A program made the position numbers and the translations under genes. The notes beneath the pieces were generated by a model, which was not told the origin of the DNA, ran no database searches, and was given only the letters and a program-made list of their open reading frames with translations. A stretch of DNA of 48,905 nt from an uncultured Bacteroidales bacterium (GTDB lineage Bacteria; Bacteroidota; Bacteroidia; Bacteroidales; Bacteroidaceae). The DNA lies in NCBI GenBank assembly GCA_902775975.1, contig CACYOC010000036.1, positions 1 through 48,905 on the forward strand, read 5' to 3'. Position 1 is the first letter of the stretch. Each line of letters begins with the position of its first letter. Shown here piece after piece: positions 1 to 48,905 of the stretch.

Positions 1-72
1 GCCCGGACGGACTCGAACCGTCGACATTCAGAACCACAATCTGACGCTCTAACCAACTGAACTACGGGCACC
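1..72 (-). tRNA. tRNA-His (GTG anticodon), 3' end cut by the window edge
   Basis: On the minus strand the sequence folds as a tRNA. The acceptor 5' strand is GTGCCCG (positions 65-71), preceded by the extra G-1 at 72 that is diagnostic of tRNA-His. The anticodon loop is TTGTGGT, with anticodon GTG, between TCAGA/TCTGA arms. The T arm is GACGG-TTCGAGT-CCGTC. Only five bases of the acceptor 3' strand (CGGGC) lie inside the window, so the last two paired bases, C73 and CCA are missing. Confidence 0.95.
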
Positions 73-141
73 ATGTTGGTTTTGCGGGTGCAAAGGTACA
101 GCAAATATTTGAGACTACCAAATATTTTCCGGAATATTTTT

Positions 142-1416
142 CTAAATCTTGTCTAATGCTTGACGAATGTCTGCCAGAATGTCTTCGACGTCCTCAATTC
201 CTACGGAGAGGCGGATGAGGTCGGGAGCAACGCCGGCTTCGCGCAGCTGCTCGTCGGAGAGCTGGCGGTGGGTATGGCTGGCGGGGTGCAGCACGCAGGT
301 GCGGGCATCAGCCACGTGGGTGACGATGGCGATGAGCTGCAGGGCATCCATGAAGCGTACGGCAGTCTGGCGGTCGCCCTTGACTCCGAAGGCGATGACG
401 CCGCAGGTGCCGTGGGGCATGTACTTCTGTGCCAGGGCGTAGTTCTTGTCGGAGGGCAGTCCGCTGTAGTGTACCCATGCCACGCGGGGATCGCTCTGCA
501 GGAACTCTGCCACGCGCTGGGCGTTCTCGCAGTGACGGGGCATGCGCAGATGGAGGGTCTCCAGACCGAGGTTCAGCAGGAAGGAGTTCTGCGGAGCGGG
601 GATGCTGCCGAGGTCGCGCATGAGCTGGGCGACGAGCTTGGTGGTGTAGGCCATCTTGCCGAAGGCCTTGGTGTAGGTCAGGCCGTGGTAGGACTCGTCG
701 GGGGTTGTGAGACCGGGGAACTTCTCATCCCACTCGAAGTTGCCGCTATCGACTACGCAGCCGCCGACTTGTGTGGCGTGACCGTCCATGTATTTCGTGG
801 TGGAGTGGGTGACGATGTCGGCGCCCCATTCGAAGGGACGGCAGTTGACGGGGGTGGGGAAGGTGTTGTCAACGATGAGGGGAACGCCATGCTTGTGGGC
901 GATGCGGGCAAACTTCTCGATGTCGAGAATCTGTCCGCCGGGGTTGGAGATGGTCTCGCCGAAGAGGGCTTTCGTATTGGGACGGAAGGCCTTGCTGATC
1001 TCTTCCTCGCTGGCTTCCTGTGACACGAAGGTACACTCGATGCCGAGTTTCTTGAGGGTAACGCCAAAGAGGTTGTAGGTGCCGCCATAGATTTCGTTGG
1101 AGGTGACGAAGTGGTCACCAGCCTCGCAGATGTTGAAGAGGGCGTAGAAGTTGGCCGCCTGACCGGAGGAGGTCAGCACGGCGCCTACACCGCCTTCGAG
1201 GGCTGCAATCTTGGCGGCTACAGCGTCGTTGGTGGGGTTCTGCAGACGGGTGTAGAAGTAGCCTTCCTTCTTCAGGTCGAAGAGGTCGGCCATCTCTTCG
1301 GTATTGTCATACTTGAACGTGGTGCTCTGGTAGATAGGGAGCACGCGGGGCTCTCCGTTCTTGGGTTTCCAGCCTCCTTGTACGCAGAGGGTGGCGGTTT
1401 TTGCTGTTTTTGTCAT
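142..1416 (-). CDS. metY: O-acetylhomoserine sulfhydrylase (Cys/Met metabolism PLP enzyme)
   Basis: This 424-aa protein is a fold-type I PLP enzyme of the Cys/Met metabolism family. It is expected to convert O-acetyl-L-homoserine plus sulfide to homocysteine in the cytosol, on the direct sulfhydrylation route to methionine. The length and the N-terminal pattern (TATLCVQGGW, YFYTRLQNPT) fit the MetY subgroup rather than the shorter MetB/MetC enzymes. The PLP lysine is K208 in HSTTKYMDGH, and D183 in IVDNTF should contact the pyridine nitrogen. The gene lies 58 bp downstream of ligA on the same strand and I see no promoter of its own, so it may be co-transcribed. Its whole leader is a 9-bp tandem repeat. 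No SAM riboswitch fits in the gap. The family call is firm; exact substrate preference is inferred. Confidence 0.93.
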   Translation of the reverse strand: MTKTAKTATLCVQGGWKPKNGEPRVLPIYQSTTFKYDNTEEMADLFDLKKEGYFYTRLQNPTNDAVAAKIAALEGGVGAVLTSSGQAANFYALFNICEAGDHFVTSNEIYGGTYNLFGVTLKKLGIECTFVSQEASEEEISKAFRPNTKALFGETISNPGGQILDIEKFARIAHKHGVPLIVDNTFPTPVNCRPFEWGADIVTHSTTKYMDGHATQVGGCVVDSGNFEWDEKFPGLTTPDESYHGLTYTKAFGKMAYTTKLVAQLMRDLGSIPAPQNSFLLNLGLETLHLRMPRHCENAQRVAEFLQSDPRVAWVHYSGLPSDKNYALAQKYMPHGTCGVIAFGVKGDRQTAVRFMDALQLIAIVTHVADARTCVLHPASHTHRQLSDEQLREAGVAPDLIRLSVGIEDVEDILADIRQALDKI

Positions 1417-1421
1417 TTTTT

Positions 1422-1481
1422 TATGGGTCTAATGGGTCTAATGGGTCTTATGGGCCTAATGGGCCTTATGGGCCTTATGGG
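1422..1481. repeat. 9-bp tandem repeat (six copies) between ligA and metY
   Basis: Six consecutive 9-bp units of the form (T/A)ATGGG(T/C)CT fill 1422-1475, followed by a partial copy to 1481. The first three units carry GGGTCT and the last three GGGCCT. The array contains the ligA stop codon (1475-1477) and ends six bases before the metY start codon, so it forms the whole ligA-metY junction. On the mRNA strand every unit reads as TAA/TTA plus a GGCCCA or GACCCA block. Confidence 0.9.
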
Positions 1482-3598
1482 GCGGTGTAGCGGGCAAGGA
1501 AGTCGTCCTCGGAGAGGATGGGGATGCCGAGCTGCTGGGCTTTTTTGTTCTTGCCTGACGTGGAGGTGACGTCGTTGTTGATGAGGAACGACGTGGAGCC
1601 GCTGACGGCTGATGCGACCTTGCCGCCCTGCGACTCGATGTAGGCTTTCAGCTCGTTGCGGTTCTTATAGTGATGTACGTCGCCTGTGATGACGAAGGTA
1701 AGGCCTTCGCAGAGGGTGCCTGCCGGTGTGATGTCGGGGTCGGTGACTTCGAGCTGGGCCAAGAGGCGCTGATAGCGCGCAAGGTTATGGGCGTCACGGA
1801 ACCAGCGGACGAAGGACGCGGACTTCTCGGGACCGATGCCATCGATGTGGGCGAAGACTTCCTCGGCGGGTGAACCGCCGAGCGCAGTGGAGCCTGCTGG
1901 AGAAGTGGCGAAGAGGTCAAGCTGAGTGACGGGGGCAACGGGAGGGGCAGGAACCTCGGCGGGTGAACCGCCGAGCGCAGTGGAACCCGACGGAGATACG
2001 TCGGGAGTGGTGGTAGTGGCGGTGGCCATGGAGACCAGGTCGGCGAGGGGGTGGGCGGCGAGGAGGCGCTTGCAGACGTCGAGGCCGCAGAGGGGAATGT
2101 TGAGGGCGTAGAGCAGCCGGTGTGCCTCTACGTTGCGCGACTTGTCGATGCTGCGCATGATGTTGGACGCTGACTTCTCGCCGAAGCCTTCCATGAGCGA
2201 CAGCTCACGGATGTGGCTGCGCAAGTCGTAGATGTCGGCATACTCGCTGACCCAGCCGAGGTTGATGAACTTGGCGAGGGTCTGTTCGGAGATGCCGTCG
2301 ATGTTCATGCCCTCCTTGGAGACGAAGCGCGCAAACTTGCGCAGCTGCTTGGCAGGGCAGTCGGCATTGGTGCAGTGCAGGGTCTTGGTGCCACTGGCCT
2401 CGCTGGTTCTTACCACGGCGGGGGCATGGCAGACGGGGCATTGGCTTGGAACGGTGAACGCTCCGATGCGCTCCGTGACCTGGATGACCTTGGGGATAAT
2501 CTTGTTGGCCTTGATGACGCTGAGACGTGTTCCAGGACCGCCGATGCCCAGTCGCTCGCACTCGCTGATGTTGCACAGTGAGGCGCGTTGTACGGTGGTT
2601 CCCTCCAGCTCGACGGGCTGGAAGATGGCCACTGGCGATATGGTGCTGGCGGCACACGACCACTCTATCTCTTTCAAGACGGTATCGGCACTCTCGTCCT
2701 GCCATTTAAAGGCCAGTCCTGCACGGGTGGCATGATGGCCTGTGACGCTGCCCGTCTGTGCATAGTCCGTATCGTCGTAGCAGATGACGAGGCCATCGAC
2801 GGGAAAGGGATTCTGGCGGGAGGTGACTTTTTGGGTGAAGACGGCTAACCCGTCTTCCACTGCAGTTGTTGCGGGATGTTCCAGGAAGAGTCGCTCGACG
2901 GTGTGGAAGCCCTGCTGGTCGAGCCACGCCATGCGGTCGCCCCAGCTTACTATGGTTTCCTCTATATATACTAAGGTGAAGGGTATCCACTGAATGTGGC
3001 GCTGGCGCACCTCGTCGATGTCCTTCAGTGTCAGCGAGCCGGAAGCGAGGTTGCGCGGGTTGGCATAGTCCTCGCCACTCTCCATGAGGAAGCGGTCGAA
3101 GTCGTCGTAGCTGATGACTGCCTCGCCGCGAATGACGAGATGACCGTGGTAGTCGATGGTCTTGGGAATGCCGCTAATGGCGCTGGCGAGATGTGTGATG
3201 TTGGTACCGATGTGGCCATTGCCACGGGTAACGACTTTCGACAGTTTTCCGCCATCGTAAGTGACAACGAGCGTCAGGCCGTCCAACTTCCACGAAATCC
3301 AGATGGGGCGCTCTTCAGCCCACTTGACGAGGTCGTCAACCAGCTTGGTCTTTGCCAAGGAGAGTGCGGCAAACTCGTGCTCCTCCTTCTGGCCGACGAT
3401 GGCGTCCTCGGAGACTTTCTGCGTGGGAGAGTCGGGCAGGGTAGTGCCGGTGAGCTGCTCCAACTGGCGCAACTCGTCGAAACGGGCATCCCACTCGTAG
3501 TCCGTCATGCGCTCAGCGCGGCCGTTGTAATAGGCGTCGCTGGCCTCGTTGAGCTCGCGAACGAGCTGTTGCATTCTCAGTATTCTATCGTCTGCCAT
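1475..3598 (-). CDS. ligA: NAD-dependent DNA ligase, divergent LigA-type with a repeat-derived insert
   Basis: This 707-aa protein has the full LigA layout: N-terminal Ia domain, adenylation domain, OB fold, four-Cys zinc finger (CPVC...CTNADC), helix-hairpin-helix region (NIDGISEQTL, IDGIGPEKSA) and a C-terminal BRCT domain from about residue 635. The AMP-accepting lysine is K104 in WKLDG. Several motifs differ from canonical LigA: WKLDGLTLV instead of EPKxDG, TRGNG instead of TRGDG, and NPRNLASGSL instead of NPRNAAAGSL. As far as I recall, these variants match a second ligase type common in Clostridia, so the chromosome may carry a canonical ligA elsewhere. Residues about 528-579 are an insert made of repeated Thr/Pro/Ser/Gly-rich peptide between the helix-hairpin-helix motifs, and this explains the extra length over the usual ~665 aa. 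The enzyme seals nicks using NAD+. Confidence 0.9.
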   Translation of the reverse strand: MADDRILRMQQLVRELNEASDAYYNGRAERMTDYEWDARFDELRQLEQLTGTTLPDSPTQKVSEDAIVGQKEEHEFAALSLAKTKLVDDLVKWAEERPIWISWKLDGLTLVVTYDGGKLSKVVTRGNGHIGTNITHLASAISGIPKTIDYHGHLVIRGEAVISYDDFDRFLMESGEDYANPRNLASGSLTLKDIDEVRQRHIQWIPFTLVYIEETIVSWGDRMAWLDQQGFHTVERLFLEHPATTAVEDGLAVFTQKVTSRQNPFPVDGLVICYDDTDYAQTGSVTGHHATRAGLAFKWQDESADTVLKEIEWSCAASTISPVAIFQPVELEGTTVQRASLCNISECERLGIGGPGTRLSVIKANKIIPKVIQVTERIGAFTVPSQCPVCHAPAVVRTSEASGTKTLHCTNADCPAKQLRKFARFVSKEGMNIDGISEQTLAKFINLGWVSEYADIYDLRSHIRELSLMEGFGEKSASNIMRSIDKSRNVEAHRLLYALNIPLCGLDVCKRLLAAHPLADLVSMATATTTTPDVSPSGSTALGGSPAEVPAPPVAPVTQLDLFATSPAGSTALGGSPAEEVFAHIDGIGPEKSASFVRWFRDAHNLARYQRLLAQLEVTDPDITPAGTLCEGLTFVITGDVHHYKNRNELKAYIESQGGKVASAVSGSTSFLINNDVTSTSGKNKKAQQLGIPILSEDDFLARYTAP
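1861..2017 (-). repeat. In-frame palindromic repeat insert within ligA
   Basis: The segment encodes ligA residues ~528-579. A 31-bp unit is perfectly duplicated (1861-1891 and 1954-1984). Each copy holds hairpin B with 8-bp arms CTCGGCGG/CCGCCGAG and a 5-nt loop (1862-1882, 1955-1975). Next to the second copy lies hairpin A (1986-2005), with 7-bp arms CCCGACG/CGTCGGG. The corresponding hairpin next to the first copy is degenerate. The encoded words are TTTPDVSPSGST and STALGGSPAE. The same modules occur inside prmA. Confidence 0.9.
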
Positions 3599-3623
3599 AA
3601 GTACTTTTTGCTTTTTGCGAACG

Positions 3624-3631
3624 CAAAGGTA
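3624..3631 (-). promoter_or_regulatory. ligA promoter -7 box
   Basis: Minus-strand TACCTTTG, the Bacteroidetes -7 consensus, lies 26 bp ahead of the ligA ATG, with an AT-rich upstream region. No sharp -33 box is visible. Confidence 0.6.
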
Positions 3632-3640
3632 CGAAAATAT

Positions 3641-3671
3641 TTGGAAATTGGAAAAATATTACGTACTTTTG
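3641..3671 (+). promoter_or_regulatory. Promoter for the gene remnant and TonB-dependent receptor
   Basis: TTGG at 3641-3644 and TACTTTTG at 3664-3671 are separated by 19 bp, which matches Bacteroidetes -33/-7 spacing. Transcription would run through the 35-codon remnant into the receptor gene. It lies back to back with the ligA promoter. Confidence 0.65.
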
Positions 3672-3702
3672 CACATGATTTAACGAAACATAGCGAAAAG
3701 AG

Positions 3703-3810
3703 ATGCAGAAACTGTTCTTTGAACTGATACGCGTGGCGTTAGGACAGCAGGATTGCGTGGACCGTGCGCCGCTGACCGAGGAATGGTCTGAGCTGTATCA
3801 TTTGTATTGA
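3703..3810 (+). pseudogene. 35-codon remnant of a nucleotidyltransferase-type gene (N-terminus only)
   Basis: An ATG opens a 35-aa frame (MQKLFFELIRVALGQQDC..., ending in EEWSELYHLY) that stops at TGA 3808-3810. The sequence resembles the first residues of a nucleotidyltransferase-family protein widespread in Bacteroidetes (pattern FELLRIALG...W..LY), which normally continues for several hundred residues. The gene therefore appears truncated, with its promoter and start retained. Its stop overlaps a TTG codon in frame with the downstream receptor (TTGA), so the remnant may now serve as a translated leader. The family assignment is from memory and moderate; the truncation depends on it. Confidence 0.45.
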
Positions 3811-3827
3811 GACACAAAATAAACAAG

Positions 3828-5855
3828 ATGAATAGTCTAATTCCGTTGCTGGCTTTGGCTGTTGTTACGCCGATGTCAGCACAAACACCGACAGACACCA
3901 CAGACTGTGACCACATGCACCACCTGCAGGAGGTAGTGGTGACTGGCCTGACAGGACAGACACGTATGAACCAGTTGCCGGCACCGATGCTGGTCATTCA
4001 TCCACGCCTGTTGCAGGAGACATCATCCACGAACATCATCGACGCCCTGGCACATCAGCCGGGAGTCAGTCAGATAACAACCGGCAGCGGCATCTCGAAA
4101 CCCGTTATCCGCGGTCTGGGCTATAACCGCATCGTCACGGTCGTTGACGGCGTGCGGCAAGAGGGTCAGCAGTGGGGCGACGAGCACGGCATAGAAGTCG
4201 ATGCGCAGACCGTCAATTCCGCCGAGATTCTGAAAGGTCCCGCGTCGCTGATGTATGGCTCGGACGCGATGGCAGGCGTGCTGGTGTTGCACGATGCTCC
4301 CCTGATGGCTGATGGAAAGATGGCTGCACACTTGGGAGGAGAGTATCAGTCGAACAACAAGCTGCTGGACTACACCGTGAATTTTGCCGGACGTCAGAAA
4401 GCCTTTGTGTGGAACTGGCGATGGAGTCAGAAGGATGCCGGCGAATATAGGAACAAGGTCGATGGCCGTGTGCCTGGGTCGCAGTTCAAGGAACGTGCCG
4501 TCAAGGGAATGATGGGCGTCAATCAGGACTGGGGCCACTCGCACCTGAAGTTGTCATACTACTACATCCGCCCGGGAATGATTGAAGGTGGGCGTCATGT
4601 CGAGACCAACGAGTTGGAACCTTCGGATGCCTTTCAGCGCATACAGCACTATAAAGCCCTGTTGGACAACTCGTTCAATATTGGCGAGGGCTCGCTGAAG
4701 GTGTTGGTGGGTTATCAGCAGAACCGCCGTCAGGAGTATGAGAATGCTGAGACGCCAGGACTGGACTTCCGTCTGCATACCATGAACTACGACGTGCATT
4801 ACCTGTTAGCCCATCAGGAGGCGTGGCAGTTTGCCGGCGGCGTCTCGGGCATGTGGCAACGGTCGCAGAACCTGGGTACGGAGTATCTGATACCCGCCTA
4901 CCGGCTGTTCGACATAGGAGCCTTTGCCTCCGTGACACACCATATAGAGAGCCTGACGCTGAGCGGCGGTCTGCGCTTCGACAACCGCAGCCTGCACAGC
5001 TATGCGCTGGAGGACAAGGGAGAACTTCGCTTCATGGATTTCTATCGCAGTTTCCGTGGACTGACAGGGTCGTTAGGTGCTATCTATAACATCACCGAGC
5101 GGCTGGACGTCCGCCTGAATGTGTCGCACGGCTTCCGCGCTCCGAACCTGAGCGAGTTAGGCAGCAACGGCGAGCATGAGGGAACGTTCCGCTTCGAGCA
5201 CGGCAACCAAGACCTGAAGGCTGAGCAGAGCTGGCAGTTAGACCTGGGAATGGACTTCTCGTCCGAGTTCGTCACGGCGCAGCTGTCGCTGTTTGCCAAC
5301 CACATCTCGAACTACATCTTCTTAGAACGCGAGTCGCCGCTGACCAACGACTATCGCTACCAGCAGGGCACGGCGCGCCTGCTGGGCGGCGAGGTGGCTG
5401 TCGATATGCACCCGTTGGAACGGTTGCACTTTGAGAACACCTTCTCGTATGTCAACGCCCGACAACTGCACCAGCCGCGAGAGAACCGCTGGCTGCCCTT
5501 CACGCCAGCACCGCGCTGGACCAGCAACCTGCGTTACGACATCATTCGCAACGGACGGACGCTGAACAACACCTTCGTGGCGATGGGACTGGAGTGCTAC
5601 CTGAAGCAGTCGAACGTGCGAACGGTCAACGCAACGGAGACCGCCACGCCTTCATATACGCTGCTGAACATGACGGCAGGAACCGACCTGCGCTATAAGC
5701 TGCGTAAGGTGGCGTCGCTCTTTGTGAGTGTGCAGAACCTGACGAACCGTGCCTACCAGTCGCACCTGAGTCGACTGAAGTATGCCGACGGCCCCGGCAT
5801 CTGCAACATGGGGCGTTCGTTCAACGTGAAGCTGCTGGTGCCGATTAACTTGTAA
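3828..5855 (+). CDS. TonB-dependent outer-membrane receptor, possibly for zinc or another metal
   Basis: From ATG 3828 the protein has 675 aa. The seven extra codons from TTG 3807 would only lengthen the region before the signal peptide. The signal peptide (MNSLIPLLALAVVTPMSAQ) is followed by a short His/Asp/Cys-rich stretch (DTTDCDHMHH) and a TonB box-like LQEVVVTG. The plug domain follows (about residues 40-160, with the VVDGVRQEGQQWGDEHG and EILKGPASLMYGSDAMAG motifs), then a 22-strand-type barrel that ends in the aromatic/hydrophobic C-terminus typical of the family. The DGVRQEGQQWGDEHG plug motif and the FRAPNLSELGSNGEHEGTFRFEHGN barrel region resemble ZnuD-like zinc receptors, and the N-terminal His cluster would suit metal binding. 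No SusD partner or siderophore genes are adjacent. The receptor call is firm; the substrate is inference. Confidence 0.9.
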   Translation: MNSLIPLLALAVVTPMSAQTPTDTTDCDHMHHLQEVVVTGLTGQTRMNQLPAPMLVIHPRLLQETSSTNIIDALAHQPGVSQITTGSGISKPVIRGLGYNRIVTVVDGVRQEGQQWGDEHGIEVDAQTVNSAEILKGPASLMYGSDAMAGVLVLHDAPLMADGKMAAHLGGEYQSNNKLLDYTVNFAGRQKAFVWNWRWSQKDAGEYRNKVDGRVPGSQFKERAVKGMMGVNQDWGHSHLKLSYYYIRPGMIEGGRHVETNELEPSDAFQRIQHYKALLDNSFNIGEGSLKVLVGYQQNRRQEYENAETPGLDFRLHTMNYDVHYLLAHQEAWQFAGGVSGMWQRSQNLGTEYLIPAYRLFDIGAFASVTHHIESLTLSGGLRFDNRSLHSYALEDKGELRFMDFYRSFRGLTGSLGAIYNITERLDVRLNVSHGFRAPNLSELGSNGEHEGTFRFEHGNQDLKAEQSWQLDLGMDFSSEFVTAQLSLFANHISNYIFLERESPLTNDYRYQQGTARLLGGEVAVDMHPLERLHFENTFSYVNARQLHQPRENRWLPFTPAPRWTSNLRYDIIRNGRTLNNTFVAMGLECYLKQSNVRTVNATETATPSYTLLNMTAGTDLRYKLRKVASLFVSVQNLTNRAYQSHLSRLKYADGPGICNMGRSFNVKLLVPINL

Positions 5856-5871
5856 CGAGGAAAACGAGCGG

Positions 5872-6894
5872 TTACCGCTGGAAAACCATGCACGCCCAGT
5901 CGCCGTCGGTCTTGGTGGCGGTGAGCGTGAGTCCTAACGACTGTGCTTTGCTTTCGAGCAGGGCGCAGTCGCTTTCGTAGAAGCCGCTGAGGATGAGCGT
6001 GGCGCGGGGCGCCATGACGCTGACGAAGCGCGGCATGTCCTGCAACAGGATGTTGCGGTTGATATTGGCGAGGACGAGGGAGAAACCCACCGGAGAAGCG
6101 GCGGGAGTGGTGGTGGAGCCCGACGGAGAAGCGGCGGAAACCTCGGCGGGTGAACCGCCGAGCACAGTGCTGTTTCCGCCGAGCACAGTGCTATCGCCGC
6201 AGAGGACAGTGAGGCGGTCATCGACGTGGTTGATGACGGCATTGTGGCGGGTGTTATCGGTGCTCCACTCGTCTATGTCGTAGGCAACGCAGGAGGCGGC
6301 GCCCAACTTCAGGGCGCAGATGCCCAAGATGCCCGTGCCGCAGCCGCAGTCGAGGACGCGCTGGTGCTGGAGGTCCATGGCGAGCAGGGTGGCGCATATC
6401 ATGCGGGTCGTTTCGTGAGTGCCGGTGCCGAAGGCGAGGTGTGCGTCGATCTCGATGGAGAGGGAACCCGACGGAGAACCCGCTGGAGAAACAGCGGGAG
6501 TGGTGGTGGAACCCGACGGAGATACGTCGGGAGTAGTGGTGGGCAAGTGGCGGCCATCGTGGATGATGAGCGTAAGGGCAGAAGTCTCGCCGCTCACCTC
6601 TCGCCTCTCACCTCTGACAACGATGGGTTCGAAGCCTTCCTGCTCCCATTGTTCGTTCCAGTCGCGGTCTTCCGCCTCGCGTACCTTATATTTAATAGAG
6701 GAGGGGAAGGGGAAGGCGTCGAGGGCGAGTCGCAGGGCGTCTTCGTCGTAGAGCGACTGCTGGATGTAAGCCTTCAGACCATCGGCGGTCTGCTCGAAAC
6801 TTTCGCAACCGGCTTCGCCAGCCAGCGCGGAGAGCACGTCCTGAGCATCTTCGGTACAGGGCGTAAGGGTGAAATCTATCTCGAAATACTTCAT
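5872..6894 (-). CDS. prmA: Ribosomal protein L11 methyltransferase with two repeat-derived inserts
   Basis: PrmA methylates ribosomal protein L11 using S-adenosylmethionine. The N-terminal substrate-recognition domain starts MKYFEIDFTL. The SAM-binding Rossmann domain shows AFGTGTHETT, VLDCGCGTGILGICALKLGA, and LVLANINRNILLQD, the N-[IL]-N-type motif. The product has 340 aa where about 280 is usual. The excess is two inserts of Thr/Pro/Ser/Gly-rich repeat peptide, at residues ~118-144 (just before the IEIDAHLAFGTG strand) and ~235-270 (between the GD turn and the LVLANINRN strand). Both fall at loop positions, so activity may be kept. The gene converges with the TonB receptor (16 bp gap) and is divergent from the Tyr/Gly-rich gene. 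A TAATTTTG -7 box lies near 6941-6948 on the minus strand. Confidence 0.93.
   Translation of the reverse strand: MKYFEIDFTLTPCTEDAQDVLSALAGEAGCESFEQTADGLKAYIQQSLYDEDALRLALDAFPFPSSIKYKVREAEDRDWNEQWEQEGFEPIVVRGERREVSGETSALTLIIHDGRHLPTTTPDVSPSGSTTTPAVSPAGSPSGSLSIEIDAHLAFGTGTHETTRMICATLLAMDLQHQRVLDCGCGTGILGICALKLGAASCVAYDIDEWSTDNTRHNAVINHVDDRLTVLCGDSTVLGGNSTVLGGSPAEVSAASPSGSTTTPAASPVGFSLVLANINRNILLQDMPRFVSVMAPRATLILSGFYESDCALLESKAQSLGLTLTATKTDGDWACMVFQR
6085..6192 (-). repeat. In-frame palindromic repeat insert 2 within prmA
   Basis: The segment encodes residues ~235-270 (STVLGGNSTVLGGSPAEV... through SGSTTTPAASPVG). It contains hairpin B (6142-6162; arms CTCGGCGG/CCGCCGAG, identical to ligA) and two hairpin A variants (6086-6105 and 6119-6138). 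In the coding RNA the 6086-6105 stem pairs CCCGCCG with CGGTGGG using one G-U pair. In the other strand this would be an A-C mismatch. Confidence 0.88.
6463..6543 (-). repeat. In-frame palindromic repeat insert 1 within prmA
   Basis: The segment encodes residues ~118-144 (TTTPDVSPSGST then TTPAVSPAGSPSGS). Hairpin A at 6512-6531 is identical to the ligA copy, and the flanks match it as well. The neighbouring copy at 6479-6498 has arms CCCGCTG/CAGCGGG. Both arms changed together, so the 7-bp stem is kept while the peptide becomes PAVSPAG. Confidence 0.88.
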
Positions 6895-6987
6895 GAAATA
6901 TGTTGCGCTTTGTTGTTTATAGTGTTAAATTTGGATGCAAAATTACAAAAAATAGGGAAAAACCTACGCTGTCTTAGGGTTTTTCCT

Positions 6988-7018
6988 TACTTTTGCATAG
7001 AAAAACGTAGTATTTTTG
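6988..7018 (+). promoter_or_regulatory. Promoter region for the Tyr/Gly-rich protein gene
   Basis: Two -7-type boxes, TACTTTTG (6988-6995) and TATTTTTG (7011-7018), precede the gene. An imperfect inverted repeat (AAAAACCTA at 6958-6966 with TAGGGTTTTT at 6975-6984) sits just upstream. Initiation from the second box would start near 7023, which favours the ATG at 7053 over the GTG at 7023. Confidence 0.5.
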
Positions 7019-7052
7019 CATCGTGAAAAGATATAATAAACCCTATAAGCGT

Positions 7053-7871
7053 ATGAAAAAGTGGATATTGATGACTCTGACGCTCGCCTTGCCGTTCGAG
7101 ATAATGGCGCAGGATGACGACATGTATTTCGTACCGACCAAGGAGAACGTTGCGAAGGAGAAGAGGAGCTGGGGCATGCCCCGAGACACTTACTATTCAG
7201 GAAGCCAACGCTCGACAGACGACTACAACCGCATGGCTCGCACATCAGTGACTCCCATTGACTCTGCCGGCAACGATATCATTGACTTCTCGGCAGTCCG
7301 TGGGGTCTATCCCGACTCTACGTATCGTGAGACGTCGGCAGGCGACTATCAGTTGACGCGCCGCATGCAGCGCTTCGACGACTATGCTCCCAGCGAGGCT
7401 TACTGGGAGGGATACCGTGACGGTCGCTGGTCGTCTCCATGGTATTCTTCTTACTATTATACGTGGTATGACCCTTGGTACGATCCTTGGTATGATCCCT
7501 GGTATTACGGCTACTACGGCTATGCAGGCTACTACGGCTACTACCGTCCGTGGTATTACTATGGCTACTATCCCAGATACTATTACCGCTACTATCGTCC
7601 GCGTTATTACTACGGCAGGACCTACTACACAAGACCTTCCGTGTCAGCCGGTGGCTATGTGGGAAGGAGCAACGGCTCTTATGCCCGTATGCAGCGCCGT
7701 ACCACCGACTCGTCGCGTAGCTTTGGCACCTCGCCTTCAGGTACTCGTTCGTTTGGTGGCAGCACCCGCTCGTTCGGCGGTGGCGGCAACCGCTCCTTCG
7801 GCGGCGGTGGCGGTGGTGGTTTCCGTGGCGGTGGCGGCGGTGGTGGTCGCTCCTTCGGTTCACGCCGGTAA
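7053..7871 (+). CDS. Exported Tyr/Trp/Gly-rich low-complexity protein
   Basis: This is a 272-aa product from ATG 7053; a GTG at 7023 would overlap the likely transcription start. Residues 1-20 form a signal peptide (ending FEIMAQ). Residues ~25-125 are mixed sequence (SYSGS-type Ser/Arg/Asp with a YEGYRDGRWSS-like segment). Then comes a Tyr/Trp/Pro/Gly tract with three consecutive WYDP units and many YYGYY words, and a C-terminal tail of SFGGGG and RGGGG repeats ending in GSRR. I do not recognise a domain. Such composition suggests an envelope or surface protein with a disordered or self-associating tail. It lies 28 bp upstream of the FadL-like gene on the same strand, so the two are probably co-transcribed. 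Function unknown. Confidence 0.75.
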   Translation: MKKWILMTLTLALPFEIMAQDDDMYFVPTKENVAKEKRSWGMPRDTYYSGSQRSTDDYNRMARTSVTPIDSAGNDIIDFSAVRGVYPDSTYRETSAGDYQLTRRMQRFDDYAPSEAYWEGYRDGRWSSPWYSSYYYTWYDPWYDPWYDPWYYGYYGYAGYYGYYRPWYYYGYYPRYYYRYYRPRYYYGRTYYTRPSVSAGGYVGRSNGSYARMQRRTTDSSRSFGTSPSGTRSFGGSTRSFGGGGNRSFGGGGGGGFRGGGGGGGRSFGSRR

Positions 7872-7899
7872 TCAATATGTTGTATGAACTAAATCACAG

Positions 7900-9519
7900 A
7901 TGAAGACTATGAAGAAAACTGTAATATGCGCCATTCTTGGCATGACGGCAGTGGGTGGCTATGCTCAGATAGGTTTCAACCTCGACACCTATGCTGGTGC
8001 TCAGATAGCTACGAAAGACCTGAACGGTACGGCTCGCTATGTAGGTATGGGTGGTGCCATGGAGGCCTTGGGCGCAGACATTTCAACCATGAGCACAAAT
8101 CCTGCAGGTGTTGGCCTGTTTCGCAAGTCGAGCGTCTCGACATCGTTCGGCCTGAATGTGCAGCAGGGCGGCAAGTCGTTCCATGACGGCTCCAAGGTCA
8201 ACGCGTCGTTCGACCAGATTGGTATCGTACTGGCTACGCAGATGACTCCTACGAGCTACGTCAACTTCGGCTTCAACTTCCACAAGAGCCGCAACTTCGA
8301 CTTCGTACTTTCTGCCGCCGACTTGGCTTACAACGGTTCCTCGCTGCACCGCCAGACCTATGTGAAGGCGCTGCGTGGCGACTTGGACACCGACAAGAAC
8401 AAGAACCTGGTGCATCCTTACCGCGAGTCGCAGATTGACCAGTTGAACTATCGCATCATAGACCGCTACGACCCCAAGGACAAGACGAAATACGTGGAAA
8501 GCATCTCTCCACGTGGCATTGATTACATGTTTGACCGCTCTCATACCGGTTATATCGGTGAGTACGACTTCAACCTCAGCGGTAACGTCAACAATCGCGT
8601 TTATTGGGGTATTACGTTAGGCATTCACGATGTGCATTATAATGCCTATAGCGAGTTCTCGGAGAATCTGGAACCCGATCCGAAATATCCTGATATCAAG
8701 TATGCCAAATATACTGATGATACTCAGATTACCGGTACAGGCTACGATGTAAAGGCCGGTGTCATCGTGCGTCCTATGGAGGAATCGCCCTTCCGTTTCG
8801 GTCTCAGCGTCGCTACTCCGACTTGGTACAGTCTGCGCAGCATCAACTATACGACCATCGGCGACCAGTACGGTGTGGTGGATAACATCAAGGATGATAT
8901 CGAGTTTCGCCTTGACACGCCGTGGCTGTTTGGTGCCTCGGTAGGAACAACCATCGGTCGTGAGTGGGCCCTGGGTGCCAGCTATGAGTTTGCCGACTAC
9001 ACCTCTTTGGACCTGCGTGCCATTACCAGCCGCAACTACAATTACTGGAACGACTCTTACGTCAACCGCTCGAAGACCGACCATGAGATGAAGAAGCTCA
9101 CCAACCGCAATCTGCGTGGTGTACATACCCTGAAGTGCGGTGTGGAGTTCCGTGCTGACGAGATGATTTCGCTGCGTCTGGGTTACAACTACGTTTCGCC
9201 GATGTATGAGAAGTCGGCCGTTCGCGACCAGACCATCGATTCGCCGGGTGTCTATATGGCTTCCACCAGCGACTACACGAACTGGAACGATACGCATCGC
9301 CTGACGGCAGGTGTAGGTTTCACGTTCGACAAGTTCCGTCTGGATTTGGCTTATCAGTATAGTGCTACTAACGGCTTGTTCTATCCTTACATGAGCAGTC
9401 TGACGGGTAGCAATGTAGATAAGGATGGCAAGCCTTTCACCATGACGAACGAGTGTCACGGCGTTGACGTCAGCAACAAGCGTCACCAGTTGCTTTGCAC
9501 GCTGAACTATACGTTCTGA
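7900..9519 (+). CDS. OmpP1/FadL/TodX-family outer-membrane protein
   Basis: This 539-aa protein has a signal peptide (VICAILGMTAVGGYAQ). The N-terminal signature DLNGTARYVGMGGAMEALGADISTMSTNPAGVGLF is typical of the FadL/OmpP1 family, whose N-terminus plugs a 14-stranded barrel. The rest alternates aromatic and polar residues as a barrel would (GLSVATPTWYSLRSINY, LRLGYNYVSPMYEKSAVRD) and ends in TLNYTF with the terminal Phe used for outer-membrane insertion. The family imports hydrophobic compounds; Bacteroidetes members are often labelled hemin receptors without direct evidence. ATG 7900 and ATG 7909 (MKK...) are both possible. A strong terminator hairpin follows. Confidence 0.85.
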   Translation: MKTMKKTVICAILGMTAVGGYAQIGFNLDTYAGAQIATKDLNGTARYVGMGGAMEALGADISTMSTNPAGVGLFRKSSVSTSFGLNVQQGGKSFHDGSKVNASFDQIGIVLATQMTPTSYVNFGFNFHKSRNFDFVLSAADLAYNGSSLHRQTYVKALRGDLDTDKNKNLVHPYRESQIDQLNYRIIDRYDPKDKTKYVESISPRGIDYMFDRSHTGYIGEYDFNLSGNVNNRVYWGITLGIHDVHYNAYSEFSENLEPDPKYPDIKYAKYTDDTQITGTGYDVKAGVIVRPMEESPFRFGLSVATPTWYSLRSINYTTIGDQYGVVDNIKDDIEFRLDTPWLFGASVGTTIGREWALGASYEFADYTSLDLRAITSRNYNYWNDSYVNRSKTDHEMKKLTNRNLRGVHTLKCGVEFRADEMISLRLGYNYVSPMYEKSAVRDQTIDSPGVYMASTSDYTNWNDTHRLTAGVGFTFDKFRLDLAYQYSATNGLFYPYMSSLTGSNVDKDGKPFTMTNECHGVDVSNKRHQLLCTLNYTF

Positions 9520-9542
9520 CGAAGACGATACATGATAATAAT

Positions 9543-9577
9543 GAGAATAGTCCGCAACACGGTTGCGGACTATTCTC
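9543..9577. terminator. Bidirectional intrinsic terminator between the FadL-like gene and proS
   Basis: A perfect 16-bp stem (arms starting GAGAATAGTCCGCAAC) with a 3-nt loop is followed by CGTTT on the plus strand and preceded by ATAATAAT. It lies between two convergent genes and should stop both transcripts. Confidence 0.85.
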
Positions 9578-9588
9578 GTTTATAGTGC

Positions 9589-11070
9589 TTAGTAGCTGCG
9601 TGCGATGATGACACGATACTTGGCAGGCTTGCCGCTGACCATATCGACACCCGGCGTCTGCTCGTAGGCGAAAGGCACGCAACGGATGGTAGCCTGTGTC
9701 TCTTCCTTGATCTGAGCCTCGGTCTCGGCAGTGCCGTCCCAGTGGCAGAGGAAGAAACCGCCGTCCTTGACCTTCTCCTTGAACTCTTCGTAGTTGTCGC
9801 ACTCATAGACGTGCTCGTCGCGATACTTGCGGGCCTTCTCGAAGATGTTCTTCTGAATGTCCTCCAGCAGTCCTTCCACATACTGTGCAATACCCTCCAA
9901 GGGACGTGTCTCCTTCTCCAAAGTGTCGCGGCGCATGACCTCGATGGTACCGTTCTCCAAGTCGCGGGCTCCCAAGACAAGACGTACGGGAACACCCTTC
10001 AGTTCATAATCGGCAAACTTAAATCCGGGGCGCTTGTTGTCGCTGTCGTCAAACTTGACCGAGATGCCCTTCTTGCGCAACTCGTCGATGATGGGCTGCA
10101 CCTCCTTGTTTACCAGCTCCATCTGCTCGGGTTTCGTGGCAATGGGGATGATAACCACCTGCAGCGGAGCCAGACGTGGAGGCAATACCAGACCGTTGTC
10201 GTCGCTATGGGTCATAATCAAGGCACCGATGAGACGGGTAGAGACGCCCCATGAGGTAGCCCAGACGTATTCGGGCTTGTTCTCTTTATTAAGATAGGTG
10301 ACGTCGAACGCCTTGGCGAAGTTCTGTCCCAAGAAGTGCGACGTACCGCTCTGCAGTGCCTTGCCGTCCTGCATCATGGCTTCGATGGTGTAGGTGTCCA
10401 GTGCACCGGCGAAACGCTCAGTCTCCGACTTCACACCTTGCAGCACGGGAACAGCCATCCACTCTTCGGCAAACTTGGCATAGACGTGCAGCATCTTCTT
10501 GGCTTCCTCCTCAGCCTCCTCGCGAGAGGCGTGGGCGGTATGACCTTCCTGCCACAGGAATTCGGAAGTACGCAGGAAGGGACGCGTGCGCATCTCCCAG
10601 CGCATGACGTTACACCACTGGTTGCACATCAGGGGCAGGTCGCGCCACGAGTGGATCCAGTTCTTGTAGGTGTTCCAGATAATGGTCTCCGAGGTAGGAC
10701 GGATGATGAGCTCTTCCTCCAGCTTGGCGGCAGGGTCAACCACGACGCCACTCTTATCCTCGGTAGCCTTCAGGCGGTAGTGTGTCACCACGGCACACTC
10801 CTTGGCGAAACCTTCCACATGCTCGGCCTCGCGGCTGAGGAAGGACTTCGGAATGAGCAGGGGAAAATAAGCGTTCTGTGCTCCGGTCTCCTTGAACATA
10901 CGGTCCAGCTCGTGCTGCATCTTCTCCCAGATAGCATAGCCATAGGGCTTGATGACCATGCAGCCACGCACGGCACTCTGTTCGGCGAGGTCGGCTTTCA
11001 CGACCAAATCGTTGTACCACTGGCTATAATTGTCAGCTCGTTTCGTTAAATCTTTTAATTCTTTTGCCAT
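9589..11070 (-). CDS. proS: Prolyl-tRNA synthetase, eukaryote/archaeal-like type
   Basis: This 493-aa class II aminoacyl-tRNA synthetase charges tRNA-Pro. The short form lacks the editing insertion of E. coli-type ProRS and belongs to the eukaryote/archaeon-like group. Motif 2 is visible as [26 protein letters not shown], preceded by [10 protein letters not shown]. The anticodon-binding domain starts near residue 285 ([10 protein letters not shown]), and the C-terminal Zn-type domain ends in ARSY. The second residue stretch [22 protein letters not shown] is the usual N-terminus, so ATG 11068-11070 is the start. A minus-strand TACCTTTG box at 11100-11107 gives a leader of about 25 nt. Confidence 0.96.
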
Positions 11071-11099
11071 GTTTTTTGTCGTTTTCTTAAATTTTGCTG

Positions 11100-11159
11100 C
11101 AAAGGTACAAAATAATTGATAATTGACAACTGATAATTGATAAATTATTCGTAAATTTG
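11100..11159. promoter_or_regulatory. Divergent promoter region, proS and OmpA lipoprotein
   Basis: The minus strand has TACCTTTG (11100-11107) for proS and the plus strand TAAATTTG (11152-11159) for the OmpA-type gene. Between them lie repeated TGATAATTGA words (about 11117-11144). No clear -33 box can be fixed for the plus promoter. Confidence 0.6.
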
Positions 11160-11198
11160 CAGCAAAATATATTGTTTAACTCAAATTAAAGCAAGATT

Positions 11199-11870
11199 AT
11201 GAAGACAAAAATTATTTCAATGTTGCTCTGCGTGGGTTTGCTCTTTGCTTGTAACAATACGCAGAAAGGTGCTGGTATCGGTGCCGGTGGTGGTGCTGTA
11301 CTGGGTGGTATTATTGGTGCTATTGCCGGTAACACGGCTGTAGGTGCTGCTATCGGCGGTGCTGTAGGTGCCGGCGCTGGTGCAATCATTGGCAACCGCA
11401 TGGATAAGGCCAAGAAAGAGGCTGAGGCTGCTATGGCTCAGCAGGCACAGGTGGAGACGGTTACCGACCAGAACGGCTTGGAGGCTGTCAAGGTTACTTT
11501 CGACTCAGGCATTCTGTTTGCTACCGGTAAGGCCGACCTGTCAATCTCTGCCAAGAACTCTCTGGCTAAGTTTGCCACCGTGCTGAACAACAACAAGGAC
11601 TGCGACGTGAGTATCATCGGTCATACCGACAGCACCGGTTCTGATGCCATCAACCAGCCGCTGTCTGTCAGCCGCGCCAACAGCGTGAGCAACTATCTGC
11701 GTTCTTGCGGTGTAAGCGCTGCTCAGCTGAAGAGTGTTGAGGGACATGGTTCTTCTAACCCCGTTGCTGATAACAGCACTGCTGAGGGTCGTAAGCTGAA
11801 TCGTCGTGTGGAAGTGTATATGTATGCTTCACAGAAGATGATTCAGGAGGCTCAGGCGCAGACTAATTAA
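11199..11870 (+). CDS. OmpA-family lipoprotein with glycine-zipper segment
   Basis: This 223-aa lipoprotein has lipobox LLFAC with Cys at residue 18. Residues ~25-68 are a Gly/Ala-rich glycine-zipper segment (GAGIGAGGGAVLGG...GAGAGAIIGNRMD) that probably inserts into or spans a membrane. A Lys/Glu/Ala-rich linker follows. Residues ~100-215 form an OmpA-like peptidoglycan-binding domain with VTFDSGILFATGKADLS, IIGHTDSTG, LSVSRANSV and EGRKLNRRVEV. It likely tethers the outer membrane to peptidoglycan. It is followed after 22 bp by mtgA on the same strand. Confidence 0.9.
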   Translation: MKTKIISMLLCVGLLFACNNTQKGAGIGAGGGAVLGGIIGAIAGNTAVGAAIGGAVGAGAGAIIGNRMDKAKKEAEAAMAQQAQVETVTDQNGLEAVKVTFDSGILFATGKADLSISAKNSLAKFATVLNNNKDCDVSIIGHTDSTGSDAINQPLSVSRANSVSNYLRSCGVSAAQLKSVEGHGSSNPVADNSTAEGRKLNRRVEVYMYASQKMIQEAQAQTN

Positions 11871-11892
11871 AGTTTAAAGTTGAGAGTTTAGA

Positions 11893-12594
11893 GTGAATAT
11901 AATTCTCACTTTCATTAAAAAGACAATCAAGTGGATAGTGGTAGCATTCTTTGCTTCCACTATCCTTTCTGTTGTGGCGCTACGGTGGGTGCCCGTCTGG
12001 TTTACGCCCCTGATGTTCATCCGGTTAGCACAACAGTCGGCAGCCGACGTACCGCTGACGCTGCATCATCACTGGGTGCCGCTCGACGAAATCAGTCCCT
12101 CGTTGCCCGTAGCAGTCATCGCCTCAGAGGACGCCCGTTTCATGGAGCATAACGGCTTTGACTATAAAGCCATCGAACAGGCTGCCATCCGCAACATGAA
12201 GCATCCCGAGAAAGTGAAGCACGGCGCTAGCACCATTTCGCAGCAGACGGCCAAGAACGTCTTCCTGTGGCCGGGTCGCTCCTGGATACGCAAAGGACTG
12301 GAGGTGTATTTCACCGTACTGATAGAATTCATGTGGTCGAAGGAACGCATCATGGAGGTCTATCTCAACAGCATTGAAATGGGCAACGGTATCTATGGCG
12401 CATCGGCGGTCGCTGAGTATCACTTCCATACTACTGCCGACCAGTTGTCGCGCCAGCAGTGTGCCCTGATTGCGGTGTCATTGCCTAATCCGCGGCGCAT
12501 GAATTCTGCCAACCCCAGTAGTTATATGCGTCGGCGCCAGCAGCGTATCTTGCGTGAGATGCGCTTTGTAAAACCCCTCACTGAAAAGAAATAG
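11893..12594 (+). CDS. mtgA: Monofunctional biosynthetic peptidoglycan transglycosylase
   Basis: This is a 233-aa GT51 enzyme that polymerises lipid II into glycan strands at the outer face of the inner membrane. It has one N-terminal membrane helix ([20 protein letters not shown]), then the GT51 motifs: [21 protein letters not shown] with the catalytic Glu in [41 protein letters not shown], and [19 protein letters not shown]. No transpeptidase domain is present, as expected for MtgA. The start is GTG at 11893; I see no better ATG upstream. A short hairpin CTACCTA-TTAT-TAGGTAG (12596-12613) follows but lacks a U tract. Confidence 0.93.
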
Positions 12595-12681
12595 ACTACC
12601 TATTATTAGGTAGCTTGGCTGCATACTCATCATTTTTGGGTATATTGTAACCATAGATGGTGAGATGTTGTAAGTTTTTTG

Positions 12682-12703
12682 TATCTTTGCAGGCGCAAAG
12701 ATA
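12682..12703 (+). promoter_or_regulatory. feoAB promoter -7 box inside a perfect palindrome
   Basis: TATCTTTG (12682-12689) is the -7 box for feoAB. It forms the left arm of a perfect inverted repeat, TATCTTTGC / GCAAAGATA, with a 4-nt spacer. The right arm is a -7 box on the other strand. It ends 12 bp before the ATG and could act as an operator; it does not match the Fur consensus. Confidence 0.6.
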
Positions 12704-12715
12704 AAACAAGTACGA

Positions 12716-14989
12716 ATGAAACTGTCAGAACTACATACAGGCCAGCAGGCTGTAATCGTGAAAGTCAAAGGACACGGAGGCTTCCGTAAACGCATCCTGG
12801 AGATGGGATTTGTCAAGGGACAGACCGTCGAAGTGTTGCTCAACGCTCCTCTGCAAGACCCTGTCAAATACCACATCATGGGTTATGAGGTTAGTCTGCG
12901 CCGCCAGGAGGCCGAGATGATAGAGGTGAAGACTGCCGAGGAGATAGCCCGCAGCGGTAACATTGCGCAAGAGGCTGAGCAGGAACAAGAGCAGACGGTC
13001 ATCACCGTTGCTTTGGTGGGTAATCCGAACTGCGGAAAGACCTCGCTGTTCAATTTCGCCTCCGGTGCCCATGAACGAGTAGGAAACTATAGCGGTGTCA
13101 CGGTAGATGCCAAGGAGGGATATACCGACTTTGAGGGATATCATATCAAATTGGTTGATCTGCCCGGAACCTATTCTCTGACAGCCTATAGCCCTGAGGA
13201 ACTCTATGTGCGCAAGCAACTGGTAGAGAACACGCCCGATGTCATCATCAATGTCATCGACTCCAGCAATCTGGAGCGCAACCTCTACCTGACGACGCAG
13301 CTGATGGACATGCACCTGCGAGTGGTCTGCGCACTGAATATGTTCGACGAACTGGAACATCGCGGTGACTTGTTGGACATCGAGAAACTTAGTTCGCTGC
13401 TCGGAATGCCATTGGTTCCCACATCCTTTAAGACGGGTATGGGACTGCAGGATTTGTTGCGCACCGTGATACACATCTTCGAAAGCCGAGAGGGGCACGA
13501 CCAGTATTATCGCCACCAGCACATCAACCATGGACACGAGATAGAGAACGGCATCAGCAACATTCAGCAATATCTGAAAGGCAATGACCTGTTGCGCCTG
13601 AAATACTCGACACGCTGGTTGGCTATCAAACTGATGGAGATGGATAAGGAAGCCGAGAAGATAGTACGACAACTGCCAGAATACGAGGATATTATAAAAG
13701 CACGAGACGTTGCTGTGGCGCGTATCAAGGAAGAGACAGAAGACGATTCTGAAACGGCTATCATGGATGCCAAGTATGGCTTTATCAGAGGTGCATTGCA
13801 AGAGTCTGGTTATAAGATGGGAACCAAGAACGACACCTATCGCGTGACGCACCAGCTGGACAATATCATCACGCATAAGTGGCTGGGATTCCCTCTTTTC
13901 ATCTTCCTGCTGTTCCTTATGTTCGAAGTGACCTTCACCCTTGGGCAGTATCCGATGGATTGGATAGACATGGGTGTGGAATGGTTGGGCGATTTCATCA
14001 GCCAGAATATGGATGAAGGACCACTGAAGGCCATGCTGGTCGATGGTGTTATTGGTGGTGTGGGAGCCGTTATCGTCTTCCTGCCGCAAATCCTGATACT
14101 TTACACCTTCATCTCGTTTATGGAGGATTCCGGCTATATGGCGCGGGCTGCATTTATCATGGACAAGCTGATGCACTCCATGGGATTACACGGCAAGTCC
14201 TTCATCCCGCTCATCATGGGATTTGGCTGTAACGTTCCGGCAGTCATGGCAACCCGTACCATTGAGAGCCGCCGTTCGCGCCTCATTACCATGCTGGTTT
14301 TGCCGATGATGTCGTGCTCGGCACGTCTGCCGATATACATTATGATTATCGGAGCCTTCTTTTCGGCACGTTATCAGAGTCTGGTGATGATATCGCTCTA
14401 TGTCGTAGGTATCCTGCTGTCGGTAGTGATGGCACGCATCTTCAGCAAGTGGGTCATCAAGGGCGAAGACACGCCGTTCGTCATGGAATTGCCGCCTTAT
14501 CGTTTCCCTACGTCAAAGGCTATCTTCCGCCATACCTGGGAGAAAGGCAAGCAGTATCTGAAAAAGATGGGTGGTATTATCTTAGTGGCATCGATCATTG
14601 TTTGGGCGTTGGGCTATTTTGGAACCATGGGCGTAGCTCCGTCGTTAGAGGAGAGCTTCATTAGTTTGTTGGGTAAGACCATAGAGCCGCTGTTCCTCGC
14701 ACAAGGCTTCGACTGGCGACTTGACGTCAGTCTGCTGGCTGGTATCGGCGCTAAGGAGATTGTCGCATCTACCATGGGAGTGCTCTATGGCAATGAATAC
14801 AACTTTACTGCCTTGGAGGCTTACGCTTTCCTGCTCTTCGTACTCATCTACTTCCCCTGTCTGGCAACCATCGTTGCTATTCGTCACGAAAGCGGTTCCT
14901 GGAAATGGGCACTGTTCACAGCTGCCTATACCACACTGTTGGCATGGATAGTATCAGCAGTATTCTATCAAGTGGGAAGCCTGTTGTAG
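12716..14989 (+). CDS. feoB: FeoA-FeoB fusion, ferrous iron transporter
   Basis: This 757-aa protein imports Fe2+ across the inner membrane. Residues 1-~75 are an SH3-like FeoA domain (MKLSELHTGQ...RILEMGFVKGQTVEV...YEVSLRRQEAEMIEV). After a Glu/Gln-rich linker comes the cytosolic G domain: G1 GNPNCGKTS (102-110), G3 DLPGTYSL, and NMFDELEHRGD in the position of the guanine-specificity motif (NxxD: NMFD). A GDI-like helical region (about 270-375) precedes the polytopic domain, which has the two Gate segments (VVIFLPQI...DSGYMARAAFIMDKLMHSMGLHGKSFIPLIMGFGCNVPAVMATRTIE, and GAKEIVASTMGVLYG). FeoA-FeoB fusions are common in Bacteroidetes. It stands alone with its own promoter. Confidence 0.95.
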   Translation: MKLSELHTGQQAVIVKVKGHGGFRKRILEMGFVKGQTVEVLLNAPLQDPVKYHIMGYEVSLRRQEAEMIEVKTAEEIARSGNIAQEAEQEQEQTVITVALVGNPNCGKTSLFNFASGAHERVGNYSGVTVDAKEGYTDFEGYHIKLVDLPGTYSLTAYSPEELYVRKQLVENTPDVIINVIDSSNLERNLYLTTQLMDMHLRVVCALNMFDELEHRGDLLDIEKLSSLLGMPLVPTSFKTGMGLQDLLRTVIHIFESREGHDQYYRHQHINHGHEIENGISNIQQYLKGNDLLRLKYSTRWLAIKLMEMDKEAEKIVRQLPEYEDIIKARDVAVARIKEETEDDSETAIMDAKYGFIRGALQESGYKMGTKNDTYRVTHQLDNIITHKWLGFPLFIFLLFLMFEVTFTLGQYPMDWIDMGVEWLGDFISQNMDEGPLKAMLVDGVIGGVGAVIVFLPQILILYTFISFMEDSGYMARAAFIMDKLMHSMGLHGKSFIPLIMGFGCNVPAVMATRTIESRRSRLITMLVLPMMSCSARLPIYIMIIGAFFSARYQSLVMISLYVVGILLSVVMARIFSKWVIKGEDTPFVMELPPYRFPTSKAIFRHTWEKGKQYLKKMGGIILVASIIVWALGYFGTMGVAPSLEESFISLLGKTIEPLFLAQGFDWRLDVSLLAGIGAKEIVASTMGVLYGNEYNFTALEAYAFLLFVLIYFPCLATIVAIRHESGSWKWALFTAAYTTLLAWIVSAVFYQVGSLL

Positions 14990-15028
14990 GCAGAATGTAT
15001 CAAGCGGAACGCCTGTTGTGATAACCTC

Positions 15029-16093
15029 TTATAAGGCAATCTTCATATAGATAGGAAAGTGGTCCGAATAAGTCAGGTCGCTACGATAATAGGTCAGTCC
15101 CTTGATTCCTTCATCGTGGAAGATATAGTCAATGCGGACGGGCTTCTTGTTGCTGCCTCGGTAGGTTTTCATGAAACCGCTGCCGCACTCTTTGAAACCA
15201 TCGACCATATTGCCTAAAAGCGTGTTATAGACAAAAGAGTAGGGAACATCGTTGAAGTCGCCACACAGGATAATGGGATGCGGAGACTGACGCATCTCAT
15301 TCGCCACCTGAATGGCTTGTCCAGCCCTGAAGTACATGCCCATCATGTAATTTCCGTAGATGGCACTGAGCAGTTGGCTGTCACTGACATCATAGTTCTT
15401 GGCCTGCAACTTGCTGGCTTGGTGCAAGGTGTGGTTGATGCCTGTCGTCTCCATATGGACATTGAAGATGCGGAACTCAGAACCCTTGATATTAATATCT
15501 GCCCACATGGCACTATTGTTAGTCTCTTCGAAAAGCATGGTCTGATGGCGGGTGATGGGGTAGCGGCTGAAGATAACCATGTCTTCACGTCCTACTGCCA
15601 TATAAGGGAAATACTCCTTGTAGGTTTCAGAATTCTTCTTGTTGCCACTCATCTCGTTGTACTCCTGAATACAGAGCACATCCACGTCCTGACTACGCAT
15701 CTCAGCCAGTATGTCCTGAGCCTTGAATCCGGTCACTTCACGACCGAACATGGCAACATTGTACGTGGCAATCTTGATGCCGTTCTCTTTTTCAGCCTCT
15801 TTGTCGGCAAAGAAAGGAATTTGATAGAGTGTGCCGATATAGGGAATGCAGCAGACAAACGTCACCACAGGAATGATTGCATAAAACCACTTACGGCGTA
15901 CCAGCCAGTAGACGAACAGCAGCAGGTTGGCAACAATCAATAGTGGGAGGACATATACCAACATGGCTCGTGCAGGATTGCCAACAGGTGTGACATCTCC
16001 ACCGTTCAATGCAACGAACGTAAAAACACTGACTACGACCTGTATCACCAGAAACATCATGGCAACATATCGGTAAACAGCTAATTTCCCCAT
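15029..16093 (-). CDS. Membrane-anchored endonuclease/exonuclease/phosphatase-family protein
   Basis: This 354-aa protein has three predicted membrane helices in the first ~90 residues (MMFLVIQVVVSVFTFVAL, AMLVYVLPLLIVANLLLFVYWLV, FYAIIPVVTFVCCIPYIGTLYQI). A metal-dependent EEP domain follows, with KIATYNVAMFG, VDVLCIQEYNE (metal-binding Glu), FNVHMETTG, ILCGDFNDVPYSFVY, RIDYIFHDEG and SDHFPIYMKI as the classic motif series. The catalytic domain would face the periplasm if the N-terminus is cytosolic and three helices are real. The substrate could be a phospholipid, nucleic acid or other phosphodiester and cannot be read from sequence. It lies 27 bp downstream of the hybrid kinase gene, so the two are probably co-transcribed. 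Confidence 0.88.
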   Translation of the reverse strand: MGKLAVYRYVAMMFLVIQVVVSVFTFVALNGGDVTPVGNPARAMLVYVLPLLIVANLLLFVYWLVRRKWFYAIIPVVTFVCCIPYIGTLYQIPFFADKEAEKENGIKIATYNVAMFGREVTGFKAQDILAEMRSQDVDVLCIQEYNEMSGNKKNSETYKEYFPYMAVGREDMVIFSRYPITRHQTMLFEETNNSAMWADINIKGSEFRIFNVHMETTGINHTLHQASKLQAKNYDVSDSQLLSAIYGNYMMGMYFRAGQAIQVANEMRQSPHPIILCGDFNDVPYSFVYNTLLGNMVDGFKECGSGFMKTYRGSNKKPVRIDYIFHDEGIKGLTYYRSDLTYSDHFPIYMKIAL

Positions 16094-16120
16094 AACGGAT
16101 GACGATTTAAACGTTTTTTT

Positions 16121-17374
16121 CTATGATTGACGGATGTACTTGTTCACAATGTCCAGCAAGTCTTCCACACGGAAGGGCTTCGCCAAGAAGTCATCACAGC
16201 CGGCATCCATGGCTTCGCGGATGTTTTCTTCGAAGGCATAGGCACTAAGGGCTATGACGGGCATGTCGTGATTGACCTCCTTGATGATGCGAGTAGCATC
16301 CAGTCCGTTCATCTCTGGCATTCGAATGTCCATCAGAACTAAGTCGGGATGCTCGTCATCGCAGGTGGTGACGGCTTCGATGCCGTTGACGGCACGGATG
16401 AGACGATAGCGCTTCTGCAACACAATCTTGATCAGCTCGTAGTTGCTGTCCTCGTCTTCGGCTATCAGAATCAGCGGAGCTTCCTGCATGTTGGAATGAG
16501 TGCTGACGCGGATGGTGCGTGAATTCGTCGTAATACGGCTGTTTTTGTTCATGCCGCCAATGGTTCCTTCGAACGGAAGCACGAAACGGAAGGTAGAGCC
16601 TTCGCCGACTTTTGACTTGACACTGATGCGCCCCTTCATCTTCTCGACAATAATTTTGCACAGGGCAAGGCCCAGTCCGTAGCCGTTCTTGTTCTCGGCA
16701 TCGCGTGACACATAGGTCTGGAAGATGGTGTCCAGGTCCTTTTCGGCAATACCCGTTCCTGTATCAGAAACAAAGAACTCTACCTCTTGACCATCGTTAA
16801 TCAGTCGGTAACCGTAGTTAATGCTACCGCTGGTCGTATGCTTCAGAGCATTGCTAATGAGATTGGAGAGCACCTGAGTCAAGCGGTTGACATCGGTGTT
16901 CAGCGTTATATTCATGGTCGGCTCAGACATCGCTAATTGTACGGTGTCTGGACAACGGAACTTGAAAATCAATTGGATATTCTTGCACAACTCGTTCAGG
17001 TCGGTCATTTGCTTCTTGATAGCAATCTCGCCAGCCTCAACGCGCGATAAATCGAGGATTTCGTCAATCAGAGCCAATACACGACTACTGTTGCTCTCCA
17101 CGATTTCCATGTATTTCATGCGCTCTTCAGCTACGTCGGTCTCGGCCATGACACGTGAAAAACCCTCAATGGCATTCAGGGGCGTGCGGATTTCATGGCT
17201 CATGTTGGCAAGGAATAGCGATTTCATGCGACTGGCCTTCTCAGCTTTCTTGGCCAGTTCTTCATATTCGCTAATCTTCTTTTTTGCTGCCTCCAATTCT
17301 TTTTCCACAGCCAAGCATCTTGCATTGGCTGCTTCAATTCTCTGCAACAGTATTTCGCGTTCTTCTTGGTTCAT
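16121..17374 (-). CDS. Soluble hybrid sensor histidine kinase with receiver domain
   Basis: This 417-aa protein has no membrane segment or recognisable sensor domain. Residues 1-50 are a coiled coil (EEREILLQRIEAANAR...KKKISEYEELAKKAEKA). The HisKA domain has phospho-acceptor H60 in SHEIRTPLN. The HATPase_c domain has N-box NLISNALKHT (171-180), G1 DTGTGIA (from 214) and G2 GYGLGLAL (from 231). A Ser/Thr/Asn-rich linker leads to a C-terminal receiver domain with acidic pocket AEDED, phospho-acceptor D349 in LVLMDIRMPEMNG, and a C-terminal K in FLAKPF. No output domain is present, so it must signal through a separate partner. The promoter is TAACTTTG at 17421-17428, with TTTGG at 17451-17455 upstream on the minus strand. 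Confidence 0.93.
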   Translation of the reverse strand: MNQEEREILLQRIEAANARCLAVEKELEAAKKKISEYEELAKKAEKASRMKSLFLANMSHEIRTPLNAIEGFSRVMAETDVAEERMKYMEIVESNSSRVLALIDEILDLSRVEAGEIAIKKQMTDLNELCKNIQLIFKFRCPDTVQLAMSEPTMNITLNTDVNRLTQVLSNLISNALKHTTSGSINYGYRLINDGQEVEFFVSDTGTGIAEKDLDTIFQTYVSRDAENKNGYGLGLALCKIIVEKMKGRISVKSKVGEGSTFRFVLPFEGTIGGMNKNSRITTNSRTIRVSTHSNMQEAPLILIAEDEDSNYELIKIVLQKRYRLIRAVNGIEAVTTCDDEHPDLVLMDIRMPEMNGLDATRIIKEVNHDMPVIALSAYAFEENIREAMDAGCDDFLAKPFRVEDLLDIVNKYIRQS

Positions 17375-17420
17375 TATGTTTTCTTAAGTCTATTCTTTCT
17401 TACGTTACTCCTAAACAGCG

Positions 17421-17455
17421 CAAAGTTATAACATTATTTGCCAAATAACAAAATA
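17421..17455 (-). promoter_or_regulatory. Promoter of the hybrid histidine kinase gene
   Basis: Minus-strand TAACTTTG (17421-17428) is preceded by TTTGG (17451-17455) at a 22-bp spacing, slightly longer than usual. The rest of the 145-bp gap is AT-rich and shows nothing else. Confidence 0.5.
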
Positions 17456-17519
17456 TTTCTTACATTTTTTCTATTTTTTAACGATATAATTGTTTTAAAT
17501 CATTTTTAGTCCAATAGTA

Positions 17520-18704
17520 TTAAGCTCGTTTTGCCTTCTCCCAGGTCCCTCCTCCTTGATGTGTGGAAAGATAGTGCATTCCACAGAAGACATTGATGTT
17601 CATAAACAGGAAGTAATAGGGAATATATAGCCATTTCTGCTTACGTCCTCGCTGTTCCATGAGGTATCCACCGAAAGCTGCTAAATAGAAAAGCAGTTGC
17701 AATATCCATATCGCCGTATAGCAGGTGCCGGCCTTCATCCAGACTAATGCCACGTTGATAGGTATCAGGGCAACCATGGCGATAGGGGTGATGGTCCAGC
17801 GAAGCACGCGGTGTGAAACAAACTGGAAGGCTACCAAGAAGTGTCGGAAGGGATTCATCATGCCGAGCAACCACCATGAACTCTGCAAGCCACCGGCAGC
17901 AATACGACGTTTGCGCTTAGCCTCCTCTTCTAAGTTTGCTGACCCGTACTCCATAGCGTAAGCCTTTGAGGTATAGGCTATTCGGTATCCTTTGTCCACC
18001 ATGTTCATAGACATGACAAAATCGTCCAGTAGTGCCGTCTCTGGCATCGGCTCATACAAAGCAGTGCGGATGGCATTGAGTTCTCCGGCGGCTCCCATCG
18101 CTGAGTATAATTCACTATCTAACTGTTTCAGCGTGCTCTCATATTTCCAGTAGAAACCTTCACCCTCTGCTGCTATCTCGCCGTCTTGACGAGCCATCAC
18201 TCGCTTCTCACCTGCAACACAGGCAACCTGCGGGTCTTGGAAGCAGCGTACGATTTCGCGAAGCGCCTGGCTGTTAACCAGTGTGTTGGCATCCGTCATC
18301 ACCGTCAGTTCCGTCTTCACCTCGCTGATACCATGATTCAAAGCAGCGGTTTTGCCACGACGCTCAGGACTGAACACTACCGTTACATCTTCGTATTGTC
18401 GCAACTTTTCGTTTGTCTGGTCTGAAGAACCGTCGGTTACCCACATGATGTGAAGTTTCTCGCGAGGATAGTCTAATTCGCGGATGTTTTGCATTTTCCA
18501 TTCTACCACATCCTGCTCGTTATAAGCACAAACCAAGAACGTTACCTCCGGCAGTTCAGCGTCTGCAGGCAGTTCCAGAGGCTGTGGTTTCCCTTTCAGC
18601 CATCGCTTCACGCGTACCATAATATATAAGAGGAGGCCATATCCGATATAGGTATAGACACATAAGGCCAAGCAAATCCAAAATATAATCTTCAGTGTCT
18701 CCAT
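17520..18704 (-). CDS. Family 2 glycosyltransferase, membrane processive type
   Basis: This 394-aa inner-membrane glycosyltransferase has one N-terminal helix (IIFWICLALCVYTYIGYGLLLYI). The GT-A domain follows: VTFLVCAYNEQDVVEWKMQN, WVTDGSSDQT (DxS-type donor site), TVMTDANTLV (DxD-like DAN), LLDDFVMSMNMVDKGYRIAY (catalytic ED-type DD). QSSWW stands where processive enzymes carry QxxRW. Three to four C-terminal helices end the protein. This layout resembles enzymes that make and export surface polysaccharide (hyaluronan/PNAG-like), but the QxxRW Arg is replaced by Trp, so the product is uncertain. It has its own promoter: TATATTTG at 18738-18745 on the minus strand. Confidence 0.88.
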   Translation of the reverse strand: METLKIIFWICLALCVYTYIGYGLLLYIMVRVKRWLKGKPQPLELPADAELPEVTFLVCAYNEQDVVEWKMQNIRELDYPREKLHIMWVTDGSSDQTNEKLRQYEDVTVVFSPERRGKTAALNHGISEVKTELTVMTDANTLVNSQALREIVRCFQDPQVACVAGEKRVMARQDGEIAAEGEGFYWKYESTLKQLDSELYSAMGAAGELNAIRTALYEPMPETALLDDFVMSMNMVDKGYRIAYTSKAYAMEYGSANLEEEAKRKRRIAAGGLQSSWWLLGMMNPFRHFLVAFQFVSHRVLRWTITPIAMVALIPINVALVWMKAGTCYTAIWILQLLFYLAAFGGYLMEQRGRKQKWLYIPYYFLFMNINVFCGMHYLSTHQGGGTWEKAKRA

Positions 18705-18787
18705 AACGCGTTTTTTGTTTCATGTCCTTTTCCGTTTGCAAATATAGTCATTTTTTTTCACATCTCCAAACATTTAAAGCATAAAAA

Positions 18788-18819
18788 ACATGGCAAGATT
18801 TTCCTTGCCATGTCTTTTT
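18788..18819. terminator. Intrinsic terminator downstream of RNase G gene
   Basis: A 10-bp stem ACATGGCAAG/CTTGCCATGT with a 6-nt loop is flanked by an A tract on the left and CTTTTT on the right, so it can terminate on both strands. It lies 30 bp beyond the rng stop codon and upstream of the GT2 promoter. Confidence 0.85.
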
Positions 18820-18842
18820 CTCTGTTGTGGAGTAGGTGTTAC

Positions 18843-20426
18843 CTACGCATTTGTTTCAATTTCTTCCTGCATATCGATGAACTGGCGGTTCTGATCGTAG
18901 AATTCATATTGCAGGAATGCTAACTTCTGCGAGGGAATAATACGAACGCCCAAGCCGTACTTCATTTGCCACTTGCGTTTCAAGGAGAGGAATCCTTGGT
19001 TGATGTAAGCAGCGACGTAGGGATGGACATGCAGGTAAAAACTGCGGATACCTATCTTGTTGACCAGACGGTCAATTTTGCTCTCGAGTTGGTCTGTAAA
19101 AAGGATTGACGACTTGATTTTGCCCTTTCCAAAGCAGGTTGGGCAGGTTTCTTCTACATTGACATCCATGGCTGGGCGGACACGCTGACGAGTAATCTGC
19201 ATGAGTCCGAACTTGCTCAGTGGTAGGATGTTGTGACGAGCTCTGTCTTTTTGCATGTTTTTGCACATGCGTTCATAGAGCAACTGGCGGTCTTCGGCGA
19301 GGTTCATGTCAATGAAATCGACAACGATAATGCCTCCCATGTCGCGAAGTCGGAGCTGGCGAGCAAGTTCGTCGGCAGCACCGAGGTTGACTTCCAGGGC
19401 ATTGGCCTCTTGACCATTTTCTGCGCGAGTACGATTTCCAGAGTTGACATCCACTACGTGCATGGCCTCTGTGTGCTGAATGATGAGATAGGCTCCCCGT
19501 TTGTAATTCACCGTACGCCCAAAAGAAGATTTGAGCTGCTTGGTAACATTGAAATTGTCAAAGATAGGTACTGCACCATTGTACAGCTTGACAATGTTCT
19601 TCTTTTCGGGGGCAATCAGCTCGACATAATCCTGCACCTGATGGAAAATGGCTTTGTCGTTGACGTGAATTCCATCATAGGTGGTGGCGTCAAAGACGTC
19701 GCGCAGCAGAGCCACAGCCCTTCCAGTCTCCTCAAAGCATAATTGTGGCGCCTTGGTAGCCTTTTGAGCTTTGGTAATGGTGTCTTCCCAGCGTTTGAGC
19801 AATGTCTTCAGCTCTGCATCGAGCTCAGCAACACGCTTTCCTTCTGCTGATGTGCGGACAATGATACCAAAGTTTTTGGGGCGGATACTCTGGACGAGTT
19901 GTTTCAGTCGGGCACGTTCCTCGCTTTTTTTGATTTTTGATGAAACCGACACTTTATCGCCAAACGGCATGAGTACCATGTAACGCCCTGCAAAACTCAG
20001 CTCGCAAGTCAAGCGGGGACCCTTAGTGGAAATGGGCTCCTTGACAACTTGGACAAGGATTTCTTGACCTTGCTTGAGCATGTTCTGCACACTGCCTTCT
20101 TTGGGAAGGTCAGGCTGTCGAACGGCTTTGCTGATGGGATAAAGTTTCTTTTTGTCGCTTTGTACCTGTTTCAGATACTTCTCGTAAGAGCTAAATTGAG
20201 TTCCGAGGTCCAGATAGTGCAAGAAGGCATCGCGCTCAGAGCCTACTTCTATGAAGCAGGAGTTGAGGCCGGGCATGAGCTTGCGAACTCGTCCCAGATA
20301 GATGTTACCAACGGAGTAGCTTGCTTCTTCTCGCTTCTCGTTCTGGTATTCTACCAGATTCTTGTCTTCGAGCAGCGCAATGCTTATCTCTTTCGGTTGT
20401 ACATCAATGATTACTTCACTTGTCAT
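18843..20426 (-). CDS. rng: Ribonuclease G (Rne/Rng family)
   Basis: This 527-aa endoribonuclease cleaves single-stranded AU-rich RNA and takes part in rRNA maturation and mRNA decay. Motifs seen are the N-terminal S1 domain (SVGNIYLGRVRKLMPGLNSCFIEVGSERDAFLHYLDLG) with a ~60-residue insertion after it, the RNase H-like region, the catalytic metal site (VDVNSGNRT...GGIIVVDFIDMNLAEDRQ with the two Asp) and the zinc-link CPTCFGKG. It lacks the long C-terminal degradosome scaffold of RNase E, so RNase G is the better name. It lies downstream of the small basic protein gene and HU. Confidence 0.94.
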   Translation of the reverse strand: MTSEVIIDVQPKEISIALLEDKNLVEYQNEKREEASYSVGNIYLGRVRKLMPGLNSCFIEVGSERDAFLHYLDLGTQFSSYEKYLKQVQSDKKKLYPISKAVRQPDLPKEGSVQNMLKQGQEILVQVVKEPISTKGPRLTCELSFAGRYMVLMPFGDKVSVSSKIKKSEERARLKQLVQSIRPKNFGIIVRTSAEGKRVAELDAELKTLLKRWEDTITKAQKATKAPQLCFEETGRAVALLRDVFDATTYDGIHVNDKAIFHQVQDYVELIAPEKKNIVKLYNGAVPIFDNFNVTKQLKSSFGRTVNYKRGAYLIIQHTEAMHVVDVNSGNRTRAENGQEANALEVNLGAADELARQLRLRDMGGIIVVDFIDMNLAEDRQLLYERMCKNMQKDRARHNILPLSKFGLMQITRQRVRPAMDVNVEETCPTCFGKGKIKSSILFTDQLESKIDRLVNKIGIRSFYLHVHPYVAAYINQGFLSLKRKWQMKYGLGVRIIPSQKLAFLQYEFYDQNRQFIDMQEEIETNA

Positions 20427-20540
20427 TTTGTTCTGAACAGTTTACTCTGTTTAATACTCTTTTTAAGAGAAAAGAGCGCACCAACGACAATTTGTCTTTG
20501 ATACACTCCTTCCATTCTTTTTTTCTTGTGTCACCAGAGC

Positions 20541-20630
20541 TTACTTGCTCTTATGACGATTCTTGCGCAGTCTCTTCTTACGCTTGTGAGTAGCCATCTT
20601 GTGGCCCTTCTTTTTCTTTCCGTTTGGCAT
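20541..20630 (-). CDS. 29-aa very basic ribosome-type small protein
   Basis: A 29-codon ORF, too short for most gene finders, encodes MPNGKKKKGHKMATHKRKKR followed by LRKNRHKSK. Over half the residues are Lys, Arg or His. The KRKKRLRKNRHK core resembles the AURKAIP1/COX24-type small proteins, including bS22 of actinobacterial ribosomes, and a near-identical protein is conserved in Bacteroidetes as far as I recall. A role in the small ribosomal subunit is likely but inferred. It sits between rng and HU on the same strand, 44 bp after HU and 114 bp before rng. Confidence 0.75.
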   Translation of the reverse strand: MPNGKKKKGHKMATHKRKKRLRKNRHKSK

Positions 20631-20674
20631 AATATAATTACAATAAATGTTTATGAATATTACTTGTTTGTTGA

Positions 20675-20950
20675 TTATTTCATCTTTGAGATAAAACTCT
20701 TGCAAGGCTTAAATGCAGGAATGTCATGGGCCTCAATGACCATCGTCGTGTTCTTGGAAATGTTACGAGCCGTCTTCTGTGCGCGGCGCTTAACAGTGAA
20801 GGTACCAAAGCCACGAAGATAGACATTCTCTTTCTGTACTGCCATACACTCGCGGATTTCTTCCATAAAGGCCTCTACAGTGGCGGAAACATCCTTTTTG
20901 GGGAGTCCTGTGTCTTCAACAATTTTGTTGATTATATCTGCTTTTGTCAT
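20675..20950 (-). CDS. HU/IHF-family DNA-binding protein
   Basis: This 91-aa protein is the full family length. It starts MTKADIINKIVEDTGL, has the dimerisation helices (KDVSATVEAFMEEIRECM), the VYLRGFGTFTVKRRAQKTARNI segment before the DNA-binding arm, and ends FKPCKSFISKMK. The arm tip (NISKNTTMVIEAHDIPAFKP) carries Ile-Pro at the place where HU inserts a Pro between base pairs. It compacts and bends DNA. The promoter is TATCTTTG at 20985-20992 on the minus strand, leaving a ~30-nt leader. Confidence 0.93.
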   Translation of the reverse strand: MTKADIINKIVEDTGLPKKDVSATVEAFMEEIRECMAVQKENVYLRGFGTFTVKRRAQKTARNISKNTTMVIEAHDIPAFKPCKSFISKMK

Positions 20951-20984
20951 CTCTTGATATAGTTAATTGTTTGATTTTGGGATG

Positions 20985-20992
20985 CAAAGATA
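20985..20992 (-). promoter_or_regulatory. HU gene promoter -7 box
   Basis: Minus-strand TATCTTTG lies 34 bp upstream of the HU start codon. It fits the Bacteroidetes -7 consensus. Confidence 0.6.
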
Positions 20993-21054
20993 CTGTTTTT
21001 CAACGGGATATGGAAATTTTTGGAGCATTTTTTTCATAAAAAGTTTATTTTTAG

Positions 21055-21062
21055 TATCTTTG
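21055..21062 (+). promoter_or_regulatory. pyk promoter -7 box
   Basis: TATCTTTG lies 25 bp upstream of the pyk ATG, followed by CACCC at the likely start of transcription. The upstream region is a run of A/T without a clear -33 box. Confidence 0.65.
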
Positions 21063-21087
21063 CACCCAAAATTTATCTATTAGAAAC

Positions 21088-22524
21088 ATGAAACAGACCA
21101 AAATTGTTGCTTCCGTTAGTGATCGAAGATGTGATGTGGATTTTATTCGTCAGCTGTTCAACGCTGGAGTGAATGTTGTAAGAATGAATACAGCCCATGC
21201 TTCAGAGGAGGGTATTATAAATATAATAAGGAACGTGCGCGCGGTAAGTCGGCATATTGGTATTTTGATTGACACGAAAGGTCCTGAAGTTCGTACAACG
21301 GGCTGTGCAGAGCCGATTTCTTTCTCGACAGGCGATGTGGTGAAGTTGTTCGGGCGTCCTGAGGTGGATTCTACTCACGATATTGTTAACCTGTCATATC
21401 CGAACTTCGCGGCCGATATTAGGGAAGGTGATCATGTGCTTTTCGATGATGGTGCCTTGGACATGGAGGTGATAGGTATTAACGGTCCTCAAGTTATTGC
21501 TAAGGTTACTAACGATGGTGTGTTGGGTTCGCACAAGAGTGTCAACGTGCCAGGCCGCCATATCGACTTGCCAGCGTTAACGGAGAAAGACCATAAGAAT
21601 ATCTTGTTGGCCATAGAGCAGGACATAGACTTTATTGCGCACTCTTTTGTCCGTTCAGCAGACGATGTGAAAGCCGTACAGAAGATTCTTGACGAGCATC
21701 ATTCGGACATCAAAATCATTTCGAAGATAGAAAATCAGGAAGGTGTGGATCATATTGATGAGATTATTGACGCCTCCTATGGCATTATGGTGGCTCGCGG
21801 CGACTTGGGCATCGAAGTACCTATAGAGCAGATACCTGGCATCCAATGGCGTATCATCCATAAGTGTATAGAAAAGAAGAAACCTGTCATCGTGGCTACT
21901 CAGATGTTGCATTCTATGATTAACAATCCGCGTCCGACCCGTGCAGAAGTTACCGATATCGCCAATGCGATTCATTCCTGTACAGATGCCCTGATGCTTT
22001 CCGGAGAAACGGCCAGCGGCAAATATCCTGTCGAGGCTGTAAAGACGATGGCTGCTATTGCCGAGCAGGCAGAGAAAGACCGGTTAAGTAGAAAGATAGA
22101 GATGCCACTGTCTCCTAACTGCGACATTCGTGAGTTCATGGCACACTCTGCCATTGAAGCAACGGAGAAACTGGGCGTAAAAGGTATTATTACTGACTCA
22201 ACTACTGGTACTACTGCTCGTTCGCTGGCTGCTTTCCGTGGGCCTCATCCTGTTCTTGCCATCTGCTATAATGATAAGTTGCAACGCCTGTTGAATCTTT
22301 CTTATGGTGTCATTCCCATCTTTCAGAAGGAGCGCATTGGTTCTGAGGAACTCTTCCTTGCTGCTGTCCGCATGTTGCGGCAGAAAGGATATGTGGAACT
22401 CTCGGATAAGATTGCTTACCTGAGTGGTAACATCAGTGCTGGAGGCGCTACCAAATTCTTGGAGATCAATACCGTGCAGGAAGTTTTTGATCAGTCTTAT
22501 CAATTCCACTTGCCGACGTTGTAA
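21088..22524 (+). CDS. pyk: Pyruvate kinase
   Basis: This 478-aa glycolytic enzyme transfers phosphate from phosphoenolpyruvate to ADP. It has MKQTKIVASVSDRRCDVDFIRQLFNAGVNVVRMNTAHA (A domain with the K+/PEP site; SDRR replaces the usual G-P-A-S), IDTKGPEVRT, the B-domain lid, the signature IISKIENQEGV with catalytic Lys, ARGDLGIEVP (metal-binding) and ATQMLHSMINNPRPTRAEVTDIANA. The C-terminal domain is complete. The divergent N-terminal SDRRCDV in place of IGPAS is found in other Bacteroidetes pyruvate kinases as far as I recall. It is a single gene with its own promoter and a terminator shared with the convergent secG. Confidence 0.95.
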   Translation: MKQTKIVASVSDRRCDVDFIRQLFNAGVNVVRMNTAHASEEGIINIIRNVRAVSRHIGILIDTKGPEVRTTGCAEPISFSTGDVVKLFGRPEVDSTHDIVNLSYPNFAADIREGDHVLFDDGALDMEVIGINGPQVIAKVTNDGVLGSHKSVNVPGRHIDLPALTEKDHKNILLAIEQDIDFIAHSFVRSADDVKAVQKILDEHHSDIKIISKIENQEGVDHIDEIIDASYGIMVARGDLGIEVPIEQIPGIQWRIIHKCIEKKKPVIVATQMLHSMINNPRPTRAEVTDIANAIHSCTDALMLSGETASGKYPVEAVKTMAAIAEQAEKDRLSRKIEMPLSPNCDIREFMAHSAIEATEKLGVKGIITDSTTGTTARSLAAFRGPHPVLAICYNDKLQRLLNLSYGVIPIFQKERIGSEELFLAAVRMLRQKGYVELSDKIAYLSGNISAGGATKFLEINTVQEVFDQSYQFHLPTL

Positions 22525-22536
22525 GAAGAATATAGA

Positions 22537-22582
22537 AACAATAAGAGAGGCACTCTGTTCAGGATGCCTCTCTTGTTGTTTT
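22537..22582. terminator. Bidirectional terminator between pyk and secG
   Basis: The stem AAGAGAGGCA (22543-22552) / TGCCTCTCTT (22565-22574) is perfect. It extends outward through AACAAT/GTTGTT to about 16 bp with one mismatch. A T-rich stretch follows on the plus strand (TTGTTGTTTTG). The position between convergent genes fits bidirectional use. Confidence 0.8.
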
Positions 22583-22596
22583 GTAGTCCTTGCCGA

Positions 22597-22986
22597 TTAT
22601 TTGGCAGGCTGGGCAGGAGCTGCAGGAGTCTCAGCAGCAGGAGCCTGTCCTTCAGCAGCGGGAGTTGCAGCGTCTTTCTTCTGGCTGGCACCAAAGCCAG
22701 GCAGGTTGTTGGGATTGGCAGTGGGGTTCTCTACGTTCTCCATAACAGAACTGTCAGTATGAGCAGTAGGAGCAACCCATGCGCAGATGATGCTAATGAC
22801 AACCATAGCGGCAGCCAGGAACCATGTGGCTTTCTCAATGAAGTCAGTGGTCTTGCGAACACCGGCAACTTGGTTATAACCTGCGAAGCTTGAAGACAAG
22901 CCACCGCCTTTAGACTCTTGAATCAGCACAATACCAATCATCAGTATGGCTGCAATTACGATAAAAATTACGAATAATGTGTACAT
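22597..22986 (-). CDS. secG: Preprotein translocase subunit SecG
   Basis: This 129-aa inner-membrane protein is an auxiliary part of the SecYEG channel. Two helices (TLFVIFIVIAAILMIGIVLI and ATWFLAAAMVVISIICAWVA) flank the conserved cytosolic loop ESKGGGLSSSFAG. The C-terminal ~55 residues are a low-complexity Ala/Pro/Glu tail (TPAAEGQAPAAETPAAPAQP) that is longer than in proteobacterial SecG but common in Bacteroidetes. It starts one base after the stop of the TPR-like gene (22988) and is the last gene of the sigma-54 activator, lptE, TPR cluster. Confidence 0.95.
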   Translation of the reverse strand: MYTLFVIFIVIAAILMIGIVLIQESKGGGLSSSFAGYNQVAGVRKTTDFIEKATWFLAAAMVVISIICAWVAPTAHTDSSVMENVENPTANPNNLPGFGASQKKDAATPAAEGQAPAAETPAAPAQPAK

Positions 22987-22987
22987 G

Positions 22988-23743
22988 TTACTTTTGTTTT
23001 TTATTGTTATTTATTATTAGTTTCTCTAAAAACCTCATCTGGTCGGCAAAATAGACATTCTTCTGAGGATACTGCTTGCTGAGGCGTCCTATGATGTCGT
23101 GCGCCTTTTGGTAGCGTCCTTGTTTGATATAGATGCGAGCCAGTGTCTCGGTGAAGTATTCCTCTTCAACCTCCTCACTTTGTTCTTCAGACACATGTTG
23201 CTCAGTGGTCTCCTGTGGTAACTCGTTGAGAAGTATCCTGCCTTGTTCTTCTTGTAAGAAGTTGTCAATCAGGTCTTGACCCTTCATCTGGGGTGTCTTG
23301 TCATTGTTGTCTTGTTCATCGTCTTCACTTGCCAGCAGGTAGGCTACGTAGTCGATAGCAGCATCTGCAGGGGTGGGGCGTCTCTTCTCCGTCTTCTCAT
23401 ATTCTGCGGGTATGGCATCCAGGAAGGTGTCTATCAGATTCATGGTGCGATTCTCCTCAGTAGCCTTGTCCTGTAGCGCAGTTGGTGCATCCGTCGGTGG
23501 CGTGCGTAACTGATAGTAGGCTGCTTCCACCATTTGGAAGATGACTTTGCGGTCGGTGATGTAGATGGCTGCACGCCGAAGTTCTTCATCGAAGGCGGCA
23601 TCGTGGAGCAGATAGAGGTTTTGCAGCATCAGCAGTCGTGCTGTCTGGAAATACGGATACAATGCCAGTAGGGAACGCAACTCAAAGAGTGTGTTGCGAT
23701 CCATCCGCTCGGGATGATTGATGAGTTTCGTCAATTCCAACAT
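22988..23743 (-). CDS. Tetratricopeptide-like protein
   Basis: This 251-aa soluble protein has no signal peptide. The N-terminal half is helical (LTKLINHPERMDRNTLFELRSLLALYPYFQTARLLMLQNLYLLHD) and begins with a pattern typical of a Bacteroidetes-conserved protein always placed beside secG and lptE. The centre is acidic (ASEDDEQDNNDKTP, EEQSEEVEEEYF). The C-terminus holds one or two TPR-like helices (ETLARIYIKQGRYQKAHDIIGRLSKQYP). Its role is unknown; a scaffold role in envelope biogenesis is only suggested by the neighbours. Confidence 0.75.
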   Translation of the reverse strand: MLELTKLINHPERMDRNTLFELRSLLALYPYFQTARLLMLQNLYLLHDAAFDEELRRAAIYITDRKVIFQMVEAAYYQLRTPPTDAPTALQDKATEENRTMNLIDTFLDAIPAEYEKTEKRRPTPADAAIDYVAYLLASEDDEQDNNDKTPQMKGQDLIDNFLQEEQGRILLNELPQETTEQHVSEEQSEEVEEEYFTETLARIYIKQGRYQKAHDIIGRLSKQYPQKNVYFADQMRFLEKLIINNNKKQK

Positions 23744-23785
23744 GGCATATTCTCTGTTTTCTTCTTTTTCTCTTTTCTGTTCACT

Positions 23786-24304
23786 TTACCAGTTAGCGAC
23801 GGTGGCATTGAATATCTGGTCGCAAATGTCTCTGATCATTTCTCCCACCAGCTCCTCTTGTACAGCATTCAGTGACAATGTCGTCTCGTAGCTTGCTGTA
23901 GAGGTGAACTGCCGCTCAAAGTCCTCTGCATGGTTGGCAGTATTGGTGAAACGTACGTTGACAGTGATAGAGAGCTCTGTCTGTGCAGAATAGCCCTCGG
24001 CACTCACCGACTTGTTGCGCTGCTGGTATTGTGTGATTTCACCGTCAATCTTCAAGTCGCCGTTACGACGCACTTGAATCAGGCGGGTGTGATTGGCAAA
24101 CTGATCCTTCAACCTATTGTTGAACATCGGTCCCATAGGTCCCCAGACATAGCTGGCACGGATGGGAAAGTCTGCAATCTGTATGGTCTTGGTCTTGGAA
24201 TAGTCAATGCTGGCACCGTTGAACTTGTAGCTCACGGAGCATCCCATTGTCAGCAGCAGGGCTGCCAGACAACCGGTCAGACATACCTTATTTATCCAAG
24301 CCAT
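23786..24304 (-). CDS. lptE: LptE-family LPS-assembly lipoprotein
   Basis: This is a 172-aa outer-membrane lipoprotein with lipobox LLTMGC (Cys at residue 22) followed by VSYKFNGASIDYSKTKTIQIADFPIRASYVWGPMGPMFNNRLKDQF. This matches the Bacteroidetes LptE family, the plug partner of LptD in placing lipopolysaccharide at the cell surface. The two-layer alpha/beta pattern follows (LKIDGEITQYQQRNKSVSAEG, ELSITVNVRFTN), ending in a long helix (QEELVGEMIRDICDQIF). The start codon lies 17 bp inside the end of the sigma-54 activator gene, suggesting coupled translation. Confidence 0.85.
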   Translation of the reverse strand: MAWINKVCLTGCLAALLLTMGCSVSYKFNGASIDYSKTKTIQIADFPIRASYVWGPMGPMFNNRLKDQFANHTRLIQVRRNGDLKIDGEITQYQQRNKSVSAEGYSAQTELSITVNVRFTNTANHAEDFERQFTSTASYETTLSLNAVQEELVGEMIRDICDQIFNATVANW

Positions 24305-25514
24305 ATTGTTTCAGTCTTCTGTATAACGTGCGGTCGCTAATACCGAGTTCCTGTGCGGCCTTCTTTCTGTTACCTCCATTACGTACCAACGCTTTCTCCA
24401 GCATCTGACGGCTCAGGTCGTTCAGATTCAGACTCTCCACCTCGGGTTCTATGTATTCTTCAGCCTCGGCATCCTCCATAGTAGCTGCAATGGGTCTCAT
24501 GGGTTCCATTGCCGGAAGAGGTGCCAACTGGGTAGTTGTCAGCGGTTTGGCCTGATGAGCAGGCGTCTGCACGTCTTCTATCTGTTTTTTCAAGGTGCTT
24601 ATCTCTCGGCGCATGTCATTGACGTTGGAGCGCAATTCAAAGAGAATCTTGTAAAGAATCTCTCGCTCATTCTCAAAAGAGTGATCTCCTTCGGGGCGGA
24701 GTGTCATCAGTTGGGTGCTCTCCTGGTCCTGGGGAATGAATTGTGAGAGGATGGCAGGTGTGATTTGCCGGTCGGCACTGAGAATGGACAGTTGTTCGGT
24801 AATGCTCTTCAACTGGCGGATGTTTCCAGGCCATTTGTAGCGCATCAGCATCTGTTTCGCTTCTTCCGTCAGCACCACTTTGTCCATGCGATACTTTTCT
24901 GCCATTTGCATAGCAAAGAGACGGAACAGCAGAATGATATCCTCGCCACGGTCGCGTAAAGGGGGCATCTGTATCTGAACTTGGTTCAGACGATAGTAGA
25001 GGTCTTCGCGGAAACGTCCCTCGCTGATGGCTTTCTGAATATTGACATTGGTAGCTGCTACAACGCGGACATCGGTCTTGCGGACTTCTGTGGCACCGAC
25101 GGGAATATATTCTCCGTTTTCCAGTACACGTAGCAGTCGGGCTTGCGTAGCCATAGGCAGTTCACCCACCTCGTCCAAGAACAGCGTTCCCTTGTTGGCG
25201 GCACCGAAGTATCCTAACGAATCGTTGATAGCACCCGTGAAAGACCCTTTCACGTGTCCAAAGAGCTCAGAGTCTATCGTACCTTCAGGTATGGCACCAC
25301 AGTTGATGGCAAAGTATTTCTCCCGACGGCGTGGAGAGTTGTCGTGGAGAACACGTGGCAGGATGTCTTTACCTACACCGCTTTCGCCTATAATCAGCAC
25401 ACTCAAATCTATCGGCGCCACTTTGAGAGCGACGTCGAGTGCGTTGTTCAGAGCCTCGCAGTTTCCTACGATGTTGTAACGCTGTTTGATGTTCTGAAGT
25501 TCTGAGGTCTTCAT
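24288..25514 (-). CDS. Sigma-54-dependent transcriptional activator (AAA+ and Fis-type HTH)
   Basis: From ATG 25514 the protein has 408 aa; a longer frame starts at 25556 but would begin upstream of the -7 box at 25524. There is no receiver or other sensor domain. The AAA+ domain starts at once: Walker A GESGVGKD (~43-50), GSFTGA loop (a Ser variant of GAFTGA that contacts sigma-54), Walker B GTLFLDEVGEL, then VRVVAATN and FREDLYYRLNQVQIQMPPLRDRGEDI. A linker with coiled-coil potential leads to a Fis-type helix-turn-helix (NGGNRKKAAQELGISDRTLYRRLKQYG). It remodels sigma-54 RNA polymerase. Its targets are unknown; it is first in a cluster with lptE and secG, so the signal may be envelope-related. 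Confidence 0.93.
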   Translation of the reverse strand: MKTSELQNIKQRYNIVGNCEALNNALDVALKVAPIDLSVLIIGESGVGKDILPRVLHDNSPRRREKYFAINCGAIPEGTIDSELFGHVKGSFTGAINDSLGYFGAANKGTLFLDEVGELPMATQARLLRVLENGEYIPVGATEVRKTDVRVVAATNVNIQKAISEGRFREDLYYRLNQVQIQMPPLRDRGEDIILLFRLFAMQMAEKYRMDKVVLTEEAKQMLMRYKWPGNIRQLKSITEQLSILSADRQITPAILSQFIPQDQESTQLMTLRPEGDHSFENEREILYKILFELRSNVNDMRREISTLKKQIEDVQTPAHQAKPLTTTQLAPLPAMEPMRPIAATMEDAEAEEYIEPEVESLNLNDLSRQMLEKALVRNGGNRKKAAQELGISDRTLYRRLKQYGLDK

Positions 25515-25523
25515 TTTAGCCGA

Positions 25524-25531
25524 CAAAGGTA
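25524..25531 (-). promoter_or_regulatory. -7 box immediately upstream of the sigma-54 activator start
   Basis: Minus-strand TACCTTTG ends 9 bases before ATG 25514, so the transcript should have a leader of only a few nucleotides. Confidence 0.6.
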
Positions 25532-25570
25532 CAATAAAAATCTGACATAATGGCACACTTTGGCAGAAAA

Positions 25571-26707
25571 TTAACTTTCTTCCTCCGTTTTCTTTCCTTC
25601 GTCCTTCTTAAACAGCTCTTTTGAGCGTACTGCAAAACGTGCTTTATCACCGTCTTCACGCTTCTCGTGAAACAGTTTGGGCAATGGGTTCTGTAATGGC
25701 TCGTCGTAGAACTGGCGGTTACGGAATACGTCAATGGCAGTGTAAATAGCCTGGCGCATTGAGTTCTCGTCAGCTTTGTCTTGTCCGGCAATGTCGTATG
25801 CTGTGCCATGGTCAGGCGATGTGCGGATGATAGGAAGTCCGGCAGTGTAGTTGACACCGTTGTCCAAGGCTATGGTTTTAAACGGAGCCAGTCCTTGGTC
25901 GTGATACATAGCCAAGACGCCATCGAAATAGTTGAACGTACCAGCACCGAAGAAGCCGTCGGCAGGGTAGGGACCAAATGCCTGAATACCCTTCTTCGCC
26001 AAGGCTTCGATAGCAGGTGAAATGATATTCTTCTCCTCAGCTCCCAGTAGTCCGTTGTCGCCGGCATGTGGATTGAGGGCGAGTACTGCAATGCGGGGAT
26101 TGGAGATGCGGAAATCGCGCTTTAGGGCTTGATGGAAAATGGTTGCCTTTTCCATAATACTCTCTTTCGTGATGGCTGTTGCCACGTCCTTAATGGGCAG
26201 GTGCGTAGTTACTAAGGCAACGCGCAGACGGTCGTTCATCAAAATCATCAGTGCTTTCTTGCCTTCCCCCAGACTTGTCTCAATGTATTCAGTGTGACCA
26301 GGAAAGTGAAAACCGGGGCTTTGGATGGTAGCTTTGTTGATGGGCGCTGTGACCAATACATCGTACAGTCCTTTGCGGAAGTCCGTCATAGCACGGTCGA
26401 GAGCTTTGAAAGCGGCGCCTCCAGCCTCTTCTGACGGTTGTCCAAACTCAACCTTTATCTCGTCTTCGAAGCAAGATAAAAGGTTGAGGCGTCCGTCACG
26501 GGCTTCTTCAGCCGAGTTGATGACACTAAAGTTCGTTTCCTTGTTGAGCGCCTTCTTGTGATAAGCGGCAATTTTGGACGAGCCATAGATAATCGGTGTG
26601 CATAGTTCGAGCATGGTCGGGTCTTCAAAGACTTTGAAAATCACCTCGTAACCGACACCGTTGGTATCTCCTTGCGTTATAGCAACGCGAATCTTCTTAT
26701 TTTCCAT
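25571..26707 (-). CDS. pdxA: 4-hydroxythreonine-4-phosphate dehydrogenase
   Basis: This 378-aa enzyme oxidises 4-phosphohydroxy-L-threonine in the DXP-dependent route to pyridoxal phosphate. Motifs include IRVAITQGDTNGVGYEVI at the N-terminus, the metal-ligand histidines in FHFPGHTEYIE, ALNPHAGDNGLLGAEE and AMYHDQGLAPFKT, and IRTSPDHGTAYDIAG. It is longer than the E. coli enzyme (329 aa), mostly through a charged C-terminal tail (EGKKTEEES). It follows rlmN by 47 bp on the same strand with no visible promoter, so co-transcription is likely. Confidence 0.95.
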   Translation of the reverse strand: MENKKIRVAITQGDTNGVGYEVIFKVFEDPTMLELCTPIIYGSSKIAAYHKKALNKETNFSVINSAEEARDGRLNLLSCFEDEIKVEFGQPSEEAGGAAFKALDRAMTDFRKGLYDVLVTAPINKATIQSPGFHFPGHTEYIETSLGEGKKALMILMNDRLRVALVTTHLPIKDVATAITKESIMEKATIFHQALKRDFRISNPRIAVLALNPHAGDNGLLGAEEKNIISPAIEALAKKGIQAFGPYPADGFFGAGTFNYFDGVLAMYHDQGLAPFKTIALDNGVNYTAGLPIIRTSPDHGTAYDIAGQDKADENSMRQAIYTAIDVFRNRQFYDEPLQNPLPKLFHEKREDGDKARFAVRSKELFKKDEGKKTEEES

Positions 26708-26754
26708 GTATGTTGTTGATGAAGTTGTTTTTTATGTGGATAATCTAACAGGTT

Positions 26755-27852
26755 TTAATGGGTTTCTAATGCCTTTTGGCGTGCTGTGGAAAGTAGGCCG
26801 CAGGCGGCGAAGATGTCCTGTCCGCGACTGGCACGAATGGTCGTTGTAATACCATGATTGGTTAGGTAGTCGCGCAGAGCCTCCATACGTTTTTCGTCAG
26901 ATGCAGGCAGATTGACACCAGGAATCTCATGAAAGCGGATGAGGTTGACGCGGCATTCTAATCCCTCCAGCAGGCGCAATATTTCTCGTCCGTACATCGG
27001 AGAGTCGTTCATACCACCAAAGCAGATATATTCAAAAGAACAGCGGCGCTGATGTGTGAAGTCGTATTGACGCAGCAATTCCAAGGTCTCTTCCAGTGGC
27101 ATTGCCTTTTCAGCAGGCATGAGCTGTAGGCGTTGTTCGTGGAGGGGGGAGTGCATGGAGATAGCGACATGGCAAGCACTCTCATCCAAGAAACGCTTCA
27201 GTTTGCCGCGGACGCCTACCGAACTCACGGTGATGCGTTTAGGACTCCAGGCAAAGCCCCAGTCTGCAGTCAGCACTTCGCAGGCTTTGAGAACGGCATC
27301 GAGGTTGTCCATGGGCTCTCCCTGTCCCATAAAGACAATATTTGTCAGTCGTTCTACTTCGGGAAGCGCAACTATCTGGTTTAGGATGTCTGCTACTGTC
27401 AGGTTTCCTTGCCAACCTTGTTTGCCCGTTTGGCAGAATAGGCAGTTCATCTTACAGCCCACTTGACAAGAGACGCATAGCGTGGCACGGTCATGGTCAG
27501 GGATAAAGACCGTCTCCACAAACTTTTGGGGGAGGGATGATACTTCTGGGCCTTCTGGCGTCTGATTGACTTCTGAATTATCAGAACTTCTAACGGGAAA
27601 CAAATACTTGATGGTTCCGTCTTTAGAACGTTGGCAGTCAATCGGTTGCATGACACCAACTTCGTAATTTTCTAATAGTTTCTGCCGGTTTTGTTTTGAC
27701 AGATTTGTCATCTCGTCTATCGTTGTAACATGCTTCTCGTAGAGCCATTGGGCAATTTGCCTGGCAGTAAAAGCAGGCATACCCAAACTGCCGACAATAG
27801 CCTTCAACTCTGCCGGCGTTAGTCCCAAAAGTCGTTTCTTTTGCGGATTCAT
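26755..27852 (-). CDS. rlmN: Dual-specificity 23S rRNA/tRNA adenine-C2 methyltransferase
   Basis: This radical-SAM enzyme methylates C2 of A2503 in 23S rRNA and A37 in tRNAs. From ATG 27852 (MNPQKKRLLGLTPAELKAIV) it has 365 aa. A longer frame to 27921 reads through the promoter repeat and is rejected. The [4Fe-4S] motif is CKMNCLFC and the mechanistic C-terminal Cys lies in IFAACGLL. GGMNDS and RFHEIPG are typical. Residues ~86-108 (RSSDNSEVNQTPEGPEVSSLPQK) are an insert between LFPV and FVETVFIPD that I do not recall in most homologues. It contains the palindrome TTCTGA-ATTA-TCAGAA (27571-27586). The -7 box ends only 5 bases before the ATG, so the mRNA is nearly leaderless. Confidence 0.93.
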   Translation of the reverse strand: MNPQKKRLLGLTPAELKAIVGSLGMPAFTARQIAQWLYEKHVTTIDEMTNLSKQNRQKLLENYEVGVMQPIDCQRSKDGTIKYLFPVRSSDNSEVNQTPEGPEVSSLPQKFVETVFIPDHDRATLCVSCQVGCKMNCLFCQTGKQGWQGNLTVADILNQIVALPEVERLTNIVFMGQGEPMDNLDAVLKACEVLTADWGFAWSPKRITVSSVGVRGKLKRFLDESACHVAISMHSPLHEQRLQLMPAEKAMPLEETLELLRQYDFTHQRRCSFEYICFGGMNDSPMYGREILRLLEGLECRVNLIRFHEIPGVNLPASDEKRMEALRDYLTNHGITTTIRASRGQDIFAACGLLSTARQKALETH

Positions 27853-27918
27853 GCCTGCAAAGGTACGAATAAGTGAGCGAAAAACCAAATTTATTTGAGT
27901 TTTTCCGAACGAGAGTGC
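27853..27918 (-). promoter_or_regulatory. 66-bp extended promoter cassette, copy 1 (rlmN)
   Basis: On the minus strand, TACCTTTG (27858-27865) and TTGG (27885-27888) are 19 bp apart, a canonical Bacteroidetes promoter. Upstream lies an AT-rich imperfect palindrome (GAAAAAC...GTTTTTC around CAAATTTATTTG). All 66 bp recur at 37769-37834 with one mismatch, again on the minus strand in front of a gene. Confidence 0.85.
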
Positions 27919-27939
27919 CATTTATTAAAAAATAAATAT

Positions 27940-27947
27940 TATCTTTG
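27940..27947 (+). promoter_or_regulatory. Promoter -7 box of the GT2/DUF4922/SpoIID fusion gene
   Basis: TATCTTTG lies 27 bp before ATG 27975, followed by CACC. The leader contains the self-complementary ATGATATCAT (27967-27976) that overlaps the start codon. Confidence 0.65.
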
Positions 27948-27974
27948 CACCTAATTTGATGCACACATGATATC

Positions 27975-30900
27975 ATGATACAGAAAACAGATTGTTTTTT
28001 AGCCTGTCAGACGCTGGCAGACATCATGCCGGTGGTAGAACAGTTACGCCGTAGCAGCCTCGTCAGACACATTTTTTTATTGGTGAACGAAGAGCTCGCC
28101 GCTACGGAAAAAGCCCCGCAAGATTGTTCTTTCCTTGTGACCGATAGCCTGACCAGTACAGACTTTATGATCAAGATGGCTGGTTTTGCCGTTGCTGACT
28201 ATGTACTGCTTTGTCTGAAATCCACGCCACTCATTATCGGACCTTCAGCAGTAGAGCGTATGATGTTGGTGGCTAGTGATGAAAATGCAGCCATGGTTTA
28301 TAGCGACCGTTATACCATGGAGAATGGCGAACGTAAGGCGCATCCCGTCATTGACTATCAGGAAGGTTCCCTACGCGACGACTTCGACTTCGGCTCATTG
28401 TTGCTGTTGCGTACCTCGTTATTGAAACAGTATGCATCCAGTGATCTTACGACCCACTACCGTTATGCTGGTTTCTATGACTTGCGTCTGTTCTTGAGTA
28501 GGGAAGGCCAGTTGTTCCATCTCAATGAGTACCTCTATACCGAAGAAGAGAAAGACCTCCGTGCCTCAGGCGTCAAGCAGTTCGACTATGTCAATCCTGC
28601 CAATCGAGAGGTACAGATAGAGATGGAGCAGGCTTGTACTGCCCATTTGCGACAGTTAGGAGCGTTGGTAGATACCACACAATATGGCGATATAGATTTC
28701 GGCGAGCAGGCTTTTGACGTGGAAGCTTCTGTCATTATCCCAGTGTTTAATCGCGCCAAGACCATTCAAGATGCTGTGGAGAGCGTTCTCTCTCAGAAGA
28801 CATCATTCCAATACAATATCATCGTCGTTGATAACCACTCGACGGATGGAACGGGCGAAATTCTGGCTACGTTGTCTGCTCATCATCAGGACAAGCTGCA
28901 TGTCATCGTTCCGGACCGTTACGATTTAGGTATTGGCGGCTGCTGGAACGAGGCAATCAACAGTCAGTATTGCGGTCGCTTTGCTGTACAGTTGGACTCT
29001 GACGACCTCTATTCCTCGCCGAAGACACTACAGACCATCGTTGATGCCTTTTACAAGCAAAAGGCTGCGATGGTGATTGGTTCTTACCGCATGTGTGACT
29101 TTGAATTAAAGACGCTTCCTCCTGGTTTGATTGACCACAAAGAGTGGACGGATGAGAACGGTCCGAACAATGCGCTACGCATCAATGGTCTGGGAGCTCC
29201 TCGTGCCTTCTTCACCCCCTTGTTGCGGGAGATTCAGTTCCCCAATACCTCTTATGGAGAGGACTATGCTTTGGGACTCGTCTTCTCGCGTCGTTACCGC
29301 ATCGGTCGTATTTTTACGGAACTCTATCTCTGCCGACGGTGGGGAGGTAATTCTGATGCGGCACTGTCCGTTGAGAAGATCAATGCCAATAATTTATATA
29401 AAGATCGCCTGCGCACGATAGAGCTTCATGCTCGTCAACAGCAGATGCAGACAGAAGAGCAACAAGCCACGGCGTCTTCTTTGGTACGCTTCTTCCACCG
29501 TCAGCTACAGACTTGGGAAGACGCCCGCCAGCGCTATCGTGACTTAGAGCATGTGGAAACACGTGAGCTCATGACCGACACCATGGCATTGATCGTGCAG
29601 TGGAATCCTGCGAGGATAGGCTCTACAGGTGCGAAAGTCGATGCGAAGTCCATTGCCGAGCGCCCCTGTTTCCTTTGTGCAAAGAATCGTCCTCAGCAGC
29701 AGATGCATCGCACGGTCGATGGTAATTATGAGCTATTGGTCAATCCTTTCCCCATCTTACCTGTCCACTTTACGCTGCCCACGTTGAAACATCAGCCGCA
29801 GCGCATTCTGCCCATGTATGACGAGATGGTACGATTGGCAGAACGCCATCATGACTTCACCATATTATATAATGGGCCACATTGTGGAGCTTCGGCTCCA
29901 GACCATGCCCATCTGCAGGCTGTGATTACTGGTCTGTTGCCGCTGCAACAGTCGTGGCAACGACTGAGTAGAAGTCTCGTGGAGGTAGTTAAGGATGATG
30001 ACAATCAAGGCGTATGGCATGTGGCTGACTATCCCGCTTCCGCCTTTGTCATCAGGACACATCAGCAGCATGCATCGGAGCGTCTGTTCCGTCGATTGTA
30101 TAACTGTCTGCCTCCAGCCACTGACGGAACAGAGCCCATGATGAATGTTATCGTGTGGCGCAATGGCGAGGAATTGCTCTCCGTAGTGCTGCCACGCAGG
30201 AAGCATCGCCCTGATTGCTATACCGCAGCAGGTGATGAACAACTGCTCATCAGTCCAGGAGCCGTTGATATGGGTGGACTGATTATCACACCACGAGAGG
30301 AGGACTTCCGAAAGCTGACATCAGAGCGGATGACAGCCATCTACCAGGAAATATCACTCACTGCTGACCAGATGCGTCAGATTGTCCATCGCATGCAGAG
30401 CAAGCAGGTGGTGCCTTCATCTTCTCCTTTTGCCACTGAGGAACAGCCAATGGTAACAGTAGGTGTTGTCAGCGCAGAGAAAATTGTTTTTTCGCTGAAT
30501 ACTCCCTATACCGCCAAGGGCGAGACCATCAATGGCAAGCAGTTCGTAGAGTTTTCTGAGGGTGGCATTCTCTGGAATGGCAACCAATATCGTGAATTGA
30601 CGTTTACACCGTCGTCGTCAGATGCCTCGTTCTCTCTGTTTGACGTGACCATCGGTGCCAAGTTTCATTGGGAGCGTAAGGAGACGCAGGTGTTTCAGGG
30701 TACTCTTCGCTTAGTGGTGGAGTCCGACAAGATTGTGGCTATTAATGAGTTGCCCGTCGAACAATATCTGGCTTCCGTTATTTCCAGTGAGATGAAGGCT
30801 ACAGCAGGATTGGAGTTGTTGAAGGCCCATGCCGTCATCAGCCGTTCGTGGCTGCTGGCGCAGATTCAGAGAAGGGAAGAAAACAAGCAGCAGAAAGACG

Positions 30901-31655
30901 GCTTCTTCTCCTTTATCAAGAAGGACGATGAGTTGATACGTTGGTACGACCGTGAAGATCACACCCTTTTTGATGTCTGTGCCGACGACCATTGTCAGCG
31001 TTATCAGGGTATTACCAAGCAGACCAGCAAGGCCGTCGAGCAAGCGCTGAAGGCTACCTGTGGAGAAATCCTCTGCTATGGTGATGAGATTTGCGATGCC
31101 CGTTTCTCAAAATGTTGCGGTGGCGTCACCGAGGAGTTTCAGTATTGCTGGGAAAACATCCCCAAGCCATATCTGGTTAGCGTGAAAGACCCGTATTGCA
31201 ATACCAATGACAAGGGCGTTCTCTCGCAAGTGTTGAACGACTACGACTTGGAAACGAACGACTTCTACCGCTGGACGGTGGAATATACGACCGAGGAGCT
31301 GACGAAACTGGTCAACGAGCGCCTGAAGGATGACTTCGGTGAGGTGGTTGACCTGGTACCGTTGGAGCGTGGCAAGAGTGGCCGCATCTGGAAACTGAAG
31401 ATTGTCGGTACCAAGAAGTCGTTTACCATTGGTAAGGAATTAGAGATTCGTCGCACCCTCAGCAATACGCATCTGTACAGTTCAGCATTCGAGGTCGAAA
31501 AGACCGCCAAGGGTCTCCGTCTGAAAGGAAAAGGGTGGGGACATGGTGTCGGACTCTGCCAGATTGGTGCTGCGGTGATGGGTCAGCAGGGCTTTAGCTA
31601 TACTGATATCCTGATGTTTTATTATCAGAATGCCCATATAAAGAAAATTTATTAA
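27975..31655 (+). CDS. Three-part fusion: GT2-type glycosyltransferase, HIT-like DUF4922 and SpoIID/LytB domain
   Basis: This is a 1226-aa protein without signal peptide or membrane segment. Residues 1-~240 look like a degenerate GT-A fold ([25 protein letters not shown]). Residues ~250-500 are a canonical GT2 domain ([56 protein letters not shown]). Residues ~545-790 match DUF4922, a HIT/GalT-like nucleotidyltransferase fold ([29 protein letters not shown] with the HxHxQ motif). Residues ~855-1226 are a SpoIID/LytB domain ([17 protein letters not shown] with the catalytic-type Glu, [36 protein letters not shown]). SpoIID is a glycan-strand lytic transglycosylase outside the B. subtilis cell, so its fusion here to apparently cytosolic domains is odd. 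With the AmpG-like gene 16 bp downstream, a role in muropeptide salvage is plausible but inferred. Confidence 0.85.
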
Positions 31656-31671
31656 AACAAAATAACGAAAT

Positions 31672-32958
31672 ATGCAAAAGAGAAATCCTTGGTTTTGGAT
31701 TCCCACACTCTATATCGGTGAGGGATTACCAAACGTAGTTGTGATGACGGTTGCCGTTGTCATGTATATGCAGTTAGGTATGAGCGATACCGACATAGCC
31801 CTTTATACTGGTTGGCTGTCTCTGCCGTGGGTCATCAAGCCTTTGTGGAGTCCCTTCGTTGACCTGTACCGCACGAAGCGTTGGTGGGTACTGGCCATGC
31901 AGCTGTTGCTGGGTTCGTCGCTTGCTGGAGTGGCCTTTACGTTGAGTACTCCGTTATGGTTCCAGGGTACGATGGCATGCTTCTTCCTCATGGCGTTCAG
32001 CAGTGCTACCCACGACATTGCTGCCGATGGCTATTACATGCTCGAACTGGATGACCACCAGCAGGTGTGGTTTGTAGGCATCCGCAATACCTTCTATCGT
32101 TTAGCTGTTATCTTTGGCAATGGTGTCCTCATCCCCGTAGCAGGTATTCTGCAAGTCATTTTCCGTGACCAGAAAGCCTTTACGTGGAGCCTCGTGTTCT
32201 ACGGACTGGCAGCTCTGTTCATCGCTATCTGGCTGTATCATACCTATATCATGCCTCGCTCAGCTGCCGACCAGCAGCATGGCACCACCGCTCGCGAAGT
32301 AGCGATGGGTGTTGCCACGACGTTCAAGACGTTTTTTCAGAAACTGCCGCCTCGCGACATGCTGTTTGCCATGTGCTTCCTGTTGTTCTATCGCTTCCCT
32401 GAGGCACTGCTCACCAAGATGAGCGTTACTTTCCTAATGCGTCCTAACTCAGCAGGTGGCTTAGGACTTTCGCCTCAGGAGTTCGGACTGGCTAGTGGAA
32501 CAGTAGGTGTCATTGGACTGACACTCGGTGGCATCATCGGTGGCATGCTGGCAGGCCGCGATGGTTTCAAGCGTTGGCTGTGGCCCATGGTCTGCGCTAT
32601 CACGTTGCCCGACATTGTTTATGTATATATGAGTTATGCTATGCCCGACAACCTCTTTCTCATCAGCAGTTGTCTGTTTGTCGAACAGTTCGGTTACGGC
32701 ATGGGCTTTACGGCACTGACACTCTACATGCTCTATTTCAGCAAAGGCAGTTATCAGACGTCACACTATGCCTTCTGTACCGCCATCTCCTATCTGGGAC
32801 TTATGCTGCCAGGCATGCTCTCCGGTTATCTGAAGGATGCGATGGGCTATAATGCCTTCTTTATCATGGTGATGATACTTTGTATCATTACTTTCCTCGT
32901 TACAGCCTTCATCAAGGTAGATCCGGAATTTGGCAAGAAACAGCCTGCCACGGAGTGA
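31672..32958 (+). CDS. AmpG-like MFS muropeptide transporter
   Basis: This 428-aa major-facilitator protein has about 12 membrane helices. The N-terminus WFWIPTLYIGEGLPNVVVMTVAVVMYMQLGMSDTDIALYTGWLSLPWVIKPLWSPFVD matches the AmpG family pattern (GLP...WL.R.G......G........P...K..W.P..D), and AFSSATHDIAADGYYMLEL corresponds to the AmpG motif TQDIALDAYR-like segment. AmpG imports anhydro-muropeptides from the periplasm for cell-wall recycling. It is the second gene after the SpoIID fusion (16 bp gap), which supports a link to peptidoglycan turnover. Substrate specificity is inferred. Confidence 0.85.
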   Translation: MQKRNPWFWIPTLYIGEGLPNVVVMTVAVVMYMQLGMSDTDIALYTGWLSLPWVIKPLWSPFVDLYRTKRWWVLAMQLLLGSSLAGVAFTLSTPLWFQGTMACFFLMAFSSATHDIAADGYYMLELDDHQQVWFVGIRNTFYRLAVIFGNGVLIPVAGILQVIFRDQKAFTWSLVFYGLAALFIAIWLYHTYIMPRSAADQQHGTTAREVAMGVATTFKTFFQKLPPRDMLFAMCFLLFYRFPEALLTKMSVTFLMRPNSAGGLGLSPQEFGLASGTVGVIGLTLGGIIGGMLAGRDGFKRWLWPMVCAITLPDIVYVYMSYAMPDNLFLISSCLFVEQFGYGMGFTALTLYMLYFSKGSYQTSHYAFCTAISYLGLMLPGMLSGYLKDAMGYNAFFIMVMILCIITFLVTAFIKVDPEFGKKQPATE

Positions 32959-33032
32959 TGATACTATCGTAGAATAGGAATATCCCTACCATGAAATAGG
33001 AAAAATACTAGGCTTAATAGTGCAAAAGTTAC

Positions 33033-33040
33033 TATCTTTG
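33033..33040 (+). promoter_or_regulatory. Promoter -7 box for the small lipoprotein gene
   Basis: TATCTTTG followed by CACC lies 39 bp before ATG 33080. Its position inside the longer open frame (33020 onward) shows that the upstream start is not used. Confidence 0.65.
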
Positions 33041-33079
33041 CACCAAGAAATATGTCGAACACTTAAAAGAATAATGATT

Positions 33080-33598
33080 ATGAAGAAGATTTTTACCCAC
33101 ATGTTGTTCATGCTGTTGGCATTGCCGACAGTGATGACGCTGACCAGCTGCGACCGCGACTCCATGGATCGTGCTGAGGCTCGTACTTTAGATGGTACGT
33201 GGACAGGATATATTGATACCTATTATTATAATAGATGGCATAAGCGTGGCGATACCTACAGAACCTCTATCTATTTTGAGCGCTCCAATCCATACGGAGG
33301 ACGTGGCTATGAGGTAGATTACAATATTGCCAGCCGGTATGCCGACTATTACTGTGAGTTTAGTTGGGAAGTCATTAATGGTAGAATCCACATCAAGTAC
33401 GACGACAGCTGGGGCGAGGTCATCATCTACGACTACACCCTGACAGATACTTACTTCGACGGATTCATGGATGACGGAACGACACGCGATATTCGTTTCC
33501 ACCTGAACTATGACGGTGCCTTCGATTGGGGAGGATGGAGAAGCACCTGGCGTCGTTCGCAGGCCATCAAACCAGAAAAGACAGATTCTGTAAAATAG
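33080..33598 (+). CDS. Putative lipoprotein of unknown function
   Basis: From ATG 33080 (33074 is an alternative) this is a 172-aa protein with a signal peptide and lipobox LTSC (TVMTLTSCDRD; Asp at +2). The mature part is rich in Tyr, Trp and Asp, with a lipocalin-like alternation of strands: LDGTWTGYIDTYYYNRWHKR, TSIYFERSNPYGGRGYEVDYN, YYCEFSWEVINGRIHIKYDDSWGEVIIYDYTLTDTYFDGFM. The opening LDGTWTG resembles small Bacteroidetes lipocalin-like lipoproteins. I do not assign a function. It is flanked by its own promoter and the convergent cysE. Confidence 0.75.
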   Translation: MKKIFTHMLFMLLALPTVMTLTSCDRDSMDRAEARTLDGTWTGYIDTYYYNRWHKRGDTYRTSIYFERSNPYGGRGYEVDYNIASRYADYYCEFSWEVINGRIHIKYDDSWGEVIIYDYTLTDTYFDGFMDDGTTRDIRFHLNYDGAFDWGGWRSTWRRSQAIKPEKTDSVK

Positions 33599-33613
33599 TA
33601 ACTTCTGACATTC

Positions 33614-34531
33614 TTAGATACCAAGGCCGCCGTCGTATGATACGTCGACGGCCTTTGATTGTAGGATGCGGGAGTAGGGAGGAATACCGTGCGTCAGCCA
33701 AATGTTACCGCCAATGGTTGAGTGATGACCAATGGTAATGCGTCCCAATACAGAGGCATTGGAGTAGATGGTGACATGATCCTCAATGATGGGGTGGCGT
33801 GGCACGTTGAGCATATTGCCCTGTTCGTCGTACTTGAAACTCTTAGCACCGAGCGTCACACCCTGATAAAGGGTGACGTGGTTGCCAATGATGGTGGTTT
33901 CGCCGATGACTACACCTGTTCCATGGTCAATGGCAAAGTATTCACCGATGGTGGCTCCGGGGTGAATGTCAATACCCGTTTTAGAGTGAGCCTGCTCGGT
34001 GATGATACGAGGAATGACGGGTACTTTCAGCTCATGTAGCTTATGGGCAATGCGGTAGTGTATCATCGTATCGATGACAGGATAGCAGAAAATCACCTCA
34101 CCGTAATTGGGTGCCGCAGGGTCATTGTCGAACATAGCCTGAACGTCTGTATAGAGCAGACGCTTGATTTCGGGCAGTGCATCAATGAATTTCAGGGCAG
34201 TCTCTTCAGCACAAGCATAGACGACCTCCCGATTGTGCAAGTCTGTGCAGTCATCGCAGAACTGCAGTCCGTGGGCTATCTGCTTGATGAGCAGGCGTTG
34301 CAGTTCTACCATGTAGTTGCCGATGTAGTAAGAACGTATAGATTCGTCCGACTGTCGCTTGTTGAAGTAGTCGGGAAACATGATGCTCTTCACCAGTCGG
34401 ACAATGCGCTCCACATGTTCTACGGAGGGCAGGGGAGCCTCGACGGCAGGCATCATCCGAACTTCTTGTTCGGTCAGCCGTGACAGCAGGTGTACGTTCT
34501 TCTGCAGTATATCGTTTGATTTTTTGTTCAT
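33614..34531 (-). CDS. cysE: Serine O-acetyltransferase (EpsC type)
   Basis: This 305-aa enzyme acetylates serine with acetyl-CoA to make O-acetylserine for cysteine synthesis. The N-terminal helical domain (~1-180) is longer than in E. coli CysE, as in the EpsC group. The left-handed beta helix has hexapeptide repeats (TGIDIHPGATIGEYFAIDHGTGVVIGETTIIGNHVTLYQGVTLGAKSF) with the catalytic His in IDHGTG, followed by HPIIEDHVTIYSNASVLGRITIGHHSTIGGNIWLT. It lies 35 bp after the porin gene on the same strand and may share its transcript. A partly paired AAGGCC/GGCCTT inverted repeat near 33622-33655 overlaps the 3' end and may help terminate the convergent lipoprotein transcript. Confidence 0.93.
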   Translation of the reverse strand: MNKKSNDILQKNVHLLSRLTEQEVRMMPAVEAPLPSVEHVERIVRLVKSIMFPDYFNKRQSDESIRSYYIGNYMVELQRLLIKQIAHGLQFCDDCTDLHNREVVYACAEETALKFIDALPEIKRLLYTDVQAMFDNDPAAPNYGEVIFCYPVIDTMIHYRIAHKLHELKVPVIPRIITEQAHSKTGIDIHPGATIGEYFAIDHGTGVVIGETTIIGNHVTLYQGVTLGAKSFKYDEQGNMLNVPRHPIIEDHVTIYSNASVLGRITIGHHSTIGGNIWLTHGIPPYSRILQSKAVDVSYDGGLGI

Positions 34532-34566
34532 GATGCGTTGCTTTATAGATTGTTGCTCATCTGAGT

Positions 34567-36930
34567 TTAGTTATAGAAGTTCCAGGAGACACCCATACGG
34601 AAAATGCGGGTGTTGGTGGGATAGTGAGGTGTCAGGAAATACATCTTCGAACCAGAGCCAGCATTGACGTGACTCATGCCAACGAAGAAGCGTGCCCGTT
34701 TCAGGTGCATATTGGCATAGACGTCAATGAAAGGATAGTTGCCCAGCTCCACCTTCGAATTACCGTTCTTCTGTATAGCGAACAGACTCATCTGTGGCAG
34801 ATAGTCGGGGGCCTCGTACTTGGTAAACCACGTCAGTGCACCACCTAACTCGATGCTCAGCACACGTGCCAGCTTGAACTTAAGGTAGAGGTTGCTGAAG
34901 ATGTTGAGTGCCGGCAGTGGCAATGCACTGGGCATACTGGAGTTCTGATAGGTCAGGATGTTTTCCCAATTAAAGATGCTCCATCGCAGGTTCTGGTGCA
35001 GCTGTAGGGTGAGCACGTTGATGTTCATTCCTTCCTGGTAAATGCTTGCCGTCAGACCTTTGCGCCCCGTATCCGTCGTCGTATATTCCATGCCGAGATA
35101 GGTGTAGTTCTGTATCTCGTCAATGGCTACACGGAGTTGAGTGTTGGTCTTGTCGTAGGCAAAGATTCCTTCCAGATGAGTGCGTGTCTCCGCTGTCAGA
35201 TTCTTGTCCCACCAGAGATTTTTGGAGTGGAACTTCTCCATGAAGAATACTGGAGTGTCTCTCGTAAATCCTGCCTGAGCAGCGAGACGAACGGTATCGC
35301 CCATCAGCGGGAAGTTCAAGTCAGTGTTGAAGCTGAGGTCAATCTTGCCGGCATCCAGTCCTACCATACCGAGTTCCACGTCGGCATTGAAGTGGAAGGT
35401 GTGACCTTGCGTCTTGGAGATACGTCCTCCGATGTTGATGCCGCTCTCTTTCCATGAATCCAGATGATAGGCCTTGTCGCCAGGGGCGATATCGGGCATC
35501 TGGTAGTTGCGGTTCTCTATGCTGGCAAAGACTTTCAGTCCAGCCTTCATATACTTATTGAAACCCTCGAGCAGGGCAACACCTAACGTATTCTTGACGC
35601 TGAGATATTTATGCTTGTCATAGACGCTGGTGCCGCCAAAGGCGTTGGCGTAGTTCAAGTCGTAATAGGTGTTGGCATAGTAGTCTGCGGGACTTAAGTA
35701 TGCTTCGTAGATGTGTTCGTAGTGGTTGATGTCTAACGTATGAATGAAACTGGTGACAGGCACATATTCCCGCTTCATGGTGGCATCGATGCTGTCCTGC
35801 ACTGCCTTGGCGGCCAGCAGACTGTCCATTTCTGCCTGGTTGACCTGAACACGTGTGGTGTCTGCTTTCGGCTGTTCTTTTCCAACAGGCTCATCGCCCA
35901 TGATAACAGCATCTTTAGGACGTCCTGTCGGTGGAGGAGTGGTAGCAACAGGGGCATTCTTGCGCCCCTTGGCGCTACCGTCTTTGTCCTTAGCGTTCTT
36001 TTTCATCTCGCGTTCTTTCTTCTGCTTGGCAGAAGCCTCAGCAAACTTACGTGCCTCTATTTCCTCGTCGGTCATCTTCACCTTACGATAGAAACCGACG
36101 TTGTAGCGATGCGTCAGGAACAGGTGTTGCGATCTGTTGCGGTTCCAGTTGCTGTTAAGCACTGTAGGTATTTCATCCTCCCCGTATTGAGTGGTCTCTT
36201 GCTCGGGGTGCGTGATATAGCTGTCTTTGACAATACCGCCGTTCTCGTTGGTTTTGTGGTTGTAAGCCTGTCCCAGAAAGTGCATCTGGTAGCGGTCGCC
36301 ACGGTAAGAACTGAAGAGGGCGGCGCGGAAGTGAGATACGTTCTGATTCTGGTAGTATCCGCGTCCGTACTGATAGTCTAAGTCGAAGCCAAAGCCCAGC
36401 CGCTTGTTGGCATTGACACCAAACTTGGCACCGATATGGTCTTCTCCGTTCTGCTTGTCACCACAGTTGTCGTAGCTGATATTGGTGTAGGGTGACAACG
36501 TGTTGAGGAACAGGAAGTCCTCAGGATTTTTGCGAACGAAGCTGTAGTTGTTGACGAAGACAAACTCGTCCATCGGCTTGCGGTCGATGAAGATACGGCT
36601 CAGGCGCGGTGTGAAGTTGTTGCCGATGGTGTTATACTCGCCATAGAGTCCCGTGGCATAGATGCTGTTCTGATACAGATGCGGCATCGTGTCGAGTTCA
36701 GCAGGTGTGATGTCGCCGAACCGACGGTCAATAGTCCACGCCCAAACCCCTTTGGGCACCTCTTTGTTGCTGCCCAGCGAGTCGCGTTTGTTAGGATTGA
36801 AGTTGCTGTTGGGATTATTGGGGTCCACCTGCCGTATATTGCCGTTGGCATCCATCTCATTATAGGTCTGTGCCTGCACGGCAAAAGCGGTGCAGACAGC
36901 CAGGAGAAATATGGATAGGACTTTCTTCAT
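34567..36930 (-). CDS. Putative porin (PF14121-type outer-membrane barrel)
   Basis: This 787-aa protein has signal peptide LSIFLLAVCTAFAVQAQ. A short N-terminal region (PNNPNSNFNPNKRDS, PKGVWAWTIDRRFGDITPAELDTMPHLYQNS) precedes a large barrel with regularly spaced aromatic strands (FGFDLDYQYGRGYYQNQNVSHFRAALFSSYRGDRYQMHFLGQAYNHK) and ends in FRMGVSWNFYN. This corresponds to the Bacteroidetes putative porin family. A Lys/Glu-rich segment (ARKFAEASAKQKKEREMKKNAKDKDG) at ~290-325 interrupts the barrel, probably as a loop. Its ATG overlaps the stop of the upstream 57-aa gene (ATGA), so the two are translationally coupled. The transported solute is unknown. Confidence 0.82.
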   Translation of the reverse strand: MKKVLSIFLLAVCTAFAVQAQTYNEMDANGNIRQVDPNNPNSNFNPNKRDSLGSNKEVPKGVWAWTIDRRFGDITPAELDTMPHLYQNSIYATGLYGEYNTIGNNFTPRLSRIFIDRKPMDEFVFVNNYSFVRKNPEDFLFLNTLSPYTNISYDNCGDKQNGEDHIGAKFGVNANKRLGFGFDLDYQYGRGYYQNQNVSHFRAALFSSYRGDRYQMHFLGQAYNHKTNENGGIVKDSYITHPEQETTQYGEDEIPTVLNSNWNRNRSQHLFLTHRYNVGFYRKVKMTDEEIEARKFAEASAKQKKEREMKKNAKDKDGSAKGRKNAPVATTPPPTGRPKDAVIMGDEPVGKEQPKADTTRVQVNQAEMDSLLAAKAVQDSIDATMKREYVPVTSFIHTLDINHYEHIYEAYLSPADYYANTYYDLNYANAFGGTSVYDKHKYLSVKNTLGVALLEGFNKYMKAGLKVFASIENRNYQMPDIAPGDKAYHLDSWKESGINIGGRISKTQGHTFHFNADVELGMVGLDAGKIDLSFNTDLNFPLMGDTVRLAAQAGFTRDTPVFFMEKFHSKNLWWDKNLTAETRTHLEGIFAYDKTNTQLRVAIDEIQNYTYLGMEYTTTDTGRKGLTASIYQEGMNINVLTLQLHQNLRWSIFNWENILTYQNSSMPSALPLPALNIFSNLYLKFKLARVLSIELGGALTWFTKYEAPDYLPQMSLFAIQKNGNSKVELGNYPFIDVYANMHLKRARFFVGMSHVNAGSGSKMYFLTPHYPTNTRIFRMGVSWNFYN

Positions 36931-37100
36931 CTTTCAATATTCATCATACGCAGCGACGACTCGCAGAACTTGACAACCATAGCGCACAAAATGATGTAGA
37001 TGCCGGTTTCGCGACTACTGAAGAAGTAGAAGCACAGCCCTACGATGGCTCCGAGCATGAAGATGATGTTCAGCCAGTTGCGGATGACTTTGATATTCAT
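36927..37100 (-). CDS. 57-aa small membrane protein
   Basis: This 57-aa ORF (starts MNIKVIRNWLNIIFMLGAIV, ends RMMNIER) has two probable membrane helices, IIFMLGAIVGLCFYFF and GIYIILCAMVVKFCESSL. It overlaps both neighbours by four bases (ATGA at 37097-37100 and at 36927-36930), which is strong evidence that it is a real translated gene in a DUF4468, small protein, porin operon. I do not recognise the family. It may assist or localise the envelope proteins around it. Confidence 0.8.
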   Translation of the reverse strand: MNIKVIRNWLNIIFMLGAIVGLCFYFFSSRETGIYIILCAMVVKFCESSLRMMNIER

Positions 37101-37741
37101 TTCAATAACGATTCAAATTTGTTAAACAGGAAATCCTTGCGGTCGATGGTCTTCCGACGGAATTTTGCTGACAGGGGCAGCAGACGGGTATTCTTCTTGT
37201 TCACGGCAGCATCGTCGCTAATCCATTCCTCAGCCCGATAGCGCTGACTGTCCCTTCCTTCGCCGTAGAGATAGTGAATGCGGCTGATGCTGATGGTTGC
37301 CTGTCCTTTCTGACAGTCAGCCTTCAGGACGTACATGAAGTGAGTACGGTCTAATACCAGCGCATTGCTTCTGAATACCAGCCACTCGTCGAACGAGGCG
37401 GCAATGGTCCATGCGGCAGAGTCTTCCAAAACGATTTGACTATGGAACTGGTTCTTCTCACGGAGCATCTTCTCCATGTACTTCTTGACAATGGCGTATA
37501 TCTCCGAGGCTGATTTACCAGGAGCAGCAATGGTGGTGGAGAACACTATTTTCCTGTCTATTTCAGGGACTGCGCCACGCAGATACTTGGCGTCAGGGTT
37601 CACCTTCTCCTGTTTCTGCTGAGCCTCTGTCTCCTCTTCCTCAGGTTTCTCCCAAGTGTTGTCCTGGGCAGACAGGTATAGTGGCAGCAGGGACAGTAAC
37701 AATATCCATAAACTTCTCTTCATAGAACCGATTATTCCCAT
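37097..37741 (-). CDS. DUF4468 (TBP-like fold) exported protein
   Basis: This 214-aa protein has a signal peptide (WILLLSLLPLYLSAQ) and a Glu-rich stretch (EKPEEEETEAQQKQEK). The folded domain follows (~55-185) with VFSTTIAAPGKSASEIYAIVKKYMEKML, SQIVLEDSAAWTIAASFDEWLVFRSNALVLDRTHFMYVLKADCQKGQATISISRIHYLYG. The pattern fits the DUF4468 TBP-like fold common in Bacteroidetes periplasmic proteins. Starts at 37741 or 37723 (MKRSLWILL) are both possible. The promoter cassette at 37769-37834 leaves a leader of about 30 nt. It is the first gene of an overlapping operon with the small membrane protein and porin. Function unknown. Confidence 0.8.
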   Translation of the reverse strand: MGIIGSMKRSLWILLLSLLPLYLSAQDNTWEKPEEEETEAQQKQEKVNPDAKYLRGAVPEIDRKIVFSTTIAAPGKSASEIYAIVKKYMEKMLREKNQFHSQIVLEDSAAWTIAASFDEWLVFRSNALVLDRTHFMYVLKADCQKGQATISISRIHYLYGEGRDSQRYRAEEWISDDAAVNKKNTRLLPLSAKFRRKTIDRKDFLFNKFESLLK

Positions 37742-37768
37742 ATTCTTGATAATACCTTATTTATTTTT

Positions 37769-37834
37769 GCCTGCAAAGGTACGAATAAGTGAGCGAAAAA
37801 CCAAATTTATTTGAGTTTTTCCGAGCGAGAGTGC
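37769..37834 (-). promoter_or_regulatory. 66-bp extended promoter cassette, copy 2 (DUF4468 operon)
   Basis: This segment is 65/66 identical to 27853-27918 and in the same orientation to its gene. The minus strand reads TACCTTTG (37774-37781) and TTGG 19 bp upstream. The only difference from copy 1 is G for A in the distal CCGAGCGAG segment. Confidence 0.85.
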
Positions 37835-37859
37835 TTTCGACTCAAGGTCAAAGGTACGT

Positions 37860-39893
37860 CTATTTCATTTCCAGTTCTTTCTGCAGACGTATAATCTCGT
37901 CGCGATATTGGGCGGCCTGCAGGAAGTCGAGACGCTTGGCGGCATCCTTCATCAGTCGGGTCGTCTCTGCAATGCTCTTCTCCAACTGCGGACGGGTCAT
38001 GCGTTCGATAATCGGGTCGGCGGCAAAGGCGGCATTGCCGATACCAGCCTGTTGTGTGGGAGCCATCGAGCGTTGCAGCTCCTTGGCATCGCTGGAGTCG
38101 CCGGAAGTGAGCGAGACGGTAAGTGCTTTCTTGATTTGCGTTGGTGTGATGCCGTGTTCCGCATTGTACTTCAACTGCTTGGTGCGGCGTCTGAGGGTTT
38201 CGTCGATGGTGAGTTGCATGGAGGCCGTGATGGTGTCGGCATACATGATCACCTTTCCGTTGACGTTGCGGGCTGCACGTCCTGCCGTCTGTGTCAGGCT
38301 GCGATGAGAGCGCAGAAATCCTTCCTTGTCGGCATCGAGAATGGCAACCAGCGACACTTCCGGCAAGTCGAGACCTTCACGCAGCAGATTTACGCCGACC
38401 AGCACGTCGAAAGTGCCGTTGCGCAAGTTCTCCAATATCTTGACGCGCTCCAAGGTGGTAACCTCACTATGGATATAAGCGGTCTGGATGCCGTGGTTCA
38501 GCAGGAATTCCGACAGTTCTTCGGCCATTCGCTTGGTCAGCGTTGTTACCAGTACACGTTCTTTGCGCTCTATCCGTTGCAGGATTTCCTCCATCAGGTC
38601 GTCAATCTGGTTCTCCGTGGGACGAACTTCAATCTCCGGGTCTAAAAGTCCCGTGGGACGTATCACCTGTTCGACGACGATGCCCTCTGATTCCTGCAGC
38701 TCGTAGTCGGCAGGAGTGGCAGAGACATAGATGACCTGATGAGTCATCTCTTTGAATTCGTCGAATGTCAAAGGGCGGTTGTCGAAGGCTGCGGGAAGCC
38801 GGAAACCATATTCCACCAGATTGGTCTTACGGGCACGGTCTCCACCGTACATGGCTCCAATCTGCGGAACGGAGACGTGGCTCTCGTCAATCACCATGAG
38901 GTAATCCTCAGGGAAGAAGTCCAACAGACAGTAGGGGCGTTCACCGGCAGCGCGTCCGTCAAAGTAGCGGGAGTAGTTCTCAATGCCCGAGCAGTGGCCC
39001 AGTTCCTTGATCATCTCCATGTCGTATTCCACACGTTCCTTGATGCGCTGAGCCTTGATGGGGTCGCCCATCTCTTCGAAGAAAGCCACTTGTTTGACCA
39101 GGTCGTCCTGAATGTTGCGGATGGCGATATTGGTCTGCTCCTGCGTCGTCATGAAAAGATTGGCAGGATACAGCTTGTACTCGTCGAACGTAGCCATTCG
39201 TGTCATGGTGATGCTGTCCAGTTCTTCAATGCTGTCAATCTCGTCGTCCCAGAAGGTGATGCGCAGAATGACCTCATTGTATGCCAGTGCGATGTCGATG
39301 GTGTCACCCTTCACACGGAAGTTGCCGCGCTTCAGTTCTATATCGTTTCGGACGTATAGTGCTGATACTAATTTTCTTAACAATGCGTTGCGGTCAAGAA
39401 TCTGTCCGCGATGAATCTCAATGATATTTTCGTTCAGCGCCACAGGACTTCCCATGCCGTAGATACATGAAACTGAAGATACAACGATAACATCTTTTCT
39501 TCCTGACATCAAAGCACTTACTGCACGTAGTCTCAGTCGGTCAATCTCCTCGTTGATGGCTAAGTCCTTCTCAATATAAGTGTCGGAGGAGGGTAGGTAG
39601 GCCTCCGGCTGATAGTAGTCATAATAACTGACATAGTACTCCACGGCGTTTTGTGGGAAGAAACCTCTCATCTCCTCGTACAACTGGGCGGCAAGCGTCT
39701 TGTTGTGCGACAAGATAAGGGTCGGCTTGTTGACGTTGGCTATCACGTTAGCGACGGTAAACGTCTTGCCCGATCCGGTAACGCCTAACAGCACTTGCGC
39801 CTTGTCACCTCGGTTCAGACCGTCCGTCAACTGACGGATGGCTTCAGGCTGGTCGCCGGTAGGTTGGTATTTCGATGTCAGAATGTAGTCCAT
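37860..39893 (-). CDS. uvrB: UvrABC system protein B
   Basis: UvrB verifies damage and loads UvrC in nucleotide excision repair. From ATG 39893 (MDYILTSKYQPTGDQP) it has 677 aa. A TTG at 39905 lies inside the -7 box and is rejected. It shows the helicase motifs GVTGSGKTFTVAN (37-49), the damage-probing beta hairpin YYVSYYDYYQPEAYLPSSDTYIEKD, IDESHVS, YVSATP, GVNLLREGLDLPEVSLVAILDADKEGFLRS and QTAGRAARN, plus the C-terminal UVR helices (LEKSIAETTRLMKDAAKRLDFLQAAQYRDEI) for UvrC binding. The transcript is probably almost leaderless. Confidence 0.97.
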   Translation of the reverse strand: MDYILTSKYQPTGDQPEAIRQLTDGLNRGDKAQVLLGVTGSGKTFTVANVIANVNKPTLILSHNKTLAAQLYEEMRGFFPQNAVEYYVSYYDYYQPEAYLPSSDTYIEKDLAINEEIDRLRLRAVSALMSGRKDVIVVSSVSCIYGMGSPVALNENIIEIHRGQILDRNALLRKLVSALYVRNDIELKRGNFRVKGDTIDIALAYNEVILRITFWDDEIDSIEELDSITMTRMATFDEYKLYPANLFMTTQEQTNIAIRNIQDDLVKQVAFFEEMGDPIKAQRIKERVEYDMEMIKELGHCSGIENYSRYFDGRAAGERPYCLLDFFPEDYLMVIDESHVSVPQIGAMYGGDRARKTNLVEYGFRLPAAFDNRPLTFDEFKEMTHQVIYVSATPADYELQESEGIVVEQVIRPTGLLDPEIEVRPTENQIDDLMEEILQRIERKERVLVTTLTKRMAEELSEFLLNHGIQTAYIHSEVTTLERVKILENLRNGTFDVLVGVNLLREGLDLPEVSLVAILDADKEGFLRSHRSLTQTAGRAARNVNGKVIMYADTITASMQLTIDETLRRRTKQLKYNAEHGITPTQIKKALTVSLTSGDSSDAKELQRSMAPTQQAGIGNAAFAADPIIERMTRPQLEKSIAETTRLMKDAAKRLDFLQAAQYRDEIIRLQKELEMK

Positions 39894-39902
39894 AATGAAA
39901 TG

Positions 39903-39910
39903 CAAAGGTA
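39903..39910 (-). promoter_or_regulatory. uvrB promoter -7 box
   Basis: Minus-strand TACCTTTG ends 9 bases before ATG 39893, leaving a leader of about 5-6 nt. It settles the start choice. Confidence 0.6.
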
Positions 39911-39991
39911 CGAAAGTTCTCCCGAATAAAGTCCAAAATTACGAAATATTTCATAATTCGGTGGCATTATTCCTAATTTTTATCAAAAAAC

Positions 39992-40023
39992 TTTGTTTAT
40001 CTCGTCGGAAATGCGTAATTTTG
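39992..40023 (+). promoter_or_regulatory. bamD promoter
   Basis: TTTG (39992-39995) and TAATTTTG (40016-40023) are 20 bp apart, a full match to the Bacteroidetes promoter. Transcription would start near 40028, excluding the upstream part of the open frame that begins at 39895. Confidence 0.75.
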
Positions 40024-40044
40024 CACGTCAATTTCATAAGAAGC

Positions 40045-40878
40045 ATGAAGAAAACCATCATAGCACTCCTCTTTGCCGCCTTCCTGATGTCAGGGTGTGC
40101 CAACGAGTTCAACCGCCTCTATAAATCCCAAGACATGGCTTATAAGTATGAGGCTGCCAAGCAATACTTCGCCTTAGGCAAGTATCAGCAGGCTGCTACA
40201 TTGCTGCAAGATGTGGTGACTTCGCAGAAAGGTCGTAACAATGCTCAGGAGAGTCTATATATGTTGGGTATGGCTTTATACAACAATAAGGACTACGAGG
40301 CTGCCAGTGCTACGTTCAAGAAATATTTCTCGAGCTATCCAAAGGGTTATTTCGCAGAGCAAGCCAGTTTCAACATCGGCGAATCGCTCTATGAGAGTGC
40401 TCCGGAGCCCCGTCTGGATCAGACACCGACCATCGGAGCCATTACTGCCTACCAGAACTTCATGGACTATTTCCCGGATTCACGCTATCGTGAGATGGCC
40501 CAGCAACGTCTTTTCGAACTGCAGGACCGTCTGGTGATGAAGGAATTCCTCTCGGCACAGTTGTACTACAACCTTGGCGGCTACTTCGGAAATATCAACA
40601 ACGGCACGGAGTCGAACTACGAGTCGTGCATCATTACGGCACAGAACGCCCTGAAGTCCTATCCCTATAGCCCTATGCGCGAAAGGTTCTCGGAACTGAT
40701 TATGAAGAGCAAGTACTATCTGGCCAAGAACAGCTCGGAGGAGAAGAAGGTAGAGCGCTATCGTGATGCAGAAGACGAGTGCTACGCCTTTATCAACGAG
40801 TTTCCTGAATCCAAGCAGGTGACTCTTGCTACAGAATATATTGCAAAATGTAAGAAATATACCCGCGGAGCGGAATAA
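40045..40878 (+). CDS. bamD: Outer-membrane assembly lipoprotein BamD
   Basis: From ATG 40045 this is a 277-aa lipoprotein (lipobox LMSGC, Cys at residue 18) with TPR-like repeats throughout: DMAYKYEAAKQYFALGKYQQAATLLQDVV, AQESLYMLGMALYNNKDYEAASATFKKYFSSYPKGYFAEQASFNIGESLYE, and a final YRDAEDECYAFINEFPESKQ. BamD works with BamA to fold barrel proteins into the outer membrane, which fits the many barrels encoded here. It heads an operon with the rpoZ-like gene (38 bp gap) and DUF4293. Confidence 0.92.
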   Translation: MKKTIIALLFAAFLMSGCANEFNRLYKSQDMAYKYEAAKQYFALGKYQQAATLLQDVVTSQKGRNNAQESLYMLGMALYNNKDYEAASATFKKYFSSYPKGYFAEQASFNIGESLYESAPEPRLDQTPTIGAITAYQNFMDYFPDSRYREMAQQRLFELQDRLVMKEFLSAQLYYNLGGYFGNINNGTESNYESCIITAQNALKSYPYSPMRERFSELIMKSKYYLAKNSSEEKKVERYRDAEDECYAFINEFPESKQVTLATEYIAKCKKYTRGAE

Positions 40879-40916
40879 ATCAACAAGCAGTTAAATCATT
40901 AAACATATACAAATCA

Positions 40917-41267
40917 ATGGATTACAAGAAGTCAAAAGCACCCACCAACACTGTTACCCGTAACATCATGGATCTCTGCAAGGATACGGGCAACATCTAT
41001 GAGAGCGTAGCAATTATTGCCAAGCGTGCTAACCAGATTAGTGCGCAGATCAAGGATGACCTCAGCAAGAAACTTGCCGAGTTTGCATCTTATAACGATT
41101 CGCTCGAGGAGGTCTTCGAGAACCGTGAGCAGATAGAGATTTCCCGTTATTACGAGAAACTTCCCAAGCCCTCTCTGCTGGCTACTCAGGAGTTTGTTGA
41201 AGATAAGATTTACTGGCGTGACCCTGCCCGTGATGCTCAGGGCATGGACGACGACGATCGTCTGTAA
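40917..41267 (+). CDS. rpoZ: RNA polymerase omega/Rpb6-like subunit
   Basis: This 116-aa protein is the Bacteroidetes form of the omega subunit, which helps assemble core RNA polymerase. It starts MDYKKSKAPTNTVTRNIMDLCKDTGNIYESVAIIAKRANQISAQIKDDLSKKLAEF; the YESVAIIAKRANQI stretch is the conserved omega/Rpb6 core. An acidic C-terminal tail (GMDDDDRL) follows. The placement directly after bamD and before DUF4293 is typical of the phylum as far as I recall. Confidence 0.88.
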   Translation: MDYKKSKAPTNTVTRNIMDLCKDTGNIYESVAIIAKRANQISAQIKDDLSKKLAEFASYNDSLEEVFENREQIEISRYYEKLPKPSLLATQEFVEDKIYWRDPARDAQGMDDDDRL

Positions 41268-41313
41268 CGCTTTGTTGGAGACACTTACTTTCCACCTTTA
41301 CCTTATTATATAT

Positions 41314-41688
41314 ATGTGGCAACGTAAGCAAACTATATTTCTGCTGTTGGCCGTCATCCTTGCTGTGGTGACGCTCAGCAGCTTTTTTTATTCTTGGGAA
41401 CAGTTCGCACTGCTCATATTGGCAGCATGCTGTAACGTCATTACCGTTTTCCTGTTCCGCAACAGACCTCTGCAGACTACCCTGTGCAGCATCAGCCTCT
41501 TTGTCTATTTAGGATGGTATGTGGCATTAGCCCTCTACTTCAGACAGGAAACGCCTGATGCCAGTCAGCTCCAGCTGCCTTGGTCGGCCGTCTTGCCTGC
41601 CGTTTGCATCATCCTGACCTTTATGGCTCGCAAGGCCATCCAGGCTGATGAGAAACTCGTTCGAGACTCCAATCGTCTGCGCCGTTAG
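41314..41688 (+). CDS. DUF4293 family membrane protein
   Basis: From ATG 41314 (MWQRKQTIFLLLAVILAVV) this is a 124-aa protein with four membrane helices (IFLLLAVILAVVTLSSFF, FALLILAACCNVITVFLF, TTLCSISLFVYLGWYVALALYF, LPAVCIILTFMARKAI) and a basic tail ending LVRDSNRLRR. The longer frame starting at 41194 overlaps rpoZ and is not supported. DUF4293 proteins start MIQRIQT-like and sit downstream of rpoZ in Bacteroidetes. Function unknown. Confidence 0.8.
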   Translation: MWQRKQTIFLLLAVILAVVTLSSFFYSWEQFALLILAACCNVITVFLFRNRPLQTTLCSISLFVYLGWYVALALYFRQETPDASQLQLPWSAVLPAVCIILTFMARKAIQADEKLVRDSNRLRR

Positions 41689-41707
41689 TCTTCCAACCTT
41701 TTGTAAC

Positions 41708-42607
41708 TTATTTACGCTGGGCATAGTCGATGAAAGCATCGCTATGCCCTTGCTGTATGGCTGCCTTGACTTGCACCATGTTGCTGCGCGAGACGGGGAG
41801 TGAGTCGTGGCAGTGCTTGATGAGCAACTGGGTGGAACCGGAATGTGAGATGATTTGCTCTACCTGACCAAGGTTGACCAGAAAGGCGCGGTGGCAGCGG
41901 ACAATCATCGGATGGCCTTGCAGCGCTTCCTCCATCTGTTTCATAGTGGCGCGAAGCATGTCGGTGCGAATTTGCTCGTTGTTCAGATGGCAGACCTTCA
42001 CGTAGTTGCCAACGGCTTCTATATATAATAGGTGGGAAAGATGCAGCGTCACCGATTCGTTGGTAGTGCCACTAAGGACGACCTCACCCTCAACTCCCTT
42101 CTTTGGGAGAGATACTTGAGGATGTTTTTTTAGTTGTTCATTCAATTTCCTGATCTCTTCCAACTCCATCGTCAGATACTTGTTGCGAAACTTAAAGCGC
42201 CAGTAGAGTCCGATAGCAAAGGAGCAGAAGGCGATGATGACAAGAGTTTCAAGAAAGTTGACGACAGAAAACAGATTACCCTCTACACGGTCGCTCAGCA
42301 CAAAGTGTCGGTAGAGGCAGATGCCCAGTGCCACAAGCGGCGTATTGATAAGCTGAAAACAGAGGTTGCGGCGAATGATGTATTCGGCACCTTTCTCGTA
42401 CGACCTCGGCATCTTGACGATATATTTCAGGATGATGTCCGTCACCATGCAGATAGAGATACCTATCAGCCAGATGGCTGCCAAATGGACGTAAGCCTGC
42501 CAGTGCCACGAGTCAAGTCCGAAGGGCTTGAACACGGCCAGTGCGACAATTACAAACGTTGTGCTGATAATCCTTGTCGTTATCGTTTCTATTCGTCCCT
42601 GTTTCAT
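41708..42607 (-). CDS. Membrane-anchored LytTR-family transcriptional regulator
   Basis: From ATG 42607 this is a 299-aa protein; the longer frame to 42700 reads across the promoter. Four membrane helices (RIISTTFVIVALAVFKPFG, YVHLAAIWLIGISICMVTDII, LINTPLVALGICLYRHFVL, VNFLETLVIIAFCSFAIGLYWRF) are followed by a short coiled coil (LTMELEEIRKLNEQLKK). A C-terminal LytTR DNA-binding domain follows (SHLLYIEAVGNYVKVCHL, RATMKQMEEAL, MIVRCHRAFLVNLGQVEQI, LPVSRSNM). There is no receiver or kinase domain, so signal sensing must be by the membrane part or a partner. It is divergent from the outer-membrane barrel gene and is a candidate regulator of it. Confidence 0.88.
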   Translation of the reverse strand: MKQGRIETITTRIISTTFVIVALAVFKPFGLDSWHWQAYVHLAAIWLIGISICMVTDIILKYIVKMPRSYEKGAEYIIRRNLCFQLINTPLVALGICLYRHFVLSDRVEGNLFSVVNFLETLVIIAFCSFAIGLYWRFKFRNKYLTMELEEIRKLNEQLKKHPQVSLPKKGVEGEVVLSGTTNESVTLHLSHLLYIEAVGNYVKVCHLNNEQIRTDMLRATMKQMEEALQGHPMIVRCHRAFLVNLGQVEQIISHSGSTQLLIKHCHDSLPVSRSNMVQVKAAIQQGHSDAFIDYAQRK

Positions 42608-42615
42608 ACAGACTG

Positions 42616-42647
42616 CAAAAGTACAATATTTTTGCATCATAACCAAA
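42616..42647 (-). promoter_or_regulatory. Promoter of the LytTR regulator gene
   Basis: Minus-strand TACTTTTG (42616-42623) and TTTGG (42643-42647) are separated by 19 bp. The -7 box lies 8 bases before ATG 42607, so the leader is very short. Confidence 0.7.
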
Positions 42648-42696
42648 CCATTCGTCACAAAATCATGCAGAATATCCCAGAATGATGGGAGATTGT

Positions 42697-42722
42697 GCAA
42701 CTATTTGTAATTTTGCAGCGTC
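42697..42722 (+). promoter_or_regulatory. Core promoter of the outer-membrane barrel gene
   Basis: TAATTTTG (42708-42715) lies in a 26-bp segment (GCAACTATTTGTAATTTTGC plus AGCGTC) that matches 44970-44995 at 23/26 positions. An inverted repeat TCCCA...TGGGA (42675-42690) lies just upstream. Confidence 0.65.
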
Positions 42723-42746
42723 TATTAAGACAAACGAATCAGACAA

Positions 42747-44939
42747 ATGATTAAAATGAATAATAATATGAAAATAATTAGTTTGAGGTTCGCAGCGCTG
42801 ATGGCTGCAATGGCGATGACCGTGATGACGTTTGCCCAACAGAGCGACAGTCTGTCAACAGACACGACACAGTGGTTCAACCAGACTCATGAATTGAGTG
42901 GCGTGGTGGTAAAGGGACGTTTGCCTAAAACCCGAGTAAAGGGCGACGCCATGCGGACCACGGTGGCTGGTACGATACTGGAGAAAGCCGGAACGATAAG
43001 CGATGCCTTGTCGAAGATTCCCTCGCTCGAAGCGGAGCGCGACGGTGGCGTGAAGGTGCTGGGGCGCGGTGATGCCGAGGTATATATCAACGGCCGCCGG
43101 GTGCAGGACGTGAAGGAACTCTCTCGTCTGCGCTCCGACCAGATACAGCACGTCGATGTAGTGCAGAACCCCGGTGCCCGCTATGCTGCCTCGACAAAGG
43201 CCGTAGTGCGCATTACGCTGAAGAAAGCACAGGGTGAGGGCATCAGTTTTCAGGATTACCTCGGTGGCATGTATCAGTACGGTCATACGCTGACCAACAA
43301 CCTTGACGTGAACTACCGCACGGGTGGTCTCGACATCACTGCCTCGCTGTGGGCTGGCCGCTACGGTCACAGCAAGTCTCTGCAGGATAACACCCTGACC
43401 TACTATGTCGGACCGGATAAGGTTGAAGGGGTCAGCACGCAGGAGTCTAAGAATATCTGGAAAGGCTGGTCGCCGCAGTTGCAGGTCAACTACATGGTCA
43501 ACGAGAATCATAGTTTCGGCGCCTTCTACAAATACGACCGCCATCCGAGTGGCAAACACAATGGCATGTACTATACCGATAATTATGAGAACGGCAACTA
43601 TGTAGAGCGTTCAGAGAGTAATATCATCCAAGAGGACGAATTTAAGAAGCATATCTTCAATGCCTACTACTATGGCAAGGTGGGGAAACTGAGCATTGAC
43701 CTGAATATCGACGGCCTGTTTGACGACACCAAGTCACCGGGCAATACCCATGAAGTAACGACGGAGGCGGGTGGCAGTCCCGTCAATCGAAGCATAGAGA
43801 GCAACACCAACAGCAGCAATAACTTCTGGGCCTCGAAACTCATCTTCGGCTATCCCGTTCTGAAGGGCAACCTCTCCGTTGGCGGCGAGTACACCTACAA
43901 CCGCCGCACCGATGCCTACGACTTCAAGGCCACCGATGCCGTGCCCGTGAAAACCACCGACACCAAAATCAACGAGAAGTCGGCTGCCGCCTTCGTCGAA
44001 TATGGCCGTTCGTTCGGCAAGGTGTTCGCCCAGGTAGGTCTGCGCTATGAACACCTGACGAACGACTATTTCAACTTTGGCAAGAAGGAAGACGAGGTGT
44101 GCCGCAACTACGGCGACTGGTTCCCCACGGCGGTCGTCTCTGCTCCTGTCGGCAAGCTACAGCTTTCGCTGGCTTACCGTCGCGATATTGAGCGTCCGGC
44201 ATACTCCAACCTCACCAGCTCGACGGTCTATATCAACCGTTATACCTATCAGAGCGGCAATCCTTATCTGTTGCCCACCTATACCCATAGCCTTGTGCTG
44301 AATGCAGCCTACAAGTGGGTCAACCTGACGCTGAACTACGGTCGCATCAAAGATGCTGTCACGATGTCCACCGAGCCTTATCCCGGTTCCGCTGACCCGC
44401 TGGTAAGTCTTGTGCGTCCCATCAACAGTAAAGAGGATTACGACCGTCTTACAGTTATTGCCTCGGCACGGCCAACCATCGGCTGCTGGCATCCCACATG
44501 GTCTGTCGTCGCCATGTTCCAGAACTATCAGACGCCAACTGCCACGGGTGAGATCGCCACACTCTCTCAGCCTTGGTTCAGCGGTTCCTGGCGCAACACC
44601 TTCGAACTGCCACACGCCTTCCGCCTGAATGCCGACTTGGATTGGGCCACAAAGGGTGAATACAATAATTTTCGCATCACCAAGCCGCGCATCGTAGGCA
44701 GCCTTACCATTCAGAAGGACTTCAACCTGCACAGCTTCGGCTCACTGACTGCCGACCTGCGCTGCATCGACCTCTTCAATACCAACAAGACCGATGCCCT
44801 CATCTACGGCCTCCGAAACCTTACCACCAACAATCCTGCCCGTCGCACCTTCATGCTCGACCTGACGTGGAAGTTCAACGAGGCCCGTTCAAAGTATCGC
44901 GGCTCCGGTGCCGGCGACAAGCAGAAGGCAAGAATGTGA
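42747..44939 (+). CDS. Outer-membrane beta-barrel protein with TonB-receptor-like plug (OMP_b-brl family)
   Basis: This 730-aa protein has a signal peptide (LRFAALMAAMAMTVMTFAQ) and no N-terminal carboxypeptidase-like domain. The plug-like region (~50-155) shows LSGVVVKGRLPKTRVKGDAMRTTVAGTILEKAGTISDALSKIPSLEAERDGGVKVLGRGDAEVYINGRRVQDVKELSRLRSDQIQHVDVVQNPGARYAASTKAVVRITLKK. The rest is a large barrel (ASLWAGRYGHSKSL, FGYPVLKGNLSVGGEYTYNRRTDAYDF, SLAYRRDIERPAYSNLTSSTVYINRYTYQSGNPYLLPTY). This fits the outer-membrane beta-barrel family rather than a classical siderophore receptor. Starts at 42747, 42756 and 42768 are all possible. It is divergent from the LytTR gene. Its ligand is unknown. Confidence 0.85.
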   Translation: MIKMNNNMKIISLRFAALMAAMAMTVMTFAQQSDSLSTDTTQWFNQTHELSGVVVKGRLPKTRVKGDAMRTTVAGTILEKAGTISDALSKIPSLEAERDGGVKVLGRGDAEVYINGRRVQDVKELSRLRSDQIQHVDVVQNPGARYAASTKAVVRITLKKAQGEGISFQDYLGGMYQYGHTLTNNLDVNYRTGGLDITASLWAGRYGHSKSLQDNTLTYYVGPDKVEGVSTQESKNIWKGWSPQLQVNYMVNENHSFGAFYKYDRHPSGKHNGMYYTDNYENGNYVERSESNIIQEDEFKKHIFNAYYYGKVGKLSIDLNIDGLFDDTKSPGNTHEVTTEAGGSPVNRSIESNTNSSNNFWASKLIFGYPVLKGNLSVGGEYTYNRRTDAYDFKATDAVPVKTTDTKINEKSAAAFVEYGRSFGKVFAQVGLRYEHLTNDYFNFGKKEDEVCRNYGDWFPTAVVSAPVGKLQLSLAYRRDIERPAYSNLTSSTVYINRYTYQSGNPYLLPTYTHSLVLNAAYKWVNLTLNYGRIKDAVTMSTEPYPGSADPLVSLVRPINSKEDYDRLTVIASARPTIGCWHPTWSVVAMFQNYQTPTATGEIATLSQPWFSGSWRNTFELPHAFRLNADLDWATKGEYNNFRITKPRIVGSLTIQKDFNLHSFGSLTADLRCIDLFNTNKTDALIYGLRNLTTNNPARRTFMLDLTWKFNEARSKYRGSGAGDKQKARM

Positions 44940-44956
44940 TAAGATTATCCCAAATA

Positions 44957-44995
44957 TTTGGTGTTTTCCGCAACTTTATGTAATTTTGTAGCGTC
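44957..44995 (+). promoter_or_regulatory. Promoter of the chimeric CAT/beta-lactamase frame
   Basis: TTTG (44957-44960) and TAATTTTG (44981-44988) are 20 bp apart, a full consensus match. The segment 44970-44995 closely resembles the core promoter of the preceding gene. Confidence 0.72.
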
Positions 44996-45012
44996 AAACA
45001 GACATCAGCAAG

Positions 45013-45183
45013 ATGAAACAGGAAATCAACCCCAAGGATACCAGTAGAGCCATCGCATTCGAACTGTGGATGAAGTCGCCAATGCCAATGTTGACATTCA
45101 CAAAGACATTCGACGTAACGCGGCTCCGCAAAGTGAGCCGTAGGCGCGGAATGAAGTTCAATATGCTGCTCTGCTGGTGCATC
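45013..45183 (+). pseudogene. Truncated CatA-like acetyltransferase N-terminus (57 codons), 5' part of a chimeric frame
   Basis: The first 57 residues (MKQEINPKDTSRAIAFELWM onward to MLLCWCI) are identical to the N-terminus of the intact CatA-like gene at 47292. The two 171-bp DNA segments differ at about seven positions, all synonymous. Homology stops sharply after the ATC codon at 45181-45183. The catalytic HHxxxDG part is absent, so no acetyltransferase activity is possible. The frame continues without a stop into a different gene fragment and then the beta-lactamase. The promoter and start codon of the old gene remain in place. Confidence 0.85.
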
Positions 45184-45474
45184 TGCTTCGTAGCGTGTTG
45201 TGCCTGGACGCTCCTTCCGATACTCGAACTGCCGCAATGGTTATGGCTGTGGGCAGGAGTAATTGTCGCGATTAAAGTTGTGAATCAGCTTTCGGCACTT
45301 GTGATGTACGGGCGCTGTTGCTTCCCTCACACCCTCGCGAACAAGTGGGCGGGGTTCTTGCTATTCATTGCAGTACCCATGACAGTATGGTCTATCGCTC
45401 CCATCACCATTGTAGCTTCTGTCGCCACGTTTGCCGCAATTCATGAGAACTATTTCATACGAACAAGAAATAAT
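45184..45474 (+). pseudogene. C-terminal fragment resembling a CDP-alcohol phosphatidyltransferase, in-frame inside the chimeric ORF
   Basis: About 97 codons encode three to four membrane helices (CFVACCAWTLLPIL, LWLWAGVIVAIKVVNQLSALVMYG, FLLFIAVPMTVWSIAPITIVASVATFAAI). The segment FPHTLANKWAGFLLF followed later by AAIHENYFIRTR resembles the C-terminal half of CDP-alcohol phosphatidyltransferases (HT.ANK.TG.LLF...EE..I). The catalytic DxxDG...AR...D...D motif of that family would lie upstream and is missing. No stop separates it from the preceding CAT piece or the following beta-lactamase. The family call is from memory and moderate. Confidence 0.55.
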
Positions 45475-46317
45475 ATGAGAAAGATAGTTACATTAGTTTG
45501 TGCATTGGTTGTGACGTCGTGCTGGGCGCAAGAGCCAATAAGCGACAGTACCAGACTACCAATAGAATCAAAAAGCTATGGTGCATGCATCAAGCGCAAT
45601 GACTCTATTGTTGGCATTAACGAGGATAAGCCTTTTGCCATGCATAGTGTGATGAAGTTCCCTCAAGCTTTATACGTCGCCGATTACCTGAGTCGGAAAG
45701 GTTTGGATCTCGATGACACTATCGTTGTCGATAAGGCAGAGCTGATGCAAAACACATGGTCGCCAATGCTAAAACGATTTGAAGGCAAAACGGCCTTTTC
45801 GTTTGCGGAACTACTGGAATTGTCTCTCGGACAGAGCGACAATAATGCCAGCGAACTCCTTTTCAAGTTTTGCGGTAGGCCCAAAGCGGTAGAGAAGTAC
45901 ATGAGAAAACTTGGATTCCACGATATGCATGTCCGCATGACAGAGGAACAAATGCACAAAAATCCGGAAAAGGCTATCGAAAACAGTTCTACCCCCGCCG
46001 AAATGGTTCGTTTGTTCGAGTGGTTCTATCAGCATAAAGATGACAACCAATATCTGACATTCATCTGGAAGGCGATGGCAAACTGCTCAACAGGCCTGAA
46101 ACGAATTCCTGCTGCGATACCCGCAGAAACTCATATCGTACATAAGACTGGTACAGGATTCCCATCCGCTGAAGGATTGCAAGACATGAACGATGCAGGT
46201 ATCATTCTCATGCCTGAAGGAAGCTACGTCCTTATCGCCGTTTTCACCACGAATTCATCATCTGAGGCAGTGATAGCAAATATTACCAGACAACTGTTAG
46301 ACACCATAATAAAATAA
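45475..46317 (+). CDS. Class A beta-lactamase, subclass A2 (CfxA/CepA-like)
   Basis: From ATG 45475 this is a 280-aa protein that would hydrolyse beta-lactams in the periplasm. The N-terminus (KIVTLVCALVVTSCWAQ) is a signal peptide; VTSC could also serve as a lipobox. Active-site motifs are complete: S58-V-M-K61 (SxxK), S121-D-N123 in GQSDNNAS, E157 in MTEEQM as the omega-loop Glu, and K224-T-G226. The stretch NTWSPMLK...LGQSDNNASELLFK resembles CfxA and relatives of subclass A2. The same frame is open back to 45013, so it may also be made as a fusion with the upstream membrane segment. Base composition is more AT-rich than the flanking core genes, consistent with acquisition. Confidence 0.9.
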   Translation: MRKIVTLVCALVVTSCWAQEPISDSTRLPIESKSYGACIKRNDSIVGINEDKPFAMHSVMKFPQALYVADYLSRKGLDLDDTIVVDKAELMQNTWSPMLKRFEGKTAFSFAELLELSLGQSDNNASELLFKFCGRPKAVEKYMRKLGFHDMHVRMTEEQMHKNPEKAIENSSTPAEMVRLFEWFYQHKDDNQYLTFIWKAMANCSTGLKRIPAAIPAETHIVHKTGTGFPSAEGLQDMNDAGIILMPEGSYVLIAVFTTNSSSEAVIANITRQLLDTIIK

Positions 46318-46318
46318 G

Positions 46319-46411
46319 ATGAAAAGATTGGAGCGGTGCTCCATGGACGAAGGTGATGCTGAGGTGCAAGAGGCGTTACGACTAATAAAAGCCATCTATG
46401 GCGATGAATAA
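46319..46411 (+). CDS. Possible 30-aa ORF or gene fragment after the beta-lactamase
   Basis: An ATG two bases after the beta-lactamase stop codon opens a 30-aa frame (MKRLERCSMDEGDAEVQEAL then RLIKAIYGDE). It is helical and acidic. I recognise no family; it may be the tail of a deleted gene. Confidence 0.25.
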   Translation: MKRLERCSMDEGDAEVQEALRLIKAIYGDE

Positions 46412-46484
46412 TAAGAAAATCAATGATGTTAGCTCCAAAAGTATATTTTCTTCACCAATAATATGTTATTTCAGGAAAAAGTTG

Positions 46485-46550
46485 TATCTTTGCTCCGACA
46501 AATCCCGCCCGCTTCCCATAAGAACAGCGTACCCAGCGGGACATTTTTTA
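46485..46550 (+). promoter_or_regulatory. Promoter followed by terminator hairpin: leader attenuator or small RNA
   Basis: TATCTTTG (46485-46492) is followed within 60 bp by a hairpin, outer arms CCCGC (46504-46508) / GCGGG (46536-46540), inner GCT/AGC, and a run of six T (46544-46549). A transcript of about 50-55 nt ending at the T run is expected. A degenerate ORF begins 30 bp further on. Confidence 0.55.
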
Positions 46551-46579
46551 TATATAGACCGAGATATACCAAACAGGTG

Positions 46580-46672
46580 ATGACGCTGGCATAGCAGAAG
46601 TTGGAAGAACTGAAAACAGCAAAGACATCAATAGATGAGTAGATACAAATGCTGAATAAGAATTTTCAGTAG
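46580..46672 (+). pseudogene. Degenerate short ORF with two in-frame stops
   Basis: Reading from ATG 46580 gives MTLA-stop-QKLEELKTAKTSIDE-stop-IQMLNKNFQ-stop. The frame is helical and coiled-coil-like where open and ends in a clean stop. It looks like a small gene inactivated by two nonsense changes, perhaps an accessory ORF of a former mobile element. The family is not recognised. Confidence 0.3.
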
Positions 46673-46693
46673 AGAGGGAAGTGTTTGAAGAAA

Positions 46694-46864
46694 TTACCTC
46701 ACGATATTTGCTGGTCGCCATTTCTCTGGCACTTCGTAATGCTTGGTGCCATCCGTCACCACATCTGGCATAATGGCATCGCGGAAACGGCGTTCATTCT
46801 TTGTGCGACGAAGACCATAGTAGAAGTTGAATCCGTCAATGTAGAATGTTACGCGTTGTGCCAT
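46694..46864 (-). pseudogene. NYN-domain protein relic with internal deletion
   Basis: From ATG 46864 the frame reads MAQRVTFYIDGFNFYYGLRR TKN (the typical start of NYN/PIN-like ribonuclease proteins, with the first catalytic-type Asp in YIDGFN), then directly RFRDAIMPDVVTDGTKHYEVPEKWRPANIVR, which resembles the C-terminal end of the same family. The ~56-residue product is far shorter than the usual ~200 aa, so the middle, with the other acidic residues, appears deleted. The frame is open up to 46915 through a terminator-like hairpin. The promoter upstream is intact. Confidence 0.5.
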
Positions 46865-46884
46865 ATTGCTTATGTCTGAATAAT

Positions 46885-46957
46885 AAAAAAGCCGTCCTCG
46901 GACGGCCATGTCCATTCAAGAAAGAATGGCGGAGCTTAATAATTTGTTGCAAAGGTA
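46885..46957 (-). ncRNA. Two-hairpin leader transcript with intrinsic terminator upstream of the NYN relic
   Basis: On the minus strand, TACCTTTG (46950-46957) with TTTGC (46977-46981) 19 bp upstream is a canonical promoter. The transcript would form CCATTC-6 nt-GAATGG (46912-46929), then GCCGTC-CGAG-GACGGC (46891-46906), followed by six U (46885-46890). This predicts a ~60-nt terminated RNA ending 20 bp before the NYN-relic ATG. It is either an attenuator or a small RNA. Confidence 0.5.
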
Positions 46958-46981
46958 GTCTTTTTTTGTGATACTTGCAAA

Positions 46982-47238
46982 TATTTTGCACGAAAAGTTT
47001 TAGTAGTACGAAGAAAATGCCCCATCCTGCCTGTTCGATTAACGAAGTTTAACAGGCTTTCAAGACCGTCTCACGGGTTCTTCGACGAGCGAAGCGGCAT
47101 AGCCGAGTCCGGATAAGAAACCTAACGACTTCTTTATTCCTCCCAAATTTGCTTTCAGCCTAAAACTGAACTTCCTTGTTTCTCCCCGACTTGCCTTTTA
47201 TTTATGCGCTTTCTGCGTTAATTCTCCAAAATCGCTCG
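46982..47238. other. Non-coding stretch between the NYN-relic promoter and the CatA-like gene
   Basis: No coding frame is convincing. Two weak inverted repeats are visible: CCTGTT...AACAGG (about 47028-47055) and CGGCATAGCCG (47095-47105). The rest is unstructured and T/C-rich toward the right. It may be leftover from past insertions or deletions. Confidence 0.4.
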
Positions 47239-47266
47239 TTTGTTACAACCTTTTTTCGTAACTTTG
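47239..47266 (+). promoter_or_regulatory. Promoter of the intact CatA-like gene
   Basis: TTTG (47239-47242) and TAACTTTG (47259-47266) precede ATG 47292. The spacing is 16 bp, shorter than usual. The stretch GTAACTTTGCGG...ATCGGTAAGATG faintly resembles the leader of the truncated copy at 44980-45015. Confidence 0.55.
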
Positions 47267-47291
47267 CGGTCGATATCGGTAAGATGTAATT

Positions 47292-47909
47292 ATGAAGCAG
47301 GAAATCAACCCCAAGGATACCAGTAGAGCCATCGCATTCGAACTGTGGATGAAATCGCCAATGCCAATGTTGACATTCACAAAGACGTTCGACGTGACGA
47401 GGCTCCGCAAAGTGAGCCGTAGGCGCGGAATGAAATTCAACATGCTGCTCTGCTGGTGCATCGGCAAGGCAGCATCAGGGATTGAGGAGTTCTATATGTT
47501 GCCCAAGGACGGGAAGCTGTACAAATACGACCGCATGGCCATCAACCTGATAGTAGATAACATCAAGGGCGGACTCAGCTTCTGCGACGTTGCCGTCACC
47601 GACGATCTGGAGGCGTTTAATGCCAACTACCTGCATCTGACAGAGACTATCGCCCAGACCTGCCAGGACATGTTAGACGAAGAAGCCGTAATCGTCGGCA
47701 CGTCAGCCGTGATTGGCACGGAGCTCGACTGCATCGTCAACCAGTACAACGGCATCTTCAACAACCCCTTCCTTGCTTGGGGGCGTTATCGGAAAGGGTG
47801 GCTGAAGACCACGCTGCCCATCTCCTTCCAGTTCCATCATGCCCAAATGGACGGCTCACACGCCGCCCGATTCCTCGAAGAACTGCAGAAGACCATCAAC
47901 GCATTATGA
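47292..47909 (+). CDS. CatA-like O-acetyltransferase (chloramphenicol acetyltransferase fold)
   Basis: This 205-aa protein is of type A CAT length. The N-terminus (EINPKDTSRAIAFELWMKSP, then RGMKFNMLLCWCIGKAASGIEEFYML) fits the fold. The catalytic motif near the C-terminus is FQFHHAQMDGSHAARFLEEL, the HHxxxDG signature in which the second His is the general base. CVVPF-type acyl-pocket residues are not evident, so acetylation of chloramphenicol is uncertain; many Bacteroidetes CatA-like proteins have unknown acceptors. The first 57 residues are duplicated exactly in the chimeric frame at 45013. It is followed by a G-rich intergenic repeat and the convergent flavodoxin gene. Confidence 0.88.
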   Translation: MKQEINPKDTSRAIAFELWMKSPMPMLTFTKTFDVTRLRKVSRRRGMKFNMLLCWCIGKAASGIEEFYMLPKDGKLYKYDRMAINLIVDNIKGGLSFCDVAVTDDLEAFNANYLHLTETIAQTCQDMLDEEAVIVGTSAVIGTELDCIVNQYNGIFNNPFLAWGRYRKGWLKTTLPISFQFHHAQMDGSHAARFLEELQKTINAL

Positions 47910-47916
47910 CCTTAAA

Positions 47917-47936
47917 CAGGGAGGGGCAGGGGTGGG
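47917..47936 (+). repeat. G-rich intergenic repeat, copy 1
   Basis: CAGGGAGGGGCAGGGGTGGG lies in the 30-bp gap between the CatA-like and flavodoxin genes. A near copy (CAGGGAGGGGCCAGGGGTG) is at 48887-48905. It has G-tract spacing that could form a quadruplex. Confidence 0.7.
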
Positions 47937-47939
47937 CCT

Positions 47940-48455
47940 TTACAGCTTGCCAGCCAGAGCAGCAACCTTCTGTTTAGTTTCCTCCGTCTTCTGCTCGTCA
48001 AACTTGGCGGTCACCACGCCCATGTTCTCTGCCTTCCAGTAGTTGCAGATGTCGCGGAACTCAGCAGTAGCACCGTCATAGACACCAGGAGAGTAAGAAG
48101 ACACAAGCAGCGCCATCTTCTTCACCTTGGCAGGTGCATTCACACAGTACATGCGCTGAATAGGAGCCTGAATCTGGGCGCAGAGCGTGAAGTAGTAGAT
48201 AGGTGCAGCAAGTACCAGCGCCTCAGCCTCAGCCATCAGAGGGTAGAGCTCCTGCATGTCGTCCTTCTGTATGCAGGCACCATTGCCCTTGTTGTGGCAG
48301 TATTCGCACGCCAGACAGCCAGCAATCTTCTTCTTCGATACATTCACCAGTGTCACCTTATGACCAGCAGCCTCAGCAGCCTTCTTGTACTCCTCCGCCA
48401 TCCAGGCGGTGTTGCCGTTCGCACGTGGCGAAGCCTGTAAAATCAATACGTTCAT
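47940..48455 (-). CDS. Flavodoxin-fold NAD(P)H-dependent FMN reductase family protein
   Basis: This 171-aa protein has the N-terminal FMN phosphate-binding signature VLILQASPRANGNTAWMAEEYKKA, then GCLACEYCHNKGNGACIQKDDMQELYPLMAEAEALVLAAPIYYFTLCAQIQAPIQRMY. The C-x2-C-x2-C-type cluster and APIYYF loop are typical of the flavodoxin-like iron-sulfur flavoprotein/NADPH-dependent FMN reductase group. The spacing is shorter than in true iron-sulfur flavoproteins, so a cluster is uncertain. It probably transfers electrons in redox or stress metabolism. The promoter is TAACTTTG at 48536-48543 with TTTGG 19 bp upstream, giving an ~80-nt leader with a GTTAC/GTAAC inverted repeat. Confidence 0.9.
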   Translation of the reverse strand: MNVLILQASPRANGNTAWMAEEYKKAAEAAGHKVTLVNVSKKKIAGCLACEYCHNKGNGACIQKDDMQELYPLMAEAEALVLAAPIYYFTLCAQIQAPIQRMYCVNAPAKVKKMALLVSSYSPGVYDGATAEFRDICNYWKAENMGVVTAKFDEQKTEETKQKVAALAGKL

Positions 48456-48535
48456 AATCGTTTTTGTTTAGTGTTAATATATATTCGTGTTTCTTTGATT
48501 CTTTGCAAAGGTTACGTCATCGAGTAACATCCCTG

Positions 48536-48567
48536 CAAAGTTACGACTTTTTCCCCATATCTCCAAA
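48536..48567 (-). promoter_or_regulatory. Promoter of the flavodoxin-like gene
   Basis: Minus-strand TAACTTTG (48536-48543) and TTTGG (48563-48567) are 19 bp apart. The leader contains GTTAC-8 nt-GTAAC (48512-48529), a possible small hairpin. Confidence 0.7.
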
Positions 48568-48582
48568 TTTTTTCTCTTCTTT

Positions 48583-48617
48583 CATCCCTCATCCCTCATC
48601 CCTCATCCTTCATCCTT
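48583..48617. repeat. 7-bp tandem repeat, five copies
   Basis: Three CATCCCT units are followed by two CATCCTT units without gaps, in the intergenic tail upstream of the flavodoxin promoter. Confidence 0.85.
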
Positions 48618-48641
48618 CAACTACCAGAAAAGTTTAATTTC

Positions 48642-48725
48642 ATCCTACACATCCTACACATCTATCACAAACCCTCTGTACATCGGCCTTTGCGTAGTGA
48701 GAGATGTGTGAGAGATGTGTAGGAT
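48642..48725. repeat. 84-bp imperfect inverted repeat
   Basis: The left arm 48642-48668 (starts ATCCTACACATCCTACACAT) is nearly complementary to the right arm 48697-48725 (ends GAGATGTGTAGGAT), with a 28-nt loop. The arms also hold internal CTACACATC direct repeats. The element lies in the tail with no gene. Confidence 0.8.
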
Positions 48726-48796
48726 TGGGGCACTTTTTAACAAAATATTAACACTTTTCTGCACTACAATATGTTTTCTTTTTACTCCCCTCCATT

Positions 48797-48886
48797 CTCT
48801 GCCAAGGCAGAGTGTGGCGTTGCAATCTTTGACTGAGCAAAGTGTGGCGTTGCAATCTCTGCCAAGGCAGAGTGTGGCGTTGCAAT
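48797..48886. repeat. 30-bp tandem array, three copies, alternating hairpins
   Basis: Three exact 30-bp periods each combine a 16-nt palindrome with a constant 14 nt (TGTGGCGTTGCAAT). Copies 1 and 3 have CTCTGCCAAGGCAGAG; copy 2 has CTTTGACTGAGCAAAG. The array is followed by the G-rich repeat and may continue beyond the window. No cas genes are present. Confidence 0.88.
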
Positions 48887-48905
48887 CAGGGAGGGGCCAG
48901 GGGTG
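48887..48905 (+). repeat. G-rich intergenic repeat, copy 2 (cut by window end)
   Basis: CAGGGAGGGGCCAGGGGTG follows the 30-bp array directly and matches 47917-47935 with one inserted C. Confidence 0.65.

Follow-up and report, generated by a model that had tools for sequence, protein, structure and literature searches.

Tagged hairpins shared by ligA and prmA recur within genes of a Prevotella-type genus and point to a REP-like element

Why should a DNA ligase gene and a ribosomal protein methyltransferase gene, unrelated to each other, carry the same palindromic segments in frame? The question is posed by a stretch of 48,905 nucleotides from an uncultured Bacteroidales bacterium (hereafter the window), in which a first-pass annotation had described two hairpin modules, A and B, shared by ligA and prmA. 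We followed these modules through the window, the host genome, and related genomes, and weighed the ways in which they could have arisen and spread.

Hairpin modules in ligA and prmA

The presence of the same modules in both genes was confirmed. Module B (CTCGGCGGTTCACCCGCCGAG on the coding, minus strand) occurs 3 times in the window, against a mean of 0.00 in 100 window shuffles, and the module A pattern has 6 matches against 0.07 expected (Table 1). Predicted peptides of the insert regions are TVLGGSPAEVSAASPSGS in PrmA and SPSGSTALGGSPAE in LigA. As first described, the arms of module A differ between copies and stay paired (CCCGACG/CGTCGGG versus CCCGCTG/CAGCGGG). The related claim that a third copy keeps pairing on the mRNA strand holds for positions 6086-6105, which pair via one G-U, whereas the neighboring copy at 6119-6138 has a true mismatch. 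Another hairpin in ligA (2837-2857) was rejected as a copy of the element; most of 29 aligned relatives are equally long there.

Table 1. Host genes, hairpin modules, and tags in the window.
Feature	Positions	Strand	Basis
ligA, NAD-dependent DNA ligase, 707 aa, first insert host	1475..3598	-	ORF
Module B copy 1 in ligA, peptide LGGSPAE	1862..1882	-	exact 8-bp stem, 5-nt loop
Tag CTGCG, 5' of module B copy 1	1883..1887	-	sequence; tag statistics (55 copies)
Half module A fused to module B copy 1, encoding SPAGS	1888..1906	-	sequence, codon view
Module B copy 2 in ligA	1955..1975	-	pattern match, hairpin search
Tag CTGCG, 5' of module B copy 2	1976..1980	-	sequence
Module A in ligA, peptide PDVSPSG	1986..2005	-	perfectly paired 7-bp arms, loop TATCTC
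LigA residues 528-577, stretch absent or different in relatives	1868..2017	-	29 aligned loci
Native ligA hairpin, attributed to chance	2837..2857	-	hairpin search, 29-relative alignment
prmA, ribosomal protein L11 methyltransferase, 340 aa, second insert host	5872..6894	-	ORF
Module A copy in prmA, one G-U on mRNA strand	6086..6105	-	sequence, pattern match
Module A copy in prmA, imperfect (one G-U, one mismatch)	6119..6138	-	sequence, pattern match
Module B copy 3, in prmA	6142..6162	-	pattern match, hairpin search
Tag CTGTG, 5' of module B copy 3	6163..6167	-	sequence
Module B cut down to tag and left arm, encoding STVLGG	6176..6189	-	repeat family D7, codon view
Part copy of module A in prmA	6464..6486	-	sequence
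Module A copy in prmA, arms CCCGCTG/CAGCGGG, perfectly paired	6479..6498	-	pattern match, hairpin search
Module A copy in prmA, arms CCCGACG/CGTCGGG, perfectly paired	6512..6531	-	pattern match, hairpin search

Alignment with orthologues showed that the modules are missing from all 29 aligned LigA loci, all 20 PrmA loci, and all 19 MutS loci of relatives (the MutS alignment omits locus L259, which fell under the word threshold). The PrmA orthologues were taken from a protein search of 20 chosen genomes; none was found beside ligA in the ten relatives searched. The best solved relative of LigA is the DNA ligase 1dgs (E 2.4e-55; search of solved structures, threshold 1e-20), and a solved relative of PrmA is 1ufk (E 6e-13). 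The alignments, which include one to a solved structure for each protein, place the inserts in length-variable protein stretches, which supports the initial proposal that they probably sit in loops. In-frame insertion in unrelated genes combined with absence from orthologues is the mode of occurrence of the Rickettsia palindromic element, the concept with which the modules had been compared.

Copies, pairing, and anatomy

The modules recur well beyond the window. In the host genome, the module B core CGGTTYNSCCG has 93 matches against 17 for the reversed control, and module A has 13 against 0. Although arm sequences vary widely inside this one genome, four or more of the 5 outer arm bases find a partner in 59 of the 93 core matches, against a mean of 9.3 with permuted partners and a maximum of 22 in 20,000 permutations; with distinct arm pairs only, the figures are 36 of 68 against 4.3. 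Some native sites do fit the pattern, such as the ligA hairpin rejected above and probably one in MiaA; with these counts, permutation results, and zero copies expected in window shuffles, an origin of the whole family as chance palindromes in coding sequence is exceedingly improbable. The MiaA site, VNGFPVD, is probably native sequence that resembles the module by chance.

The repeated unit consists of a 5' GYG tag, most often CTGYG, with a hairpin adjoining it directly. The module B hairpin is 21 nt long, with an 8-bp stem and the loop TTYNS, and that of module A is 20 nt long, with 7-bp arms and a loop mostly of the NTTCTC type; to judge by sequence, A resembles B with its loop one base shorter, and the two appear to be closely related variants of a single short element. 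Among 55 de-duplicated, well-paired host copies, GYG precedes the hairpin foot in 44 and CTGYG in 25 (CTGYG is present in 4 of 27 poorly paired core matches), pairing ends at the foot in 54, and the first stem pair is C-G or G-C in 50. No CCA tail was seen among these 55 copies, and the tag directly 5' of the hairpin is GYG, not GTAG or GTGG. Inverted, REPIN-like neighbors are absent among 59 host copies, with 15 neighbor pairs on the same strand and 0 on opposite strands.

Within the genus, a model of the element, R1, detected it in 59 of 120 genomes, the host's own included. Elsewhere in the order, 9 of 294 genomes gave one weak match each, against about 3 expected at E 0.01, R1 E-values being rough. 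Counts per genome are lower bounds in rich genomes (63 candidates scored; 25 in the order search), and the collections compared hold one genome per species. Exact matches were also found singly in assemblies labeled Alistipes, Porphyromonadaceae, and Planctomycetota. Strong matches are concentrated in one Prevotella-type genus, with other Bacteroidales near background.

Host copies are spread over many unrelated genes and intergenic DNA, including intergenic arrays. Fifty-three of 59 lie inside stop-to-stop frames of at least 200 aa, some of which are leaders or array artefacts. Sense phase 0 is dominant, comprising 31 of 48 host copies outside the C28 cluster and 50 of 64 copies in other genomes. 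Such a bias, together with the location in length-variable stretches, is what selection for a flexible linker peptide (xGSPx, SPSGS) would produce, the codons being palindromic by accident. However, poorly paired core matches are also in sense phase 0 in 20 of 26 cases, so the in-frame bias is not specific; of the 34 well-paired host copies in this phase, chance would account for about 8; the encoded peptides differ between copies (LGGSPAE, LDGSPVE, VSGSPAD, LDGGTVE, AWRFTRQG), intergenic arrays exist, and arms are paired in 25 of 34 copies outside sense phase 0, against 4.1 by permutation. We regard protein-level selection as very unlikely, in line with the first-pass annotation, which had argued against it.

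The same annotation had placed selection or spread at the level of RNA or DNA structure. Its DNA half stands, in that the modules form a dispersed DNA element with covarying arms. For RNA, one might cite the orientation of the host copies (46 sense versus 13 antisense) and the pairing kept through one G-U in the window, as if mRNA hairpins were selected for regulation or stability. Among 33 non-complementary arm pairs, however, G.U on the mRNA strand accounts for 9, A.C for 14, and other combinations for 10 (7, 7, and 3 in the host's own genome; 2, 7, and 7 in other genomes). Because G.U does not exceed A.C, RNA-level selection is not supported. Copies are also missing from the LigA, PrmA, and MutS orthologues that were aligned, and we consider an RNA function highly improbable. 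On balance, the element is most readily understood as selfish DNA that proteins tolerate in their loops, and not as an RNA regulator or a peptide under selection.

RAYT-like transposases and a probable route of spread

Candidates for the mobilizing enzyme come from a family of long HuH/Y1 transposases that, by sequence, appear to be related to RAYTs. Profile A2, which recovers members that a PF01797 search in 20 genomes under-counts, finds the family in 71 of the same 120 genomes, with 11 matches in the host genome; it is multi-copy, reaching 10-11 matches per genome, with open frames of about 340-500 aa. For 8 of 8 members scanned, the best model is the NCBIfam REP_Tyr_transpos (NF047646; E 1.7e-12 to 5.1e-7), with scores of 29.7-47.4 bits that lie under the curated cut-off of 80. 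A HuH motif followed by a putative catalytic tyrosine (PDH.H and Y..DNPRRL) is invariant in 4 rows of profile A2, and this profile gave weak matches to IS200-type transposases among solved structures (best E 0.029). Among the 120 genomes, 47 have both element and family, 12 the element only, 24 the family only, and 37 neither (Fisher p 7e-6, in a test that ignores shared ancestry; Spearman 0.62). The 12 element-positive genomes (of 59) without a family member count against spread by RAYT-like enzymes.

Hairpins also occur beside and inside the transposase genes. In a set of 117 genes, made up of the best-ranked listed matches and the host genome's own, module B lies within 150 nt of 5, always on the 3' side, and module A or B hairpins lie in frame inside 11; in all 5 genes with both motifs found, the internal modules fall between HuH and Y. 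Hairpins of any kind, which may include ordinary terminators, flank 21 of the listed genes on the 3' side and 10 on the 5' side, about 0.5 being expected in mononucleotide shuffles. The C34 gene loci of the host genome had no R1 match.

Could the hairpin spread with no transposase of its own, be it through strand slippage, template switching, or gene conversion between repeats, the RAYT-like genes being just further targets? Modules have expanded in tandem in the GrpE, HisB linker, rhamnosidase, and MutS genes; 106 of the 117 listed genes have no internal module by the filter used; and the 5 genes with module B nearby are not clearly clustered on the transposase tree, where their labels change 4 times (shuffled labels, 4.9 times; as few in 28 of 500 shuffles), and they share a common clade of 28 genes, 23 of them without module B beside them. 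CGTC-tagged REPs are, moreover, reported without an associated transposase gene (PMC3733652). Against this stand the copies in many unrelated genes and intergenic DNA, the 5' tag, the sharp foot, and a link to the RAYT-related family that exceeds chance, and we consider transposase-free spread rather unlikely. We think it probable instead that the inserts are REP-like miniature DNA of the Prevotella-type genus, which RAYT-like enzymes disseminate and which proteins tolerate in their loops. One or several such enzymes would recognize the tag with its hairpin in single-stranded DNA, and would then either copy the tagged hairpin or move it. In-frame insertions in exposed loops or linkers would survive and be translated, and surviving inserts may later expand or decay through tandem duplication and point change.

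More tentatively, the genus may have a separate RAYT-like lineage, distinguished by an extra C-terminal portion and by numerous paralogues per genome, whose cognate GYG hairpins have become chiefly intragenic. The hairpin codons would then fit as turn-forming peptides, and the element would persist by becoming part of proteins, some of them DNA repair enzymes. The variety of arm sequences would be explained by several enzyme paralogues or by recognition of structure only. If these readings are true, the known range of REP/RAYT systems grows by a genus with many ruminant-gut assemblies, in which the tag is new, the transposases form a long lineage, and most targets are in frame. Core proteins that occur in nature both with and without an insert (LigA, PrmA, MutS, and likely UvrA and HisB) let one ask how new peptide segments enter proteins, and the long RAYT-like protein with the GYG-tagged hairpin is a candidate enzyme-hairpin pair open to direct testing.

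Comparison with known systems

In REP/RAYT systems, a short palindrome has an unpaired motif immediately before its foot on the 5' side, is present in high copy number, and is distributed patchily, and some HuH/Y transposase genes have REP copies beside them (PMC6006769, PMC3733652). The present element shares these traits and has the 20-40 bp palindrome, high copy number, and unpaired tag at one end of a REP in the wide sense. In a REPtron, cognate REPs flank the RAYT gene; here, module B is near 5 of the 117 listed genes and on the 3' side only. It differs in not being mainly extragenic, most host copies lying within open reading frames, in arms that are highly variable within one genome, in lacking inverted neighbor pairs among host copies, in its longer transposase below the curated RAYT cut-off, and in its tag, GYG/CTGYG, whereas GTAG-tagged REPs are defined by GTAG or GTGG directly 5' of the hairpin (PMC6006769). 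TnpAY1 subclass 2.4 (RAYT group 4) is reported from several phyla, Cyanobacteria and Bacteroidetes among them, with REPs in frame within tnpA, as a rule in the interval from HuH to Y. The REPs of this subclass carry the tag GT[AG]G, the published motifs are NH[IFV]H and YIxNNP, and the listed length is 194 (PMC6006769). Compared by description, the in-frame hairpins inside listed transposase genes are alike, whereas the PDHLH-like and YLxDNPRR-like motifs, the long C-terminal part, and the tag differ.

Intragenic Rickettsia RPE-4 and RPE-6 are filed in PMC3733652 as CGTC-tagged REPs, with an 8-9 bp stem, a 4-5 nt loop, many copies in replication and repair genes, a CGTC tag, mostly A-T at the first two stem pairs, and a CCA-type tail. 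Stem and loop size, intragenic copies, and affected repair genes are similar here, whereas the CGTC tag, A-T first pairs, and CCA tail do not hold, and those REPs, RPE-4/6 included, are the ones reported there without a transposase gene. Neisseria dRS3, filed as CGTC-1 in the same source (PMC3733652), is likened by description as a small dispersed inverted repeat. The Rickettsia palindromic element is a fair analogue, but anatomy and the RAYT-like genes bring REP/RAYT closer. No account of the element was found among the papers listed on RAYTs and intragenic palindromes in Bacteroidetes and Prevotella, which is no proof of its being unpublished. In-frame REPs, within RAYT genes included, are already published; what would be new here is the tag, the long transposase lineage, and the mostly in-frame targets.

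Hairpin modules of ligA and prmA and their copies in the host genome

Two hairpin modules, read on the coding strand, are common to ligA and prmA, in agreement with the first-pass annotation, which had reported the same modules in these two unrelated genes. Module B (21 nt) is present in 3 exact copies in the window and in none of the shuffled windows, whereas module A (20 nt) is represented by 3 copies with perfect arms and 2 imperfect ones (6 pattern matches in the window versus 0.07 expected). Single hairpins can arise by chance; an 8-bp hairpin in ligA (2837–2857) was rejected as an element copy and considered native ligA sequence. A tandem repeat with the 9-base unit ATGGGTCTA lies between ligA and the upstream gene (1423–1476).

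Genes of the window carrying hairpin modules
Gene	Coordinates	Strand	Content
ligA	1475–3598	minus (coding)	hairpin modules
prmA	5872–6894	minus (coding)	hairpin modules

The modules recur elsewhere in the host genome, with a fourth exact copy of module B located in mutS on another contig. The loop-proximal core CGGTTYNSCCG, picked without reference to the outer arms, yielded 93 matches in the host genome compared to 17 for the reversed pattern used as a control. Of these matches, 59 have complementary bases in at least 4 of the 5 outer arm pairs and 42 in all 5; the former count averaged 9.3 and peaked at 22 when the right arms were re-dealt among the copies (20,000 trials). The excess holds for distinct arm pairs alone (36/68 paired versus 4.3 permuted) and for copies not in sense phase 0 (25/34 versus 4.1), in line with the earlier claim, made for module A, that the arms differ yet stay paired. 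Among the 55 de-duplicated well-paired copies, pairing stops exactly at the hairpin foot in 54, and 44 have GYG immediately 5′ of the hairpin (CTGYG in 25). GYG precedes 38 of 42 fully paired core matches but only 7 of 27 with 2 or fewer outer pairs, and is therefore part of the element.

Sense orientation and phase 0 characterize 31 of 48 host copies outside the cluster on contig C28 and 50 of 64 copies in other genomes, for which arms and tag are partly preset by the search. Poorly paired core matches are also in sense phase 0 (20/26), so this bias does not specifically demonstrate selection on the peptide. When read on the mRNA strand, the 33 mismatched arm pairs comprise 9 G·U, 14 A·C, and 10 other pairs; hence, there is no visible sign that the hairpin is kept as RNA, contrary to the RNA part of the initial suggestion of selection or spread at the RNA/DNA structure level.

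Insertions relative to orthologous genes

LigA residues 527–577 are missing or replaced by other sequence in 29/29 aligned relatives, the nearest being 83% identical (30 loci fetched, own included, out of 112 genomes with a match). Both PrmA insert sites are devoid of modules in 20/20 chosen relatives, based on peptide alignment with codons inspected in some, and the approximately 30 extra residues of MutS are present in 0/19 aligned relatives, with other extra segments in 2 relatives. By these alignments with insert-free relatives, the modules of ligA, prmA, and mutS are insertions rather than ancestral sequence. In the named relative UBA4301 (locus L213), MutS is interrupted by the element at the identical position, so that insertion is common to at least 2 genomes. 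Alignment to solved structures places the inserts in the gaps that separate aligned blocks (LigA 513–617 against 524–575 of 1dgs; PrmA 87–143 against 67–87 and 228–263 against 171–176 of 1ufk), in keeping with the loop placement proposed previously.

The prmA gene of a near relative (G122, L220) contains an unrelated tandem repeat, TADTE/TANTE, in the first PrmA loop, where the window has module A copies, and this loop therefore seems open to extra sequence. MutS of another relative (G056, L241) carries a different short extra segment, GNPGQSGNSGN, at the place of the host MutS insert. LigA matches in the genus form 2 sets, approximately 67–83% and 29–34% identical to LigA of the window, which suggests 2 old ligase types in one genus.

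Well-paired copies are found in further frames matching NCBIfam/Pfam models of phosphoglycerate mutase, RecD-like helicase, GrpE, MnmG, PatB-type lyase, peptidyl-dipeptidase, rhamnosidase, HisB, GldL, ArgS, MiaA, UvrA, cysteinyl-tRNA synthetase, GcpE (IspG), and others, several matches scoring under curated cut-offs. Antisense-strand copies occur in LeuS and a PurL-like gene. Copies are located close to, or ahead of, where the domain match begins in the PatB and dipeptidase frames and between the 2 catalytic domains in HisB (profile stretches 20–163 and 216–407; copy at residue 191). Some copies, probably including that in MiaA, may belong to the native gene: among the 34 well-paired copies in sense phase 0, permutation predicts approximately 8 chance occurrences.

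Distribution of the element and a RAYT-like transposase family

Within the genus, the covariance model of the element (R1; E 0.05) had matches in 59 of 120 genomes, counting that of the host, with at least 21 genomes containing ten or more matches (counts per genome are lower bounds). It also matched 9 of 294 other genomes sampled from the order, with one weak match each. A strict pattern matched 53 stretches of named genomes, many with titles naming ruminant samples; 46 are titled Prevotella, Prevotellaceae, or Bacteroidaceae, and 4 Bacteroidetes or Bacteroidales. The remaining 3, from Alistipes (L193), Planctomycetota (L201), and Porphyromonadaceae (L202), are single exact matches that may reflect chance, misbinning, or transfer. 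A Prevotella-type identity of the genus is drawn from the first-pass annotation and from UBA4301. Module A arms covary separately (CCCGACG, CCCGCCG, CCCGATG, and CCCGCAG with their partners), with 49 matches in 21/120 genomes, including 13 in the host genome, versus 9 and 0, respectively, for the reversed pattern. CCCGACGGTTCTCCGTCGGG, a form common in other genomes, would correspond to module B minus one loop base.

Weak Y1 matches in long frames led to a family of long HuH/Y transposases with PDHLH-like and YLxDNPRR-like motifs, present in 71/120 genomes; the host genome has 11 matches, some representing parts of one gene. The NCBIfam REP-associated tyrosine transposase was the top model for 8/8 scanned members, with scores under the cut-off, and the Pfam scan gave no name to the C-terminal part. 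Element and family are both found in 47 of the 120 genomes, the element alone in 12, the family alone in 24, and neither in 37 (Spearman 0.62, in a test that ignores ancestry).

We analyzed 117 family genes, namely, the top matches listed and those of the host genome. Module-B-type hairpins lie within 150 nt of 5 genes, always on the 3′ side, compared to approximately 0.8 genes expected at the host-genome density (59 copies in 2.7 Mb, applied to 35 kb). Four of these genes belong to one well-supported clade of six, and the fifth, from host contig C28, forms a long branch within a broader clade comprising 28 genes, 23 of which are without module B; the label is not clearly clustered on the tree (28/500 shuffles as low). 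Downstream of the C28 gene, copies are arrayed at intervals of approximately 63 nt. In the 9596–19198 region of C28 (L090), CCTGGCGGTTCACCCGCCAGG arrays with approximately 61–63 nt spacing are located after and some 6 kb before a long RAYT-like gene, with module A copies nearby. In another clade (L287, L288, L304, L305, L311, and L289), the genes end in TGTTGCTGT-NNN-ACAGCAACA hairpins at their 3′ side, 4 of them tagged CTGCA and one (L304) in a covarying form; these hairpins represent a possible second REP family. Hairpins of at least 8 bp, which may include ordinary terminators, are found 3′ of 21/117 and 5′ of 10/117 genes versus approximately 0.5 in mononucleotide shuffles. Module A or B hairpins (16 in total) also lie inside 11/117 genes, as inverted pairs in 4; CTGTG or CCGTG precedes the foot in 10/16, a loose tag being part of the module A filter.

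Proposed mechanism and relation to known systems

The element is dispersed, has a defined anatomy, is absent from aligned orthologous genes, and is associated with the RAYT-like family. The simplest account would be that RAYT-like enzymes mobilize a REP-like element by acting on single-stranded hairpins beside a guide motif, as described for TnpA-REP (PMC6006769, PMC8266576). Copies surviving in genes would be those in loops; recognition, transposition, and neutrality of the peptide are steps that we infer. In the literature covered on REP/RAYT and intragenic palindromes, we found no counterpart of the GYG/CTGYG tag, of such long transposases, of the genus, or of the mostly intragenic spread. 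In-frame REPs are already known from DNA repair genes, including a ligase, and from Rickettsia (PMC3733652), and RAYT genes with internal REPs have likewise been published (PMC6006769). The internal hairpins of the family lie between HuH and Y in 5/5 genes with both motifs recognized, the same anatomy as that published for TnpAY1 subclass 2.4 (PMC6006769).
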